The notes under the pieces were generated by a model. That model worked only from the letters and a program-made list of their open reading frames with translations. It was not told the DNA's origin and searched no databases. DNA of 64,000 nt, from positions 67,183,486-67,247,485 of the forward strand of contig CM061134.1 of NCBI GenBank assembly GCA_030789695.1, in the 5' to 3' direction. Below are positions 1 through 64,000 of this stretch, piece after piece. Position 1 is the stretch's first letter; every line of letters begins with the position of its first letter. The DNA is from Scilla litardierei. Its lineage: Eukaryota; Streptophyta; Magnoliopsida; Asparagales; Asparagaceae. A program made the translations under genes and the position numbers.

Positions 1-1381
1 GACGGGCAGATACCTGACGGCGACCAAAAGACGTAGACTGACGTGAGGCAGAGGTGGTGCCGCCAGGTAAGGTCGAAGATGTGCTGGCGGCAGTGGTCAT
101 GCCAGCACAGGAGACAAGGCCAGAAATGGCCGCAAGGAGGTGCTCAGACGTGATCGATCCCGGAGCAGAAACGGGACGACTCGGGCCAGCCCCTAAATCT
201 CCCCCAGACGCAGGGATATCCTGCTCGCCTAAGTGGGCGGCAGGGGACGGTGATCTGCGGGCGTCTGCGGGAAAGAAAGGAAGATTCAACCCAGCTAAGA
301 AATCGGGATCAGGAGGGAAAGTCCAATCTCCCACGAGAGCAAGGGTCATGCGAGCGGGGTTGGGCAGAATGGTGTAAGGGGCTGGGGGTTGGCCATAATG
401 AAATATGAAGCGGCCATCCGAGCGGGGTTTGATCATGTGGATGTGCCGCAGGACATCAATATCAAGATGTGAGGGTCCTGCGGCAGCATGAAGATTACCG
501 GGGATGGTAATATTGAATTGGGCGTGAGAGCAGATGATCGTGATGATGCCCCCGCAACAAAACTTCCCCTTACCGGCCCGGCTGATCTTGAGTAGCTTGT
601 AAACAAGCCAATCGCCGCCATGGATGGGGACGGTAGGGGCCCTGAAGCTAACTCCATCATCATCCCGGACATAAGGAAAAGTCATGGCCCAAAGGATAAA
701 AAGGTCAGGGATAGTCACAGTGCCTGACTCGTCCCTAGGAAAGAATGTAGATGAAATGATTCTGTGGGCCAATCGAAACACGGGATGAATGATGGAGGAG
801 GCCTTGGCCCTTCCTCGGGGGTAGTCGCGGATTAGCGTGAGGCGGAACCAGAATTGATCGACATCAAACTCGGGCGTGTACCCGTAGTGTCGGATGGAAT
901 CATCCCCGAGATTGGGGAAACCAAATATATCGTTAATCGTGTTCAGGTTCGTGGTGACACTACGGTTACGCACCCGGAATCGAATGATCGACCCGGACTC
1001 CCAGACAAGTGTAGAGAGGAATTCGAGTGTGAGGGCCGGGTAGGATATGGCATGTGTATTAAGAAAGGCTAACCACCCTAAGTTAGCGAAAAGAGATTCG
1101 ACCTCGGTGAAGACACCGAGATCGACAAGTGTACGTGCGTGCGGGAACTTGGTGGATAGATGCCCTCGAGCATCAAGCCTACGGTAAAAATCTTTGTGCT
1201 CCTGGTTCCGAAAAATATACCCGTGTGGGCCCAACATTGGGTCCACAGGGGGAATAACAGGTGGAGGAGGGCCAAGTGTAAGTGCTCGTGTACGGGAATG
1301 GGGACGTGTTTGTTTTCGTCTCTTTCGAGACGGCTCCTCTTCCCTCATGATACCCTTCCCCTTATCCTTATCTTTATCCAT
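1..1381 (-). CDS. ORF3 of GYPSY-A (plant retrotransposon accessory ORF, C-terminus outside window)
   Basis: An open frame of 460 codons runs from ATG at 1381 to the window edge without a stop. The N-terminus is very basic (MDKDKDKGKG, then SRKRRKQTR), resembling a nuclear localisation signal. The middle resembles the ORF3 core of GYPSY-B2: a stretch on sequence being read as the end of a gene front (EFLSTLV), then FWFRLTLIRDYPRGRAKASS, HPVFRLAHRII and IPDLFILWAM. The part nearest the edge becomes rich in P, S, A and G. The family matches the Athila ORF1 / putative gypsy-type transposon proteins of plants, whose function is not established. A 17-bp TG/CA tract touches the start codon. It is the least broken ORF3 in the window. 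I infer a nuclear protein, possibly DNA-binding. Env-like use is an alternative, but I see no signal peptide or membrane segment. Confidence 0.75.
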   Translation of the reverse strand, partial: MDKDKDKGKGIMREEEPSRKRRKQTRPHSRTRALTLGPPPPVIPPVDPMLGPHGYIFRNQEHKDFYRRLDARGHLSTKFPHARTLVDLGVFTEVESLFANLGWLAFLNTHAISYPALTLEFLSTLVWESGSIIRFRVRNRSVTTNLNTINDIFGFPNLGDDSIRHYGYTPEFDVDQFWFRLTLIRDYPRGRAKASSIIHPVFRLAHRIISSTFFPRDESGTVTIPDLFILWAMTFPYVRDDDGVSFRAPTVPIHGGDWLVYKLLKISRAGKGKFCCGGIITIICSHAQFNITIPGNLHAAAGPSHLDIDVLRHIHMIKPRSDGRFIFHYGQPPAPYTILPNPARMTLALVGDWTFPPDPDFLAGLNLPFFPADARRSPSPAAHLGEQDIPASGGDLGAGPSRPVSAPGSITSEHLLAAISGLVSCAGMTTAASTSSTLPGGTTSASRQSTSFGRRQVSAR

Positions 1382-1837
1382 GTGTGTGTGTGTGCGAGCA
1401 AGAATTAGTGCAAAAATCGTGGATGCACACCAACACAAGCAAACGAGCAAGCACAATAAATAGGGCAAATGTATAAAATAAGCTTAGGAGCGAGTTTACC
1501 CAAGCGGAGTGGCGGAGCTTGCTCGTTGATGCCCCACACTGTTCAGCGAGAGTAGCGTGGAGCCGCGGCGAACTCCTTCGGCAATAATTTTCGAAATGGG
1601 GGTGGTTCGGGGGAAAATTAGGTCAAAATCTCGGAATGGGAGGAGAGAGAGGGTGTAGATGATGGAGGGGTTGATGAAGGAGGTGGAGAGTGGGAGCAAT
1701 GGAGGAGTAGAGGGCGTGGGGGAGTGAAGATCGGTTGTTGGCGAAGAGGGGAAGGCGAAACGACGGCGGGTTTTGGGGGTTTTTGCGATCGGGCGAGATG
1801 GAAACGAGCGGGTGTCGGGGGGGGGGGGGTTTATATA
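1382..1837 (-). promoter_or_regulatory. TATA box and leader of GYPSY-A ORF3
   Basis: On the minus strand a TATATAAA box (1830-1837) lies 12 bp from the nearest site of the palindrome array and about 450 nt before the ORF3 ATG. It is followed by a run of 13 C (1817-1829) and a CT-rich leader typical of plant 5' UTRs. A 67-codon upstream ORF (1699 to 1496) lies in the leader and ends just beside a GTAAAC that could act as a splice donor. I could not find a convincing acceptor before the ATG. Promoter function is inferred from position. Confidence 0.55.
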
Positions 1838-1849
1838 GGGTTTTAAGTC

Positions 1850-2195
1850 GAACCGATCGGGTGACTTGTTACCCGATCGGTTGACTGTTAGGTTGAAAAT
1901 CTTGCCGAAGAAATGCTACAGGTGAACCGATCGGGTGACTTTTCAACCGACCGGTTGGCCGCTCCACACAATTTCCCGAGAACTTAGGGCTGCTCACCCG
2001 GTCGCGTCAACCGATCGTGCTAGAACTCAACCGATCGGTTGATATTCCCCAAGATTTCCCGAGAGTTCTCCCCAGCTCACCCGGTCTGCCACCCGGTCTC
2101 TTCATTACTCAACCGATCGGGTCATATGGGGACAGATCTCGGCATGTATCTGATACGTCCCAACCGATCGGGTGAGTTGTCACCCGATCGGTTGG
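1850..2195 (-). promoter_or_regulatory. Internal palindrome array (CCGATCGG type) of GYPSY-A
   Basis: At least eight sites of the type CAACCGATCGGTTGA or TCACCCGATCGGGTGA occur here, several of them one base degenerate (CGACCG, CGGTCG). Neighbouring centres within pairs are 20 bp apart, for example 1856 to 1876, 1930 to 1950, and the last pair near 2170 and 2190. The same motif fills the LTR upstream of its TATA box (15175-15545). The array sits between the end of pol and the ORF3 TATA box, so it looks like an internal enhancer for ORF3. It contains CGGTTG, which fits plant MYB cores, so a host factor is a possible binder. Confidence 0.75.
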
Positions 2196-2326
2196 GGCCT
2201 GTTTCCTGCAAAAACCAAGAAATTTTCTTAAGTCCCCGAACGGATGTTCTCGCGGCTGATTTTATTTATAAAAAGTAGATAAAATAAAGTAAAAATTAAC
2301 GCTGAAAAGTGGGAAAAAGTTTAGAA

Positions 2327-2344
2327 CATGGGTTGCCTCCCATG
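2327..2344 (-). other. Post-pol stop RNA hairpin (loop AGGCAA)
   Basis: On the minus strand CATGGG-AGGCAA-CCCATG forms a 6-bp stem with a 6-nt loop, about 46 nt after the pol stop. GYPSY-B carries the same loop at the same distance after its gag-protease stop but with different paired arms (GTCGGG/CCCGAC). The surrounding GTTAAAC and GCGC blocks are also shared. Compensating arm changes argue for an RNA structure. The role is unknown. Confidence 0.7.
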
Positions 2345-2389
2345 AAGCGCACTTGTTTAACGTCGTTGGCTCGACGCCCGCAGCGGTGA

Positions 2390-4836
2390 TCAATTTGGAT
2401 CCGGAGGGTTAGAGGAAGAGATGTCACTCGTGGGGGGTCCGACCGGAGAGAATTCTGGTTCTCCTACTGCATAGTGTTTTAGACGCTGCCCGTTTACTTT
2501 AAACGGCTCATCCCTTCCCATTATCTCGATAGCCCCATGCGGGAAAACCTTGGTGACGCGGAACGGTCCCGACCATCTTGACTTGAGTTTCCCAGGAAAG
2601 AGCTTCAGCCGTGAGTTGAACAGGAGAACTAAGTCTCCTTCTTTGAATTCCCTCCTTAAGATTCGCTTATCGTGCCACCGCTTCAGTTTCTCCTTGTAGA
2701 TCTTGGCATTCTCATAGGCATTGAGCCGGATTTCGTCAAGTTCGTTGAGTTGTAGCCGCCGGTGCACTCCTACCTTCTTGGTGTCGAAATTCAGATTCTT
2801 AACCGCCCAATATGCCTTATGTTCCAATTCCACAGGAAGATGGCAAGCTTTCCCATAGACGAGCCGGTAGGGAGTTGTGCCGATAGGAGTTTTAAATGCC
2901 GTCCTGTAGGCCCAAAGCGCGTCAGGGAGCTTTGATGACCAGTCCTTCCTGGAATTGGCCACTGTCTTTTCTAGTATGCTTTTAATCTCCCGGTTAGAGA
3001 CTTCCGCCTGACCGCTGGTCTGGGGGTGGTAGGCATGCCCCACCCGGTGTTGTACCCCGTATTTTTTTAAGAGGGCCTCAAATTTCTTTTCTATAAAGTG
3101 GCTTCCTCCGTCATTGATCAGGACACGAGGCACACCGAACCGCGGGAAGATGTTGCTTTTAAAGAACTTGGCCACCACTCTGGAGTCATTGGTTGGACTG
3201 GCCATCGCTTCAACCCATTTCGACACGTAGTCTACGGCCACCAAGATGTACTGGTTCCCCGAGGAAGAAGGGAACGGTCCCATGAAGTCCACTCCCCATA
3301 CATCGAAGATTTCTATCTCTAGGATGTAGTGTTGAGGCATCTCATTTCTTTTGGAGATATTCCCAGCTCTTTGGCATCTATCGCAGGCTTGGACATAAAC
3401 ATGTGTGTCCTTGAAGAGCGTAGGCCAGTACAACCCGCTTTGGAGGATTTTTGCGGTGGTCTTGTAGGTGCTCGCGTGCCCTCCGCATTGCTGCCCGTGG
3501 CAGTGGGAAATGATGGAAGTCGCCTCAGTTTCAGGGATGCATCTTCGTATCACCCCATCATTGCAGGTTTTGTATAGGTGGGGGTCATCCCAATAGAATT
3601 TGCGGACCTCATGGAAAAATTTCTTCTTCTGCTGAAAGCTCACATTGTGGGGAACGATGGCACAAGCCAGATAATTTGCGATGTCGGCGTACCAGGGGGT
3701 CCAGGAGGAAGATACAGAGAAGAGATGCTCGTCAGGGAGTGAATCATCGATTGGTGTAGCATTCAAATCAAGAGCGGGCATCCTGGACAGGTGATCGGCA
3801 ACAACATTCTCCGCCCCCTTTTTGTCTCTGATTTCCAGGTCAAACTCCTGGAGGAGGAGAATCCATCTGATGAGTCGTGGCTTGGCTTCCTTCTTGTTCA
3901 ACAGATATTTAAGAGCCGCGTGATCCGTGTGTACGATCACCTTGGCGCCAACGAGATATTGTCGGAACTTATCCATGGCGTAGATCACCGCGAGCAATTC
4001 CTTTTCCGTGGTAGTATAATTTCTTTGGGCGGCATCAAGGGTTTTGCTCGTATAGTATATGACATGAAGATTTTTATCTTTCCTCTGCCCTAGGACGGCA
4101 CCAACCGCATAATCACTAGCGTCACACATCAGCTCAAAGGGGAGTTCCCAGTCCGATGGTTGTATTATGGGTGCGGAAATCAAGGCTTGCTTCAAAGTGT
4201 GGAAGGCCTCCATACACTCCTTGCCGAAGACGAAAGGTGCGTCCTTCACGAGGAGTTGGGTCAGAGGCCTGGAAATTTTCGAGAAGTCTTTTATAAAACG
4301 GCGATAAAATCCCGCATGTCCTAAGAAACCACGGACTCCTCGAAGGTTGTGCGGTGGTGGAAGCTTTTCAATCACTTCGATTTTAGCCTTATCAACCTCG
4401 ATTCCCCTCGAAGAGATGATGTGTCCCAGAACAACTCCCTCTTGGACCATGAAGTGACACTTCTCCCAGTTTAGGACTAGTCCCTTGTCCTGACATCTCT
4501 CCAGGACCTTAGTGAGATTACTGAGGCACGAGTCAAATTCAGTTCCGCAGACTGAGAAGTCGTCCATGAAAACCTCCATGATGTCTTGGGAGTAGTCGGA
4601 GAAGATAGCGGACATGAGTCTCTGGAATGTAGCAGGGGCGTTACAAAGCCCGAACGGCATTCTTCTATAGGCGTACGTCCCGAACGGGCAAGTGAAAGTC
4701 GTCTTCTCCTGGTCATCATTATGAATAGGGATTTGAAGAAATCCTGAATACCCGTCCATAAAACAGAAATAATTATGCTTCGCCAGCCTCTTGAGCATCT
4801 GGTCAATAAAGGGGAGGGGGTAATGATCCTTCCTTG
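2390..4836 (-). pseudogene. pol: pol, 3' part of GYPSY-A (RT C-terminal half, RNase H, integrase)
   Basis: An uninterrupted frame of about 815 codons up to the COPIA-4 insertion point. In order: RT second half with FMDD (in [10 protein letters not shown], near 4565) and the [13 protein letters not shown] block; RNase H with [15 protein letters not shown] and [11 protein letters not shown]; the zinc-binding HHCC of integrase ([10 protein letters not shown] then CDRCQ); the D-D-E core ([23 protein letters not shown]); and a C-terminal [16 protein letters not shown] stretch. The first 35 residues of the longest ATG frame derive from the COPIA-4 LTR and are not native. The frame resumes at 12860 after the insertion. 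The integrase half looks intact, so damage to pol is mainly the insertion and the missing gag-protease. Confidence 0.9.
4832..4836. repeat. Target site duplication CCTTG of COPIA-4 (partner 12860-12864)
   Basis: CCTTG stands directly before TGTAGGATCC at 4837 and directly after ATCCAACA at 12859. Removing COPIA-4 and one copy rejoins the conserved RT block [15 protein letters not shown] in frame. Confidence 0.95.
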
Positions 4837-5443
4837 TGTAGGATCCTGTCCAAAACAGAGTTAGGATCGATAATATGAAGTTTAGACTTACGCTTGCGTA
4901 TGCGGCACGGTAGTCTACGAACTTCGCCTTCGGATTCGCCACGACGGATCGAGTCTTTTCACGAACGGAGTAAGGCTACTAATCCACAATCTAAATCTCT
5001 ATTTTAGATTAAGAACTTGGATAAGAGGGAGAGAAAGGATTTCTGCAGAGCTTCGCTAGGATGAAGATGCATGCATGAATTTCATGCAAAAGGTGTAAGA
5101 AATGGCTTACCCTTGGGTCTTATTTATAGCCCCCAAGGTAGTTATTTTAGGGTAAGTTGTTCCTTTGGAACAACTTAATTAAGGTGTACCATGATACATG
5201 GCACATTATAAGCTTAAGTTGTACCATATGCATGGTACAACATAAGCTTAAGATATTCCCCCTTTATTAGCCATATGTCGCATGCACTTATGCATATATA
5301 ATGCGACTTTCCCACTCATCCAGATATCCTCTCCGCAAGGGAACAGATTCCCTTTGTACACGACTTCGTGTACGCGACGTTCGAGGTCCGTATTCCCTCG
5401 TACATCCCCCACAAGGGTGTACAAACGTCTTCCATATCCAACA
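4837..5443 (-). repeat. 3' LTR of COPIA-4
   Basis: 607 bp, TGTAGGATCC to ATCCAACA, matching 12253-12859 nearly base for base. It contains GTACC-rich inverted segments around 5189-5250 (GTACCATATGCATGGTAC is itself a palindrome). The purine tract lies just outside its right end on the minus strand. Confidence 0.95.
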
Positions 5444-6490
5444 TCTCCCACTCACACTTGAGGGGATTGTAAGAGAACGTCTTTCCCTTAGTTCTTTCAT
5501 CTATCATACCGAGAAATAGACCGTGCGACTGTCATGCGCGTAGAGTCTGTTGTTGTGCACTTGTTAGAGATACACAACGACCTCGAAGGTGCAAAGTTGA
5601 GTAGTTCAACGCATGCTTTACCCTAGATTATTTCTTCACATTTCTTATACTTTATATTCAACAATTGAATCCTATCTGGATTACAATTGGCTGGTCAGAT
5701 TTGAATCATTAAAGTCCAAATGCGAATATGAAATCAATCTTCCTCTTCTTGCGAACCTTCTGATCTTGACTAGACTCGCTTTTCTAACGTGCCCCGCCGA
5801 GCCGAATTATCATAGCCCATAAGTAACACGCTAAGATAGCGATCATTTCGTCAAATCTAAAGGAACCAATTGGAGTCCTTGAGGGTAAGAGTTAAGACCC
5901 ATATGGCCTTTGAGTCTCACATAATAGCAAACACTATTGCTACTAACTCAGTGGTCGAAATGCATACGTGGTATGAACACGTATTACAACATCACTCCTT
6001 TCCCAGGGAGAGTATGTCTTAATGATGTTGTACGGATGAAAGATCAGACACCACAGTGCCTATCTTTTGAGTCCCCTTACTACTCAGGAAATATTCCCGG
6101 ACTCTCATCCTGCATAAGACAGATAGGATTAAAAATCCTACGAGATCTCTTTCAAATATCCTTGTGATACAGATCTCAGATCTTTTGTAAGCATCCATAT
6201 GATGCAGATCTTTCATTCGACTATCTTGTTTAAGTCATGACTCTAAATCATTCGTCTAATGATTTTGACTTTAAACTAGTCTCATCTCTATCTTATCCAT
6301 CTGATAAGATAAGGCGGTTGCTCATGTGAGAGAGCCAACCTTAATCTGTCCGACATACACACAATTCAGCTGAGATTTCAAAAAAAATGTACACAAACAT
6401 TTCTTAAGAAATTCATATGCAATGTTGGAAAAAGAACTTATTCTTTTATTAATTTTGATCATTTCTTAGACATGGGAATATTGGTACAAC
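5444..6490 (-). other. Purine tract and 3' noncoding region of COPIA-4
   Basis: The stretch beside the 3' LTR reads GTGAGTGGGAGA on the minus strand (5444-5456), the likely polypurine tract. The remaining kilobase up to the pol end holds only short open frames with no recognisable domain. I see no gene in it. Confidence 0.7.
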
Positions 6491-9346
6491 TCAGCTCATA
6501 CGCAATCCTTGGGATGATAAGTGTTTATAAAACACATTTCTGGGGATCGCTTTTGTAAGCTGATCCTCTATCATCTTATGCGTAGATATGTACCTTATGT
6601 CTACCTTCTTGGTTTTATCATAGTCTTTTGCAAATCTGCAGTTCCTTTAAGATACTGCTTTATCCTCTTAACCGCTTTCCAGTGTTCTTGCCCTGGGTTG
6701 GATTGGTAACAGCTTACCATTTCCAACGGCAAAACAGATGTCCGGTCTCGTACACACCATAGCGTACATAAGACTATCAACTGCACTGGAATATGGAATT
6801 TTTTCCATAATTTCCTTTTCCTTTTGGTTCTTTGGACACGATTCCAGATATAAATTATCGCATATGCTTATATGAATATCAATGGACTTGCAGTCCTGCA
6901 TATTAAATCGTTCTAGAACCTTCTTTATATAAGTCTCCTGTGAAAGAGAAAGAAGTTTCTTCGAACGATTCCTTGAAATCTTAACTCCAAGGATATATGC
7001 GGCTTTTCCTATGCCTTTCATCTCAAATACTGATGAAAGCCAAGCCTTGATACTCATCACAAAGCCCTTGTCATTTCTGGCTATTAAAATGTCATCTACA
7101 TATAGAGACATGATAATATACTTGCTTTTAATCCTCTTGATATATACTCAGTTATCTTCATCAAGCATGGAAAATCCATTTGATAAGACAACTTCTTGAA
7201 ATTGTATATACCATTGCCTCAAGGATTATTTAAGACTATATATGGACTTACGAAGTTTACAAACCTTATGTTCGTTTCCTTCTTTTACAAACCCTATTGG
7301 TTGTTCCATATAGATCTCCTCGTCCAATTCTCCATTGAGAAAGGCAGTCTTTACATCCATGTAATTCGAGGTATAAGTAAGCTACCATTGCCAGAATCAT
7401 GCGAATCAAGGTAAAACGCACAACAGGTGAGAAGGTCTCTTCGTAGTCTATCCCTTCCTGTTGCGTAAAACCTTTCGCGACAAGGCGAGCTTTATATCTG
7501 TCAATAGAGCCATCAGCCTTATGCTTGATCTTGAGAACCCATTTGTTCCCAATTGCTCTATGTCCTCTGGGTAAGTTAACTAAGTCCCAAACTTGGTTAA
7601 CTCGCATGGATTTCAATTCCTCCTTCATCGCTTCCATCCATTTGTCTTTCGCAGGGCATGATGCGGCCTGTTTGAAAGTAGCAGGCTTGTCATCATCTTG
7701 TAGTAAAGTCATAAAGGTTTACCTCAAATCTTAGAGGAGCCAACCTTGTATGACTACTACGTTGTATTTGAGATTTCTTCAAGTCCTTGTTGACTCGAAT
7801 TTAGATCAATTCTAATATCACTCCCACTTGGAATGTCGTTAGAATTGCTCCCACTTGGATCATTATTCCCGTATGGAATAGGATAATCGTCATTCGTATA
7901 ATCCATTGGTGAAGGTTGAAACGTATTTTCGTTTTCACCAAGAATTCTCCCACTCGAATGAGGTAATCCTTCTTGATCATAAATCTCAAATAAAGATAAG
8001 TCCTGACTTATCTCGCCCTGTCTTGGAAACTCGTTTTCCAAGAAAGTGACATCCCTCGACTCAAACTCAATTAGCCCACCATTGTCTTCCTGACTAACAA
8101 AAATATAACCTTTGGAGTTTTCTGCGTATCGTATAAAGATACGTTTCCTTCCCCTTGGCCCAAGTTTGCCATACTTATGGGAGGAAATATGTGCGTAGAA
8201 TGCACAACCCCAAGGTTTCAAAATGTTTAAGTCAGGAGACCTTTGGTTCCACAACTCATAAGGAGTGGAGTTAACTGATTTCGAGGGTACGCGGTTCAAA
8301 ATGAAAGCGTCTGTCAATAATGCATCACCCCAAAAGGTGATTGGAAAGTTAGCTTGCTCCATCATTGAACGGACCATTTTTCATTAAAGTCCTATACCTC
8401 CTTTCTGCAACACCAATTTGTTGAGGAGTATAGGGCATAGTTACCTGATGTACTATGCCTTTTTCATCACAAAGTTCCTTTAAACTTGTTGACTGATATT
8501 CACCGCCCCTATCGGTTCGCATGACCTTAATCTTGCGATCTAATTGATTCTCCACTAAACTCATATAGTTTTTAAAGCAGGTTTAGTGCTTTCACTTTGT
8601 GGGATATCAAATAGATATGACCGAATCGGGTGAAATCATCAATAAAAGTGATGAAAAATAGGACCTCCCGTCTCTTGTCTTGACATTCATCGGACCACAT
8701 ATGTCCGAATGGATAAGCTGTAATGGAACCTCGGCCCTTGTGCCGGTTCCAAACGGCTTGCGACAAGATTTCCTCACAAGGCAATGTTCGCAGGTCGACA
8801 TTTCAACCTTTGAAACATTAGATAGAAGGCCACGTTTGGCAAGTCTATCTATACGCATTGGTCCAATATGACCAAGCCTTGCGTGCCAACAAATTATATT
8901 AGACTCATTAGTCAAAGAATTTGTCACAAGGAAATTTTCATTACATGAGGAAATACATTGTACTTATTACAATAAATCCTTTGAAATACAAACCCAGTAC
9001 CAATAAAGGATTTATTACAAAATAGGTCCATATTACAATCATGAAGGAACCAACTATAACCCAGACCCATTAAATTGACCACAGTATTAATATTCCTTTG
9101 AATATATGGAATGAAGAGAACATCATAAAGTAGGAGAGTGTGGCCGTTGTCCAAGTCTAGCTTGCAATTCCCAACGCCTTTCTCTACAACACGTGTGTTG
9201 TTTCCTACATTGATCCACTTCATTCCTTGGGGTATCCGGTGATACTCCACGAAGGACCGTCTGTCCTTTGCTATGTGGTCGGTGGCACCTGAATCAATTA
9301 TCCCAAAATGGATTAGATTCCTCAAGAAATATTGAACTAGAAACAC
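6491..9346 (-). pseudogene. pol: pol of COPIA-4 (protease, integrase, RT; RNase H core deleted)
   Basis: Broken copia polyprotein. Domains in order: protease DSGATDHI (near 9290), the integrase zinc region WHARLGHIG...CEHC (8890-8780), HSDICGPM of the integrase core, the DRGGEYQS and TPQQIGVAERRYRTLM blocks (8510-8380), integrase C-terminus, RT start (WMEAMKEELKSM, NKWVLKIKHKADGSIDRYKARLVAKGF, 7640-7440), a frameshift near 7360, and RT YVDDILIA (7105-7085) followed by YILGVKISR. After RRIKQYLKGT the frame jumps directly to the very C-terminus of RNase H (about 6570-6491), so the RNase H catalytic core is deleted. At least four frame changes are needed to follow it. Non-functional. Confidence 0.9.
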
Positions 9347-10220
9347 ATATGTAACTAGTATTACAAGTTACCTCGTCACTTCCACTCGTACAGGAATGAG
9401 CATAGTGACCGAGCTTGTTGCACTTGAAGCACTTGATCCTTTTCAAGTCTTTCTTCTTGTGCCATTTCTTGTGCCCACCCTTATGTTTGGGTTCCTTGGT
9501 AGACTCAGGTTGCTTATTACGTTCATTAGTGAACTTCGAACGATTTTTCCGTTTCTTTCCCCCGTGTGAGGAACTAGCAACCATGTGCACTTCTGCATTT
9601 GGTTTGGCAGCTGCAAGCCGCTCTTCCTCTAATTCGAGGTGCTTGGAAACATCGCTGAAGGTCTTGATGCTCTCATTGTGAGTGAGATGCATCTTCATTT
9701 GATCCCACCCATTTGGTAGGGAACGTATGACTGCTTGGATTTGTTGCTCATTAGTGAGCACATGACCTGCGTCCTTTAACTCCGAGATAAGGTTCGCCAT
9801 ATGTCGCAGATGTTTCCCCATGGAATGATCTGGACGTTTCTTATATGTATCGAACCTTATAGTTAAGGCGCGAAGTTTGGACACCGATGTGCCACCGAAC
9901 TTCTCCTCTAGCTTGGACCATATGTCCATGGCTAGGTCATGTTCTCGGAAGATGCGCATTACGTCATCAGCCATACTGCTTAATAATGTAATGCGCGCTA
10001 TCTTGTTCTTCCGAGACCAAGCATCAAAAGCTTCCTTGTCTCGTCGGTGTTGGGCCGTAGTGCCCAACTCAGGTTCAATCATAACGTTCTTTAGAGTTTC
10101 GAGCACTTCTTGCTCCTCTAGAACGTATTGTATCTTGATGGACCAAAGTTTGTAATTATCGCCGTTGAGTTTTTCACCTTTGTTTAACTCAGCGACGATA
10201 TTCTTTGAAGCGGAAGACAT
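9294..10220 (-). CDS. gag: gag of COPIA-4
   Basis: About 308 residues starting MSSASKNIVAELNKGEKL. An ATG 21 nt upstream is also in frame, but copia gags of this type usually begin at the MSS position. It has a UBN2-type gag core (WSIKIQYVLEEQEV, IWSKLEEKFGGTSVSKL, MGKHLRHMANLISELKDAG), a basic linker rich in K and H, and a CCHC zinc knuckle CFKCNKLGHYAHSC near the end. It binds RNA and builds the particle. The frame then runs out of phase with protease, which sits in another frame from 9346, so one base was probably gained or lost around 9330-9350. Confidence 0.85.
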   Translation of the reverse strand: MSSASKNIVAELNKGEKLNGDNYKLWSIKIQYVLEEQEVLETLKNVMIEPELGTTAQHRRDKEAFDAWSRKNKIARITLLSSMADDVMRIFREHDLAMDIWSKLEEKFGGTSVSKLRALTIRFDTYKKRPDHSMGKHLRHMANLISELKDAGHVLTNEQQIQAVIRSLPNGWDQMKMHLTHNESIKTFSDVSKHLELEEERLAAAKPNAEVHMVASSSHGGKKRKNRSKFTNERNKQPESTKEPKHKGGHKKWHKKKDLKRIKCFKCNKLGHYAHSCTSGSDEVTCNTSYICVSSSIFLEESNPFWDN

Positions 10221-10269
10221 TTTACTTTTAAAATGCTGCAAAAAGACACAAAACCGAAGGTTTGATCAA

Positions 10270-10870
10270 AACATTGCATAAAAATTCTTAAAATATAACT
10301 CCCACTTGAAATGATAATAGAGTATCCCATTTGGATAGTTCTAAAAATTCAAATCCCACTTGGAATTATATTATATTTGATAAGTTACTTTCGAAAAATA
10401 TTGAAGATGTTGTTCTAGAATCGAAAAGGTCTCTATGATTCCAATCACCATCTAGAACAACCTTCAATATTCCCCCATCACTTATCAAACAATAGTACTC
10501 TTATAGTACTAGCAGCGGAAAACGAGTTTGAAAATGTATTTTTCAGATATAATTCCCACTTGAAGTGATAATAGAATATCCCATATGGATAGTTCTAAAA
10601 TCAACTCCCACTTGGAATGATATTCATAATTTGATAAGTTACTTTCGAAAAATATTGAAGATGTTACTCTAGAATCGGAAAGGTCACTTTGTTTCCAATC
10701 ACCATCTAGAGTAACTTTCAATATTTCTCCCTCACTTTATCAAATGTTAGTACTCTTATAGTACTTTGTAGCGGAAAAGCGTTTTTGAAATCGTATTTTT
10801 CAAAACGTATGAAAAAGTATTTTTCAAAAAATTATATTTCAACTTAGTACCCTTATGATACTAGTGAAAT
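10270..10870 (-). repeat. Tandem leader repeat with covarying hairpins (COPIA-4)
   Basis: Two tandem copies of about 270 bp (roughly 10270-10535 and 10540-10805) plus the start of a third. Each copy holds an inverted repeat. In copy 1 GTTGTTCTAGA (10409-10419) pairs with TCTAGAACAAC (10451-10461). In copy 2 GTTACTCTAGA pairs with TCTAGAGTAAC. Both positions that differ between copies change on both arms, preserving pairing. ATTGAAG/CTTCAAT extends the stem across a 2-nt bulge, and TTTGATAAGT/ACTTATCAAA closes it further out. These hairpins lie between the primer site and gag, where packaging or translation signals are usual. Confidence 0.8.
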
Positions 10871-11199
10871 ATTCGACACTTCCTGACCATTTGTCGGGAA
10901 TGAGCCGTAATCGTGCCTAAGTCGGATCCCCCTTTTGGGGATTCTTCTGCAAATTATCATCGCCGGCTCCCGTATGGATCCAGGCGTTTCCCCACGTATG
11001 AGAGAATTTTGATGCAGACGACTGTTGTTTGGCCCCGTATGGGCTAGTCGGCACGTTCATGTTCAACCAAGGCCTTTTGCCGAATTGGTCTTCTTCACTC
11101 CCGGCCAGTGCCGATCAGTCCGGCCCCCGGCCAGGCCCTGACCGCTGCCAGAGACGGCCTGCGGCAGCCCTGGCCACTGCCAGGACCGGTCTGGCCGCT

Positions 11200-11700
11200 G
11201 GCCTGGCGTAGGCCAGAGGCCCCTGGCCGGGGCCAGGGCCCCTGCCCTGGCCTCGGCCAGGGCGGCCAGGCCCTGGCCTCGGCCAGGGCGGCCAGGCCCT
11301 GGCCTGAGGCCAGGGCGCCGCCCTGGCCTCTGCCAGGGCGGCCAGGGTGGCCAGGCCCCTGGCTTGAGGCCAGGGCGCCGCCCTGGCCTCTGCCAGGGCG
11401 GCCTGGCCCCTGGCCTGGGGCCAGGGCCCCTGCCCTGGCTCCGGCCAGGGCTGCCAGGCCCTGGCCAGAGGCCAGGGCGCCGCCCTGGCCTCTGCCAGGG
11501 CGGCCTGGCCCCTGGCCTGAGGCCAGGGCGCCGCCCTGGCCTCTGCCAGGGCGGCCTGGCCCCTGGCCGGGGCCAGGGCCCCTGCCCTGGCCCTGGCCAG
11601 GGATGCCTGGCCCTGGCCTAGCCGTGGCTGGCCAGGGCCGGTCGGCCATGGCCCGGCCATGGCATATTGGCCTTGACCGGCCATGGCCCTTTGGCCATGG
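11200..11700. repeat. GC-rich minisatellite in the COPIA-4 leader
   Basis: About 500 bp built almost only from CCTGGCC and GGCCAGGG blocks. The segments 11281-11340 and 11341-11400 align as a 60-bp period, and others run 50-61 bp. GGCCAGGGC-GCC-GCCCTGGCC units make the tract self-complementary. Long open frames on both strands here are an effect of the repeat and its composition and are not genes. Confidence 0.9.
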
Positions 11701-12059
11701 CCGGTTTCCCCTTTCATGGGTGGCCGCACACCCCCGCCGGAGGGGGTTGTCGTGGTGGTTATTGGCCGTAGCCAACCCCCTCCGCATGGGGAGGGGGTGC
11801 ATGGCCTTCATAACCCATTTGGCCATGGTGCACATGCACAAAAAATTCATCTTCCCCGATGGAAATAACCACCACCTTCTTCTCCGGTGAAGCACCCGTT
11901 CGTCGAGGAAGTAGTTGTCCTCCAATGGCCGTGTGCCAAAAAATGAACCCACTTCAAAAAATCGTAAACTACGCGCTCCACATGAAGAGAGCGCCCATTC
12001 CCTATGAATGGAGACTCAGCATCCATGAAGAGAGCGAGTTTGACGATATGAACGGTCGG

Positions 12060-12200
12060 TTCTTCCCGTCACGGAGAGTTCCTGCCATATCCGTAATGAC
12101 AGAAGACCCTAACGTGAAAAGAACAACCGCTGCGTTCTCTCCGTCACGAAGCGTTCCTACCATATCCGTAATGGTAGGATACCCATCCGTGAAAAAAGAC
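12060..12200. repeat. Short tandem duplication in the COPIA-4 leader
   Basis: Two related segments of about 75 bp, each with CCGTCACG, a GTTCCT block and CCATATCCGTAATG, then ACGTGAAAA or CCGTGAAAA. The second contains the inverted pair TCCTACCAT/ATGGTAGGA. Nothing else is evident between here and the primer site. Confidence 0.55.
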
Positions 12201-12239
12201 AACGACTCGTTCATAGTTTCTCCGGGGCGAACCCGTATG

Positions 12240-12251
12240 GCTCTGATACCA
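12240..12251 (-). other. Primer binding site (tRNA-iMet) of COPIA-4
   Basis: TGGTATCAGAGC on the minus strand lies one base inside the 5' LTR. It is complementary to the 3' end of initiator Met tRNA, as is standard for plant copia elements. Confidence 0.9.
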
Positions 12252-12252
12252 A

Positions 12253-12859
12253 TGTAGGATCCTGTCCAAAACAGAGTTAGGATCGATAATATGAAGTTTA
12301 GACTTACGCTTGCGTATGCGGCACGGTAGTCTACGAACTTCGCCTTCGGATTCGCCACGACGGATCGAGTCTTCTCACGAACGGAGTAAGGCTACTAATC
12401 CACAATCTAAATCTCTATTTTAGATTAAGAACTTGGATAAGAGGGAGAGAAAGGATTTCTGCAGAGCTTCGCTAGGATGAAGATGCATGCATGAATTTCA
12501 TGCAAAAGGTGTAAGAAATGGCTTACCCTTGGGTCTTATTTATAGCCCCCAAGGTAGTTATTTTAGGGTAAGTTGTTCCTTTGGAACAACTTAATTAAGG
12601 TGTACCATGATACATGGCACATTATAAGCTTAAGTTGTACCATATGCATGGTACAACATAAGCTTAAGATATTCCCCCTTTATTAGCCATATGTCGCATG
12701 CACTTATGCATATATAATGCGACTTTCCCACTCATCCAGAGATCCTCTCCGCAAGGGAACAGATTCCCTTTGTACACGACTTCGTGTACGCGACGTTCGA
12801 GGTCCGTATTCCCTCGTACATCCCCCACAAGGGTGTACAAACGTCTTCCATATCCAACA
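12253..12859 (-). repeat. 5' LTR of COPIA-4
   Basis: 607 bp, TGTAGGATCC to ATCCAACA, the partner of 4837-5443. The TSD CCTTG follows at 12860-12864. Confidence 0.95.
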
Positions 12860-13948
12860 CCTTGTAGCCTTGTTCAGCTTCCTATAGTCAATGCACATCC
12901 TGTACCCCGTAACGGTCCTCGTTGGTACAAGCTCGTTCTTTTCATTGCGAACCACCGTCATTCCTCCCTTCTTGGGTACAACGTGTACCGGGCTAACCCA
13001 GCGACTATCGGAGATAGGGTATATAATACCGGCATGTAGAAGCCTAACAATCTCTTTCTTCACAACTTCCATCATTATGGGATTCAACCTCCGCTGTGGC
13101 TCAATCGAGGAGGCTTGCTCATCTTCAAGTAGAATTCTATGTGAGCAGAGGCCTAAGCTAACCCCTTTTAAATCCTCAATTGCATATCCAAAAACTCCTT
13201 TAAACCTTTTTAGAACTCCAAGAAGTTTGGTCATTTGGTCCTCAGGTAGTGAAGAGTTAACTATAACCGGAAGGGTCGAGCCTGCTCCCAAATATTCATA
13301 TTTAAGTCCCGGCGGTAATTCTTTCATCTCAACTTCTTGGGGCCCTGACGCATACTTTTCAAGCTGAGCATCCTCAAGGGAACAGAGTTCTTCGTGGATT
13401 TTACTGAAGCCAGAATCCGGAATCTCACCCTCGACCGTGGCTCCTAGCGGTGAAATTTCGCAGGGTACAGTGGGGACGATCGAGAGATGCACCGGGTCTC
13501 TTCCGAGCTCACCATAATTATCCGGGAAGAAAGCTTGTAGGTGAAAACATGTTTCAGTCATCGATGATTCTCCACAACCGTTTCCAGCTTCTCCATCGTC
13601 CAAAGACCGGGGACACTCAATAGAAGTCTGTAAGGGGTAGATTGATTCCTGTTCAGCGTCGCCTCCAAACCTGGTCGGGTGGTTCTCCTGACACAACTCT
13701 GCGGCTGACTCTTCTTCACTGCATTCGAGACCATGGTTGTCGATACACGCCATTTCTCCGTGGGGAAAGGGAGTTGCCATGGCAAGGTACTCCTGCGCAT
13801 CTCGATATCTCTGGCATTCCACAGCGGTAGACAGGATGGATAGTATATTTGAAGTATTCAGTGATTCTGCTAAGCTCTGCGACAAACAGCGGATATGGTG
13901 AGAGTGATCCCAGATGTCTCCTGAAACTGCGTGCAACATCTTCTTCAC
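12860..13948 (-). pseudogene. pol: pol, 5' part of GYPSY-A (pre-RT region and RT N-terminal half)
   Basis: The frame from 13948 covers an acidic pre-RT segment, then the typical Athila lead-in (LPPGLKYEYLG, LPVIVNSSL), VFGYAIEDLKG, the block IEPQRRLNPIMMEVVKKEI, WVSPVHVVPKKGG and RMCIDYRKLNKAT, where COPIA-4 cuts it. Residues read after that in the same frame belong to the COPIA-4 LTR. The frame continues at 4836. There is no protease motif (Athila-type DLGAS) upstream and no gag core, showing a deletion or an inherently reduced element. Confidence 0.88.
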
Positions 13949-14039
13949 TTCGCTTCTCGGCGACCAAACGCCTAAGGGTGGCGTTAATCTCCGGATCGAG
14001 GGGAATCAAGTCGTCAAGACTCCTTGAACTCCTGCGCAT
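13716..14039 (-). pseudogene. gag: gag stub of GYPSY-A
   Basis: The ATG at 14039 starts MRRSSRSLDDLIPLDPEI followed by NATLRRLVAEKR, which resembles the N-terminus of Athila gags and GYPSY-B gag (DPEIERTLRRIRAERR). After about 35 residues the similarity stops and the frame closes at 13716, overlapping the pol frame that begins at 13948. The retrotransposon gag core and protease are absent. The 170 nt before the ATG are A-rich leader without another gene. Confidence 0.65.
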
Positions 14040-14207
14040 GAAAAACAACAAACACCCGTGAAGCGACAAGTGGGAAAGAGACAGATAAAATAAGAAATAA
14101 AAATAAGAAAAAGAAAAAGAAAAAGGAGAATGCGAAAATTATCGCGAGGTAGGGATGTGAGCTAGACACGAGGGTTCATGAGATCCTAAAATAACAAGCA
14201 CGTTGCC

Positions 14208-14225
14208 TCCCCGGCAACGGCGCCA
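14208..14225 (-). other. Primer binding site (tRNA-Asp type) of GYPSY-A
   Basis: TGGCGCCGTTGCCGGGGA on the minus strand, six bases inside the LTR end. This is the sequence used by Athila-like elements for tRNA-Asp priming. Confidence 0.9.
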
Positions 14226-14602
14226 TAAACTTGACCGGGGCCCCGCTTGCGTCGCGGCGGCGCGGTGTCGTTTACCGCAAGTTTCACGGTTAGTGTAGGG
14301 TGCGGGAATATCGAACTCAGGGAGGCGAGGTTGTGCTTGGGTCAGGTAGGACCTGAATCACCCCGAGGGGCGAGCTAGCCCGAATCGGTAGATGGTTGTC
14401 ACGAAAGAAAATAAAAGCGTATGAACAAAAAGAAAGTAAACACGGGACTTTGGTTTCCAACCCGACGAGAGACTCTCGCCGATACGGCCTACGGGTATGG
14501 ATAGCGATCGGGATTAGGGTCTAATGGTAAGACGTTGCCTCTGAAAGTGGTACCGGCGTCCCATGGGCCCGATATTCCGGTCGGTGCCCAGGATGATACA
14601 CC

Positions 14603-14674
14603 GGACTTCCCGGATTCGATCAGTGGGCACTCCCGTGTCCATTAACACTGATCGATCCCGGGAGCACTAAGTCC
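14603..14674 (-). other. Long hairpin in the GYPSY-A LTR leader
   Basis: The arms GGACTT-CCCGG-AT-CGATCAGTG and CACTGATCG-AT-CCCGGG-(AGCACT)-AAGTCC face each other around a loop of about 20 nt. It would form a stem of some 23 pairs in the RNA, in the region that follows the TATA box. Confidence 0.6.
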
Positions 14675-15155
14675 GCAACGATATCTCCCAACGTCTCATC
14701 CTGCCGCTCCCGCGTGCTAGGATTTGGCGTCTACGCTAAAGGCGTGAGCTATGGCTAGGGAGTCAACCGCCAAGTTTATTCCCCCTTGGCCCGACGGTCA
14801 AAGGCGGTCTTTTTCCCGCCGATGACAATGAAACGCCCTGCGTAACCGTTAGATTCCTACTCCCTATCGATTTCCTAACCCTATGGACGCATCGGGAAGA
14901 GCCCCCGAAGGGGTTTCCACCAAAATCCCAGATTTGGGAACTACTCACAAAAATTCATGAAAAAGCAATCTAAATGAAATTTAACCGTTGAAATCATAAT
15001 CGGACAATTGCAATGCGGAAGTAAAGGAGTAATAAAGATAATACTAAAATTTTAGAAAGATCTGAAAACTTACAAAAGAGTAACAATTACAGCCGTCACA
15101 AGGAAATAAAACAGTAGAAAAACTGCAACTCCCGTTTCTGGAACCCTAGGGGTTC

Positions 15156-15545
15156 TATATATAGGCCGTCACATCAACCGATCGGTTGACAAGTCAACCG
15201 ATCGGTTGATCCGTTACAAATAAATATCAGAAAACGGCGAGTTTTCACCCGATCACATGAACCGATCGGGTGAGTTCTTGAGCGACCGGTTGGATCTTGG
15301 AGCGGTCGGGTGAATCGGCCGGTTCGACGTCCGTGTCTTCAGCTCATCTTTCTCAGCTACAGATGAACCGATCGGGTGAGAGTCACCCGATCGGTTGGCG
15401 CTTTGCTTCGAGAAAACAGAGAATAGCCCCCGCTGAACCGGTCTGTGAACCGGTCGGGTGACTTCGTTGTGAGCTGTGGCAGAGACCGATTGGTGCACGC
15501 GTGCATCACCCGATCGGTTGGAGATGACCAACCGATCGGGTGAGG
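15156..15545 (-). promoter_or_regulatory. LTR palindrome array (CCGATCGG type) and TATA box of GYPSY-A
   Basis: TATATATA (15156-15163, minus) lies 11 bp from the first CAACCGATCGGTTG site. About a dozen sites follow to 15545, some degenerate (CGACCG, CGGTCG, CGGCCG). Common centre spacings are 20 bp, with 13 and 22-24 also seen. It is the same motif and a similar TATA distance as the internal array at 1850-2195. Confidence 0.8.
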
Positions 15546-15788
15546 GGCTGAAAGATGAATACTTCGACGTTTGACCCCCTGGATCACGCGTGACTTCTCC
15601 CGTTGCTCCGGGGACTTGGGATATCATCGTAAAAGGTCCCCTACGTGGTCGAACTCCTGCAATCATGGACAAACAAAGAAAAGTGAAAGAAAACGGGAAA
15701 ATATACGAAAACGAATAAGAGACGGCGAAAAACACGGAGAAACACAAAAGAAAACGTGCGTGAATATATAAAATATAAGCGCACGTCA

Positions 15789-17954
15789 GTGCACGACATT
15801 CATAAAATAGGAATTCATGTATGCTTGTTTTTCATGCATGTTAGTGTTCTTCGGGCCCCAAATTGTGAATGTCTTGGGAGCCCTATTCATATTGGGAGCA
15901 TGCATACGTTGTTGATGTCTACGTGATGCATGTGGCCTATGAGGAGGTGGCCTAGGAAATGCATGTCGTGGATAAGCATAAGGCACAAGATGAAATGGTG
16001 GTGGCATCATATGATATGGTGTATGATGGTAATTGTTCATATGATAGTGATGTGGATGAACATATGCATGTGGAGGAACACGTGCGTGAGTGTGTCTCAC
16101 TTGGTGTGCACGTGCTCATGGACGTGGAGCATAAAAATCATCATACGTGTGAACATATGGAGTAGGAGGTGTGTTCCTATGTGGCATGGTATTGGTGTAC
16201 ATAAATGCATAACCTTTATTTGGAGGTCTACCCAAAGTGGGTTTCTTTCCAAACAGGGGTGTGTACCTAGTGGAAGCACCATTGGTAGATGAACTACCCA
16301 TAGGGTGTTTACTCCCACTAGTTGAGGCATCGAAAGTTGGCCTTACAAAGGTGGTGGAAGATTTGGATGAATTTCTCATTTTATACCCTAAGCCAATACG
16401 ATGATTGGCCGGAAGTAAGTCATTTAGGATATTATCCAAATGGTCCTTACCTTTATTGAATTTATTAATTCGGCCTAATGTGGACTCATACTTCTCGGTG
16501 AGAGAAAGTATTGAAGTATCCAAAGTGGACACTTGAGTTGTGAGTACACAAACACGAGACTTGAGATTCTCATTCTCAATATTCAAAGTTGAGTTTCGAG
16601 AAATCAAATCCGCCATCTCGCGTTCATCCGAATTCTCAATATGAACATGCTCAAGTTGAGAATTGAGATTTACAATCTCATTTCTCAAACCTTCAACAAC
16701 GGTGTCGTTGTTGATGATGATAGGCTTAGGCGAGGTTTGGAGACTAGTTAGCTCATCTTTAATCTTAGTATATCTATTTACTAATTTTGAATACTTCGAT
16801 CAAATTTGTTCGTTAGCTAATCTAAGGTCATCAATCGTTACCTCATCACCTTCATCCTCGCTTTCATCGGAGGAGGTCTCTTGTTCATCATCCGACTCTC
16901 CACTTGAGGAGTCCTCTTTGGAGTCGGTGAATGTGCCGACAAATCCTTTCTTGTACACTTTCTTGTACTTTCTAGACTTGTCGAACTTTGGCGCCTTCCA
17001 TTTCTCATTTTGTTTGTTTTGAGGACAATCCGATTTGATGTGTCCTGGCTTGTTGCATTTAAAACACAAAGGAGCAGAGGCGTTAGTAGAACTAAATTTA
17101 GATTTGTTCTTGAAGTTACCTTTTCGGAAGAATCGGTGGAACTTCTTTGCCATGAAGGCAATGGATTCTAAGTCCAACTCGTCTTCAGATTCTTCATCAT
17201 CGGTAGATGTAGATGGAGCGGCCTTGAACGCAATTGCCTTTTTTTTGGCTCGTCTTGCTTCAAGTACGACTTCATCTTATCCTGCATCTTTATTTTACTG
17301 TACTTGCGTACCTCATAAGACATTAAGGTACCCATTAGTTGATTGACAGTATATTTATTCATATCGTTAGCTTCCTCGATGGCGAAGGTACGCTTTTCCC
17401 AACAAGAAGTAAGTCTCCTTTTGGGTGTAAGTCTTTCCAAGAGCTTCCAATTCATTGGTAATGTCAACGAAGCGAGCATAGTACTCCTTCATCTTCTCAC
17501 CCTGTTGCATGTGAAATAATTCGAATTCTTTATTTACAACAGTGAGTTTGGAGTCTCTTACCCTACTCGTTCCTTCATGCAAGATGAGGAGTGAGTTCCA
17601 GATTTGATATGCACTCTTACATGTGCATATCTTGTTGAAGTCTTCGGGCTCCAACGCACATTGCAAGGCATTCATTGCCTTGGTATTGTTTAACTCCGCG
17701 GTGACCTCCACGGTAGTCCACTTAGCGAAGTCTTCTTCATCGGGCTCGACATACTCCGTCAACGTGCCTCTCCATAGTGAAGTGCTCCGGAGGAAGGTTT
17801 CCATCCGACATTTCCAGTACCCGTAATTGGTACCGTTGAAGTGAGGAGGCCTAGTTGAAGAGTGTCCTTCCATCACCGAAGAAGCTCCTTCACGGTTCTT
17901 GAAGGTGTTATAGTCTGAAGGTGGACGAACGTTCTTATTGTCGTTGGTAGACAT
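15789..17954 (-). pseudogene. gag: gag of COPIA-2 (frameshifted, His-rich tail)
   Basis: Start MSTNDNKNVRPPSDYN at 17954. A UBN2-type gag core follows (HFNGTNYGYWKCRMETFL, EYVEPDEEDFAKW, NKICTCKSAYQIWNSL, FHMQQGEKMKEYYARF). A deletion and frame change near 17400 remove a short segment before KRTFAIEEANDMNKYT. Next come the CCHC knuckle CFKCNKPGHIKSDCP (near 17060-17020), an acidic serine stretch, a coiled-coil-like region (16690-16400), FGKKP, and a tail extremely rich in His, Pro, Tyr and Met (16100-15830). One in-frame stop lies near 16800 and several frame changes exist. Sequence stops at the GYPSY-A junction. Confidence 0.85.
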
Positions 17955-17967
17955 AGCTATGAACTTG

Positions 17968-17979
17968 GCTCTGATACCA
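17968..17979 (-). other. Primer binding site (tRNA-iMet) of COPIA-2
   Basis: TGGTATCAGAGC on the minus strand, two bases inside the LTR that starts at 17982. Confidence 0.9.
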
Positions 17980-18148
17980 AATGTAATGCCCTGATAGCTA
18001 CTGCACAAGTACTAGAGGGGGGGGTGAATAGTACTTTAAAATAATCAAGATAATTATTCCTAATTATTGTGCAAACTCAACCAACAATGCGGAATGAAAA
18101 TATGACAAATAAGAATTAAGCAATGTAAACAAATGATCTAACGGGTTC

Positions 18149-18357
18149 GGATCCACCCAAGTCTCCCCGACTTGTTCCCGGTGATCCTACGTCCCAAACA
18201 CCCGGATCCCCTCCGGCTACTTGAGTTAGAATCCTCTAACCCAAGTTTTGCACTATGAAATTCTTGTAGAAAACCTCTACAAGATCAAATCATACACAAA
18301 ACGAAATGTGACTCCCACAAACCGGGATCACAAACTTCTCTCACAAACCGAGAGAAA
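18149..18357 (-). other. Six-hairpin leader of COPIA-2 LTR
   Basis: On the minus strand, in order: CTCTC-GGTTTGT-GAGAG, a GATCCC/GGGAGTC hairpin with the same GGTTTGT loop, CTTGTAG/CTACAAG, CTTGGGTTAGA/TCTAACTCAAG, CCGGAGGGGATCCGG, and GGATCACC/GGTGGATCC. The COPIA-1 leader (33000-33204) has six hairpins in the same order with different paired bases, and the solo LTR (29192-29402) shows further paired changes such as CTTGTGA/TCACAAG. Confidence 0.75.
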
Positions 18358-18707
18358 AACTTGCAATATCAATGTAAATATGAAATATAAACACTTACCA
18401 CAAAACCCTATGCCTTGAGTAAAACTTACAGATTTTAGGTCAAGAAGGATTTTGGTGAAGAAGCAAGCACCAAACCCTAGCTCCACCAAGATGACCAGCA
18501 ATAGGTGGCTAGGGAGCAGTTGGTGACTTGGATTCAAGCTCCTAGCTTCAGTAGCTCACAATCAATGAGAATATCTCTTGAGTAATAAGAGTGAGGGAGA
18601 GATTCTTGTGAAGAAAGGAAGCTTGGAAATAGGAATTAAATGCTCTTTCTTTGATTCTTAAATTCTCAATAATATTAGCCTTTATTGCTATGAAGAAGCA
18701 TCACAAG

Positions 18708-19309
18708 TATATATAGGATAGAGAGAAGAGAGAGGGAAAATTCATGTATTTAATGCTCCAACGGCTCTATTCTGAAGCAGTCTAATCGGTCTAAGAAGGA
18801 TCACTGACCGATTAATTTTGCAACTAGTCGGTCGGTGATTCTTCTTGGACCGACTAGATGGTTCACAGCCAAGAAGGAGAATTTCAGGAGATAGAACTAG
18901 TCGGTCTAAGAAGACTTGCCAATCGATTAGTTTGACAACTAGTCGGTCGGTGAGTGTTCTTTTACCGACTAAGAGTTGAAAATCAATAGGCTGAATTCAA
19001 GGAGAACTAGTCGGTCTAAGAACAAATTTCAACTGACTAGTTTCACAACTAGTCGGTCGATGAATGTTCTTGGACCGACTAACTAGTCAGCAGTAGCTAG
19101 GCTGGAAAATGAAGGCATAACTAGTCGGTCAAAGAAGGATTCCTAACCGACTAGCTTGACAACTAGTCGGTCGGTGAATCTTCTTGGACCGACTAATTGG
19201 TCAATAGTGCCTAGGCTGAATTGAGCAAGGAGACCTAGTCGGTTCAAGAAGGATTCTTAACCGACTAGATGACAATCTAGTCGGTTGGTTCTTCTTCTTG
19301 AACCAACTA
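18708..19309 (-). promoter_or_regulatory. LTR half-site tetrad array and TATA box of COPIA-2
   Basis: The TATA box TATATATA is at 18708-18715 (minus). Upstream are five tetrads between 18783 and 19309 of the form TAGTCGGT-16-ACCGACTA-10-TAGTCGGT-16-ACCGACTA. All fifteen spacers have exactly these lengths although their sequence varies. Distances between tetrads vary. ACCGAC equals the core of plant DRE/CRT elements, so DREB/CBF binding is possible. Confidence 0.85.
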
Positions 19310-19708
19310 AGATGCACCAGAAGCCGCGAAATGAAGCGTAAAGCTTCAGGAAAGATTCTATGGGCTTCTACGATAATCCTAGCTCTAAGATATGAGCGTT
19401 ATGAAGATTATAATGTAAGACCTACTCAAGGCTTAACATTCTACGAGAAGAAGCTAGAAGACTATAAAAATAAGCTAAACGAACCGTCTTCAAAGCTTCA
19501 ATCTGAATCTCTTGACTTCAATAATGCTCCTAGAGCTTCAACGAAGCTTCAGGCACACGATCACGCGCTTTGAGAAGACTTGAGACGTCGCTTTTGATGT
19601 ACGTAGAATTTTGGCAACGATCTCCATAACTGTGCTCACAAGGAGTTAGTTCACGATATTTATGTTTCCTCATCATCAAAACCAAATCCGGGGAATCAAT
19701 ACTCAACA

Positions 19709-20704
19709 GAACATTGTTGGAGCACACACACAGACATCTCTTCATTTCAATCTTAGGATATCATTAGATCAACCTTCCTTAGACTCCAATTCATTTCTAT
19801 CTAGATTGTAGATGTCATGTTTAAAACAGTCGACTGCTGAACGTTTTACATTCGCATATATCAAAACATTCGACTGTGTTTTGTTCTACAGTCGCATGTT
19901 GTGCATAACTTTTCTGTCTAGTTTTGGGCTTCTTAGCTTTAACTCTCACATGCGACTTATGAATGCTTCACAGGCGCCTGTCCCAGTGACAATCGACTGT
20001 GTTTTGTTAATCAGTCGCATGTCTATCTTTAGCCCAAATTCTATTTCTTGGTTTAATTTGGCCAGTCGACTTGTGTTGGATTTACAGTCGACTGTCAATG
20101 CTACAACAGTCGTCTATCTTTGAGTCTATTTGATGACTCAACTCTCTGGAAAATCTCAGGGTTTTGACAGTCGTTTGTAGAAGGAATTACAGTAGCCTGT
20201 TCAGATTAACAGTCGACTATCTTCTCTTCATCAGTCGTCTGTCCTATTCTCCCAGACGTTTTTCAGATTTTATCAACTTACGGCCAGTCGCCTATAGTAG
20301 GATTTACTGTCGCATGTTGGTTCAGCAGTCGATTGTCTATGCATCATCAGTCGACTGTCCACATGGTAAGTTACCGTTATGAATTCTCACCTACCCTCTG
20401 TCACTGTGCATCAGTTGACTGTGATTTATTCAACAGTCGATTGTCACAGGCGCAGATTCTTTCCATTGAGTCTTTCCTTACGGATTTCAAAGGGGTTTTT
20501 GCTGATTTCATTTGAAGGGTTTAAGAAACCTATAAAAGGAGCCTCTACTGTTTCATTGAGAGGTTACTCATTTTGCATAATCATGTCAAGCTTTCATTCT
20601 CTCAAAATCAAAGCTCTCAAATCCTAAAGCCCTAGAATTCCAATCTTCAATCTCTTGCTCTCCAACCTAGAAACAAAGAGAAATCTTTTAGGCATTTGGT
20701 GCAT
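19709..20704 (+). repeat. 5' LTR of COPIA-1, middle part (array and TATA)
   Basis: Matches 47365-48381 of the 3' LTR. Contains the CAGTCGACTG array (19826-20444) and TATAAAA (20531-20537). Relative to the 3' LTR it lacks one 12-bp site plus its 8-bp spacer near 20097, a clean 20-bp indel. It ends at GTGCA (20700-20704), the TSD of GYPSY-B1. Confidence 0.9.
19826..20537 (+). promoter_or_regulatory. LTR palindrome array and TATA box, COPIA-1 5' LTR
   Basis: Twelve-base sites of the ACAGTCGACTGT type in groups with 10-nt outer spacers, as in the 3' LTR copy, followed about 87 bp later by TATAAAA. Many sites carry single changes (ACATTCGCATAT, ACAGTCGTCTAT), showing decay since insertion while spacing is kept. 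Confidence 0.8.
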
Positions 20705-22523
20705 GATCGCTCCGGGACGTAACCCAAAAGAACGGTTGTATTTTTACCTCAAGTGCACGGTGTAGCAGCGAGCGGGTTATCGAACACAGGGAGGATGAAT
20801 GACCGTGCTTGCTCCGATCAACCTGGCTATTTAAGAAGAGAGAAATTTGCCTTTGGCGATCCTGTCACAATCGTCAGACAAAGTACGAAAATATCAAATC
20901 AAATAAAGAACGTCTAGGGAATGGGGAATTCCCGCTACTCACCGTATTTCGTAAAGTGGTTCATTGGTATCAAAGTTGCTAGAATAAGATTTCGGATGAA
21001 CTAGTTGCAACTGAATGTAGAACCAAGCTCACGCTCTCGCGCTGTTGCCGGTCTATAGCTATCCTAGGCTCGGGCCCAATCTCTTGCAAACCCTAGCCTA
21101 GGGAAGCTAGCATTAGGATCAACATCATTGTTCAATCGCGCACCGAGCCCAATCTCTTGTAAACTCGGCCCGCGACCTAGATTGGGATAGTTCCTACCCG
21201 TCCAATCTCTTGCAAACGGGTATTGGCACGGAATTGGAACCGGAAACCCTAGTATCGGTCCAATCTCTTGCAAACCGACACTACGGAAATTCTATTCCAA
21301 CCCAATTCAGATTTCTAGGGTTTCCTATCGAATTGGGATCCAATCTCTTGCAAATCCCAATCGATGCGAATTCCTAGCCATCCGTAGTAAATCGATCCCA
21401 ATCTAATCCCTAGTAGCAATTCTAGCAAAATTCCTACCAATTCATCACAATAATGAAATAGGGCTTGTAGGGTTCATCCCCACGCCCCTAGACGTGGCGA
21501 CTACTCACAATTCATAGCGAGATCACAAGAATAATCAATGAAATAAGCAATAGAATTCATCACAATATTGAGATATGCAATAAAAATAGAATTTTTAGAG
21601 AAGAGAAAAGCAAACCAATGGAGTTCTTCAATCAATCCAACAAAAATCCAACTTTGTCTCCTCTTCAATCACAAGAATAAAACTAAAAAGCTAATCTAAA
21701 AAGCTGCAAAAAATCTAAGAGAGAGGCTCTCAAAACTAGGGTAAAAACAGGGGTTAAATAGCCCCCAAAATCGTCCAAAAACTGTGACCAAAATACCCCT
21801 GTGCAGCCTGTTTTCCGCAATTTTCGCTACAGGCAGCGCATCGCACTCGGCCAAGTGACAATAGTCGCTCGGCCGAGTGAAAACCCTGTAATTTTCCAGT
21901 AAGTATCGATCTTCAGGGGTCTTCACTTCGGGGGCGGCTCGGCCGAGTGAGTTGTCGTCACTCGGCCGATGGCTTCATGGTACTCGGGCGGACGGGATTA
22001 TCCACTCGGCCGAGTGGGTCTTCTGAAGCTCAGGCAGCCGAAAAAAAACAGTAACTTGGAGATTTTTGAAGGGCTTCGTCTGGGCGCCACTCGGGCGGAC
22101 GGGGTCTCGTCACTCGGCCGATGTGGTCTCCGTCGCTCGGCCGAGTGCACGTGTGTATCGTGTCTGATCTGGTCGGCCGAGCAGTGTCTCGCTGGTCGGC
22201 CGAGTGGCTCCTCCACTCGGCCGAGTGGGACACAAAAAATGCCCAGATTGCTTATTTTGGCCTCCTCGTCGCTCCTGCGACGTCCGTTCTTCTTCTGCTC
22301 CTCTCCAGCAGCAAAATACCCCTCGGGGAGGTCATCGGTGACCGTCTGGAGTAGGCGTATCTCGAGATCACTCCAAATCGCGCCAAATCACCTGAAATGC
22401 GACAAAAACAACAAATCGTGAAAAGCATCGCAATATCGTCGATATATCGTGAAAAACGTGATTTGGGCGATCTAAATGGCATGCAAACATGCGGTAAAAA
22501 AAGTGTAAAATAAGGAGTGATCA
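20705..22523 (-). repeat. 3' LTR of GYPSY-B1
   Basis: 1,819 bp, TGATCGCTCC to GAGTGATCA. CACTCGGCCGAGTG array at 21844-22226, TATTTAA (21754-21760, minus), and five constant-loop hairpins at 21064-21366. Differs from 31038-32854 by few substitutions and small indels. Confidence 0.93.
21064..21366 (-). other. Five constant-loop hairpins, GYPSY-B1 3' LTR
   Basis: Same five hairpins as 52296-52597, here on the minus strand. The loop is TTGCAAGAGATTGG (one copy TTACAAGAGATTGG). In the second, the arms AGTGTCGGT/ACCGATACT keep pairing through a G-U pair. Confidence 0.85.
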
Positions 22524-24482
22524 AAATCCCCCAAGCTTACCTCTTACTCGTCCTCGAGGAAGATAAGTAAAAGGCGAACCCGGTGGATTCGCAAAACGAA
22601 AACGGCGGAAAAAAAATGGAAAAATGAAAAACGGAGAAGAGTGAAAAACGAAATAAAAATAAAGAAGAAAGAAAGAAGCAAAGAGGTAGGCTGCTAGATT
22701 ATTTTCTCAGGACGTGGGTTTCACTTACTCATATAGCGTGCACCGAATGAAGAACACATGTCAAAGAGTTTTATTTTGAAATCATAGTATAATAGTGCAA
22801 ATAGAAATAGAAAACCCACGAACAACGATATAATCATGAAAAAAACGGAATAATTTTATAACTAACATCGTCTGAATCATTTAAAGCGGTATACAAATCA
22901 CAGATCACACACTTTTCAATTGAATGCTTTCTATCAGGAGTATAAGAGTATCACACTGTAGAATAGAGAGAATAGAAAAGTATGGATTTCATGAAATGAT
23001 TGCTAGGCTTAGATTTCTGGATGTCGTAAAGCTAAAAATAATCTCACCGAGTATAGAATATTACTTAGCCTAGGTTGTCGTGCAACGTCAAGTAGTCACT
23101 CTCACACACATCAATGGATCCCCTCCCCCAAGCTTATCTATAAGCGTGGTGGCATAAAAAATATTTACATCCCCATTCTTATAAAGCTCCAAAAGCAATG
23201 AAGAGAGAAGAGAAAGTAAGAAAGTGAGATGGGATCTTTTATTGAGGATTTTTCCTCTTTTCTTTTTTTTTCTCTTTTTTTTTGTTTTTGTGATGCAAAA
23301 GCATATATACACAACGATCCCAACTCAAAGAGAGATAATGATATACAGGAATATTTTCTCTTTTTTCTTTTTTTTTCGAATAAGAAATTTGGAGCTAGGA
23401 ATTAATAGCGGGGGAAATGCCATATAATAGAATCGCTAAGGGGAGATTCACCAATGATTTTAAAAGTAGAGAAATGATGTTCAAGATTGTGGAGAAAGAA
23501 ATGAATATATCTCTCGGTTCACTCTATAAGACATGCACGACAACTTCAGCAGGGTAATCTAATCTACTCAGTTTCGATCACAAAAAAGCTAACTAATCCA
23601 AATTTATCATAGCTAACATCATTCAATCATCCTGAAGTGAAATGTACAGTTCATGCATATAGAAGTGATATAGGAAAAGAAATCGGTACTCCAGATATAG
23701 GCATTCAATGCGTGAATCTTGGTCTGTTTTTTGTGATAGCATACATATGAATATTCAGACTTAGCTAATAATAAAATTTCATCCATTTTCATGTGGAAAA
23801 AGTGTGGGTTACTATCTCTAAATGTAAGGCAAGTCATAGCATATGATATCAGAAATAAAATTCAAGACATGACAAATATAGCATGCATATAGAATAAGCT
23901 AACTCCACGTCATCATCATCACAGAAAAGTCATCTCTAGCATGAGATGAAAAAGACAGAAATAAAGATAAAGGGGAAGTAGAACTATGCAATGCGGCACA
24001 CAGAAATAAGAAAAACGTGATGCATGGCAAAATAAAAGAAAAATGATGAAAAGTAAGTGCAAAAAGCGAAAAATGGCGTGAAAAACTAAAAATAAAGGTG
24101 GCAAATCGAAAAAGAACGTGAGAACTCACTCCCCCAAGCTAAATGGCACAGTGTCCTCAATGTGCAAAGTGGGGCACACCGAGAGACAAGTAAAGTGAGG
24201 GGCAAGTGAGGATGCATGCTTGATGAAAAGAAAAATGAAAACAAAAAGAAAGATAAAGAAATGAAAATATGATGCGGACATGATGCATGCACAGATAGGA
24301 GTGATACAGATATATAAGAGTGTCAGCAAAAACGCTCCCTCGCTCCCAAAAAAGATATATAAATATATGGTCGACATGAGAAGCCCAAAATAAGTGAGGG
24401 GAGGGGGGTGGGCAAAAGTGCAACAGGACCCAGCAGAAACAGGCAGCACAACGGCAGGAATAATCGATGGCATCAAGGGTGC
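22524..24482 (-). other. Purine tract and 3' noncoding region of GYPSY-B1
   Basis: The tract beside the LTR reads AAGCTTGGGGGATTT on the minus strand (22524-22538). Two further copies of AGCTTGGGGGAG lie at 23123-23134 and 24129-24140. The rest is AT-rich with homopurine runs and aligns along its length with 59243-61182 in GYPSY-B2. I see no gene. Confidence 0.8.
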
Positions 24483-25167
24483 CTAAGAAGGTGGTGCTGC
24501 GCCGTCTCCGTCCTGAGGCGGAAGTGGTGGTGGTGGCTGGACAGGCTGCTGAGCGGGGGTGGCTCAGCTAAGGTACTCCCGACACCGACAGAGGTGGGGA
24601 CAGAGGTGTCAGGAGCAGCGGAAACATCAGGGATAGGCTGAGGGGCCACAGGGTCAACATGGGCGGCAGGCTCGGCAGGGGCGACAGGGTCTGCGGGGGC
24701 AGCGTGGGTAGCGTGGGCCTGCTCGGCCTCCTCGGCCTCGAGCACGTAAGCAGCGGGGATGAGAACATCCATCGCAGGGAGCCAGTCAACGTGAGCATCC
24801 CCTCTAGTACCCCCAGGCGTCCTAGGTTAGCGAGGTGTGCAAACCTGGAGGGTACGATCGAGCGCTGGGAGATACGCTCGAAGACGGCGCGGTGTGCGTC
24901 ATCTCGGAACGTAATCCCGAGCGGCCCGACCAGTGGAGCCGGAGGTGGTGGCTATGGAGCGGCGGGGAGTGGCTGTGCGGGCTGTGCAGGCTGTGTGGGC
25001 GCTGCAGGCTGTGCGGGGTGTACGGGGCCTGCAGGCTATGCTGGGTGGATGGGGTGTGTGGGAGACGGTGGAGGAGAGTCCTCCAACTCGTGGGAGGGGC
25101 CGGCGTCATCCGACTGCTTCCGCTTGGCGGAAGCTCTCTTCGACCGCGGCCGTGTCCGGGGCGGCAT
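24483..25167 (-). pseudogene. ORF3 of GYPSY-B1 (core deleted)
   Basis: ATG at 25167: MPPRTRPRSKRASAKRKQSDD, a basic NLS-like start, then Pro-rich repeats of the HPAQP kind with two in-frame TAG codons (25038-25036 and 24954-24952). ITFRDDAHRAVFERIS and RFAHLANLGRLGVLEGMLT follow. At about 24795 the sequence jumps to the segment matching 58230 of GYPSY-B2, so about 760 bp of core is deleted, with a frame change. It ends with a Pro-rich tail and QDGDGAAPPS before the stop at 24483. It cannot make the full protein. Confidence 0.85.
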
Positions 25168-25347
25168 ATCGGCCCCGAGCGCGCGCCGAAAAGTGTAAAA
25201 AGTGCGGCGTGTGCAAAAGAGTGGAAGGAGTATACCCAGACACGCCGCGAGTGCTCAGCAATGGAAGCGTGCGAAGAGAGCGCCTCCGCGAAGCCCAAAT
25301 CAGTCCGTAGATGCTCCCCTGTGCTCCCCTAAGCTCCAAAAAACAAC

Positions 25348-25510
25348 CTGCGCATGAAATGGCGATATCAGCGGGTAATGTTCAAAATGTATGGGGAATT
25401 AGGGGTATAATAGATAGATATATGAATTGATTAGGGTTTGGGGGTCGTTTAACACTTGGATCCTCTGAAAATACACAAAAAGAGGAGAAATAGGGCGAAA
25501 TAGGCGATAC
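25348..25510 (-). other. Candidate leader intron of GYPSY-B1 ORF3
   Basis: On the minus strand CTCCG/GTATCG at 25510 and CGCAG/GTTG at 25348 bound 163 nt. GYPSY-B2 has GT and AG at matching places 164 nt apart. It lies between the internal TATA box and the ORF3 ATG. Splicing is inferred from the conserved signals only. Confidence 0.45.
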
Positions 25511-25716
25511 CGGAGACGATCGGAGCGGCGGCCGCCGGCGATGACTCGGGCGAGTCACGGCGGGTGGTCGGCCGGCGGTGGCTGGCCGAGCGGCGGCGCG
25601 AGGTGGCCGGTCGGGCGAGTGGGGGCTGTGTGTGAGGTGAGCGGGCGAGGGGAGCTGAGGGGTCGCACGGTTTGGGAATTTTTTTCGTTTCGAAAATTGT
25701 GCCGCCCCGCAGCCCC

Positions 25717-26015
25717 TTATATAATAAAAGTTACGACTCGGCCGAGTGACTATGTCACTCGGCCGAGTGGGATCAATGGAAAATCCTCCCCGCTTATGCT
25801 TCGGCCGAGTGGCTCAAGCTACTCGGCAAGACTGGCCCTAGGAGCGTATCCGTTTTACTCGGCCGAGTGAAAATATATACTCGACTGAGTAGCAGTTATA
25901 CTGAAATCAAGGAAATAAACAGAGAGTTGGGTACAGTAGACTTCCCTCGTTCGTGAGCGGCTCGGCCGGACGAACTTGTGGACTCGGCCGAGTGACTAGT
26001 ATACTCGGCCGAGTG
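25717..26015 (-). promoter_or_regulatory. Internal palindrome array and TATA box before ORF3 (GYPSY-B1)
   Basis: CTCGGCCGAG sites between 25735 and 26015, many as pairs with 7-8 nt between 14-mers, then TATATAA (25717-25723, minus) 11 bp beyond the last site. Same design as 56206-56563. Confidence 0.8.
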
Positions 26016-26280
26016 AGCCTTGTGTTCTGCTGTTTGTCTTCGTTTGGGCTCTAAACTCTGTCTTTCTTCCTCCCGTCGATTTCATCTTACTCCTAAGCAT
26101 CGAGCGTCTTCCTGGGGCGCTCCTCATCGTCTCGTTCATCTTCCTCATTATGGATTTACCTATCTCCTCTCCTGTCAAGAAAAATAGGACCCGTTATCAC
26201 AAAATTTTTGGAAGAACGACTCGAAACACTAAAAATTTCTAAAACAAAAATAAAGAAAAAGTAAAAATAAAGCAATAACC

Positions 26281-26298
26281 GTCGGGTTGCCTCCCGAC
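26281..26298 (-). other. Post-gag-protease stop hairpin (loop AGGCAA), GYPSY-B1
   Basis: GTCGGG-AGGCAA-CCCGAC on the minus strand, 46 nt after the original gag-protease stop at 26344. Matches the hairpin at 55919 and, with other arm bases, that at 2327. Confidence 0.7.
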
Positions 26299-26343
26299 AA
26301 GCGCTCGTTTAAGGTCGTGAGCTCGACCCCCTATGATTTTCAA

Positions 26344-29017
26344 TTAATGCGGGATGTTTGGTGCATATGAGATGCACCCATCAAACTTTCCGGGGAGAAC
26401 GCTTGGATTCGGAAGTTGCGGTGGCGTGTTCTCCCGCGGTGGTCTATCGTCTCGAATTGTGTTGGGGGGAGGCTCCCCAAAGCTAGCGTTTGCTCCGGTC
26501 AACGGCTTCACCGGTGACGCCGATTTTCATAGCAGCGGAGCTTTCTTCGGAGACTTTTGTTTCGAGAGCTTGCAGAGCTCTCGAATCCTTGCGACATCAG
26601 CGTCGCCTTCATCATTTTCAACGGAGAGGTCGGGGGAATCATCTATCTTCTCATCTTGGCCTAAATCCGGGCCTTCATCAAAATCTTCATCGAAAAGAGC
26701 GCCAATCGAGTGGGGGATCGCCTCTTCTATCACTTCATCAAGGAGGTCCATGTAGTCAAGTTCCTCGTGGTAAGGCATGTGTTTCATAGCCTTAGGAATG
26801 TGAAGCTCCACCTCGATGTTGCCGACATTCAAAGTTAGGGTACCTTCTCGCACGTCGACAATCACTCCGGTGGTGGCGAGGAACGGGCGTCCAAGTATCA
26901 ATGAAGTATCTCCCTCCTCCTTAACGTCCATGATCACGAAGTCACATGGCAAGCATATTCCCCCCGGGACTTGTAGCGGGATGTCTTCGGCTATCCCTAC
27001 CGGCCTTGTTATTCGCCAATCGGCCAATTGTATCCGCATGTCGGTAGGTTTCAACTTCGTCCCGGTGTTTAGCCTTAAGAACATGGAGAGATGCATGAGG
27101 CTCACACTAGCCCCTAGATCTACCAACGCCTTTTGAAGAGGGACGCCGCCCAAGGTGCAAGGAATCCGAAAACTCCCCAGGTCTTTAAATTTGGCCGGCT
27201 CCTTCTCCCTCTTGGTGAACCAAGAGCCCTCCTCGGCTAGCATAATCTTCTCCTTCCTCTTTCTCCCCGAAATCAAATCCTTTAAGAATTTAGCATATGT
27301 GGGGATTTCCACGATGGCGTCGAGGAAGGGAATGTTGAGGCTAACTCCTCTAAGATACTCGAGAAACTTTGCTAGCCTTTTCTCCATTTTCCCTCTAGCA
27401 AGCCTTTGGGGAAATGGGACCGGTGGCATGAAGCGCCTTTCCTCAATCAATTGCTCCGCTCTAGATTTCTCCTTTTCTTGTGGCTCTTTCTCCTTATCAT
27501 CTTCAACTACCGGCTCAATCGGCTCCAAGCTTTCCTCCACGGGCTCCTCGGTAGGAATCATAGCGGGGGAGGTATCCTTCCCGCCTCTAGTAGTAACGGC
27601 AACTACGGCATTGATGTGGCCGGTGTTGCCCCGTGGGTTTTGCTCGGGTTGCGTCGGCAATCGTTGAGTGTTCCGATTGAGCAACGCCAATTGCTCCGAT
27701 ATTTGAGCCACAACGGTATTAAGGGAGTCTTGCCCCGCCTTCAAGGTAGCATTGACCTTATTTTGCTCGACCATAAACGCCTCCACTCTAGCTTCGAAGT
27801 CGGATCGTTGTTGAGCTTGTGGAGGGTTTTGATTTTGATTCCTCCACCCTTGGTTGTATCCGGGCGGCCTATATGGTGGAACTTGTTGCTTCGGTTGGAA
27901 ATTTTGTTGTGGAGGCCCCCTCGGCGGATAGTGTTGTTGTTGGGGTGGTGGTGGCGGTCGAGCTTGTTGAGGTGGTTGTTGTGGCGGGTTCAAAGCTCCT
28001 TCATTGTTGGCGTAAGAGAATCCGGGATGATTTCTTGTGGCCGGGTTGGCCCAATACCCTTGGTTCCCTGCAACATATTGTACTTGCTCCAAGGATCCTT
28101 CTCCTTGCTCTCCTCCCACATACATGGCTTGAGATTGGTCTTGCCAATCACTCATTTGGTTCGTTGGAGCGGAGGTGGAAGGGGTTCCTTGGGGCTCCGT
28201 GATAAACTTCTCCAGTCTCTCCACTAACTTGTGGAGAGAATCAAACTTGCTTGTGAGCTCCGCTACGGCCTTCGCCTCATAGATACTAGTCTGCTTCAAG
28301 GAGGATGTGGAGTGTCCTCGCTCATCGCCCCATTGTTGGTTGTTTGAGGCCATCTCCTCAATTAGGGCCGTAGCTTCCTCGGGAGTCTTTGACAAGATAG
28401 CACCATTTGCCGCGGCATCAATGATTTTTTTGGTCCCCGGTTGGAGACCGTTGTAGAAGCTATGAACTAGCTCCCAATCTTCTATGCTATGGTCCGGGCA
28501 TTGGTGCTGCAGATCCTTAAAACGCTCCCAAGCCTCATAGAGCGTCTCTTGGGGTCCTTGCTTGAAGGACATGAGAGCGCTCCGGATCTTCACCGTCTTG
28601 GATGGCGGATAGAACTTATCAATGAATGCACTTGCCAACTCGTCCCAAGAGGTGAAGACTCCGTCAGCCTGCGTCCTCAACCAATAGAGTGCCTTGTCCT
28701 TTAGCGTGAAGGGGAAGAGACGCAGTCTGATGGCATCGATGGAGACCCCCGGCATCTGAAATGTGGCGCACTTCGACAAGAATAATTGGATGTGGTAGTG
28801 AGGGTTTTCATGGGCATTCCCATGAAATGGATCCTGCTGCATCAGAACCACTAGTCCAGTCTTTAGCTCGAAGTTCTTGTCAGCCGCCAACTCCGGCACG
28901 GCAATGGATGAGGTCGTAGAAGAGGTCTTAGGCCGAAGCCTATCTCGAATAGAAATTATCCTCGCCATCCTTGCCGCTAATTGGTCCGCAGTTTCCGGGT
29001 TGGTCAAAAACCGCCCT
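26344..29017 (-). pseudogene. gag-pro: gag-protease of GYPSY-B1, main part
   Basis: From the solo LTR junction the frame reads RFLTNPETADQLAARMARI, then the retrotransposon gag core (ALYWLRTQADGVFTSWDELA, FIDKFYPPSKT, TLYEAWERFKDLQHQCPDH), a Q/P-rich linker without a CCHC knuckle, a coiled-coil-like stretch, and an Athila-type aspartic protease with ALVDLGASVSLMHLSM (D-L-G in place of D-S/T-G, usual in this lineage) and SLILGRPFL. The frame holds to 26527, where TGA replaces the CGA found in GYPSY-B2. The original stop is at 26344. With the 30774-30874 segment it is a nearly intact gag-protease broken by one stop and the solo LTR. Confidence 0.9.
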
Positions 29018-30768
29018 TGTAATGCCCTACAAGCTACTGCACAAGTACTAGAGGGGGGGTGAATAGTACTTTAAAATAATAAGGAGTATAATTCCAAATT
29101 AAAGTGCAAACAACTACCAAATCAATTTGCGGAAGCTTAAATTGAATGACAACACAAAATTAACAATGCTAACAAACGATGTTAATGGGTTCGGATCCAC
29201 CCAAGTCTCCCCGACTTGTTCCCGGTGATCCTACGTCCCAACCACCCGGATCCCCTCCGGATACTTAGGTTAGAAACCCTAACCCAAGATTTCCACTATG
29301 AATATCTTGTGAAAAACCTTCACAAGATCAAATCATACATGCAATAGCAAACGTGAATCCCACAACCCGGGATCACAACCTTCTCTCACAACCGAGAGAA
29401 TCAACAAGCAATATAAATGAGTTATATTGAAATAAACAATCTTACCACAAAATCCTATACCTTGAGTTTTTCTTACCCAAATGGTGAAATGAAGGATTTG
29501 AGGAAGATGAAGTCACCAAGACCTAGCACCAAGGAAATGACCAGCAATCGGTGCCTAGGGATGATTTGGAGACTTGGATCAAGCAATAGCTTGAAGAGCT
29601 CACCAAGAACAAGCTTCTCTCTAGATGGATTCTAGATCTAGAAATGAGAGAGAATGGGTTTCTTGTGAGGAAGAGAGCTTTTGATTTGAGTGAGAATAGC
29701 TATTTCTTTTGATCTCAATGAATCTCTGAATGGAAGCTCTAACCTAGATAGAAATGACCTAGGTTCGTATTTATAGGGTCCCATAAAAACAAGTTAGGTC
29801 ATTCACCAACGGATAGAAATCTGGGAGAATTAGTCGGTCAAAGAACAATCACTGACCGACTAGTTCATCAACTAGTCGGTCAGTCAAACAACATGGACCG
29901 ACTAAGTGAAGATCTGAAAAGAAAGAGAATTTCAGACCTAGAAATCTAGTCGGTCCAAGAAGACTTTCTGACCGACTAGTTTCACAACTAGTCGGTTAGT
30001 CAGTGAACGTAGATCGACTAAGAGGCAAAATGAAATAGTCTGAACACAAGTTGACTTAGTCGGTCCAAGAACAAAAGTTGACCGACTAGATTGTCAACTA
30101 GTCGGTCACCAAACGTTCTTAGACCGACTAACGATAAACAGTAGCTTAGGAGAAATTTAGCATGAACAGTAAGTCACAACTAGTCGGTCAAAGAAGCATT
30201 ACTGACCGACTAGTTCACAAACTAGTCGGTCGGTGAGTCAACGTAGACCGACTAACTGTAAACAGTAAAGTCCAAGAAATTAAGGAATCAAACTAGTCGG
30301 TCCAAGAAGAGTTGCCGACCGACTAGATCACCATCTAGTCGGTCAGTACTTGTTCTTGTACCAACTAACATGCACAATAAAGTCCGAATCGAAGCGCGAT
30401 GCTTCGAGGAAGTTAGAATGAACTTGTGCAAGGATCCTAGAGCTACGAAATTAGCGTAATGAAGATAGAAACGTAAGATATACTCAAGGCTTAACATTCT
30501 ATATATCGAAGCTAAAAGACTATAAATAAAACCTTAATAAACGGTCTTCGAGAGCTTCGATTGAATCTTCATAACTTCCAAAACGGCGCAAGAGCTTCAA
30601 CGAAGCTTTAGGCATGAATACGAGCTTTGGGAAGTGTTGAGATGTCGCTTTGAATGTTCTCGTGAAATTGGCGACGTTCTCCAATACTGCGCTCACAAAT
30701 TGTTAGTTCATGGATTATTTATGTTTGCTCATCATCAAAACCAAATCCGGGGAGTCCAATATTCAACA
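29018..30768 (-). mobile_element. Solo LTR of the COPIA-2 family
   Basis: 1,751 bp, TGTAATGCCC to ATTCAACA, flanked by TSD GCCCT (29013-29017 and 30769-30773) in the GYPSY-B1 gag. It aligns with 17982-19708. It has the five-tetrad array (29831-30367), TATAAATA (29768-29775, minus) and the six-hairpin leader (29192-29402). No internal sequence remains, as expected after LTR-LTR recombination. Confidence 0.95.
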
Positions 30769-30773
30769 GCCCT

Positions 30774-30874
30774 TCCGGATTTTGTCTCCTTTCCGCTCTA
30801 AGTCTCCGCGCGGTACGTTCGATCTCGGGATCAAATAATATAGCTTCAGGGTCCGCCGTAGATCTCGTGTACAT
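30774..30874 (-). pseudogene. gag-pro: gag N-terminus of GYPSY-B1, cut off by the solo LTR
   Basis: ATG at 30874: MYTRSTADPEAILFDPEI then ERTARRLRAERRQNPEG, matching the start of the GYPSY-B2 gag at 53107. The frame continues at 29017 after one TSD copy is ignored. The 130 nt between this and the primer site is an A-rich leader. Confidence 0.9.
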
Positions 30875-31013
30875 GCACAGGGAAAACAGAGTTTCAAAGA
30901 AATGATTAGTACCGTGGAAGGGTTAGGTAAAAATAAAGAAATGGAAATGATAATAATAATAACGAAAATAAAAAAAAGAAATAGCTAGAGTGGTAAGATC
31001 AAACGCAATCGCC

Positions 31014-31031
31014 TCCCCGGCAACGGCGCCA
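31014..31031 (-). other. Primer binding site (tRNA-Asp type) of GYPSY-B1
   Basis: TGGCGCCGTTGCCGGGGA on the minus strand, six bases inside the LTR end. Confidence 0.9.
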
Positions 31032-31037
31032 AAAACT

Positions 31038-32854
31038 TGATCGCTACGGGACGTAACCCAAAAGAACGGTTGTAGTTTTACCGCAAGTGCACGGTGTAGC
31101 AGCGAGCGGGTTATCGAACACAGGGAGGACGAATGACCGTGCTTGCTCCGATCAACCTGGCTATTTAAGAAGAGTGAAATTTGCCTTTGGTGATCCTGTC
31201 ACAATCGTCAGACAAAGTACGAAAATATCAAATCAAATAAAGAACGTCTAGGGAATGGGGAATTCCCGCTACTCACCGTATTTCGTAAAAGTGGTTCATT
31301 GGTATCAAAGTTGCTAGAATAAGATTTCGGATGAACTAGTTGCAACTGAATGTAGAACCAAGCTCACGCTCTCGTGCTGTTGCCGGTCTATAGCTATCCT
31401 AGGCTCGGGCCCAATCTCTTGCAAACCCTAGCCTAGGGAAGCTAGCATTAGGATCAACATCATTGTTCAATCACGCACCGAGCCCAATCTCTTGCAAACT
31501 CGGCCCGCGACCTAGATTGGGATAGTTCCTACCCGTCCAATCTCTTGCAAACGGGTATTGGCACGGAATTGGAACCGGAAACCCTAGTATCGGTCCAATC
31601 TCTTGCAAACCAACACTACGGAAATTCTATTCCAACCCAATTCGGATTTCTAGGGTTTCCTATCGAATTGGGATCCAATCTTTGCAAATCCCAATCGATG
31701 CGAATTCCTAGCCATCCGTAGTAAATCGATCCCAATCTAATCCCTAGTAGCAATTCTAGCAAAATTCCTACCAATTCATCACAATAATGAAATAGGGCTT
31801 GTAGGGTTCATCCCCACGCCCCTAGACGTGGCGACTACTCACAATTCATAGCGAGATCACAAGAATAATCAATGAAATAAGCAATAGAATTCATCACAAT
31901 ATTGAGATATGCAATAAAAATAGAATTTTTAGAGAAGAGAAAAGCAAACCAATGGAGTTCTTCAATCAATCCAACAAAAATCCAACTTTGTCTCCTCTTC
32001 AATCACAAGAATAAAACTAAAAAGCTAATCTAAAAAGCTGCAAAAAATCTAAGAGAGAGGCTCTCAAAACTAGGGTAAAAACAGGGGTTAAATAGCCCCC
32101 AAAATCGTCCAAAAACTGTGACCAAAATACCCCTGCGCAGCCTGTTTTCCGCAATTTTCGCTACAGGCAGCGCATCGCACTCGGCCGAGTGACAATAGTC
32201 GCTCGGCCGAGTGAAAACCCTGTAATTTTCCAGTAAGTATCGATCTTCAGGGGTCTTCACTTCGGGGGCGGCTCGGCCGAGTGAGTTGTCGTCACTCGGC
32301 CGATGGCTTCATGGTACTCGGGCGGACGGGATTATCCACTCGGCCGAGTGGGTCTTCTGAAGCTCAGGCAGCCGAAAAACAGTAACTTGGAGATTTTTGA
32401 AGGGCTTCGTCTGGGCGCCACTCGGGCGGACGGGGTCTCGTCACTCGGCCGATGTGGTCTCCGTCGCTCGGCCGAGTGCACGTGTGTATCGTGTCTGATC
32501 TGGTCGGCCGAGCAGTGTCTCGCTGGTCGGCCGAGTGGCTCCTCCACTCGGCCGAGTGGGACACAAAAAATGCCCAGATTGCTTATTTTGGCCTCCTCGT
32601 CGCTCCTGCGACGTCCGATCTTCTTCCGCTCCTCTCCAGCAGCAAAATACCCCTCGGGGAGGTCATCGGTGACCGTCTGGAGTAGGCGTATCTCGAGATC
32701 ACTCCAAATCGCGCCAAATCACCTGAAATGCGACAAAAACAACAAATCGTGAAAAGCATCGCAATATCGTCGATATATCGTGAAAAACGTGATTTGGGCG
32801 ATCTAAATGGCATGCAAACATGCGGTAAAAAAAGTGTAAAATAAGGAGTGATCA
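31038..32854 (-). repeat. 5' LTR of GYPSY-B1
   Basis: 1,817 bp, TGATCGCTAC to GAGTGATCA. Array 32178-32557; hairpin set 31396-31701, where the last loop has lost two bases (CAATCTTTGC). TSD GTGCA follows at 32855-32859. Confidence 0.93.
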
Positions 32855-33369
32855 GTGCAGTCAAGAGAAAGGGCTTTCCTCTCTTCCAAGAGAGTCTTTT
32901 CAACACACAACACAGTTCTCCTTCAAGTTCTACTTCAAGGCATAGGTGATTGTAAGTGTTGCTTAATTTCATATTTCATAACTTTCGTTATTTGATTTAC
33001 TCTCGGTTTGTGAGAGTGGTTTGCTTGCTCCCAAGTTGTGGGAGTCAAGGTCAATCGATTATATTTCGATTTCACTTGTAGGGTTGCTACAAGTGGGTTT
33101 AGGGAAACCTCAAGTTAGGTTTCCAACTTGAGTATCCGGTTGTTAACCGGATGGAAGGGACGTAGGATTACCGGGAACAAGTCGGGAAGTGACTTAGGTA
33201 ATCCGAACCCTTGAAACATCCTTGCGTTTGCATTTGTTTTATTTTGGGTTTATTTCTATTCCGCACTATTTGTTGGTTATGAATTTAAATTGGTGTAACT
33301 ATCTTTTTAAATTGCATAAACACTATTCAACCCCCTTCTAGTGTTTTTCTCATAGCCAGGGACCTTACA
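32855..33369 (+). repeat. 5' LTR of COPIA-1, 3' part (leader)
   Basis: Continues the LTR after GYPSY-B1, from GTGCAGTCAAG to GGGACCTTACA, matching 48388-48902. It holds the structured leader 33000-33204 and an intronless U5 ending just before the iMet primer site. Confidence 0.92.
33000..33204 (+). other. Six-hairpin leader of COPIA-1
   Basis: In order: CTCTC-GGTTTGT-GAGAG (33000-33016), CTCCC/GGGAG, CACTTGTAG/CTACAAGTG, CTCAAGTTAGG/CCAACTTGAG, TCCGGTTGTTAACCGGA, and GGATTACC/GGTAATCC (33165-33204). Order and fold match COPIA-2 although paired bases differ. Confidence 0.75.
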
Positions 33370-33371
33370 AT

Positions 33372-33383
33372 TGGTATCAGAGC
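33372..33383 (+). other. Primer binding site (tRNA-iMet) of COPIA-1
   Basis: TGGTATCAGAGC, two bases after the LTR end at 33369. Confidence 0.92.
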
Positions 33384-33397
33384 ACAAGTTTATAGCT

Positions 33398-35617
33398 ATG
33401 GCATCCAACAACAACAACGTTCCTCCACCGACTTCGTACAATAATCACGATCGTGATGGAACGCCCATAGTTTTCGAAGGACAATCAACGGTGCATCCTT
33501 CACTTTTCAATGGCACGAACTTTGGATATTGGAAATGCCGGATGGAGACGTTCCTAAGGAGTGCTTCCCTTTGGAGAGCCCTCCACAAGGAATACGTCGA
33601 GCCCATCGAAGAGGATTTCAAAAAATAGATGGCTACCGAGAAATCTGCCAAAGTCAACAACGCAAAGGCAATGAACGCTCTTCATTGTGCGTTAGACCCA
33701 GATGAGTTCAACAAGATATGCACATGTAAGAGTGCATATCAAATTTGGAATCATCTCGTCGTTACCCATGAGGGAACGAACAAAGTAAAACTTTCTAAAC
33801 TCTATGTTGCCTTGCAAAATTTCGATATGTTTCATATGCAGGAAAATGAAAGCATAGCATCGATGTACGGACGTTTTACCGATATCACTAATGAATTGGA
33901 AGCTCTCGAACAAGTCTATTCCCAACAAGATAAGGTAAGGAAGATCATAATGGGAATGACCTCCAAGTGGGAAAGAAGAGCTATCGCCATCGAGGAGGTC
34001 AACGACTTGAAGACTTACACAGTTGTGAACCTTATCGGCACTCTCATGTATTACGAAGTAATACGGGAGAACCGATTAAAGATTCGAGCTATGATGAACC
34101 CTTCAGAGGCCAAGAAGAAACCTTTGGCATTTAAAGCCAATTCCTCATCCTCCGATAATGAAGAATCAGAAAATGAGATGGACTTGGATTAAATGGCTCA
34201 AATGGTGAAGAAGTTCCAACGCTTCTTTCGTAAAGGTAAATTTTCATCTAAGAATAGATTTGATTTTACTAATAACACTTCATCTCTTTGCTTTAAGTGT
34301 AATAAGCCAGGGCACATCAAGAAGGATTGCCCAATGCTACGAAACAAAGAGAAGTGGAAGGCTCCGAAGTACCACAAGTCTGACAAGAATAAGAAAGATA
34401 AGAAGAAAGGACTAGTAGGTACATTCGATGTTTCGAGTGGAGACTCATCAAGCGAATCCGATGATGAGAAGGTTGAAAGTGCCCACATGTGTTTCATGGC
34501 CCGAGAAGATTCATTCTTCGATGAAAGTGATTCCGACATGGATGATACCGAGGTAACTATGGATGAATCGTGTATTGCTAATGAAGAATTATTTGCTAAG
34601 TATCAATCATTAATGCTTAGATATACTAGTTTAAAGAAATTGAATGTTAGCAATCCATCCATTCCATGCATTATCAACAATGACACCATTGTTGATACTT
34701 TAACCCTTGAGAAAGCAAATTTAGCTTCTCAAAATGTCACTTTGAGAAATGAGGTGAATACCCTCAAATCTCAACTAGATCAAACACATCTTAAGGATAA
34801 TAGTGATCTAGCTTCACGATACACACAATTGGGTTTAGAGAATGATTCTCTTAAAACCCAAGTGCACGAGCTCAAAGCACGGGTGTCCACCTTGGATACC
34901 AACATTTCTTCTATTAAGGAGAAATATGAGCTCATGTTCTCCCGTATTGTGAGATTCAATAAGGGAAAAGGACAATTGGACGATTTGCTAGCAAACCAAT
35001 TTCCGACCACACATCGTGTTAGTCTTGGTTTTGTGAACGCAAATGCATCCAATGCTCGCACCTCCTATAGTGGTGTCACTATAGACTTTGTGAGGCCTTC
35101 CTCCGGTGCATCCACAAGTGGTGTCAAAGACACTATAGGTAGCAAACCTACCAAGAAAGTCACCACTTCACCGTCTCTTCTTTTTGGCAAGAAACCCACT
35201 AAGGGTGAAAACCAAAAGAGAAGCCATGCTTACATGTACACCAACCTTCATCCACGTAGGAAATATCCTACTTCACAAGTGGATACTCATGACACTTTCT
35301 ATGCTCCACACCCACGGACACATATAAATCCACACATGAGAAATACTCGTGTACGTGCTCCTATACACACATATGCTCATTCGCATCATTCTTACATGTA
35401 TGCACACCCTCCACATGTCATGCATGACTCGTATGTTTCATACAACATGCATGTTCCCAAGCATACATATAATCCTCATATGTCCTATGTATATCCACCA
35501 CCTCATTTTTATGCTAGAAACCATGTCCCTAAGAAGCATGCACTACATAGAAATCTAACAACTATGCATGCAACTAGGAAAAAAAACTCACAAAACATAC
35601 ACTATTTGGGGTCCTAA
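33398..35617 (+). pseudogene. gag: gag of COPIA-1 (two in-frame stops, His-rich tail)
   Basis: Start MASNNNNVPPPTSYN at 33398. The gag core has LFNGTNFGYWKCRMETFL and NKICTCKSAYQIWNHL. In-frame stops lie at 33626-33628 (TAG where COPIA-2 has Trp) and 34190-34192 (TAA). The CCHC knuckle CFKCNKPGHIKKDCP lies near 34291-34333. Next come a basic and then acidic Ser-rich stretch, a coiled-coil-like region (34700-34930), FGKKP, and a tail rich in His, Tyr, Met and Pro (35230-35560). No frame change occurs before the stop at 35617. The start was chosen because the upstream in-frame ATG lies before the primer region's end. Confidence 0.88.
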
Positions 35618-38600
35618 GAACACTAGCTTAAATGATAGGAATGCATATGTTGGTTCCTATTTTCATGATGTTATTAATAATGGTAATTAGGTTGAGAAGG
35701 AAAAGTCCACTTGGATTTGGCTTCCAAAGGTCTACTTCCCTTGTACCCAACAAAAATTGGGTACCATGAGCTTATGGTATACTATGTAGGTCCCAAGAGA
35801 AAGAAAGAGAGCTATAAAGGTCAAACTAGCTCTAGAAGGAAAGGATGGATTCTCGACAGTGGTTGCTCCAAACATATGACGTGAGATCCTTCATTACTCT
35901 CCGAAGTGATTAGCATCAAGAATGGTGCACGTTCACTTTTGGAGGTAACCAAATGGGAACCATCATTGGAGTAGGTATAGTCGGAAACTCCTCCAAACCT
36001 TTAATTACTAATGTATTTCTACTTCGTGGTTTGTGTCACAATCTCATTTCCATTAGTCAACTTTGTGACAAAGGTTACAAGGTTAACTTTGGAGAAGGAT
36101 TGTGTAAAATTGTTGATTCTAATTTAAATGTTTTATTTACCAGTATTAGGCGTAAAAATATTTATTATTTGAGCTTGCCTAAAACCGTAGAACATTGCTT
36201 AGTTGCTAATACAAATGAACAACTATTATGGCATCACCGTTTTGGTCATATTCATTTCAAGCACTTATATAAGTTAGCTAAGCATGATCTAGTCAAATGT
36301 TTTCCAAAAATTGCGTTTAGTAAGAAAACTTTTGTGATTCACGTCAAAGAGGTAAACTTAGTAAATCATCTTTTAAGCTTAAAGAGGGCATTACTTCTAA
36401 GAGGCCCCTAGAACTACTTCATCTAGATTTGTTTGGGCCAACTAGAACCGCTTCTTTAGGCAATGCTCATTATGGATTAGTTCTCTTGACGACTTCTCTA
36501 AATTTACTTGGGTTTCGTTCTTAACTAATAAGAATGAAGCTTTTGAAGAGTTTACCATATTTGCAAAGAAGATTCAGAATCTCTTAGGATCCACCATTAT
36601 CACTATTCGTAGTGATCATGGAGGAGAATTTGAGAATGAGCCTTTTACAAAGTTCTGTGGTGACACCGGGATAACTCACAATTTTTGTTTTCCTCGTGCA
36701 CCACCACAAAATGGTGTTATGGAGAGAAAGAATAGAACTCTTATTGAGCGTGCTCATACTATGCTCCATGATAGTCGTCTTGGACTACAATTTTGGGCAG
36801 AAACAATGCACACGGCATGTTATTTGTTCAATAGGATCCTAGTGAGACCCCGAACGAACAAAACTTGTTTTGAGTTATTTTATGACAAAAAGCCTCAAGT
36901 TAAATATTTTCGAGTTTTTGGTTCAAAATGTTTTATCAAGAACACCTTGGGTAATTTAGATAAATTTGAGCCAAGATCCGATGAAGGAATATTTGTTGGA
37001 TATTCCACACGTAGCAAAGCTACCAGATATACAACAAAACCTCTTCAACGATCGAGGAATCATTACACGTATCATTTTATGAAGATTTTGATGTTCCTCA
37101 TGTGGTTGATGATAGTGTAGATGATGTATGTGATTCTCTTAGTAATGTCAAGATTAATGATTCAATTATTGAGACTAACACTACTAATGGGATTGTTGAA
37201 GATGTTTCAAGTGATGCAGGAATACCCAAAGCTTACCCAACCGTTCGCAACCATCCATATGACCAAATTATTGGAGATATTGGTGTGAGTGTTCGAACAA
37301 GGTCTAGAATTGAAGAATTCTCTCATTGCGCATTTGTCTCTACCATTGAGCGAAAGAACATCCAAGAAGCATGTGAAGATAGCTCTTGGATAGTGGTAAT
37401 GGAAGAAAAGCTCATGCAATTTGATAGAAATGAAGTTTGGGAGCTCGTTCCTCTTCCAAGTGGTCATCAAGTTATTGGGACCAAATGGATCTTCAAGAAC
37501 AAAACCGATGAGAATGAGGTCATCACAAGGAACAAAGCAAGGTTAGTATCTCAAGGCTACCAGCAAGAGGAAGGTATTGATTTAGAATAATCCTTTACCC
37601 CCGTAGCTAGATTAGAAGCTATTAGATTGCTTTTATCTTTTGCATCTCATAAGAATTTCACATTATTTCAAATAAATGTTAAAAGTCCATTTTTAAATGG
37701 TATTGTCAATGAAGAAGTGTATGTTTCTCAACCTCCCGGTTTTATTCATGAAAAATTTCCAAACCCTGTTTTCAAACTTAAGAAAGCGTTGTATGGGTTG
37801 AGACAAGCTCCTAGAGCTTGGTATGATCGACTCAAGACCTTTCTTTTGGATTTAGGTTTTAAAATGGGTGAAGTTGATTCAACACTTTTCATTAAGGATT
37901 ATGAAAATGACATACTATTGATTCAAGTTTATGTAGACGATATAATATTTGGTTCTACTAACTTTAATCTTTGTCAAGAATTTTCTAAGTCTATGAAGGA
38001 TGAATTCGTGATGAGCCACATGGGAGAGCTCAACTACTTCCTTGGACTACAAATTCGACAAAAGAAGGATGGGACTTTCATACATTAAACCAAGTACACA
38101 GAGGAGCTTATCAAGCGATTCGGGATGGAATCGTCTTCAATCAAAAGGACTCCCATGAGTACGACAACCCATCTACACAAGGATGAGAATGGAAAAGATG
38201 TAGACGTTCGTCTATATCGAGCTATGATCGGTAGCTTACTCTATTTAACTACTAATAGGCCCGATATCATGTTTTCTGTATGCTTGTTTGCTAGATATCA
38301 AGCTAGACCTAAGGAGTCACACTTGATTGTGGTTAAACGAATTTTTCGTTATCTCAATCATTCCCTAGATTATGGGTTACTATACCCTAAATCTATCACA
38401 TATGCCTTAATCTCATATAGTGATGCCGACTTTACCGGATGCAAATCCGGTAGGAAAAGTACTAGTGGCACTAGCCATTTTCTCGGAAATTCCTTAGTCT
38501 CTTGGTTCTCCAAGAAACAGAACTCGGTATCATTGTCCACAACTGAGCGGAATATATTTCCGCGGGTCTTGCATGTGCACAAGTTCTTTGGATGAGATAC

Positions 38601-38879
38601 ACTCTTAAGGACTATGGTGTCAATTATGATACTTGCTCTATCATGATTGATAACCAAAGTGCTATATGTCTTTCCAAGAATCCGGTACATCACTCCCGTA
38701 CCAAACACATAGATGTGAGACACCACTTTATCAATGATCATGTAGCTAAGAAGGACATCATCTTAGAGTACATTGAAACCCAAAAACAAATTATCGACAT
38801 CTTCACAAAACATCTTAAAGAAGATTCATTTGTGAGGTTGCGTGGAGAATTAGGGATTATGGGTGAATCTGAAATTTAG
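35618..38879 (+). pseudogene. pol: pol of COPIA-1 (protease, integrase, RT, RNase H; heavily broken)
   Basis: Protease motif WILDSGCSKHMT at about 35845-35880, followed by a stop. Integrase pre-domain LLWHHRFGHIHFKHLY (36220-36270) with a damaged second Cys pair. The integrase core is in pieces (MERKNRTLIERAHTMLHDS from 36719). RT starts near 37380 (WELVPLPSGHQVIGTKWIFKN), continues 37627-38088 with YVDDIIFGS (37936-37962), then RNase H (SYSDADFTGCKSGRKSTSGTS, 38415-38480) and ends NPVHHSRTKHIDVRHHF (38680-38730) with stop at 38879. Frame changes or stops occur at about eight points. The next 260 bases hold no gene. Confidence 0.9.
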
Positions 38880-39143
38880 GAGTTCAAGTTACTTGTTATA
38901 ACATCTTTTGAACTCATATCATCATGTTGCCTATCTTCATTTGATATATCATATATTGGTTTTAAGAAAGGCTATTGAGATTTCGTGTTTTCATGAGTTT
39001 TCGGATTGTCTTAAAAGATTTGTGTAATAAATGATTTATCGTTTGATATTGATTTTATGATGAGTTTATGTTAGAGTATAGGTCCTAGGGTGAGTTGTGC
39101 ATATCCTCTGGATCTTAACCTCACTGTGCATTTTTGGACCAGG

Positions 39144-39478
39144 ACAGACAACTGCCTTTCCTTCGACAGTCGACTGCCCTACTCTATCTTCACTGTCAGC
39201 AGACTGTATCTTTTACCCAGGCGACTGATGACGACTTTACAGTCGACTGTTGGCTCAACAGGCGACTGCATTTTAGTCATCAGGCGCCTGTCTATTTAGT
39301 CAATTGTCTCTGTTTTCTCATCAATTTTATTGATTCTCAGTCAGTCGACTGATGAGTATAATGCAGTCGACTGTCTCATGGACATGCGACTGTAAGTTAC
39401 CCAACAGCTGTCTATCAACCTAAGCTTATCTCTTATCACTTCAACCACTCGACTGAATATTGTTCATCAGTCGACTGT
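39144..39478 (+). promoter_or_regulatory. Internal palindrome array (CAGTCGACTG type) of COPIA-1
   Basis: Between pol and ORF3. Two full tetrads of 12-bp sites with 10-7-10 spacers (about 39210-39295 and 39340-39420), plus pairs with 10-nt spacers at 39144-39177 and 39445-39478. This is the same site and the same spacing as in the LTR (47482-48131). I see no clear TATA box before the ORF3 ATG, only a CT-rich leader. Confidence 0.8.
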
Positions 39479-39805
39479 CTCCTATTGTGGCGGTTCGTTC
39501 ATTTGATCTGAGCCGTCGATTCTTCGATCCAACGACACAGATTCATTTGCCCCTTCGTTATTTCAACGAGAAACTTCATTTCAATCTCACTTTTTCTCTC
39601 TCCTCCGATTGAAAAACCCTTCGTCTTCCAGATTCGAACCTTCAGTCGATCGCTCCTTCAGTGATTTTCGTCCTCGCCCTGTCGACTGTGTCGCTCAGAC
39701 CTCGACTGTCTTGTCTGTTCTCTCGATTTAGGTTCGATCTCTATCGTATATCTTCCCCGTTCGTTTCTTGTGTCTTGCTTGACCTAGTTTCTGTCGATCG
39801 ATTTC

Positions 39806-40402
39806 ATGGATCCTTCTGGTCCTTCGACGTCAGGATAAACTTTGAACATCTTTCTCACTGAACCCTCTCCTCCACCTACTGAGCAGCTACCCTCTTTGCC
39901 TCATTCGTCTAGGGAGTTCTTAGATATCTTGGTTGGTGATCCTATCCCCTCAGCAAACGTCGCTAAACCCACTTTTCAGCCAGCCGATCAACATCCCCAT
40001 TCTCCTCCGTCGGTTCCTCTAGAGGATTTCCTTCTCGGTCAACTGTGTGACTGTGTCACTTCGATCGAGAAGATTGCTGCGTCTATGGATCAGAAGCTCA
40101 CTCTCCTTCTTGAGCTTTAGTACAGGTATTTCGTGCTTCATGGGTTCCCCATTCTTGCAGAACTTCAGGCCATGTTTCCTCCGTCTGAGGATACTGCTCA
40201 TGCTGATGTCCCTCCTCCTCCAGGCACAGTGCATGTGCCTTCTGAGGTCCAGACCCCCGTTCATGCTCATGCAGAAACCTCTGCCACGGGTGTGTCGTAT
40301 TCCAAGAGGAAGGCTCCTGCTTATCCTACTCGCCGCTCTGCCAGGATGATGTTCCGTTCGTCTGGTCGTCCCTCGAACCCCATTGTCATCAACCTTGACT
40401 GA
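39806..40402 (+). pseudogene. ORF3 remnant of COPIA-1
   Basis: ATG at 39806 (MDPSGPSTSG), in-frame TAA at 39836-39838 and TAG at 40118-40120, end at 40402. One frame throughout. The product is Pro/Ser rich with a helical middle (CVTSIEKIAASMDQKLTLLLEL) and a basic end (SYSKRKAPAYPTRRSARMMF). It sits where SIRE-like elements carry an extra ORF, but lacks the conserved core seen in the gypsy ORF3s. Function unknown. Confidence 0.55.
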
Positions 40403-40570
40403 TGCTGCATTTGATATTTTTGGACACTCACCATGAGACCTAGATTTTGTTTGTTTGTTTTGGTTAGAGTTGAATAGTTCATTGGTGTATGTATGATGGA
40501 TATTTTGTGTAGTGATCATGATGTATTTTGTTCATTTTGAGACACATGGTGTTGTTCATATGTTTTGTAC

Positions 40571-40586
40571 TCTTGTGGTCGTTTAT
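40571..40586. repeat. 16-bp target site duplication of the LINE (partner 46393-46408)
   Basis: TCTTGTGGTCGTTTAT occurs at 40571-40586 beside a T8 tract and at 46393-46408 beside the LINE 5' end. Long TSD and terminal poly(A) fit target-primed reverse transcription. Confidence 0.95.
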
Positions 40587-40780
40587 TTTTTTTTGAAAGG
40601 TAAGCTTAATTTTATTCCGATATGTACAAATACAACAAATAGCTCCAAAAAAAGGAAGTGAATCCAATGGGGAGAGGAGAGGGCACAAGCGCCGTCACTC
40701 ACCACCATCAAATACAAGACCCAAATGGAGCTAAACCAAGAGGAAGCAATACTATACATAGGCAAAACGACAACAAAAAG

Positions 40781-43700
40781 TTATCCCATGTCTCTGAAAT
40801 CCCAGTTCCCATAAGCAATAGTCTCCTCCTCCGTAGAGGGGTCTTGGTCATGTAATGCAATCCTGATATCAGCAGCAATTGATTCAAAAAGAATGGTCTT
40901 CTCTTTGGAAACCCCCTCAAAAATTCTGTTATTCCTCTCCTTCCAGATGTGCCAAACCATAGCAGATAGAGTAGTTTTTGCGAGAAGACACAAGGCACTC
41001 TTACCACCGAAGTGCGATATGAAGTGTTTCCCAATCTCAGTGAGGGTAGGCGTGATGATAGCGGTAATACCCAACTTAAGAAAAGCCCTGCGGAGTATAT
41101 AGTTGGAAAAATTACAGGAGAAGAAAAGGTGATCTATTGTTTCCTCCATATCTTCACCACACAGCACGCAATGTGGTTGGATATTGAACCCCCATCTCGA
41201 AATCAAATCACGTGTGAGCAACTTACCCTGAAATGCACGGAGTAGGGTGAGCGACATTTTTGGAATATGATTACTATACCAAAAAAGCTTATGATAGGGG
41301 AAGTACACACCTCTATTCCGGATTCCATCCCAAGCTTTCTTGAAAGAGAACCCGCCTCCAGACACCCATTCCCATTCATCAGCACCCGAACCAACCTTAA
41401 TTTTCTGAAGCATATGTTTTATAGGAACTAAGGCCGGCTCCTCCTTCCAACCCGTGCCAGTCCAGTAGTCACGCACGCAGAGGTTCGCAGCGCCAGGCGG
41501 GATTTGTAGAGTGGATGAAAGCGGGCCACACTCTAACCAATGATCGTTCCAGAAAGAGGTAGTGCTCCCGTCTCTAATTTTCCGTCTGATAAGGCCAAGG
41601 GACTTCGGTCTGCTCTGCAACAGACGCTTCCAGGTACCCGAGTGATGGGGCAAACAATTTACCGTGAAGAAGCAATCGGAATTACCATATTTGCCCACCA
41701 TATACTTCGCCCAAAGGGATCCAGATGACAAGTATCTCCAGAGAAGCTTTAGACCCGCCGCCTCATTCAACTCCTCTAACAATCTGAGCCCAACACCGCC
41801 TTCGGACTTGGGTTTACACATATCCCTCCAAGACCACGCCCTAGACGAGCCCAAGATGAATCGCCTACAGGCTGAGGAGATTATCTTCAGAATATTGATA
41901 GGAACATTGAAAGCTTGCATCCAGAATAGAACAATTCCATAAATGACAGATCTAACTAGCTCTATCCGCCCAGAGATAGATAAAAGAGAGGAACTCCAGC
42001 CCAACATCCTCTTCTTGCATTTGTCTACCAATTTGCCATAATTCGCAGTTTTGGGGTATTTCGATGAGAGAGGCAGGCCCAAGTAGGTGGTAATGGTTGT
42101 AAAAATCCTTATTCCTAGCAATTCGGATAAGGTGTGCTTGTTTTTGGCCCCCTTGCTAAATATCCCCGCACTCTTCTCCCAATTTACCTGGAGCCCAGTT
42201 AAAGTAGAGAACTCCTCCAGCAAATTTTTCAGTCCCATAAAAGAGTGTTTGTTGGCCCTGCAGAATAGAAGGAGATCGTCTGCAAATAAAAGATGAGAGA
42301 TGGTGTTACCCCGCCGCATTGGTTGGATCTTGCCCATGTTAATATATTTGGCCATCAGGATGGAGAAAGCTTCCATAGCAATCACAAATAAATAGGGGGA
42401 GAGCGGATCCCCTTGACGAATACCTCTATTGCCCTTGAAAAACCCCACAGGAGCGCCATTTATTAATATAGAGAAAGTAGGCGAAGTAATGCACTCTCTA
42501 ATCCAATCAATGAAGACAATTGGGAAGCCAAGCTGATGCAAGAAAAACAATATAAAATCCCTGTTTACAGTATCAAAAGCCTTCCGAAGATCCAATTTCA
42601 GGCAAGCTCTACTTCCCATCTGATTGCTGAAATCTCTTATTTGTTCGTGGGCTAACAGGGTGGAATCAGAGAGTAGCCTTCCTTTAAGAAAAGCTGATTG
42701 GTTTGAGGAGATCAACTCATGAATCACAACTTTTAACCTGTTGCACATAATTTTGCTAATGATCTTGTATAGGACATTGCAGCAGGCTATGGGACGATAA
42801 TCACTGAGAGAGGAGGCATTAGAATTCTTGGGAACAAGGGTTTAAAAAGTATGATTGATGCTTTTAAGAAGAGATCCAGATTGAAAGAAAGATTTAACCG
42901 CCATAGTTACCTCTTCTCCAATAATACCCCAGTTATGTTGGAAGAAAAGACCGTTGTAGCCATCAGGTCCAGGGGGCTTATCGGGCCTAATATCGAAAAC
43001 CGCCCGTTTGACCTCTTCATTTGAGACCATACGACCAAGCCACGAGGTCGACTCCATAGTTAAGATACGTTTTGGCACCAGCTTGGGGAAGTTACTCAAA
43101 TAGTCATTCTGAGTATAAAGATTTTCAAAGAAAATCGGGGCCTCTCTTTTCAGAACATGCAGATCTCTGTTTTGGTGACCAGCGACATCAACTAAATGAT
43201 TCAGGGAATTACAACTGATCCTCGAACTCATAGCAGTGTAGAAGAATTTGGTATTCCGGTCACCCAATTTCAGCCAGTCCTGACGACTCTTCTGTCTATA
43301 CATCTCTTCCTCCAGTTTCAAAGCCTCCATAAACTCCTTAAATATCTGCTGTTCTTCATGCTGCAAAGATGCATCAGAGATGATGCAAGGATTGTTTCGG
43401 ATTGCCTCCAACCTCAGCCGGCACTTACTAACCATTTTCTCAGCATGATACTCGCCTGCCCAATTGTGGAGAAGCGGTTTCAGGTGTTTTAGTTTTTGTG
43501 TGAGTCGGAACATAGGTGTTCCCAGAAAATTTTCACTCCAACCCTTAGCAATAATATCCTGAAACCCAGGGCACTTGATCCAGTAGTTGAAAATTTTAAA
43601 AGGCTTTGGATCATGCGAAGGTGTGGTATGAAGATTGACTACCATGGGGGAATGATCACTTGTACTAGGATCAAGATAATCCACAAAAGAATCAGACAGG

Positions 43701-44329
43701 GAGTTAATCCAAGTGGAATTGCAAAAGACCCGATCAAGTTGAGCATTTATACGATCCTTACCCACACGATGGTTGCACCAGCTAAGCTTGTTACCTGTGC
43801 TTTTGAGCTCATGCAGCGAACACCTTGTGATACACTGAGTAAAGTCTTCGACCATAGCCTCCTCTAACCTCCTTCCCCCAAGCTTGTCAGAAGTATAAAG
43901 CACGCTGTTAAAATCCCCACCAACCAACCATGCCGAATTGCCTATCAATCCAAGATCGCATTCCAAGCATTTCCACAACTCCTTCCTCTCAGAGATGGTG
44001 TTGCGGCCATAAACACCAGTAATAAAACACGAGAAACCGCCTGAATTAGTGCAGCGGACCGTGATGTGTTGATCAGAGCAGGACAAAGAAACAAACTTCC
44101 AGATTTTTGGATTAAACCACATCACAATACGTCCTCCAGTGGCCATGGAAGAATTGTCAATAGAGAGCCAGTCAGATGGAATGCCCGACTTTTTATGATC
44201 TGAGGGACATTTGAGCTTAGTCTCCAAAAGTATGATGGCCGAAGGCTTTATTGAATTGATTCTATTTCTCAAATCTCGACGACGAACAAGATTATTAAGT
44301 CCTCTAATATTCCAGAAAAATAAAGTCAT
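40781..44329 (-). pseudogene. LINE ORF2 (endonuclease, RT, zf-RVT) with one in-frame stop
   Basis: Start MTLFFWNIRGLNN at 44329. Apurinic-type endonuclease with ETKLKC, GGDFNSVL and STSDHSPMVV; then RT with DYRPIACCNVLYK, FLKGRLL, LKLDLRKAFDTV, GIRQGDPLSPYLF and LLFADDLLLF; a C-terminal zf-RVT domain (FSFKKAWDGIR, CVLCGEDMEETIDHLFFSC) and no RNase H. The frame is continuous from 44329 to 40781 except for one TAA at 42844-42842, just before the RT start. It nicks the target and copies LINE RNA at the break. The 185 nt after the stop are 3' UTR. Confidence 0.93.
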
Positions 44330-44363
44330 TGGTCAGTAAGTGAATGATGGTGCTCTGCCCCAA

Positions 44364-46381
44364 TCAGGTGGCATGAGATCTTGTGCTTCTCCTGTTGGCT
44401 CCTGAAGCACTTTGGCCAACCTTTTTCTTGCCATTTTTAATATCAAGCTTATGTTGCACCTGTTCTTCCACTTCTTTATCCCATTCGGGATTATCAGTAG
44501 CAATACATTGAGGCACTTTATCAATCTCCTCCACAAGTGCATCATCAAGCAGAGAAGGCAATCTACCATGATGATTAGCCGGCAATGAAGAGCTAATAAG
44601 GGGGGTTGTGATTTTACCTGGAGACTTGGCTAGAGTAGGCAGGGAGGTAAACCCGACATGATTAGAATTCGCAGCGTCATCCTCCGGTTGCTGGGCTTCG
44701 GCCAGGAGAGAGGGCTCGACGGAATCCCCAGGCAAAGATGACTTAGCAGAAGCCAGGTTAGGATCTATCTCTTGAAACTGGGGGAGCACCGGGGTGGATT
44801 GTTTGGGCAGCACAGGGATTAGCTCAGGGGGCGGGGTGTTGGGCAGAGTATTCAGAATGAGCACAGGAGGCGCAGAAGTCTTAATGTTGGGCATCACCGG
44901 AACGTGGGCAGATTTGGATATCTCCGGTTGTTGATTGGGAAGCTCTAGTTGTTGATTGGGAGGCTCATGCAGCATTTGATTGGGAGTCTTAATGTTGGGA
45001 AGCTCCAGAGGTAAATGGTTGGACAGCTCCGGTTGTTGAGAGGAGATATGATGGTCAGACCCCCAGCATTTGAATCATTGTTTGCAATGCCAGTATTATT
45101 ACCCCCTTCCATCTCTTCCAGAATTGGAGTCGACCCCGAACATTGCTCCTGTACATCATTAACCACTTGGATTGAAGGGAGCTTAATGCAAACAGGGCAC
45201 TGCTCATCAGTGTGACCAAAACAGACGCACTTGCTACAACGTGGCGGGGATCCTTCATATTTGGTGGAAATAATAATAATAGAGCCATCCTCCATCTCAA
45301 CATCGATGGAGGAGAGTAGAGGAGTAGAGGCATCAACTTCTATCAAGCAACAGGCATAAGATATTCTTTCCAGATGAGCAGTGGCACGGTCTAGACTCAT
45401 GGGCTTCCCGATGACAAAGGCTATGATATTTAGCCCATCAAGATTCCACATGAAGAGTGGGACCCCATGGAGTTGGACCCAAACAGGAATAGAAGTTAAA
45501 ATGTCACGATCATGTCTCATGTGAAGGGACCATCGCTTAAGAACAACCAGCCTTCCCTCAAAAAGCCAGGGCCCCCCTGCCAAGACCATGTCACACTCCT
45601 CCTGGGATTCAAACCGGAAGTAAAAGAACCTGTTCTCCTTAGTGTAGACCTGCACCTTCTTTCTCGGCTTCCACAATCGCTCCATCCAAGCAACCATGTG
45701 GTTGTAGAATGGAATATCGCCCACAACGTAACCCACAAGAGTGTTCTTCCAATTTTCAGCTCCTTTTAGAACTAGATCAGAAGGGAATCTAGCAAACACA
45801 GACCCATCTTCTCGGGATAGAGGAGGTACATGTGTCATTCCGAGAGCTGAACCGTAGGTTCTCCGATTCGCACAAACATCAGACCATGATAGTTTGGTAG
45901 CATCTGGATCTGAATTGAATTTAAACTTCTGTCTCTCAGGTAAAACATCGAACACCTTCTGTGCAACTCCCACATGCCGAGGAATAGCAACGCGAGGCTT
46001 TTCCATGGTTCTCCCCCGGTGGCTACCGTTCCCCCGAGACCGAGAACCTACAGTTTGATCAACCCAACGCCGGTCAAGAGGACCCCAACGTCGGTTAACC
46101 ATGGCTACTCCAGGCTGGCCCTTTCTCCTCCGGACCTCCGTCCATCCTCTATCAGTCTGGGAATCGCCAGGCTTACCTCGTAAATCAGATCTCGCGCTTG
46201 AGGGGAAACGAGATCTGCTGGCTTCACGAGAAGATCGTGATCTTCCCATCCATTGAGAGCTGCCTCCACGCTCAAGATCACCCTTAAGCGGCAATGGACG
46301 CAGCGGGTTACGGCCATCAGAGCCTCCTCCATGTGGATCTCCTGAGTCGCCGTCCTCCCCAATATCGCCAGCCGCCGTCAT
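44364..46381 (-). pseudogene. LINE ORF1 (DUF4283 and CCHC, one frame change)
   Basis: ATG at 46381 (MTAAGDIGEDGDSGDPHGG). Basic Arg/Ser-rich N-terminus, a DUF4283-like domain (FARFPSDLVLKG, LVGYVVGDIPFYNHMV, FYFRFESQEECDMVLAGGPW, SIPVWVQLHGVPLFMW), zinc knuckle CSKCVCFGHTDEQC near 45240-45190. The frame shifts around 45040-45060 into a Pro-rich tail that ends at 44364 (KNGKKKVGQSASGANRR). It binds RNA in the LINE particle. The stop lies 34 nt before ORF2. Confidence 0.88.
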
Positions 46382-46402
46382 CTTTATAGAATTCTTGTGG
46401 TC

Positions 46403-46406
<4 letters not shown>

Positions 46407-46472
<66 letters not shown>
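46407..46472. repeat. (TA)n microsatellite beside the LINE 5' end
   Basis: About 33 TA units beginning within the right TSD. The site before insertion ended TTTAT, so TA repeats may have been present or grown afterwards. Confidence 0.95.
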
Positions 46473-46475
<3 letters not shown>

Positions 46476-47078
46476 GTTGTAGTCTCTTCGTCTGTGTCAC
46501 ACATTGTATAATTGTTTATCATATTTGTGTGAATTGTGTGATATTGTCTCCATATATGCTAAATTCTACCTATGATGTGATTTGAAACGATATATTTTCT
46601 TCGTATATATCAATGTTGATATTGGACTCCTATTCCTCTAATCACCTAATATATAATGTGGTTTATGAGCTTTGATTTATATATCTTTAAACTCTTGTAA
46701 TTGTTGCTAGTTCTTATTTAGCACGATTATTGTTGTTATTTTACTCCCACCTTTTGGATAATGCCATAGGTGGATAGAAATGAACATATAAATTCATAAT
46801 GAATGTGCTAAGTACATACTAATAACAATTGAATCAAAGATTGAAGTTGCCTTAGATTCAGGGAGAGTAAGATATAATGAATATGGATTATAAATCATAG
46901 GTTTCATGAATTCATTTCACTCATGCTTATCTTACTCATTTGCTTCATTTGATAGATAGATGCCCTAATACGTACTGACTAACTTGATTGGCATCTAAGT
47001 AGGGGGAGTAAGTTTTCTTTAAGCACAATTATTTATCTTTTTGTTTATGTTTGTTTGTCATCATCAAAAGGGGGAGAA
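46473..47078 (+). other. 3' noncoding region and purine tract of COPIA-1
   Basis: AT-rich sequence without an ORF of note, ending in the polypurine tract AAAAGGGGGAGAA (47066-47078) directly before the LTR. Confidence 0.8.
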
Positions 47079-48902
47079 TGTTGAGTATTGGACTTCTCCC
47101 TACTTGGTGTTAATGATGAGCAAACATAAATACTTGTGACTAATCCCCTTTTTGCAGTTAATCCATTACCTAAGCTTATTATGAAGATCTATCTGCAATG
47201 GATGAAACGCAAAGATCATTGAAAGCAAATGAAGTGAATTGGATGAGCGTAGATGGTGATTGAAGCTCCTAGAAGACTTCAAGCTCATACGTTGGATAGA
47301 AGAGAGAGTTCATTAAATGTAACTTTCTTGTTTCTCTTCTAGTATGTAGCTTAGAAGTAGAAGTAGAACATTGTTGGAGCACACACACACACACATCTTC
47401 ATTTCAGTCTTATGATATCATCAGATCAACCTTCTTTGGACTCCAATTCTTTTCTATCTAGATTGTGCATGTCATGTTTAAACAGTCGACTGCTGAACGT
47501 TTTACAGTCGCCTGTCTCAAAACAGTCGACTGTGTTTTATTCTACAGTCGCCTGTTGTGCACAAACTTTTTCTGTCTAGTTTTGGGCTTCTTAGCTTTAA
47601 CTCTCACATGCGACTTATGAATGATTCACAGGCGCCTGTCCCAGTGACAGTCGAATGTGTTTTGTTAATCATTCGCATGTCTATCTTTAGCCCAAATTCT
47701 ATTTCTCTGCTTAATGTGGCCAGTCGACTTGTGTTGGATTTACAGTCGACTGTCCAATGGAACAGTTGACTGTCAATGCTACAACAGTTGTCTGTCTTTG
47801 AGTCTATTTGATGACTCAACTCTCTGGAAAATCTCAGGGTTTTGACAGTCGTCTGTAGAAGGAATTACAGTCGCTTGTTCAAATTAACAGTCAACTATCT
47901 TCTCTTCATTAGTCGTCTGTCCTGTTCTCCCAGACGTTTTTCAGATTTCATCAACTTACCCAGCTTACGGCCAGTCGCCTGTATTAGGATTTACAGTCGC
48001 ATGTTGGTTCAACAGTCAACTGTCTATGCCTCATCAGTCGACTGTCCACGTGGTAAGTTATCGTTATGAATTCTCACATACCCTCTGTCACTGTGCAACT
48101 GTCGACTGTGATTTATTCAACGGTCGACTGTTGCGGGCGCAGATTCTATCCGTTGAGTTTTTCCTCATGGATTTGAAAGGGGTTTTTGCTGATTTCGTTT
48201 GAAGGGTTTGAGAAACCTATAAAATGAGCCTCTACTATTCCATTGAGAGGTTACTCATTTTACAAAATCATTTCAAGCTTTCATTCTCTCAAGATGAAAG
48301 CTCTCAAATCTTAAAGCCCTAGAATTCCAATCTTCAATCTCTTGCTCTCCAGCCTAGAACCAAAGAGAAATCTTCTAAGCATTTGGTGCAGTCAAGAGAA
48401 AGGGCTTTCCTCTCTTCCAAGAGAGTCTTTTCAACACACAACACACTTCTCCTTCAAGTTCTACTTCATGGCATAGGTGATGGTAAGTGTTGCTTAATTT
48501 CATATTTCATAACTTTCGTTATTTGATTTAATCTCGGTTTGTGAGAGTAGTTTGCTTGCTCCCAAGTTATGGGAGTCAAGGTCAATCGATTGTATTTCGA
48601 TTTCACTTGTAGGATTGCCACAAGTGGGTTTTAATGAAACCTCAAGTTAGGGTTCTAACTTGAGTATCAGGTTGTTAACCGGGTGGAAGGGAAGTAGGAT
48701 TACCGGAAACAAGTCGGGAAGTGACTTGGGTATTCCAAACCCTTGAAACATCCTTACGTTTGCATTTGTTTCATTTTGGGTTTATTTCTATTCCGCACTA
48801 TTTGTTGGTTAGGAATTTAAACTGGTGTAACTATATTTTTAAATTGCATAAACACTATTCAACCCCTCTTCTAGTGTTTTCCTCATAGCTAGGGACCTTA
48901 CA
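47079..48902 (+). repeat. 3' LTR of COPIA-1
   Basis: 1,824 bp, TGTTGAGTATTGG to GGGACCTTACA, uninterrupted. It preserves the empty insertion sites of both COPIA-2 (AGTAGAACATTG, about 47362) and GYPSY-B1 (TTTGGTGCAGTC, about 48384). Array 47482-48131, TATAAAA 48218-48224, leader hairpins about 48536-48735. Confidence 0.93.
47482..48224 (+). promoter_or_regulatory. LTR palindrome array and TATA box, COPIA-1 3' LTR
   Basis: Five tetrads of 12-bp ACAGTCGACTGT-like sites plus one final pair. Outer spacers within tetrads are 10 nt in every case (eleven counted); inner spacers are 6, 7, 8, 8 and 7 nt. Centre-to-centre distances are 22, 18-20, 22. Sequence between tetrads is longer and variable. 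TATAAAA follows 87 bp downstream. Confidence 0.85.
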
Positions 48903-49434
48903 GTTGGAAATGAAAGAGAACCTATTGATTTAAATAGAGAAATAGAAGAGGGAATTTTGAAATTTGAATGAAAAACTGATTTGGAACCAATTAAAAACTT
49001 CCCCTAACTTTTATAGACATTGAAGAACCAATTGGTGCAGAAAATGGTGGAAGGAAACAGTCGAAATCGCAGTTTTTCGGAAAACTGGAATTTTTTGGTC
49101 GACTAGCCAAATCTCCTAATCGACTAATCGAGACACAGAAAGTATTGTAATGGGGAAGACGCGAAAAATGATGATATTTTATTAAGAAACCGTAGTCAAC
49201 AGGAAGGACACATGTACCTGTCATATACATGTTGCTTAAGGGGTAGGTGAACTTGGATTGGACTAGTCCATGCCACTTTCCATTGTGCCTTGTACTTAGG
49301 TCCTATTTGGAGGGAAAAACAAAAAGTTTGAACTTTTTGTTTCTAGTGAATTCAAAAAGTATGTTGACCGATCAGATGAGTAAAATTTTAAAATATAAAA
49401 AATAAAAGTATATATACACACACACAGATGAGAA

Positions 49435-49810
49435 AACGGGAAATAGGGTGTCACAGGATAGAATCCTCTCCGGTGTCATTCAAAAACTCCATTCTCCACA
49501 TGTTTTTTTGGAAGGTCTGAGTCGTTCATATCGATCTCCACCTCTAAAACCCCTACCCACCAATTTTCAGCCCAATCGAAGGTGTTTTGCCCGTTTATCC
49601 ATCCGACCCAAATTTAACGGTTTTGCAATAGAACTTTTGCGGAGGGTGGATGAACGGGCAAAACACCTTCGATTGGGCTGAAAATTGGTGGGTAGGGGTT
49701 TTATAGGGTGGAGATCGAGATGAGCGGCTCGAATCTTCAAAAAACATGTGGAGATTGGAGTTTTTGAATGACACATGAGAGGATTCTCTCTTGTGACACC
49801 TTATTTCCCG

Positions 49811-49812
<2 letters not shown>
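49435..49812. mobile_element. Fold-back MITE-like element (378-bp inverted repeat)
   Basis: AACGGGAAATAGGGTGTCAC at the left matches, as reverse complement, GTGACACCTTATTTCCCGTT at the right. Arms of about 170 bp pair almost throughout, leaving a centre of about 40 nt. No coding sequence: the two small frames here are the same palindrome read on each strand. Microsatellite AC lies on both sides, so the TSD is not certain. Its RNA would fold into a long hairpin, a common small-RNA source. Confidence 0.8.

Positions 49813-49853
<41 letters not shown>
49813..49853. repeat. (AC)n microsatellite
   Basis: About 20 AC units at the right edge of the fold-back element. A shorter TA/CA run lies at its left edge (49412-49425). 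Confidence 0.95.
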
Positions 49854-49855
<2 letters not shown>

Positions 49856-50034
49856 ACTGAGACATCATAATATCTAGCGGCCTAGTCGACCAGAGCGATG
49901 TGCTAGTCGACTAATATAAATGTAAAATTATTCTGAAAAATCCAGAAAAATTCTATAATGATAATGAAATAAAATGTAACTATAATCTATAATTAAAATT
50001 CCGATTCACTAACTATACCAAGTTCTCTTCTAAG

Positions 50035-51144
50035 TTAAAGAAAAGTCTCTTCTTTAAGAGGCTTAGTCAGGATATCGGCAATTTGACTCTTTGTACCTAT
50101 TTTCTTAAGAATGATATCACCTTTTTGGACACGATCATCTAAGAAATGATGACGTATATCTATGTGTTTAGTGCATGCATGATGTACTGGATTTTTGGAT
50201 AAATTTATAGCACTAGTGTTATCACACATGATTGGACATGTGTTACATTTAATGCCATAATCTAGTATCGTTTGTTTCATCCATAAAATATGTGCACATT
50301 CTAAACCAGCGGCAATATATTCCACTTCGGTAGTAGATAAAGAAACAGAGTTTTGTTTCTTACTAAACCAAGATACTAATGCATAACCTAAAAAGTGACA
50401 AGTTCCACTTGTACTTTTGCGATCAGATTTGCAACCAGCAAAATCTGCGTCACTATATGAAATTAAATCAAATGAATTTGATTTTGAATAATATAAACCA
50501 AAATCATATGTGTGTTTGATATACCTAATTATCCGTTTGACAGCAGTCAAATGAGATAATAGGATCAGACAGATATCTAGCACATATGGAAATAGAAAAC
50601 ATAATATCTGGTCTACTAGCGGTAAGATAAAGTAATGATCCAATCATACCTCGATATAATGTTTGATTAACACTCTTACCATTTGGATATTTGTCAAGAT
50701 TCGAGGAAGTACCCATTGGAGTATGTTTTCTGCAGAATTCTCTAATTCAAATCTTTTGATGAGTTCCTTTGTATATTTACTTTGGTGTATAAATATACCT
50801 TCCTTCATTTGCTTGATTTGAAGTCCAAGGAAAAGGTCAATTCACCCGTGTGACTCATCTCAAATTCATTCTGCATTTCCTTAGAAAAATATTGACAAAG
50901 AGTATCATTAGTAAAACAAAAAATTATGTCATCAACATATATTTGTATAATGATAACATCAGAATCTATATGATTGGTAAATAAAGTAGAGTCTATCTTT
51001 CCAATAGAATAACCAGATTTTAAAAGAAAATTCTATAACCTTTCATTCCAAGCATGATGTACTTGTTTTAATCCATACAGAGCTTTCTTTAACTTAAAAA
51101 CATGATTATCCAAACTTTCATGTTGAAATCCAGGTGGTTGTTCT
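50035..51144 (-). pseudogene. pol: COPIA-3 pol, RT second half and RNase H
   Basis: Minus strand. From the GYPSY-B2 junction at 51144 the reading gives QPPGFQHE, FKLKKALYGLKQ, one stop, STLFTNH, YVDDIIF (50948-50928), FEMSHTG, then after frame changes GMIGSLLYLTASRPDIMFS (50650-50595), and RNase H (LISYSDADFAGCKSDRKSTSG, VEYIAAGLECAHILWMK, NPVHHACTKHIDIRHHF) ending ILTKPLKEETFL at 50035. Tork/SIRE-like in style. It joins 63007 on the far side of GYPSY-B2. Confidence 0.88.
51140..51144. repeat. Target site duplication GTTCT of GYPSY-B2 (partner 63007-63011)
   Basis: GTTCT stands before TGATCACTCC (51145) and after GGGCGCGATCA (63006). Coding of the COPIA-3 RT continues across the pair. Confidence 0.95.
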
Positions 51145-51439
51145 TGATCACTCCATATTTTACACCTTTTTTCCACATGTTTGCATGCCATTTAGATCGC
51201 TCAAATCACGTTTTTCACGATTTATCGACAATATTGCGATACTTTTCACGATTTGTTGTTTTTGTCGTATTTCAGGAGATTTGGAGCGATTTGGAGTGAT
51301 TCTGAGATACACCTACTCTGGAGTGTCACCGAAGACTTTCCTGAGGGGTATTTTGAGATTGGAGAGGAGCGGAAGAAGAAAGAACGTCGTAGGAGCGACG
51401 AGGAGGCAAAAACACTCAGAATGGGCATTTTCAGTGTCT

Positions 51440-51912
51440 CACTCGGCCGAGTGAAGGAGTCACTCGGCCGACCAGCGAGACCCCGCTCGGCCGGCCAGAT
51501 CGGACACGCTCCAAGTGTGCACTCGACCGAGCATCAGAAGCCGCCTCGGCCGAGCGACGTATCCCGTCCGCCCGAGTGGCACTCAGACGACGCCCCTCAA
51601 TAAGAGCCAACTTACTGTTTTTCGTCAGTCTGAGCAGCAGAAGCCCGACTCGGCCGAGTGGCAATTGCCGACTGCCCGAGTGAAGATAAGCCCATCGGCC
51701 GAGTGACGACAACTCACTCGGCCGAGTGACGCCCGAAGTGAAGACCCCCAAGACCCCGGACTTACTGTAAATTCTCAGGGTCTCTCACTCGGCCGAGCGA
51801 CTTTTGTCACTCGGCCGAGTGAGCAGCGCTGCCTATAGCGGAAATCACGATTTTGGAGCTACACAGGGGCAGTTTGGTCACGAATTTTTGGGCAGTTTTG
51901 GGGGGTATTTAA
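51440..51912 (+). promoter_or_regulatory. LTR palindrome array and TATA box, GYPSY-B2
   Basis: A dozen or so CACTCGGCCGAGTG sites, some one-sided or mutated. Neighbours within groups have 7-8 nt between 14-mers, so centres are 21-22 bp apart (51446/51467, and the last pair near 51792/51814). TATTTAA follows 84 bp after the last site. The same array lies in the other LTR at 61478-61859. Confidence 0.85.
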
Positions 51913-52295
51913 CCCCAGATTCTAACCTAGTTTAGGGAGCTTTTTCATTGCTTTTGGCAGCCTTTTTAGATTAGACTTTTTAGAGTTTATTTCTTGTGCT
52001 TGGAGAGGAGAGAAAAGTGTTATTTTGTTGGATTCTTGGAAAGCTACATTGGCTTCCTCTCCATTAAAAATCCTATTTTTATTGTTATTTTGAATATTGC
52101 CATGAATTTCATTGTTATTTCTATTGATTATTCTTTCATTAGCAATATGATTTGTGAGTAGTCTTAACGTCTTAGGGCGTGGGGATGAACCCTACGAGCC
52201 CAATTTCCGATTTGTGATGATTTGGTAGAACTATTGCTAGAATTGCTATTAGGGTTAGTTTGGGATCGATATATTACGGACAGCTAGGAGTTCAT

Positions 52296-52597
52296 ATCGA
52301 TTGGGATTTGCAAGAGATTGGATCCCAATTCGATAGGAAACCCTAGAAATCCTAATTGGGTTGAAATCGAGTTTCCGTAGTATCGGTTTGCAAGAGATTG
52401 GACCGATACTAGGGTTCTCGGTTGCAATTCTATACCGATACCCGTTTGCAAGAGATTGGACGGGTAGGAACTATCCCAACCTAGGTCGTGGCCCGAGTTT
52501 GCACGAGAGTGGGCTCGGGACGCGATTGAACAATGATGTTGATCCTAATGCTAGCTTGCCTAGGCTAGGGTTTGCAAGAGATTGGACCCGAACCTAG
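52296..52597 (+). other. Five hairpins with one constant 14-nt loop (GYPSY-B2 5' LTR)
   Basis: Loop TTGCAAGAGATTGG sits on different perfect or near-perfect stems: ATTGGGAT/ATCCCAAT (52300-52329), AGTATCGGT/ACCGATACT (52379-52410), TACCCGT/ACGGGTA (52439-52466), CCCGAG/CTCGGG with a variant loop (52492-52519), and CTAGGCTAGGGT/ACCCGAACCTAG (52560-52597). They lie 380-700 bp after the TATA box, so in the transcript leader. Stem sequences share nothing but their pairing. Confidence 0.9.
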
Positions 52598-52971
52598 GTT
52601 TGCTATAGACCAGCAATAGCGCGAGAGCATGAGCCAGGTTTCACATTCAGTTGCAACTAGTTCACCTGAAATTCTACCCCAGGCAATTGTGATACCGAAG
52701 AATCACATTGACGAGATACGGTGAGTAGCGGGGATTCCCTATTCCCTAGGCGTCTTTATTTGATCTTATATCTCTATACTTTGTTTGACAATTGTGAGAA
52801 CATCGCCGAAAGGCAATTTCCTACTCTTCTGTCCCTATAGCCAGGTTGTTCGGAGAAGGCACTGTCATACGTCCTCCCTGTGTTCGATACCCGCTCGCCG
52901 CTACACCGTGCGCTTGCGGTAAAACTACACGGTCGCTCTTTAGGGTGTACGCCCGGGCGCGATCAAGTTTT

Positions 52972-52989
52972 TGGCGCCGTTGTCGGGGA
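52972..52989 (+). other. Primer binding site (tRNA-Asp type) of GYPSY-B2
   Basis: TGGCGCCGTTGTCGGGGA, six bases after the LTR end, with one base different from the B1 and A sites. Confidence 0.9.
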
Positions 52990-53106
52990 GGCGATTGTGT
53001 TTGATCCTACCACCCTAGCTATTTCTTTCTTTTTGTTTTATTTCTTTATTTTTATCTAACCCTTCCATTGTGCTAATCACTTCTTTGAAACTTTGTTTTC
53101 CCGTGC

Positions 53107-55872
53107 ATGTACACGAGATCCACAGCGGACCCCATCGATATATTGTTTGACCCTGAGATCGAGCGTACATTGCGGAGAATCAGAGCGGAGAGGAGACCCA
53201 ATACGGAAGGGAGGTTTATGAACGTCCGGGAGACGCCTGAAGAGTTAGCGGCAAGAATGGCGAGGATTATTTCCATTCGAGATAGGCGTCGGCCTAAGAC
53301 TTCCTCCACGACCTCGTCCATAGCCATGCCGAAGTTGGCGACCGACAAGAATTTTGAGTTGAAGACCAGGCTTGTGGTTCTGATGCAGCAGGATCCATTT
53401 CATGGGAACGCCCATGAAAATCTCCACTACCACATCCAGCTCTTCCTATCAAAGTGTGCCACCTTCCAGATGCCGGGCGTTACCCTAGATGCCATCAGAC
53501 TGCGCCTCTTCCCCTTCACATTAAAGGATAAAGCTCTTTATTGGTTGAGGACGTAAGCTGAAGGAGTCTTTACCACATGGGATGAGTTGGCAAGCGCGTT
53601 TATCGACAAGTTCTATCCGCCCTCCAAGACGGTAAAGATTAGGAGTGCTCTCATGTCCTTCAAGCAAGGACCTCAAGAGACACTCTACGAGGCTTGGGAG
53701 CGCTTCAAAGACCTGCAGCATCAGTGCCCCCACCATAGCATTGAAGATTGGGAGCTAGTCCATAGCTTCTACAATGGTCTCCAACCGGGGACCAAGCATA
53801 TTATTGATGCCGCGGCAAATGGGGCCATCCTATCGAAGACTCCCGACGAAGTTACGGCCTTAATTGAGGAGATGGCCTCGAACAATCAACAATGGGGCGA
53901 CGAGCGAGGACACTCTTCGTCCTCCTTGAAGCCATCTAGCGTCTATGAGGCCAAGGCCGTAGCGTAGCTGACCAATAAGTTCGATTCTCTCCACAAGGTA
54001 GTGGAGAGACTGGAGAAATATATTACGGAGCCCCAAGGAACCCCTTCCACATCCACACCAACAAATCAAATGTGTGATTGGCAAGACCAATCCCAAGCTA
54101 TGTATTTGGGAGGAGAACAAGGAGAGGGATCTTTGGAGCAAGTTCAATACGTCGCGGGGAACCAAGGATATTGGGCCAATCCGGCCACTAGAAACCATCC
54201 CGGTTTCTCCTATGCCAATAATGATGGAGCATTGAACCCCCCGCAACAACTACCTCATCAAGCTCGACCACCACCACAACAACAACAACATTATCCACCG
54301 AGGGGGCCTCCGCAACAAAATTTCCCACCAAAGCAACAAGTTGGACCATATAGGCCGCCCGGATACAATCAAGGGTGGAGAAATCCAAACCCTCCACAAG
54401 CTCAATAACGTTCCGATTTTGAAGCTAGAGTGGAGGAGTTTATGGCCGAGCAGAAGAAGACTAATGCCTCCTTGAAGGCGAGCCAAGATTCCCTTACAAC
54501 CGTTGTAGGCCAAATCTCGGAGCAACTTGCGTTGATCAATCGAAATAGTCAACAGTTGCCGGCTCAACCCGAGCAAAATCCACGGGGCACCACCGGACAT
54601 ATCAATGCCGTGGTTGCAGTTACTACGAGAGGCGGGAAGGATTCCACCCCCGTCATGATCCCAACCAAGGAGCCCGTGGTAGAGAGAGTAGAGCCAAGTG
54701 AGCCTATTATTGAAGTTGAGAGGGAGAAAGAGCCGCAAGGGGAAGAAAATTCCAGAGCGGAGCAACTAATTGAAGAGAGGTGTTTTATGCCACCGATCCC
54801 ATTCCCTCAGAGGCTTGCTAGAGCAAAGATGGAGAACCGGCTAGCCAAGTTTCTCGAATATTTGAGAGGGGTAAGCCTCAACATTACTTTCCTCGACGCT
54901 ATCGTGGAGATCCCGACATACGCCAAGTTCTTAAAGGATTTGATAACAGGAAGAAAGAGGAAGGAGAAAATAATGCTCGATGAGGAGGGGACTTGGTTGA
55001 CCAAGAGAGAGAAGGAGCCGGCCAAATTCAAAGACCCGGGGAGTTTCCGAATTCCTTGCACCTTAGGCGGCGTCCCTCTACAAAAGGCGTTAGTGGACTT
55101 AGGGGCTAGTGTTATCCTCATGCCTCTCTCTATGTTCCGAAGACTAAACACCGGCACAGAATTGAAGCCTACCGACATGCGGATACAACTAGCAGATTGT
55201 CGGATCACAAGGCCGGAAGGGATCGCAGAGGATATCCCGTTACAAGTCCCGGGGGGCATATGTTTGCCATGCGACTTCGTGATCATGGATGTCAAGGAGG
55301 AGGGAGATACGTCGCTAATACTTGGACGCCCGTTCCTCACCACCGCCGGTGTCATTGTCGACGTACGAGAAGGGACTCTAACATTGAACGTCGGCAACAT
55401 CGAGGTGGAGCTTCATATACCCAAGGCAATGAAACATATGCCTTATCATGAGGAGCTGGACTATATGGACCTCCTTGATGAGGTCATTGAGGAGGCGATC
55501 CCCCATTCCATCGGCGCTCTATTCAAGGATGATTTTGAGGAAGGGCCGGACTTGGGCCAAGAAGAAAAGATGGAGCATTCCCCCGACCCCTCCATGGAAA
55601 TTGATGAAGGCGACACTGATGTCGCAAGAATACGAGAGCTCTGCAAGCTCTCAAAGATGAAGACTCGAAAGAAAGCCCCACCGATACGAAAATCGGTGTC
55701 ACCAGTGAAGCCGAGGCCCGGAGCAAGCACTAGCTTGGGGGAGTCACCTCCCAACACTACCCGATGCGAAGGAGCACCGAGGAAGAACACGTCGCCACAA
55801 CATCCAAATTTAAGCGTTCTTCCCAATAAATTCGACGGGTGCATCTCATATGCACCCAATATCCCGCATTAA
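53107..55872 (+). pseudogene. gag-pro: gag-protease of GYPSY-B2 (three in-frame stops)
   Basis: Start MYTRSTADPIDILFDPEI. Gag core at codons about 95-230 (ALYWLRT, FIDKFYPPSKT, TLYEAWERFKDLQHQCPHH), Q/P-rich linker without a zinc knuckle, helical segment (FEARVEEFMAEQKKTNASLK), then Athila-type protease with ALVDLGASVILMPLSM and SLILGRPFL, and an acidic tail ending SYAPNIPH. Stops at 53554-53556 (TAA for Gln), 53965-53967 (TAG for Glu) and 54406-54408 (TAA for Gln), judged against GYPSY-B1. All segments share one frame. It builds and matures the particle. Here it is inactive unless read through. Confidence 0.92.
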
Positions 55873-55918
55873 ATTGAAAATCAAAGGGGGTCGAGCTCAA
55901 GAACTTAAACGAGCGCAT

Positions 55919-55936
55919 GTCGGGAGGTAACCCGAC
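55919..55936 (+). other. Post-gag-protease stop hairpin (loop AGGTAA), GYPSY-B2
   Basis: GTCGGG-AGGTAA-CCCGAC, 47 nt after the stop at 55870-55872. The flanks carry CTTAAAC and GAGCGC as in the other copies. Confidence 0.7.
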
Positions 55937-56205
55937 GGTTATCGCTTTATTTTTATTTTTTTTCATTTGTTTTTGTTTTAGAAATTATTAGTGTTTTGAT
56001 TCGTTTGCCTAAAAATTTCGTGATAACGGGTCCTATTTTTCTTTGACAGTTGAGGAGAAAGGGATACCTATCATTAGAAGGATGAACAAGGCGACGAGGA
56101 GTGCTCCAGGAATGTGCTCAATGCTTAGGAGGAGGATGAAATCGACTGGAGGAAGAAAAACAGAGATTAGAGCCCAAACGAAGCCAAACAGCAGAAAACA
56201 GGATT

Positions 56206-56563
56206 CACTCGGCTGAGTATACTAGTCACTCGGCCGAGCACATAAGCTCGTCCGCCCGAGCGGCACACGAACGAGGGAAGTCTGTTGTACCCAACTCTCT
56301 GTTTCTTTTCTTGATTTCAGTATAATTGCCACTCGGCCGAGTATAAATCTTCACTCGGCCGAGTGAAACTGATACGCTCCTAGAGCGAGTATTACCGAGT
56401 AGCTTGAGCCACTCGGCCGAATGGACTTTTGCCACTCGACCGAGGGTGGCAAGGCCACTCGGTCGAGTCGTAAGCAGGGAGGAATTTTCCAAAATATTTC
56501 CGTCACGATCACTCGGTCGAACGACTTAGTCACTCGGCCGAGTCGTAACTTTTTCTATATAAA
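56206..56563 (+). promoter_or_regulatory. Internal palindrome array and TATA box before ORF3 (GYPSY-B2)
   Basis: Ten or so CACTCGGCCGAGTG-like sites (56206-56544), neighbours 7-9 nt apart within groups, then TATATAAA at 56556-56563, 12 bp after the last site. It lies between gag-protease and ORF3, where a pol would normally end. Confidence 0.82.
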
Positions 56564-56757
56564 GGGGAGCGGGTCGGCGCGTTTTTCGAAACGAGAAAAA
56601 ACCCCAAAACGCCCGACTACTCGTATCCCTCGGTCCCGTTCACCCCCACTCACCCGACCGCCTTGCCCGCCGCCGCGCTCGACCGACCACCGCCGGCCGA
56701 CGCCCCCTCCGCACCGCCCGAGTCGCCGCCGGCGATCTCGCCGCCGACCGAGCTCCG

Positions 56758-56921
56758 GTAACCCCAAAAACACCTATTTCCTCCTCTTTCTTGTATTTTT
56801 TGACGATCCGTGCACTAATCGAGCCCCAAATTCAAATTAACTTCGTTATCTATCTATTATACCCCTAACCCCCCCCATACATTTTGAATATTACTCGCTG
56901 ATATCTTCGTTTGATGTGCAG
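56758..56921 (+). other. Candidate leader intron of GYPSY-B2 ORF3
   Basis: CTCCG/GTAACC at 56758 and TGTGCAG/GG at 56921 enclose 164 nt with a T-rich start. GYPSY-B1 has the counterpart. The remainder of the 540-nt leader (56564-57100) is GC-rich, then plain. Confidence 0.45.
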
Positions 56922-57100
56922 GGTATATTGGGGAGCTTAGGGGATCCTAGGGGAGCTTTCGGGGAGCGTTTTTGTCTTTGTGGAGGCGGCATCTTCACAC
57001 ACATCCACCATTTTGCTCTCACGGCGTGTTCTGGTATATTCGTTCCACTCATTTTCGCACGCCGCATTTATTTCGTTTTTGGTGAGCACCCGGGGGCCAC

Positions 57101-59242
57101 ATGCCGCCCTAGACACGGCCACGCACCAGGAGAGCCTCCGCCAAGCGGAAGCGGCCGGATGAACCCGGCCCCTCCCACGAGATGGAGGACTCTCCTCTGC
57201 CTACACCACCTCACCCCACACAGCCACAGCCTGCAGTCCCCGTTCACCCCGCACATCCACAGCCTGCAGTCCCCGCTCACCCCGCACAGCCACTCCCTAC
57301 CGACCCACTGCCACCACCGGCTCCACTTGTCGGGCCACTGGGGATTACGTTCCGGGACGACACACACCGCGTCGTTTTTGAGCGCATTTCCCTGTGCTTG
57401 ATTGTACCCTCCAGGTTCGCACACCTTGCAGACCTAGGATGCCTGGGGGTACTTGAGGGGATGCTCACGTTGTAAGACAACGTGGGTTGGCGAGATTTTT
57501 TCCAAGTGTCGGCGGACACCTTCGTCCGTCCGACACTTGAGGTGCTGAGTTCTATAGCCCGGACCGACGAGGGATGCTCGTTTAGGTTTATGGACCGAGA
57601 GTGCCAGGTCACTCTCGGTATGATGAGAGCATTCTTTTCGTGGCCCGATGTCCCCGGAGCCGACCGTGGTTACGCCCCCACTCACATTCCCCCACCTTCC
57701 TTCGACTCCCATGCTTTCTGGGCCCAGATCATGGGTTTACCAGCTGCCTTTGACCCTAGTAGGGCCAAGGCCTCGGCCATCGTCCGCCCCTGCCTCCGCA
57801 TAGCTCAGCGCCTTATGGCGACTACCTTTTTGGCGAGGTATGAGCCTGGGACGATGTCCATGCCGGAGCTTTATATGCTCTATGCGATGATGCGCCCCAG
57901 AGCTCTAGCTAGGGAGAGTGACGAGTTGGTCCCCGCCGTCGTGATTGATATCGCGAGCTGATTTTTGGACCGCATCATCGTATCGGTGGGCGCTCGCTCA
58001 ACGATATGTTGCGGCGGTCTGATCACCCTGCTCGCCCTGATGACCGGTGAGGACCTTTCGGCTGACCTGCGACGAGCCCCGGGCCCCACTTCACTGTCCA
58101 TAGACGTCATGGCCCAGATGAAGATGCTTCGTCCGCACGGCCAGCGGCACTGGGTTTGGTTGCACGGTCCCTACGATGCTGATTACATGATCCTTCCGAG
58201 CCCAGCTCGGACACAGATAGCACCAGCACAGGTGGACTGGCTTCCGGCGATGGATCTCCTGATCCCCGCCGCCTACGTGCTTGAGCCCGAGGATGCCGAG
58301 CAGGCTGAGTAGGCCCACGCTGCGCACGCTGCACCCGTTGACCCCGTGGCCCCTCAGCCTATCCCTGATATTTCTGCTGCTCCAGCCACCACTGTCCACA
58401 CTTCTGACGGTGTCGGGAGTACACTTGCTGAGACCGCCTCCACTACTACCACTCCCACCACAGCTGGCCCTCTGTCCGTTGAGCCCCTTTGCTCCGCGCT
58501 ACCCGAGCGCCCACCTGCTTTTGTTGAGACATGAGAGCCTTCTTTCGCTGTGTTCGTGGAGACCATGGCCAGTATGATCTCCACTGGGATTTCACCTTTT
58601 GGACCCCACACTGCCTCCCCAGCGGTTGTCACCTCTGTCTCCACCGCAGCCGTACTATCTGAGAGTGTCGTGACGTCTGTTCCCACGTCTGTGTCACTGA
58701 CCTCTCTTGTCGCCTCGTCGCCACTTTTATACTCCACTTCCGCTGCTGCTGCTTCCGCCTCACACCAGCCTGCGCCCCAGCCTCGCACTGAGGCTTGGCC
58801 CCCACTTGTGAGCACATCACCCTTCCTCCACATGCCTACTGAGCCCATCCACTACACCACCCGAGTCCGCCAGCCCCGTCCTGCACAGCATAGACCCGTG
58901 CATCCCTCTGCACCACCTCCCCCCGACACTGTACTTCAGAGCATTCGTGCTCTTGAGGGAGTGGTGAGTGGCCTCAGAGGTGACCTCAGGACCATCTCTG
59001 CCACCGTCACAGCTATGGCCAGCCGCTTCGACCTACTTCCTGGCATTCACTATTGCCTCACCCAGATTCTCGATCGGCTTCCTCGCGCACCCACACCCAC
59101 CCAGCAGGTACCCACCCCCACTCCTACACACACCCAGCCTGTTTCCACACCCACACACATACCCACCCAGCAGACTGTTCCCCAGCCACCACCACCACCA
59201 CCTCCGCCTCAGGACGGAGACGGCGCAGCCCCACCCTCTTAG
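57101..59242 (+). pseudogene. ORF3 of GYPSY-B2 (full length, five in-frame stops)
   Basis: One frame from ATG 57101 to 59242 with stops at 57110, 57473, 57959, 58310 and 58532. Basic start (RPRTRRASAKRKRPD), Pro-rich HPAHPQPAVP repeats, then a core of about 260 residues: ITFRDDTHRVVFERIS, FVRPTLEVLSSIARTDEG, CQVTLGMMRAFFSWPD, KASAIVRPCLRIAQRLMA, MSMPELYMLYAMMRP, HGQRHWVWLHGPYDADYM. It ends in Ser/Thr/Pro-rich sequence with a helical stretch (SIRALEGVVSGLRGDLR) and poly-Pro before QDGDGAAPPS. Resembles Athila ORF1 / putative gypsy-type transposon proteins. No transmembrane or signal segment seen. Inferred nuclear; role unknown. Confidence 0.85.
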
Positions 59243-61182
59243 GCACCCTTGATGCCATTGATCTTTTTTGCCGTCATGTTGCCCGTCTCTGCTTGGTCCT
59301 GATGATTTTTTCCCACCCCCCTCCCCTCACTGTTTTTGGGTCCACATTTTGATCATATCTTCCTATATCATTTTTGGGAGAAAGGGAGAGATTTTTGGTG
59401 TCACACTCTTATATCTGATTCACTCCTATATCTGCATGCATCATGTCCGCATCAAATTTTTCATTTCGTTCTTTTTATTTCTTTTTCATCATGCATGCAT
59501 CCTCACCTAACCTTACCATTACACGTCTCTCGGTGTGCCACACTTCGCACATTGAGGACATTGTGCACTTTAGCTTGGGGGAGTGAGTTCTCACGCTTTT
59601 CGATATACCACCTTTATTTCTAGTTTTTCTTTCACGCCATTTTCCGCTTTTGCACTCACTTTCATCACTTTTTCTTTTTTTTAACCATGCATCACGTTTT
59701 TCTTATTTTCTTCGTGTGCCGCATTGTAAATAGTTTTGTTTTCCCTCTTTATCTTTATTTCTTTTCATCTCAAGCTAGAGATGATTTTTCTGTGATGATG
59801 ATGACGTGGAGTTAGCTTTCTCTATATGCATGCTATATTTGTCGTGTCTTAGCTTTTATTTTTGATATCATATGTTGTGATCTACCTTGCATTTAGAGAT
59901 AGTAACCCACACTTTTTCCGTATGAAAATGGATGAAATTTTATTATTAGCTGAGTCTGAATATTCATATGTATGCTATCGCAGAAAACTCACCAAGATTC
60001 ACGCATTGAATGCTTATATCTGGAGTACCGTTTTCTTTTCCTATATCACTTCTATTTGCATGACTTATACACTTCACTTCAGGATGATTGAATGATGTTA
60101 GCTATGATAAATCTGGATTAGTTAGCTTTTTTGTGATCGAAACCGAGTAGATTAGATTACCCTGCTGAAGTTGTCGTGCACGTCTTATAGAGTGAACTGA
60201 GAGACATATTTATTTCTTTCTCCACATATCTTGAACATTAATTCTCTATTTTAAAATCATTGGTGAATCTCCCCTTAGTGATTCTAGTATTTGGCATTTC
60301 CCCCGTTATTAAAATCCTAGCTCCAAATTTCCCAAAACCAAAAAAAAAAAGAAAAAGAAAAAAATTCTTGTATATCCTTCTTTCTCTTTGATTTGGGATC
60401 ATTGTGTATATATGCTATTGAAAAAAAAAGAGAGAGAAAAAGAAAAGAAAAAGAAAAGAAAAGAGAAAAGAATCTCAATAAACGATCCCATCTCATACGC
60501 TTTCTCTCTTTCTTCCCCCTCTTTTTGTTTTTATTTTTATTACTTTTGGAGCTTCATAAAAATGGGGATGTAAATATTGTTTTTATGCCACCACGCTTAT
60601 AGATAAGCTTGGGGGAGAGAATCCAATGATGTGTGAGAGAGTGACTACTTGACGGTGCATGACAACCTAGGCTAAGTAATATTCTATACTCGGTGAGATT
60701 GTTTTAGCTTCACGAAATCCAGAAATCTACGCCAAGCATTCATTTCATGAAATCCACGCTTTTCTATTCTTTCTATTCTATTGCGTGATATTCTTATACT
60801 CCTCATAGAAAGCATTCAATTGAGAAGTGTGTTATCTGCGATATTGTATACCGCTTTAGATGATTCAGACAATGTTAATTTTAGAATTATTCCGTTTTTC
60901 ATGCTATATCAATATTCTTGGGTTTTCTATCTCTATTTGCACCATTATACTACGGTATCGAAATAAAAGTCTTTAACATGTATTTTACATTCGGTGCATG
61001 CTATATGAGTAAGCAAAACCCACGTCCTGAGAAAAATGATCTAGCAGCTTCCCTCTTCGCTTTCTTCTTTCTTCTTCGTTTTTCGTTTTCCATTTTTCCA
61101 TCGTTTTCATTTTCTAAATTCACCGGGTTCGCCTTTTACTTATCTTCATCGAGGACGAGTAAGAGGTAAGCTTGGGGGATTT
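59243..61182 (+). other. 3' noncoding region with repeated purine tracts (GYPSY-B2)
   Basis: No gene. It has AGCTTGGGGGAG at 59572-59583 (after ACATTGAGGACATTGTG, a motif known from Athila 3' regions) and at 60606-60617, then the true tract AAGCTTGGGGGATTT (61168-61182). An A/G homopurine run lies at 60337-60475. The whole region is matched in GYPSY-B1. Confidence 0.82.
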
Positions 61183-63006
61183 TGATCACTCCATATTTTA
61201 CACCTTTTTTCTGCATGTTTGCATGCCATTTAGATCGCTCAAATCACGTTTTTCACGATTTATCGACAATATTGCGATACTTTTCACGATTTGTTGTTTT
61301 TGTCGTATTTCAGGAGATTTGGAGTGATTTGGAGCGATTCCGAGATACACCTACTCCGGAGTGTCACCGAAGACTTCCCTGAGGGGTATTTTGAGATTGG
61401 AGAGGAGCGGAAGAAGAAAGAACGTCGTAGGAGCGACGAGGAGGCAAAAACACTCAGAATGGGCATTTTCAGTGTCTCACTCGGCCGAGTGAAGGAGTCA
61501 CTCGGCCGACCAGCGAGACCCCGCTCGGCCGGCCAGATCGGACACGCTCCAAGTGTGCACTCGGCCGAGCATCAGAAGTCGCCTCGGCCGAGCGACGTAT
61601 CCCGTCCGCCCGAGTGGCACTCAGACGACGCCCCTCAAAAAGACCCAACTTACTGTTTTTCGTCAGTCTGAGAAGCAGAAGCCCGACTCGACCGAGTGGC
61701 AATTGCCGACCGCCCGAGTGAAGATAAGCCCATCGGCCGAGTGACGACAACTCACTCGGCCGAGTGATGCCCGAAGTGAAGACCCCCAAGACCCCGGACT
61801 TACTGTAAATTCTCAGGGTCTCTCACTCGGCCGAGCGACTTTTGTCACTCGGCCGAGTGAGCAGCGCTGCCTGTAGCGTAAATCACGATTTTGGAGCTAC
61901 GCAGGGGCAGTTTGGTCACGAATTTTTGGGCAGTTTTGGGGGGTATTTAACCCAAGATTCTAACCTAGTTTAGGGAGCTTTTTCATTGCTTTTCGCAGCC
62001 TTTTTAGATTAGACTTTTTAGAGTTTATTTCTTGTGATTGGAGAGGAGAGAAAAGTGTTATTTTGTTGGATTCTTGGAAAGCTACATTGGTTTGTCTTCC
62101 TCTCCATTAAAAATCCTATTTTTTGTTATTTTGAATATTGCCATGAATTTCATTGCTATTTCTATTGATTATTCTTTCATTAGCAATATGATTTGTGAGT
62201 AGTCTTAACGTCTTAAGACGAGTGGATGAACCCTACGAGCCCAATTTCTGATTTGTGATGATTTGGTAGAACTATTGCTAGAATTGCTATTAGGGTTAGT
62301 TTGGGATCGATATATTACGGACAGCTAGGAGTTCATATCGATTGGGATTTGCAAGAGATTGGATCCCAATTCGATAGGAAACCCTAGAAATCCTAATTGG
62401 GTTGAAATCGAGTTTCCGTAGTATCGGTTTGCAAGAGATTGGACCGATACTAGGGTTCTTGGTTGCAATTCTATACCGATACCCGTTTGCAAGAGATTGG
62501 ACGGGTAGGAACTATCCCAACCTAGGTCGTGGCCCGAGTTTGCCCGAGAGTGGGCTCGGGACGCGATTGAACAATGATGTTGATCCTAATGCTAGCTTGC
62601 CTAGGCTAGGGTTTGCAAGAGATTGGACCCGAACCTAGGTTTGTTATAGACCGGCAATAGCGAGAGAGCGTGAGTCAGGTTTCACATTCAGTTGCAACTA
62701 GTTCACCTGAAATTCTACCCCTGGCAATTGTGATACCGAAGAATCACATTGACGAGATACGGTGAGTAGCGGGGATTCCCTATTCCCTAGGCGTCTTTAT
62801 TTGATCTTATATCTCTATACTTTCTTTGACAATTGTGACAACATCGCCGAAAGGTAATTTCCTACTCTTCTATCCCTATAGCCAGGTTGTTCGGAGAAGG
62901 CACTGTCATACGTCCTCCCTGTGTTCGATACCCGCTCGCCGCTACACCGTGCGCTTGCGGTAAAACTACACGGTCACTCTTTAGGGTGTACGCCCGGGCG
63001 CGATCA
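61183..63006 (+). repeat. 3' LTR of GYPSY-B2
   Basis: 1,824 bp, partner of 51145-52965. Array 61478-61859, TATTTAA 61944-61950, hairpins 62337-62639 with the same loop and arms. Confidence 0.95.
62337..62639 (+). other. Five constant-loop hairpins, GYPSY-B2 3' LTR
   Basis: Same five hairpins as 52296-52597. The fourth has loop TTTGCCCGAGAGTGG here, showing that this member is the least conserved. Confidence 0.88.
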
Positions 63007-64000
63007 GTTCTATATAGACTTCTTCCTTTATAATACCATTTAAAATGCTCTTTTAACATCGATTTCATATAACTTAAAATCTTTGTAATATGCGTATGCT
63101 AAAAGCATTCTGATAGATTCTAATCTTGCTACAGGTGCATAGGTTTCATCATAATCTATGCCTTCTTCCTGATTATAACCTTGTGCTACTAATCTAGCCT
63201 TATTTCTAACCACTTGTCCAGATTCATCCAATTTATTCTTAAATACCCACTTAGTTCCAATAACAGGATGATCTGAAGGTCTTGGTACTAATTCCCATAC
63301 ATCATTCTTTTTGCATTGGTTAAGTTCTTCCTGCATTGCTATTATCCATGAATTATCTTTACATGCTTCATTAACATTCTTTTGTTCGATGGATGATATA
63401 AATGCACAAAGAGTCATTTGTTCTATTTGTGATCTAGTTCTTACTCTACCAGAAAAATCTCTAATAACTAGATCATGTGGATGATTATGAACTTCAAAAA
63501 ATACTTTAGGAAGGCTTGTATTTTTAGGGATAATCTCAGGAATGAAATTAGTAGAATCATTGTTATCTAACTTAGTGTTTTCTAAAGAACTAGTGATAGG
63601 TATTGAATCTTCTTCATCAATAGGTGTGATGGGTGAATAATTCTCATCAAAACTTACATGAAGAGATTCCTCAATGCATAAGGTTCTTTTATTATAAATC
63701 ATATATGCTTTACTACATGTAGAATATCCTACAAAAATACCTTCCTCTAATTTAGAATCAAACTTATCTAGTGAATCATTAGTGTTAAGAATAAAACATT
63801 TATAACCAATTTTTTTGAAATAAGATACGTTTGGTATGCGATCATAAAACAATTCAAAACAAGCTTTATTGAGTTGTGGTCTTACCAAAATTCTATTCAA
63901 TACATAACATGTCGTAGCAACAGCTTCTGTCCAAAAATATTTTGGTAAAGAACTATCACATAACATGGTTTTAGCACATTCTTGTATAGTTCTATTTTTC
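63007..64000 (-). pseudogene. pol: COPIA-3 pol, integrase C-terminus and RT start
   Basis: Minus strand, open to the right window edge (the frame continues upstream of the first ATG as KNRTIQECAKTMLCD). Integrase end (KYFWTEAVATTCYVLNRILVRP, EGIFVGYSTCSKAY), a spacer, then RT: WIIAMQEELNQCKKNDVWELV, NKARLVAQGYNQEEGIDYDE, YEIDVKRAF. The frame stops at 63040, where one T is missing from the AFLNG codons. GYPSY-B2 cuts it at 63007 and the gene goes on at 51144. Confidence 0.9.

Follow-up and report, generated by a model that had tools for sequence, protein, structure and literature searches.

The U3 region of certain copia and Ty3/gypsy LTRs in this genome carries one and the same array of short inverted half-sites, grouped into tetrads whose internal spacers have a fixed length. 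The position of the array in U3, its sharing by copia and gypsy elements and the conservation of both its half-sites and its spacer lengths are direct observations. Taken together, they make it fairly probable that the array is a transmissible proximal-enhancer cassette that the superfamilies share and that is recognized by a protein specific for its sequence and probably oligomeric. Regulatory arrays in LTRs were already known; the present one has a fixed internal geometry and extends across two retrotransposon superfamilies.

The window analysed covers 64,000 nucleotides (positions 67183486-67247485 of contig C5) of a genome of 3,683,941,228 bases in 7,266 contigs. It is filled by nested LTR retrotransposons, and its content is plant-like. 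Two LTRs of one family carry the array in this window: the 5' LTR of an element (LTR 1) and a solo LTR, bounded on both sides by GCCCT. The element of LTR 1 belongs to the copia class, as a copia gag ORF, reading away from the LTR, and a primer-binding site, presumably for tRNA-Met, were found beside the LTR. An earlier, sequence-only reading had placed the ends of LTR 1 correctly, and its claim of five tetrads per LTR was confirmed by a motif scan and a count of the spacers, on which all tetrad entries below are based (a dot stands for no assigned strand).

17982..19708, minus strand: copia 5' LTR (LTR 1) with five tetrads and TG..CA ends; the primer-binding site adjoins the 17982 end and the copia gag ORF comes next
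17967..17979, minus strand: primer-binding site TGGTATCAGAGCC, read directly as the complement of these positions
17367..18008, minus strand: copia gag ORF (PF14223, E 9.3e-18); the listed start codon falls within the LTR
18710..18715, minus strand: TATA-like box TATATA of LTR 1, 67 bp from the array
18783..18856, dot: LTR 1, tetrad closest to the TATA-like box
18898..18971, dot: LTR 1, tetrad
19008..19081, dot: LTR 1, tetrad
19122..19195, dot: LTR 1, tetrad with four of four half-sites exact
19236..19309, dot: LTR 1, distal tetrad
19310..19429, minus strand: distal flank of about 120 bp, homologous to gypsy LTRs (z 10.7, 9.0 and 6.5 against three of them)
29018..30768, minus strand: solo copia LTR of the same family as LTR 1, with GCCCT at 29013-29017 and 30769-30773
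29770..29775, minus strand: TATA-like box TATAAA of the solo LTR, 55 bp from the array
29831..29904, dot: solo LTR, tetrad closest to the TATA-like box
29947..30020, dot: solo LTR, tetrad
30057..30130, dot: solo LTR, tetrad
30181..30254, dot: solo LTR, tetrad
30294..30367, dot: solo LTR, distal tetrad
47482..48131, plus strand: a different array (cassette B) in a sister copia LTR, made of tetrads of the 12-bp palindrome ACAGTCGACTGT with spacers of 10-(6..8)-10 and with TATAAAA 86 bp downstream

Both LTRs are in minus orientation, with the primer-binding site adjoining the 17982 end, and the array therefore lies in U3, upstream of the TATA-like box. A pattern search placed such a box 44-67 bp from the array in nine of ten LTRs, and the tenth shows, by eye, CTATTTATAC at the corresponding position. 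Both features looked for in a U3 enhancer were thus found, namely an array located within the LTR upstream of a TATA-like box and sites that are conserved with respect to their background.

The geometry of the tetrads is remarkably strict. A scan of the window for TAGTCGGT-N16-ACCGACTA, allowing up to three mismatches, yielded 20 places, corresponding to ten dyads in each LTR, and none elsewhere, against a mean of 0.14 and a maximum of 2 in 100 shuffled windows. All ten tetrads conform to the pattern 8-16-8-10-8-16-8, so that the constant 16-10-16 spacing proposed earlier holds for 30 of 30 spacers, and the lengths between tetrads do vary, as had also been proposed, from 36 to 50 bp (41, 36, 40 and 40 in LTR 1; 42, 36, 50 and 39 in the solo LTR). 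Over the whole 3.68-Gb genome, exact TAGTCGGT-N16-ACCGACTA dyads amount to 628,684, compared to 1,428 with N13-15 and 748 with N17-19, and N16 therefore represents 99.65% of the exact dyads with a spacer of 13-19 bp; the possibility that spacers would vary freely in other copies, named beforehand as an outcome contrary to the proposal, did not materialize. Similarly, N10 accounts for 333,463 of the 334,206 cores in which ACCGACTA is followed by TAGTCGGT after N5-15, and the ratio of dyads to cores, 1.9, is consistent with two dyads per tetrad. The reversed-pattern controls of these genome counts gave 1, 8, 4, 3 and 132. Inter-tetrad lengths, obtained from 71 neighbour distances among the first 100 cores listed (first 0.75 Mb of contig C1, both LTRs of some elements included), were of 33-35 bp in 11 cases, 39-42 bp in 50 and 49-51 bp in 10.

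A systematic sample of 20 stretches of 10 kb from one contig (C1) contained arrays in four of them. When opposite-orientation neighbours with at most one mismatch per half-site and a gap of 0-200 bp were tallied in this sample, all 50 gaps from TAGTCGGT to ACCGACTA were of 16 bp, and the 46 gaps from ACCGACTA to TAGTCGGT were either of 10 bp (26) or of 35-50 bp (20). In five representative arrays, at the same tolerance of one mismatch, the gap from TAGTCGGT to ACCGACTA was 16 bp in 46 instances and 8 bp in one, and two neighbouring half-sites share their orientation. Some dyads with a 15-bp spacer were found as two copies of identical letters at element-length distance (for instance, C1:48524338 and 48531637); a single altered dyad is thus no bar to transposition, which counts against the cassette reading. 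A scan of viral contigs gave three loci with one site each.

The comparison of LTR 1 with the solo LTR revealed how unevenly the array has diverged. Differences affect 6 of 160 half-site positions, 53 of 160 in the 16-bp spacers, 15 of 50 in the central 10-bp spacer, 68 of 156 in the inter-tetrad stretches and 330 of 1,184 in the LTR outside the array; gaps number 0 within tetrads, 3 between them and 16 outside. A comparable contrast was observed between the copia solo LTR and a gypsy LTR (group G2, see below), with 2 of 160 half-site positions and 59 of 160 spacer positions changed. In a representative set of 24 tetrads from two copia and three gypsy arrays, from which near-identical copies were excluded, the half-sites are almost invariant: the TA at the far end of the half-site shows T in 95 of 96 and A in 96 of 96, and ACCGAC occupies columns 25-30 in 23 of the 24 tetrads. 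The notion of free spacer sequence is valid only in part because, while spacers do diverge, column 13 (G) and, in the central spacer, columns 33 (G), 35 (T) and 40 (A) are invariant over the 24 tetrads, and the spacers come from one palindrome. Indeed, the 74-bp core of the tetrad is an imperfect palindrome, where 8-13 of the 16 positions of spacer 1 agree with the reverse complement of spacer 2. Tandem Repeats Finder detects in the LTR 1 array a period of 114 with 4.7 copies, and the tetrads are thus most likely the product of tandem duplication of one palindromic unit of about 114 bp; being diverged copies of that unit, they are not the recent tandem copies with the same spacer sequence that had been considered as a second adverse outcome.

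Few sources must have given rise to most of the 628,684 dyads and, consequently, copy number alone is no proof of selection; the weight rests on a small test with four lineages (two copia and two gypsy arrays) of five tetrads each, paired by index. At least 157 substitutions were counted in 210 spacer columns, accompanied by no change in length, whereas about 7.5 length changes were expected from the indel-to-substitution ratio of the remaining LTR (P 5.6e-4). The inter-tetrad stretches of the same lineages accumulated at least seven length changes (Fisher P 0.002). The pairing by index is uncertain inside the array, which touches the substitution count and leaves the absence of length changes intact. 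That the spacing stays fixed while spacer sequence diverges speaks for a protein bridging the half-sites, and the initial suggestion of a protein complex that reads the spacing is therefore supported, although gene conversion among tetrads could help to maintain spacer length.

The initial view of the array as a copia feature had to be abandoned when it was also found in LTRs of Ty3/gypsy chromoviruses, with 70-73% identity to the copia arrays and in the same transcription orientation. The arrays at loci L004 and L010 are those of the two LTRs of one element and are 99.1% identical over the compared stretch; the LTR of this element starts with TGTAACGAC and ends with GTCGTGACA. The sequence between them (L054) encodes gypsy-type gag, protease, reverse transcriptase-RNaseH and integrase, in interrupted frames, with Pfam matches above the cut-off for RVT_1, RT_RNaseH, Integrase_H2C2, Retrotrans_gag and Ty3_capsid. 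The order RT-RNaseH-integrase between two array-bearing LTRs places this element among the gypsy chromoviruses, with a Chromo match of 21.9 bits that stays below the cut-off of 25.1. By eye, L047 has ORFs resembling those of L054 between two arrays, and L043 has a gypsy-like pol that ends just before an array. On the basis of their flanks, the gypsy arrays were assigned to groups G1 (L010, L043b, L047 and L049), G2 (L016) and G3 (L032 and L043a), the gypsy label of G2 resting on the similarity of its flanks to those of G1 and that of G3 on the adjacent pol ORF; the copia group comprises both LTRs of the window and L041. Three gypsy LTR pairs are 98.4-99.7% identical, indicating that the carriers moved recently.

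The approximately 120 bp distal to the array match in six of the six copia-gypsy pairs compared (z 5.3-10.7), and the distal flank of LTR 1 shows 71% identity over 118 bp with the gypsy LTR L016; towards the TATA-like box, 120 bp of flank gave no copia-gypsy match (z -1.3 to 1.7). Since the copia LTRs do not match each other on the TATA side either (z 1.4), the boundary there is not a clean breakpoint. Outside the array and the distal flank, no match was detected between copia and gypsy LTRs, and the flank is absent from the sister copia LTR that carries cassette B (z 1.3 to LTR 1). Within the array, the four tetrads of G1 correspond to four of the five in copia, the distal tetrad shows clear likeness between copia and G2 (33 and 31 of 42), and in the solo LTR the last tetrad clearly resembles its gypsy counterpart index for index. 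For interior tetrads, a partner of another index often gives the better copia-gypsy match; the inter-tetrad stretches of the distal half of the solo LTR look homologous to those of gypsy (z up to 5.0), albeit not index by index, and those nearest to the TATA-like box show no solo LTR-gypsy homology. The flank, the distal tetrad and the overall similarity thus support descent from one array, with internal reshuffling or homogenization. In a small tree built from ten arrays, the copia members, three in number, cluster together with a support of 0.70; this topology fits one ancient copia-gypsy exchange without proving its number or its direction.

A plausible mechanism for the cassette can be outlined as follows. 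The protein binding each TAGTCGGT half-site would most likely be a host transcription factor in the form of a dimer or a higher oligomer. The centers of the half-sites are separated by steps of 24, 18 and 24 bp, so any two neighbouring steps add up to 42 bp, that is, four turns of 10.5 bp, and average 21 bp, or two helical turns. If the factor contacted DNA 1.5 bp off the center of the half-site, the four contacts would follow each other every 21 bp along a single face of the helix, a model that is a fit and not a measurement. One complex would dock on each tetrad, and the 4-6 tetrads might jointly promote loading of the LTR promoter or maintain it in an open state. As LTRs are copied with the element, any gain in transcription would be inherited; co-expressed elements might have passed the cassette on through recombination or template switching, and those acquiring it would have been amplified, giving rise to several hundred thousand dyads.

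The presence of more than 600,000 exact dyads of one array in a single genome gives this reading some scope. If a host protein reads the array, retrotransposon promoters offer it several hundred thousand candidate sites, and it would be a prime suspect for controlling very abundant elements; if the reader comes from an element, a trans-acting regulator would be serving unrelated elements. In either case, the sequence of the array is a ready-made bait, and its fixed spacing gives clear predictions.

The array is not the only one of its kind. The sister copia LTR mentioned above (approximately 47079-48900) matches LTR 1 at the outer end and in the downstream part and yet carries cassette B, showing that the array can differ while the surrounding copia LTR stays. 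Another LTR of the cassette-B type adjoins the 19708 end of LTR 1, with its array at 19826-20444. Arrays were also sought de novo as 8-mers occurring six or more times within 700 bp; from the hits, which comprised AT-rich and other non-CG repeat clusters too, CG-containing arrays were chosen, and these included cassettes C (CACTCGGCCGAGTG), D (AACCGATCGGTT with its variants) and, at one locus, E (CTCGAYCGAG). Of the neighbour distances of up to 30 bp, cassette B has 34 of 35 at 18-22 bp; all 61 of C lie at 20-23 bp, 16 of the 17 of D at 19-22 bp and four of the five of E at 20-21 bp. Distances of 33-60 bp between groups of sites number 3 in B, 22 in C, 11 in D and 0 in E, and B has one distance of 30 bp. 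At least four other CG-containing arrays, therefore, have a pitch of mostly 18-23 bp, comparable to the mean of 21 bp in the focal tetrad. A TATA-like match lies within 150 bp, on at least one side, in 18 of 20 B-E arrays (on both sides in two, on neither in two), counts that are weakened by the frequency of such matches in AT-rich DNA. It is conceivable, although we put it forward only tentatively, that all this reflects a common geometry of LTR promoters, with CG-containing dyads phased at two helical turns just upstream of the TATA-like box in at least five cassettes of differing motifs, which would behave as exchangeable modules; this promoter grammar would be read by related proteins whose specificities have diverged. 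The modular behaviour, in that reading, consists of one cassette type having moved between copia and gypsy and of sister copia families with different ones.

Turning to the nature of the reader, the array could be a cold/drought response element on which DREB/CBF proteins act through the ACCGAC core, making the elements stress-inducible. Such a role, which had been suggested from the core alone, appears unlikely. The core, in its RCCGAC form, is indeed present and nearly invariant in the half-sites, but it leaves the equally invariant TA at the far end unexplained. CBF proteins prefer the flank RCCGACNT, and the sites, being ACCGACTA, violate this rule. Furthermore, RCCGAC is missing from the consensus motifs of cassettes B, C, D and E in spite of their similar pitch, which, together with the invariant TA, argues against DREB/CBF as the general reader. 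Among known LTRs, those of alfalfa MCIRE contain a putative element with a CCGAC core (PMC5059998), and a CBF-binding site is described in the U3 of tomato Rider, the transcription of which, however, was unchanged by cold (PMC6762207).

A slightly less likely possibility is that a TE-encoded protein binds the arrays and strips them of DNA methylation, as in the VANC anti-silencing system. Here, as in VANDALs, arrays of differing short motifs lie side by side, all five motifs described contain CG, and, according to the available sections of one report, VANC6 motifs are also present in the unrelated TE AT9TSD1 (PMC5735166), a parallel to the sharing between superfamilies. The same sections present VANC motifs as lacking CG and those of VANC21 as arrayed one-way (PMC5735166), unlike the inverted, fixed-spacing sites found here. 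The one full-length gypsy carrier read, L054, lends no support to the element-encoded factor mentioned in the sequence-only reading: apart from an 89-aa ORF in the LTR, no sense-strand ORF of at least 80 aa lies outside gag-pol, two further ORFs (98 and 111 aa) overlap pol, and no TE-encoded DNA-binding protein was found beside the array. Active sunflower Tekay elements are reported to encode an extra ORF (PMC12844716), and none was seen in L054. At L041, the sole copia array locus of the C1 sample, no copia ORF was noticed by eye beside the LTR. In a variant of this explanation, the factor may be supplied by another element.

It was also considered, as a rather improbable option, that the tetrad is selected for nucleic-acid structure, as a long hairpin in the 3' U3 RNA or as a DNA cruciform. 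The ten window tetrads all fold better than shuffled versions (z -6.7 to -13.2); across the 24 tetrads, 81% of cells are paired, and pairing and covariation were reached by 4 and 5 of 500 shuffles and exceed those of all slid versions. Within-tetrad spacer complementarity is also above the permuted value (8.67 vs 8.06, P 0.019), and changes on both sides occur in 13 of 16 spacer pairs, slightly above shuffles. However, no both-side change was found in 16 half-site pairs, so that sequence, and not pairing, is what is conserved there; in 6 of 16 spacer pairs, unpaired cells make up at least half; a palindrome by its nature gives low values for slid versions, and values above the shuffles can arise from relatedness alone. 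In addition, the spacers of the first cassette B tetrad are, by eye, not mutual reverse complements, and the pitch is kept. Folding, permutation and pair counts thus give some signal, absent from the conserved half-sites, and a hairpin or cruciform was rejected as the main explanation.

The idea of a neutral minisatellite, in which an ancestral tandem duplication of the 114-bp palindromic unit took place and the spacing was merely inherited, is already disfavoured and very improbable. It agrees with the repeat period and copy number given above, with the tetrads being clearly copies of one unit and with the few sources of most copies. It does not account for half-sites kept about nine-fold better than spacers in the window LTRs, and also across superfamilies, nor for the absence of spacer indels against the at least seven length changes between tetrads. 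Finally, auxin response factor (ARF) sites, that is, inverted GTCGG half-sites at caliper spacings, can practically be dismissed since, even if the half-sites contain the GTCGG core and the spacing is suggestive, 96 of 96 half-sites have A (AGTC) in place of the TGTC core that ARFs prefer according to the excerpt available (PMC6207667). Considering that DREB/CBF, ARF and TE-encoded readers each fit poorly, a host factor outside the known families considered is favoured as the reader of the enhancer cassette.

A literature search gave no such array or cross-superfamily U3 exchange among the matches listed, as judged by title and opening of the abstract in a corpus that leaves most subscription journals outside, and a literal search of papers for four half-site 8-mers, at least one of which occurs in 1,438 papers, gave nothing apparently related among the 20 matches listed. 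Known systems resemble the array in part. HSFA2 acts as a trimer. In the Brassicaceae, it binds the heat-responsive element of ONSEN/COPIA78 copia LTRs, where short motifs are likewise clustered in the LTR and bound by a host factor, and several copia families have gained clusters; these are, however, single clusters of 4-6 nGAAn motifs, and non-homologous ones arise anew (PMC5059998, from extracts). The array studied here is, in contrast, one array of 4-6 tetrads common to copia and gypsy. MCIRE and Rider share with it a CCGAC core or CBF site in the LTR or U3, but the extracts of these reports describe a putative element or a single binding domain and no fixed-spacing tetrads (PMC5059998, PMC6762207), whereas the focal arrays have mostly 16-20 half-sites per LTR and an invariant TA flank. 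In the Arabidopsis VANC/VANDAL system a motif is also shared with an unrelated TE, but these are DNA transposons with a TE-encoded binder and one-way VANC21 motifs, with no fixed inverted geometry described in the sections available (PMC5735166). LTR swapping in soybean (Du 2010) is cited in the reference lists of two papers (PMC6010443, PMC3701649). In Tnt1, U3 behaves as an evolutionary module of its own, independent of the coding region, within one copia group (PMC1838419); the module described here occurs in copia and gypsy alike.

The tetrad array of the focal copia LTR is accompanied by other arrays of CG-containing motifs, designated cassettes B to E, in which neighbouring sites mostly lie 18-23 bp apart. 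Their locations in the window, and in other stretches of the same genome (L-numbers), are as follows:

Cassette B, arrayed 12-bp palindromes resembling ACAGTCGACTGT: window 47482-48131, 19826-20444 and 39167-39681 (the last assigned on the basis of an 8-mer cluster only)
Cassette C, CACTCGGCCGAGTG arrays: window 21869-22230, 25737-26020, 32178-32558, 51439-51823, 56205-56540 and 61477-61865; outside it, L044, L046, L048 and L049
Cassette D, AACCGATCGGTT and variants: window 1851-2193 and 15245-15545; L036 1685-2052, L040 1075-1412 and L048 4254-4625
Cassette E, CTCGAYCGAG in pairs at 20-21 bp pitch: L036 5819-6280

Cassette B at 47482-48131 and 19826-20444 is organized in tetrads with 10-(6 to 8)-10 spacers and belongs to a sister copia LTR family. 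One LTR of this family, carrying the cassette, adjoins the focal copia LTR from 19709 onward, and the focal LTR is probably inserted into it.

In cassette C, all 61 neighbour distances of 30 bp or less measure 20-23 bp. In cassette D, the sites, AACCGATCGGTT and its variants, are found in pairs at 19-22 bp pitch, and a TATA-like match lies 9-18 bp off the array in each of the five cases.

In the tetrad of the focal array type, columns 14-15 directly follow an invariant G. Of the 24 representative tetrads, 15 carry AA there and the other 9 carry TT, with no mixed case: a linked double change. Among the matches listed for contig C1 of this genome, the stretches between tetrads come in three size classes, with lengths of 33-35, 39-42 and 49-51.

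Other repeat arrays comprise a GC-rich minisatellite at window 11168-11630, made of CCCTGGCC/GGCCAGGG units with periods of 51 and 153, and CTTCAGGC/GCCTGAAG arrays at L035 2961-3465 and L045 2838-3485.
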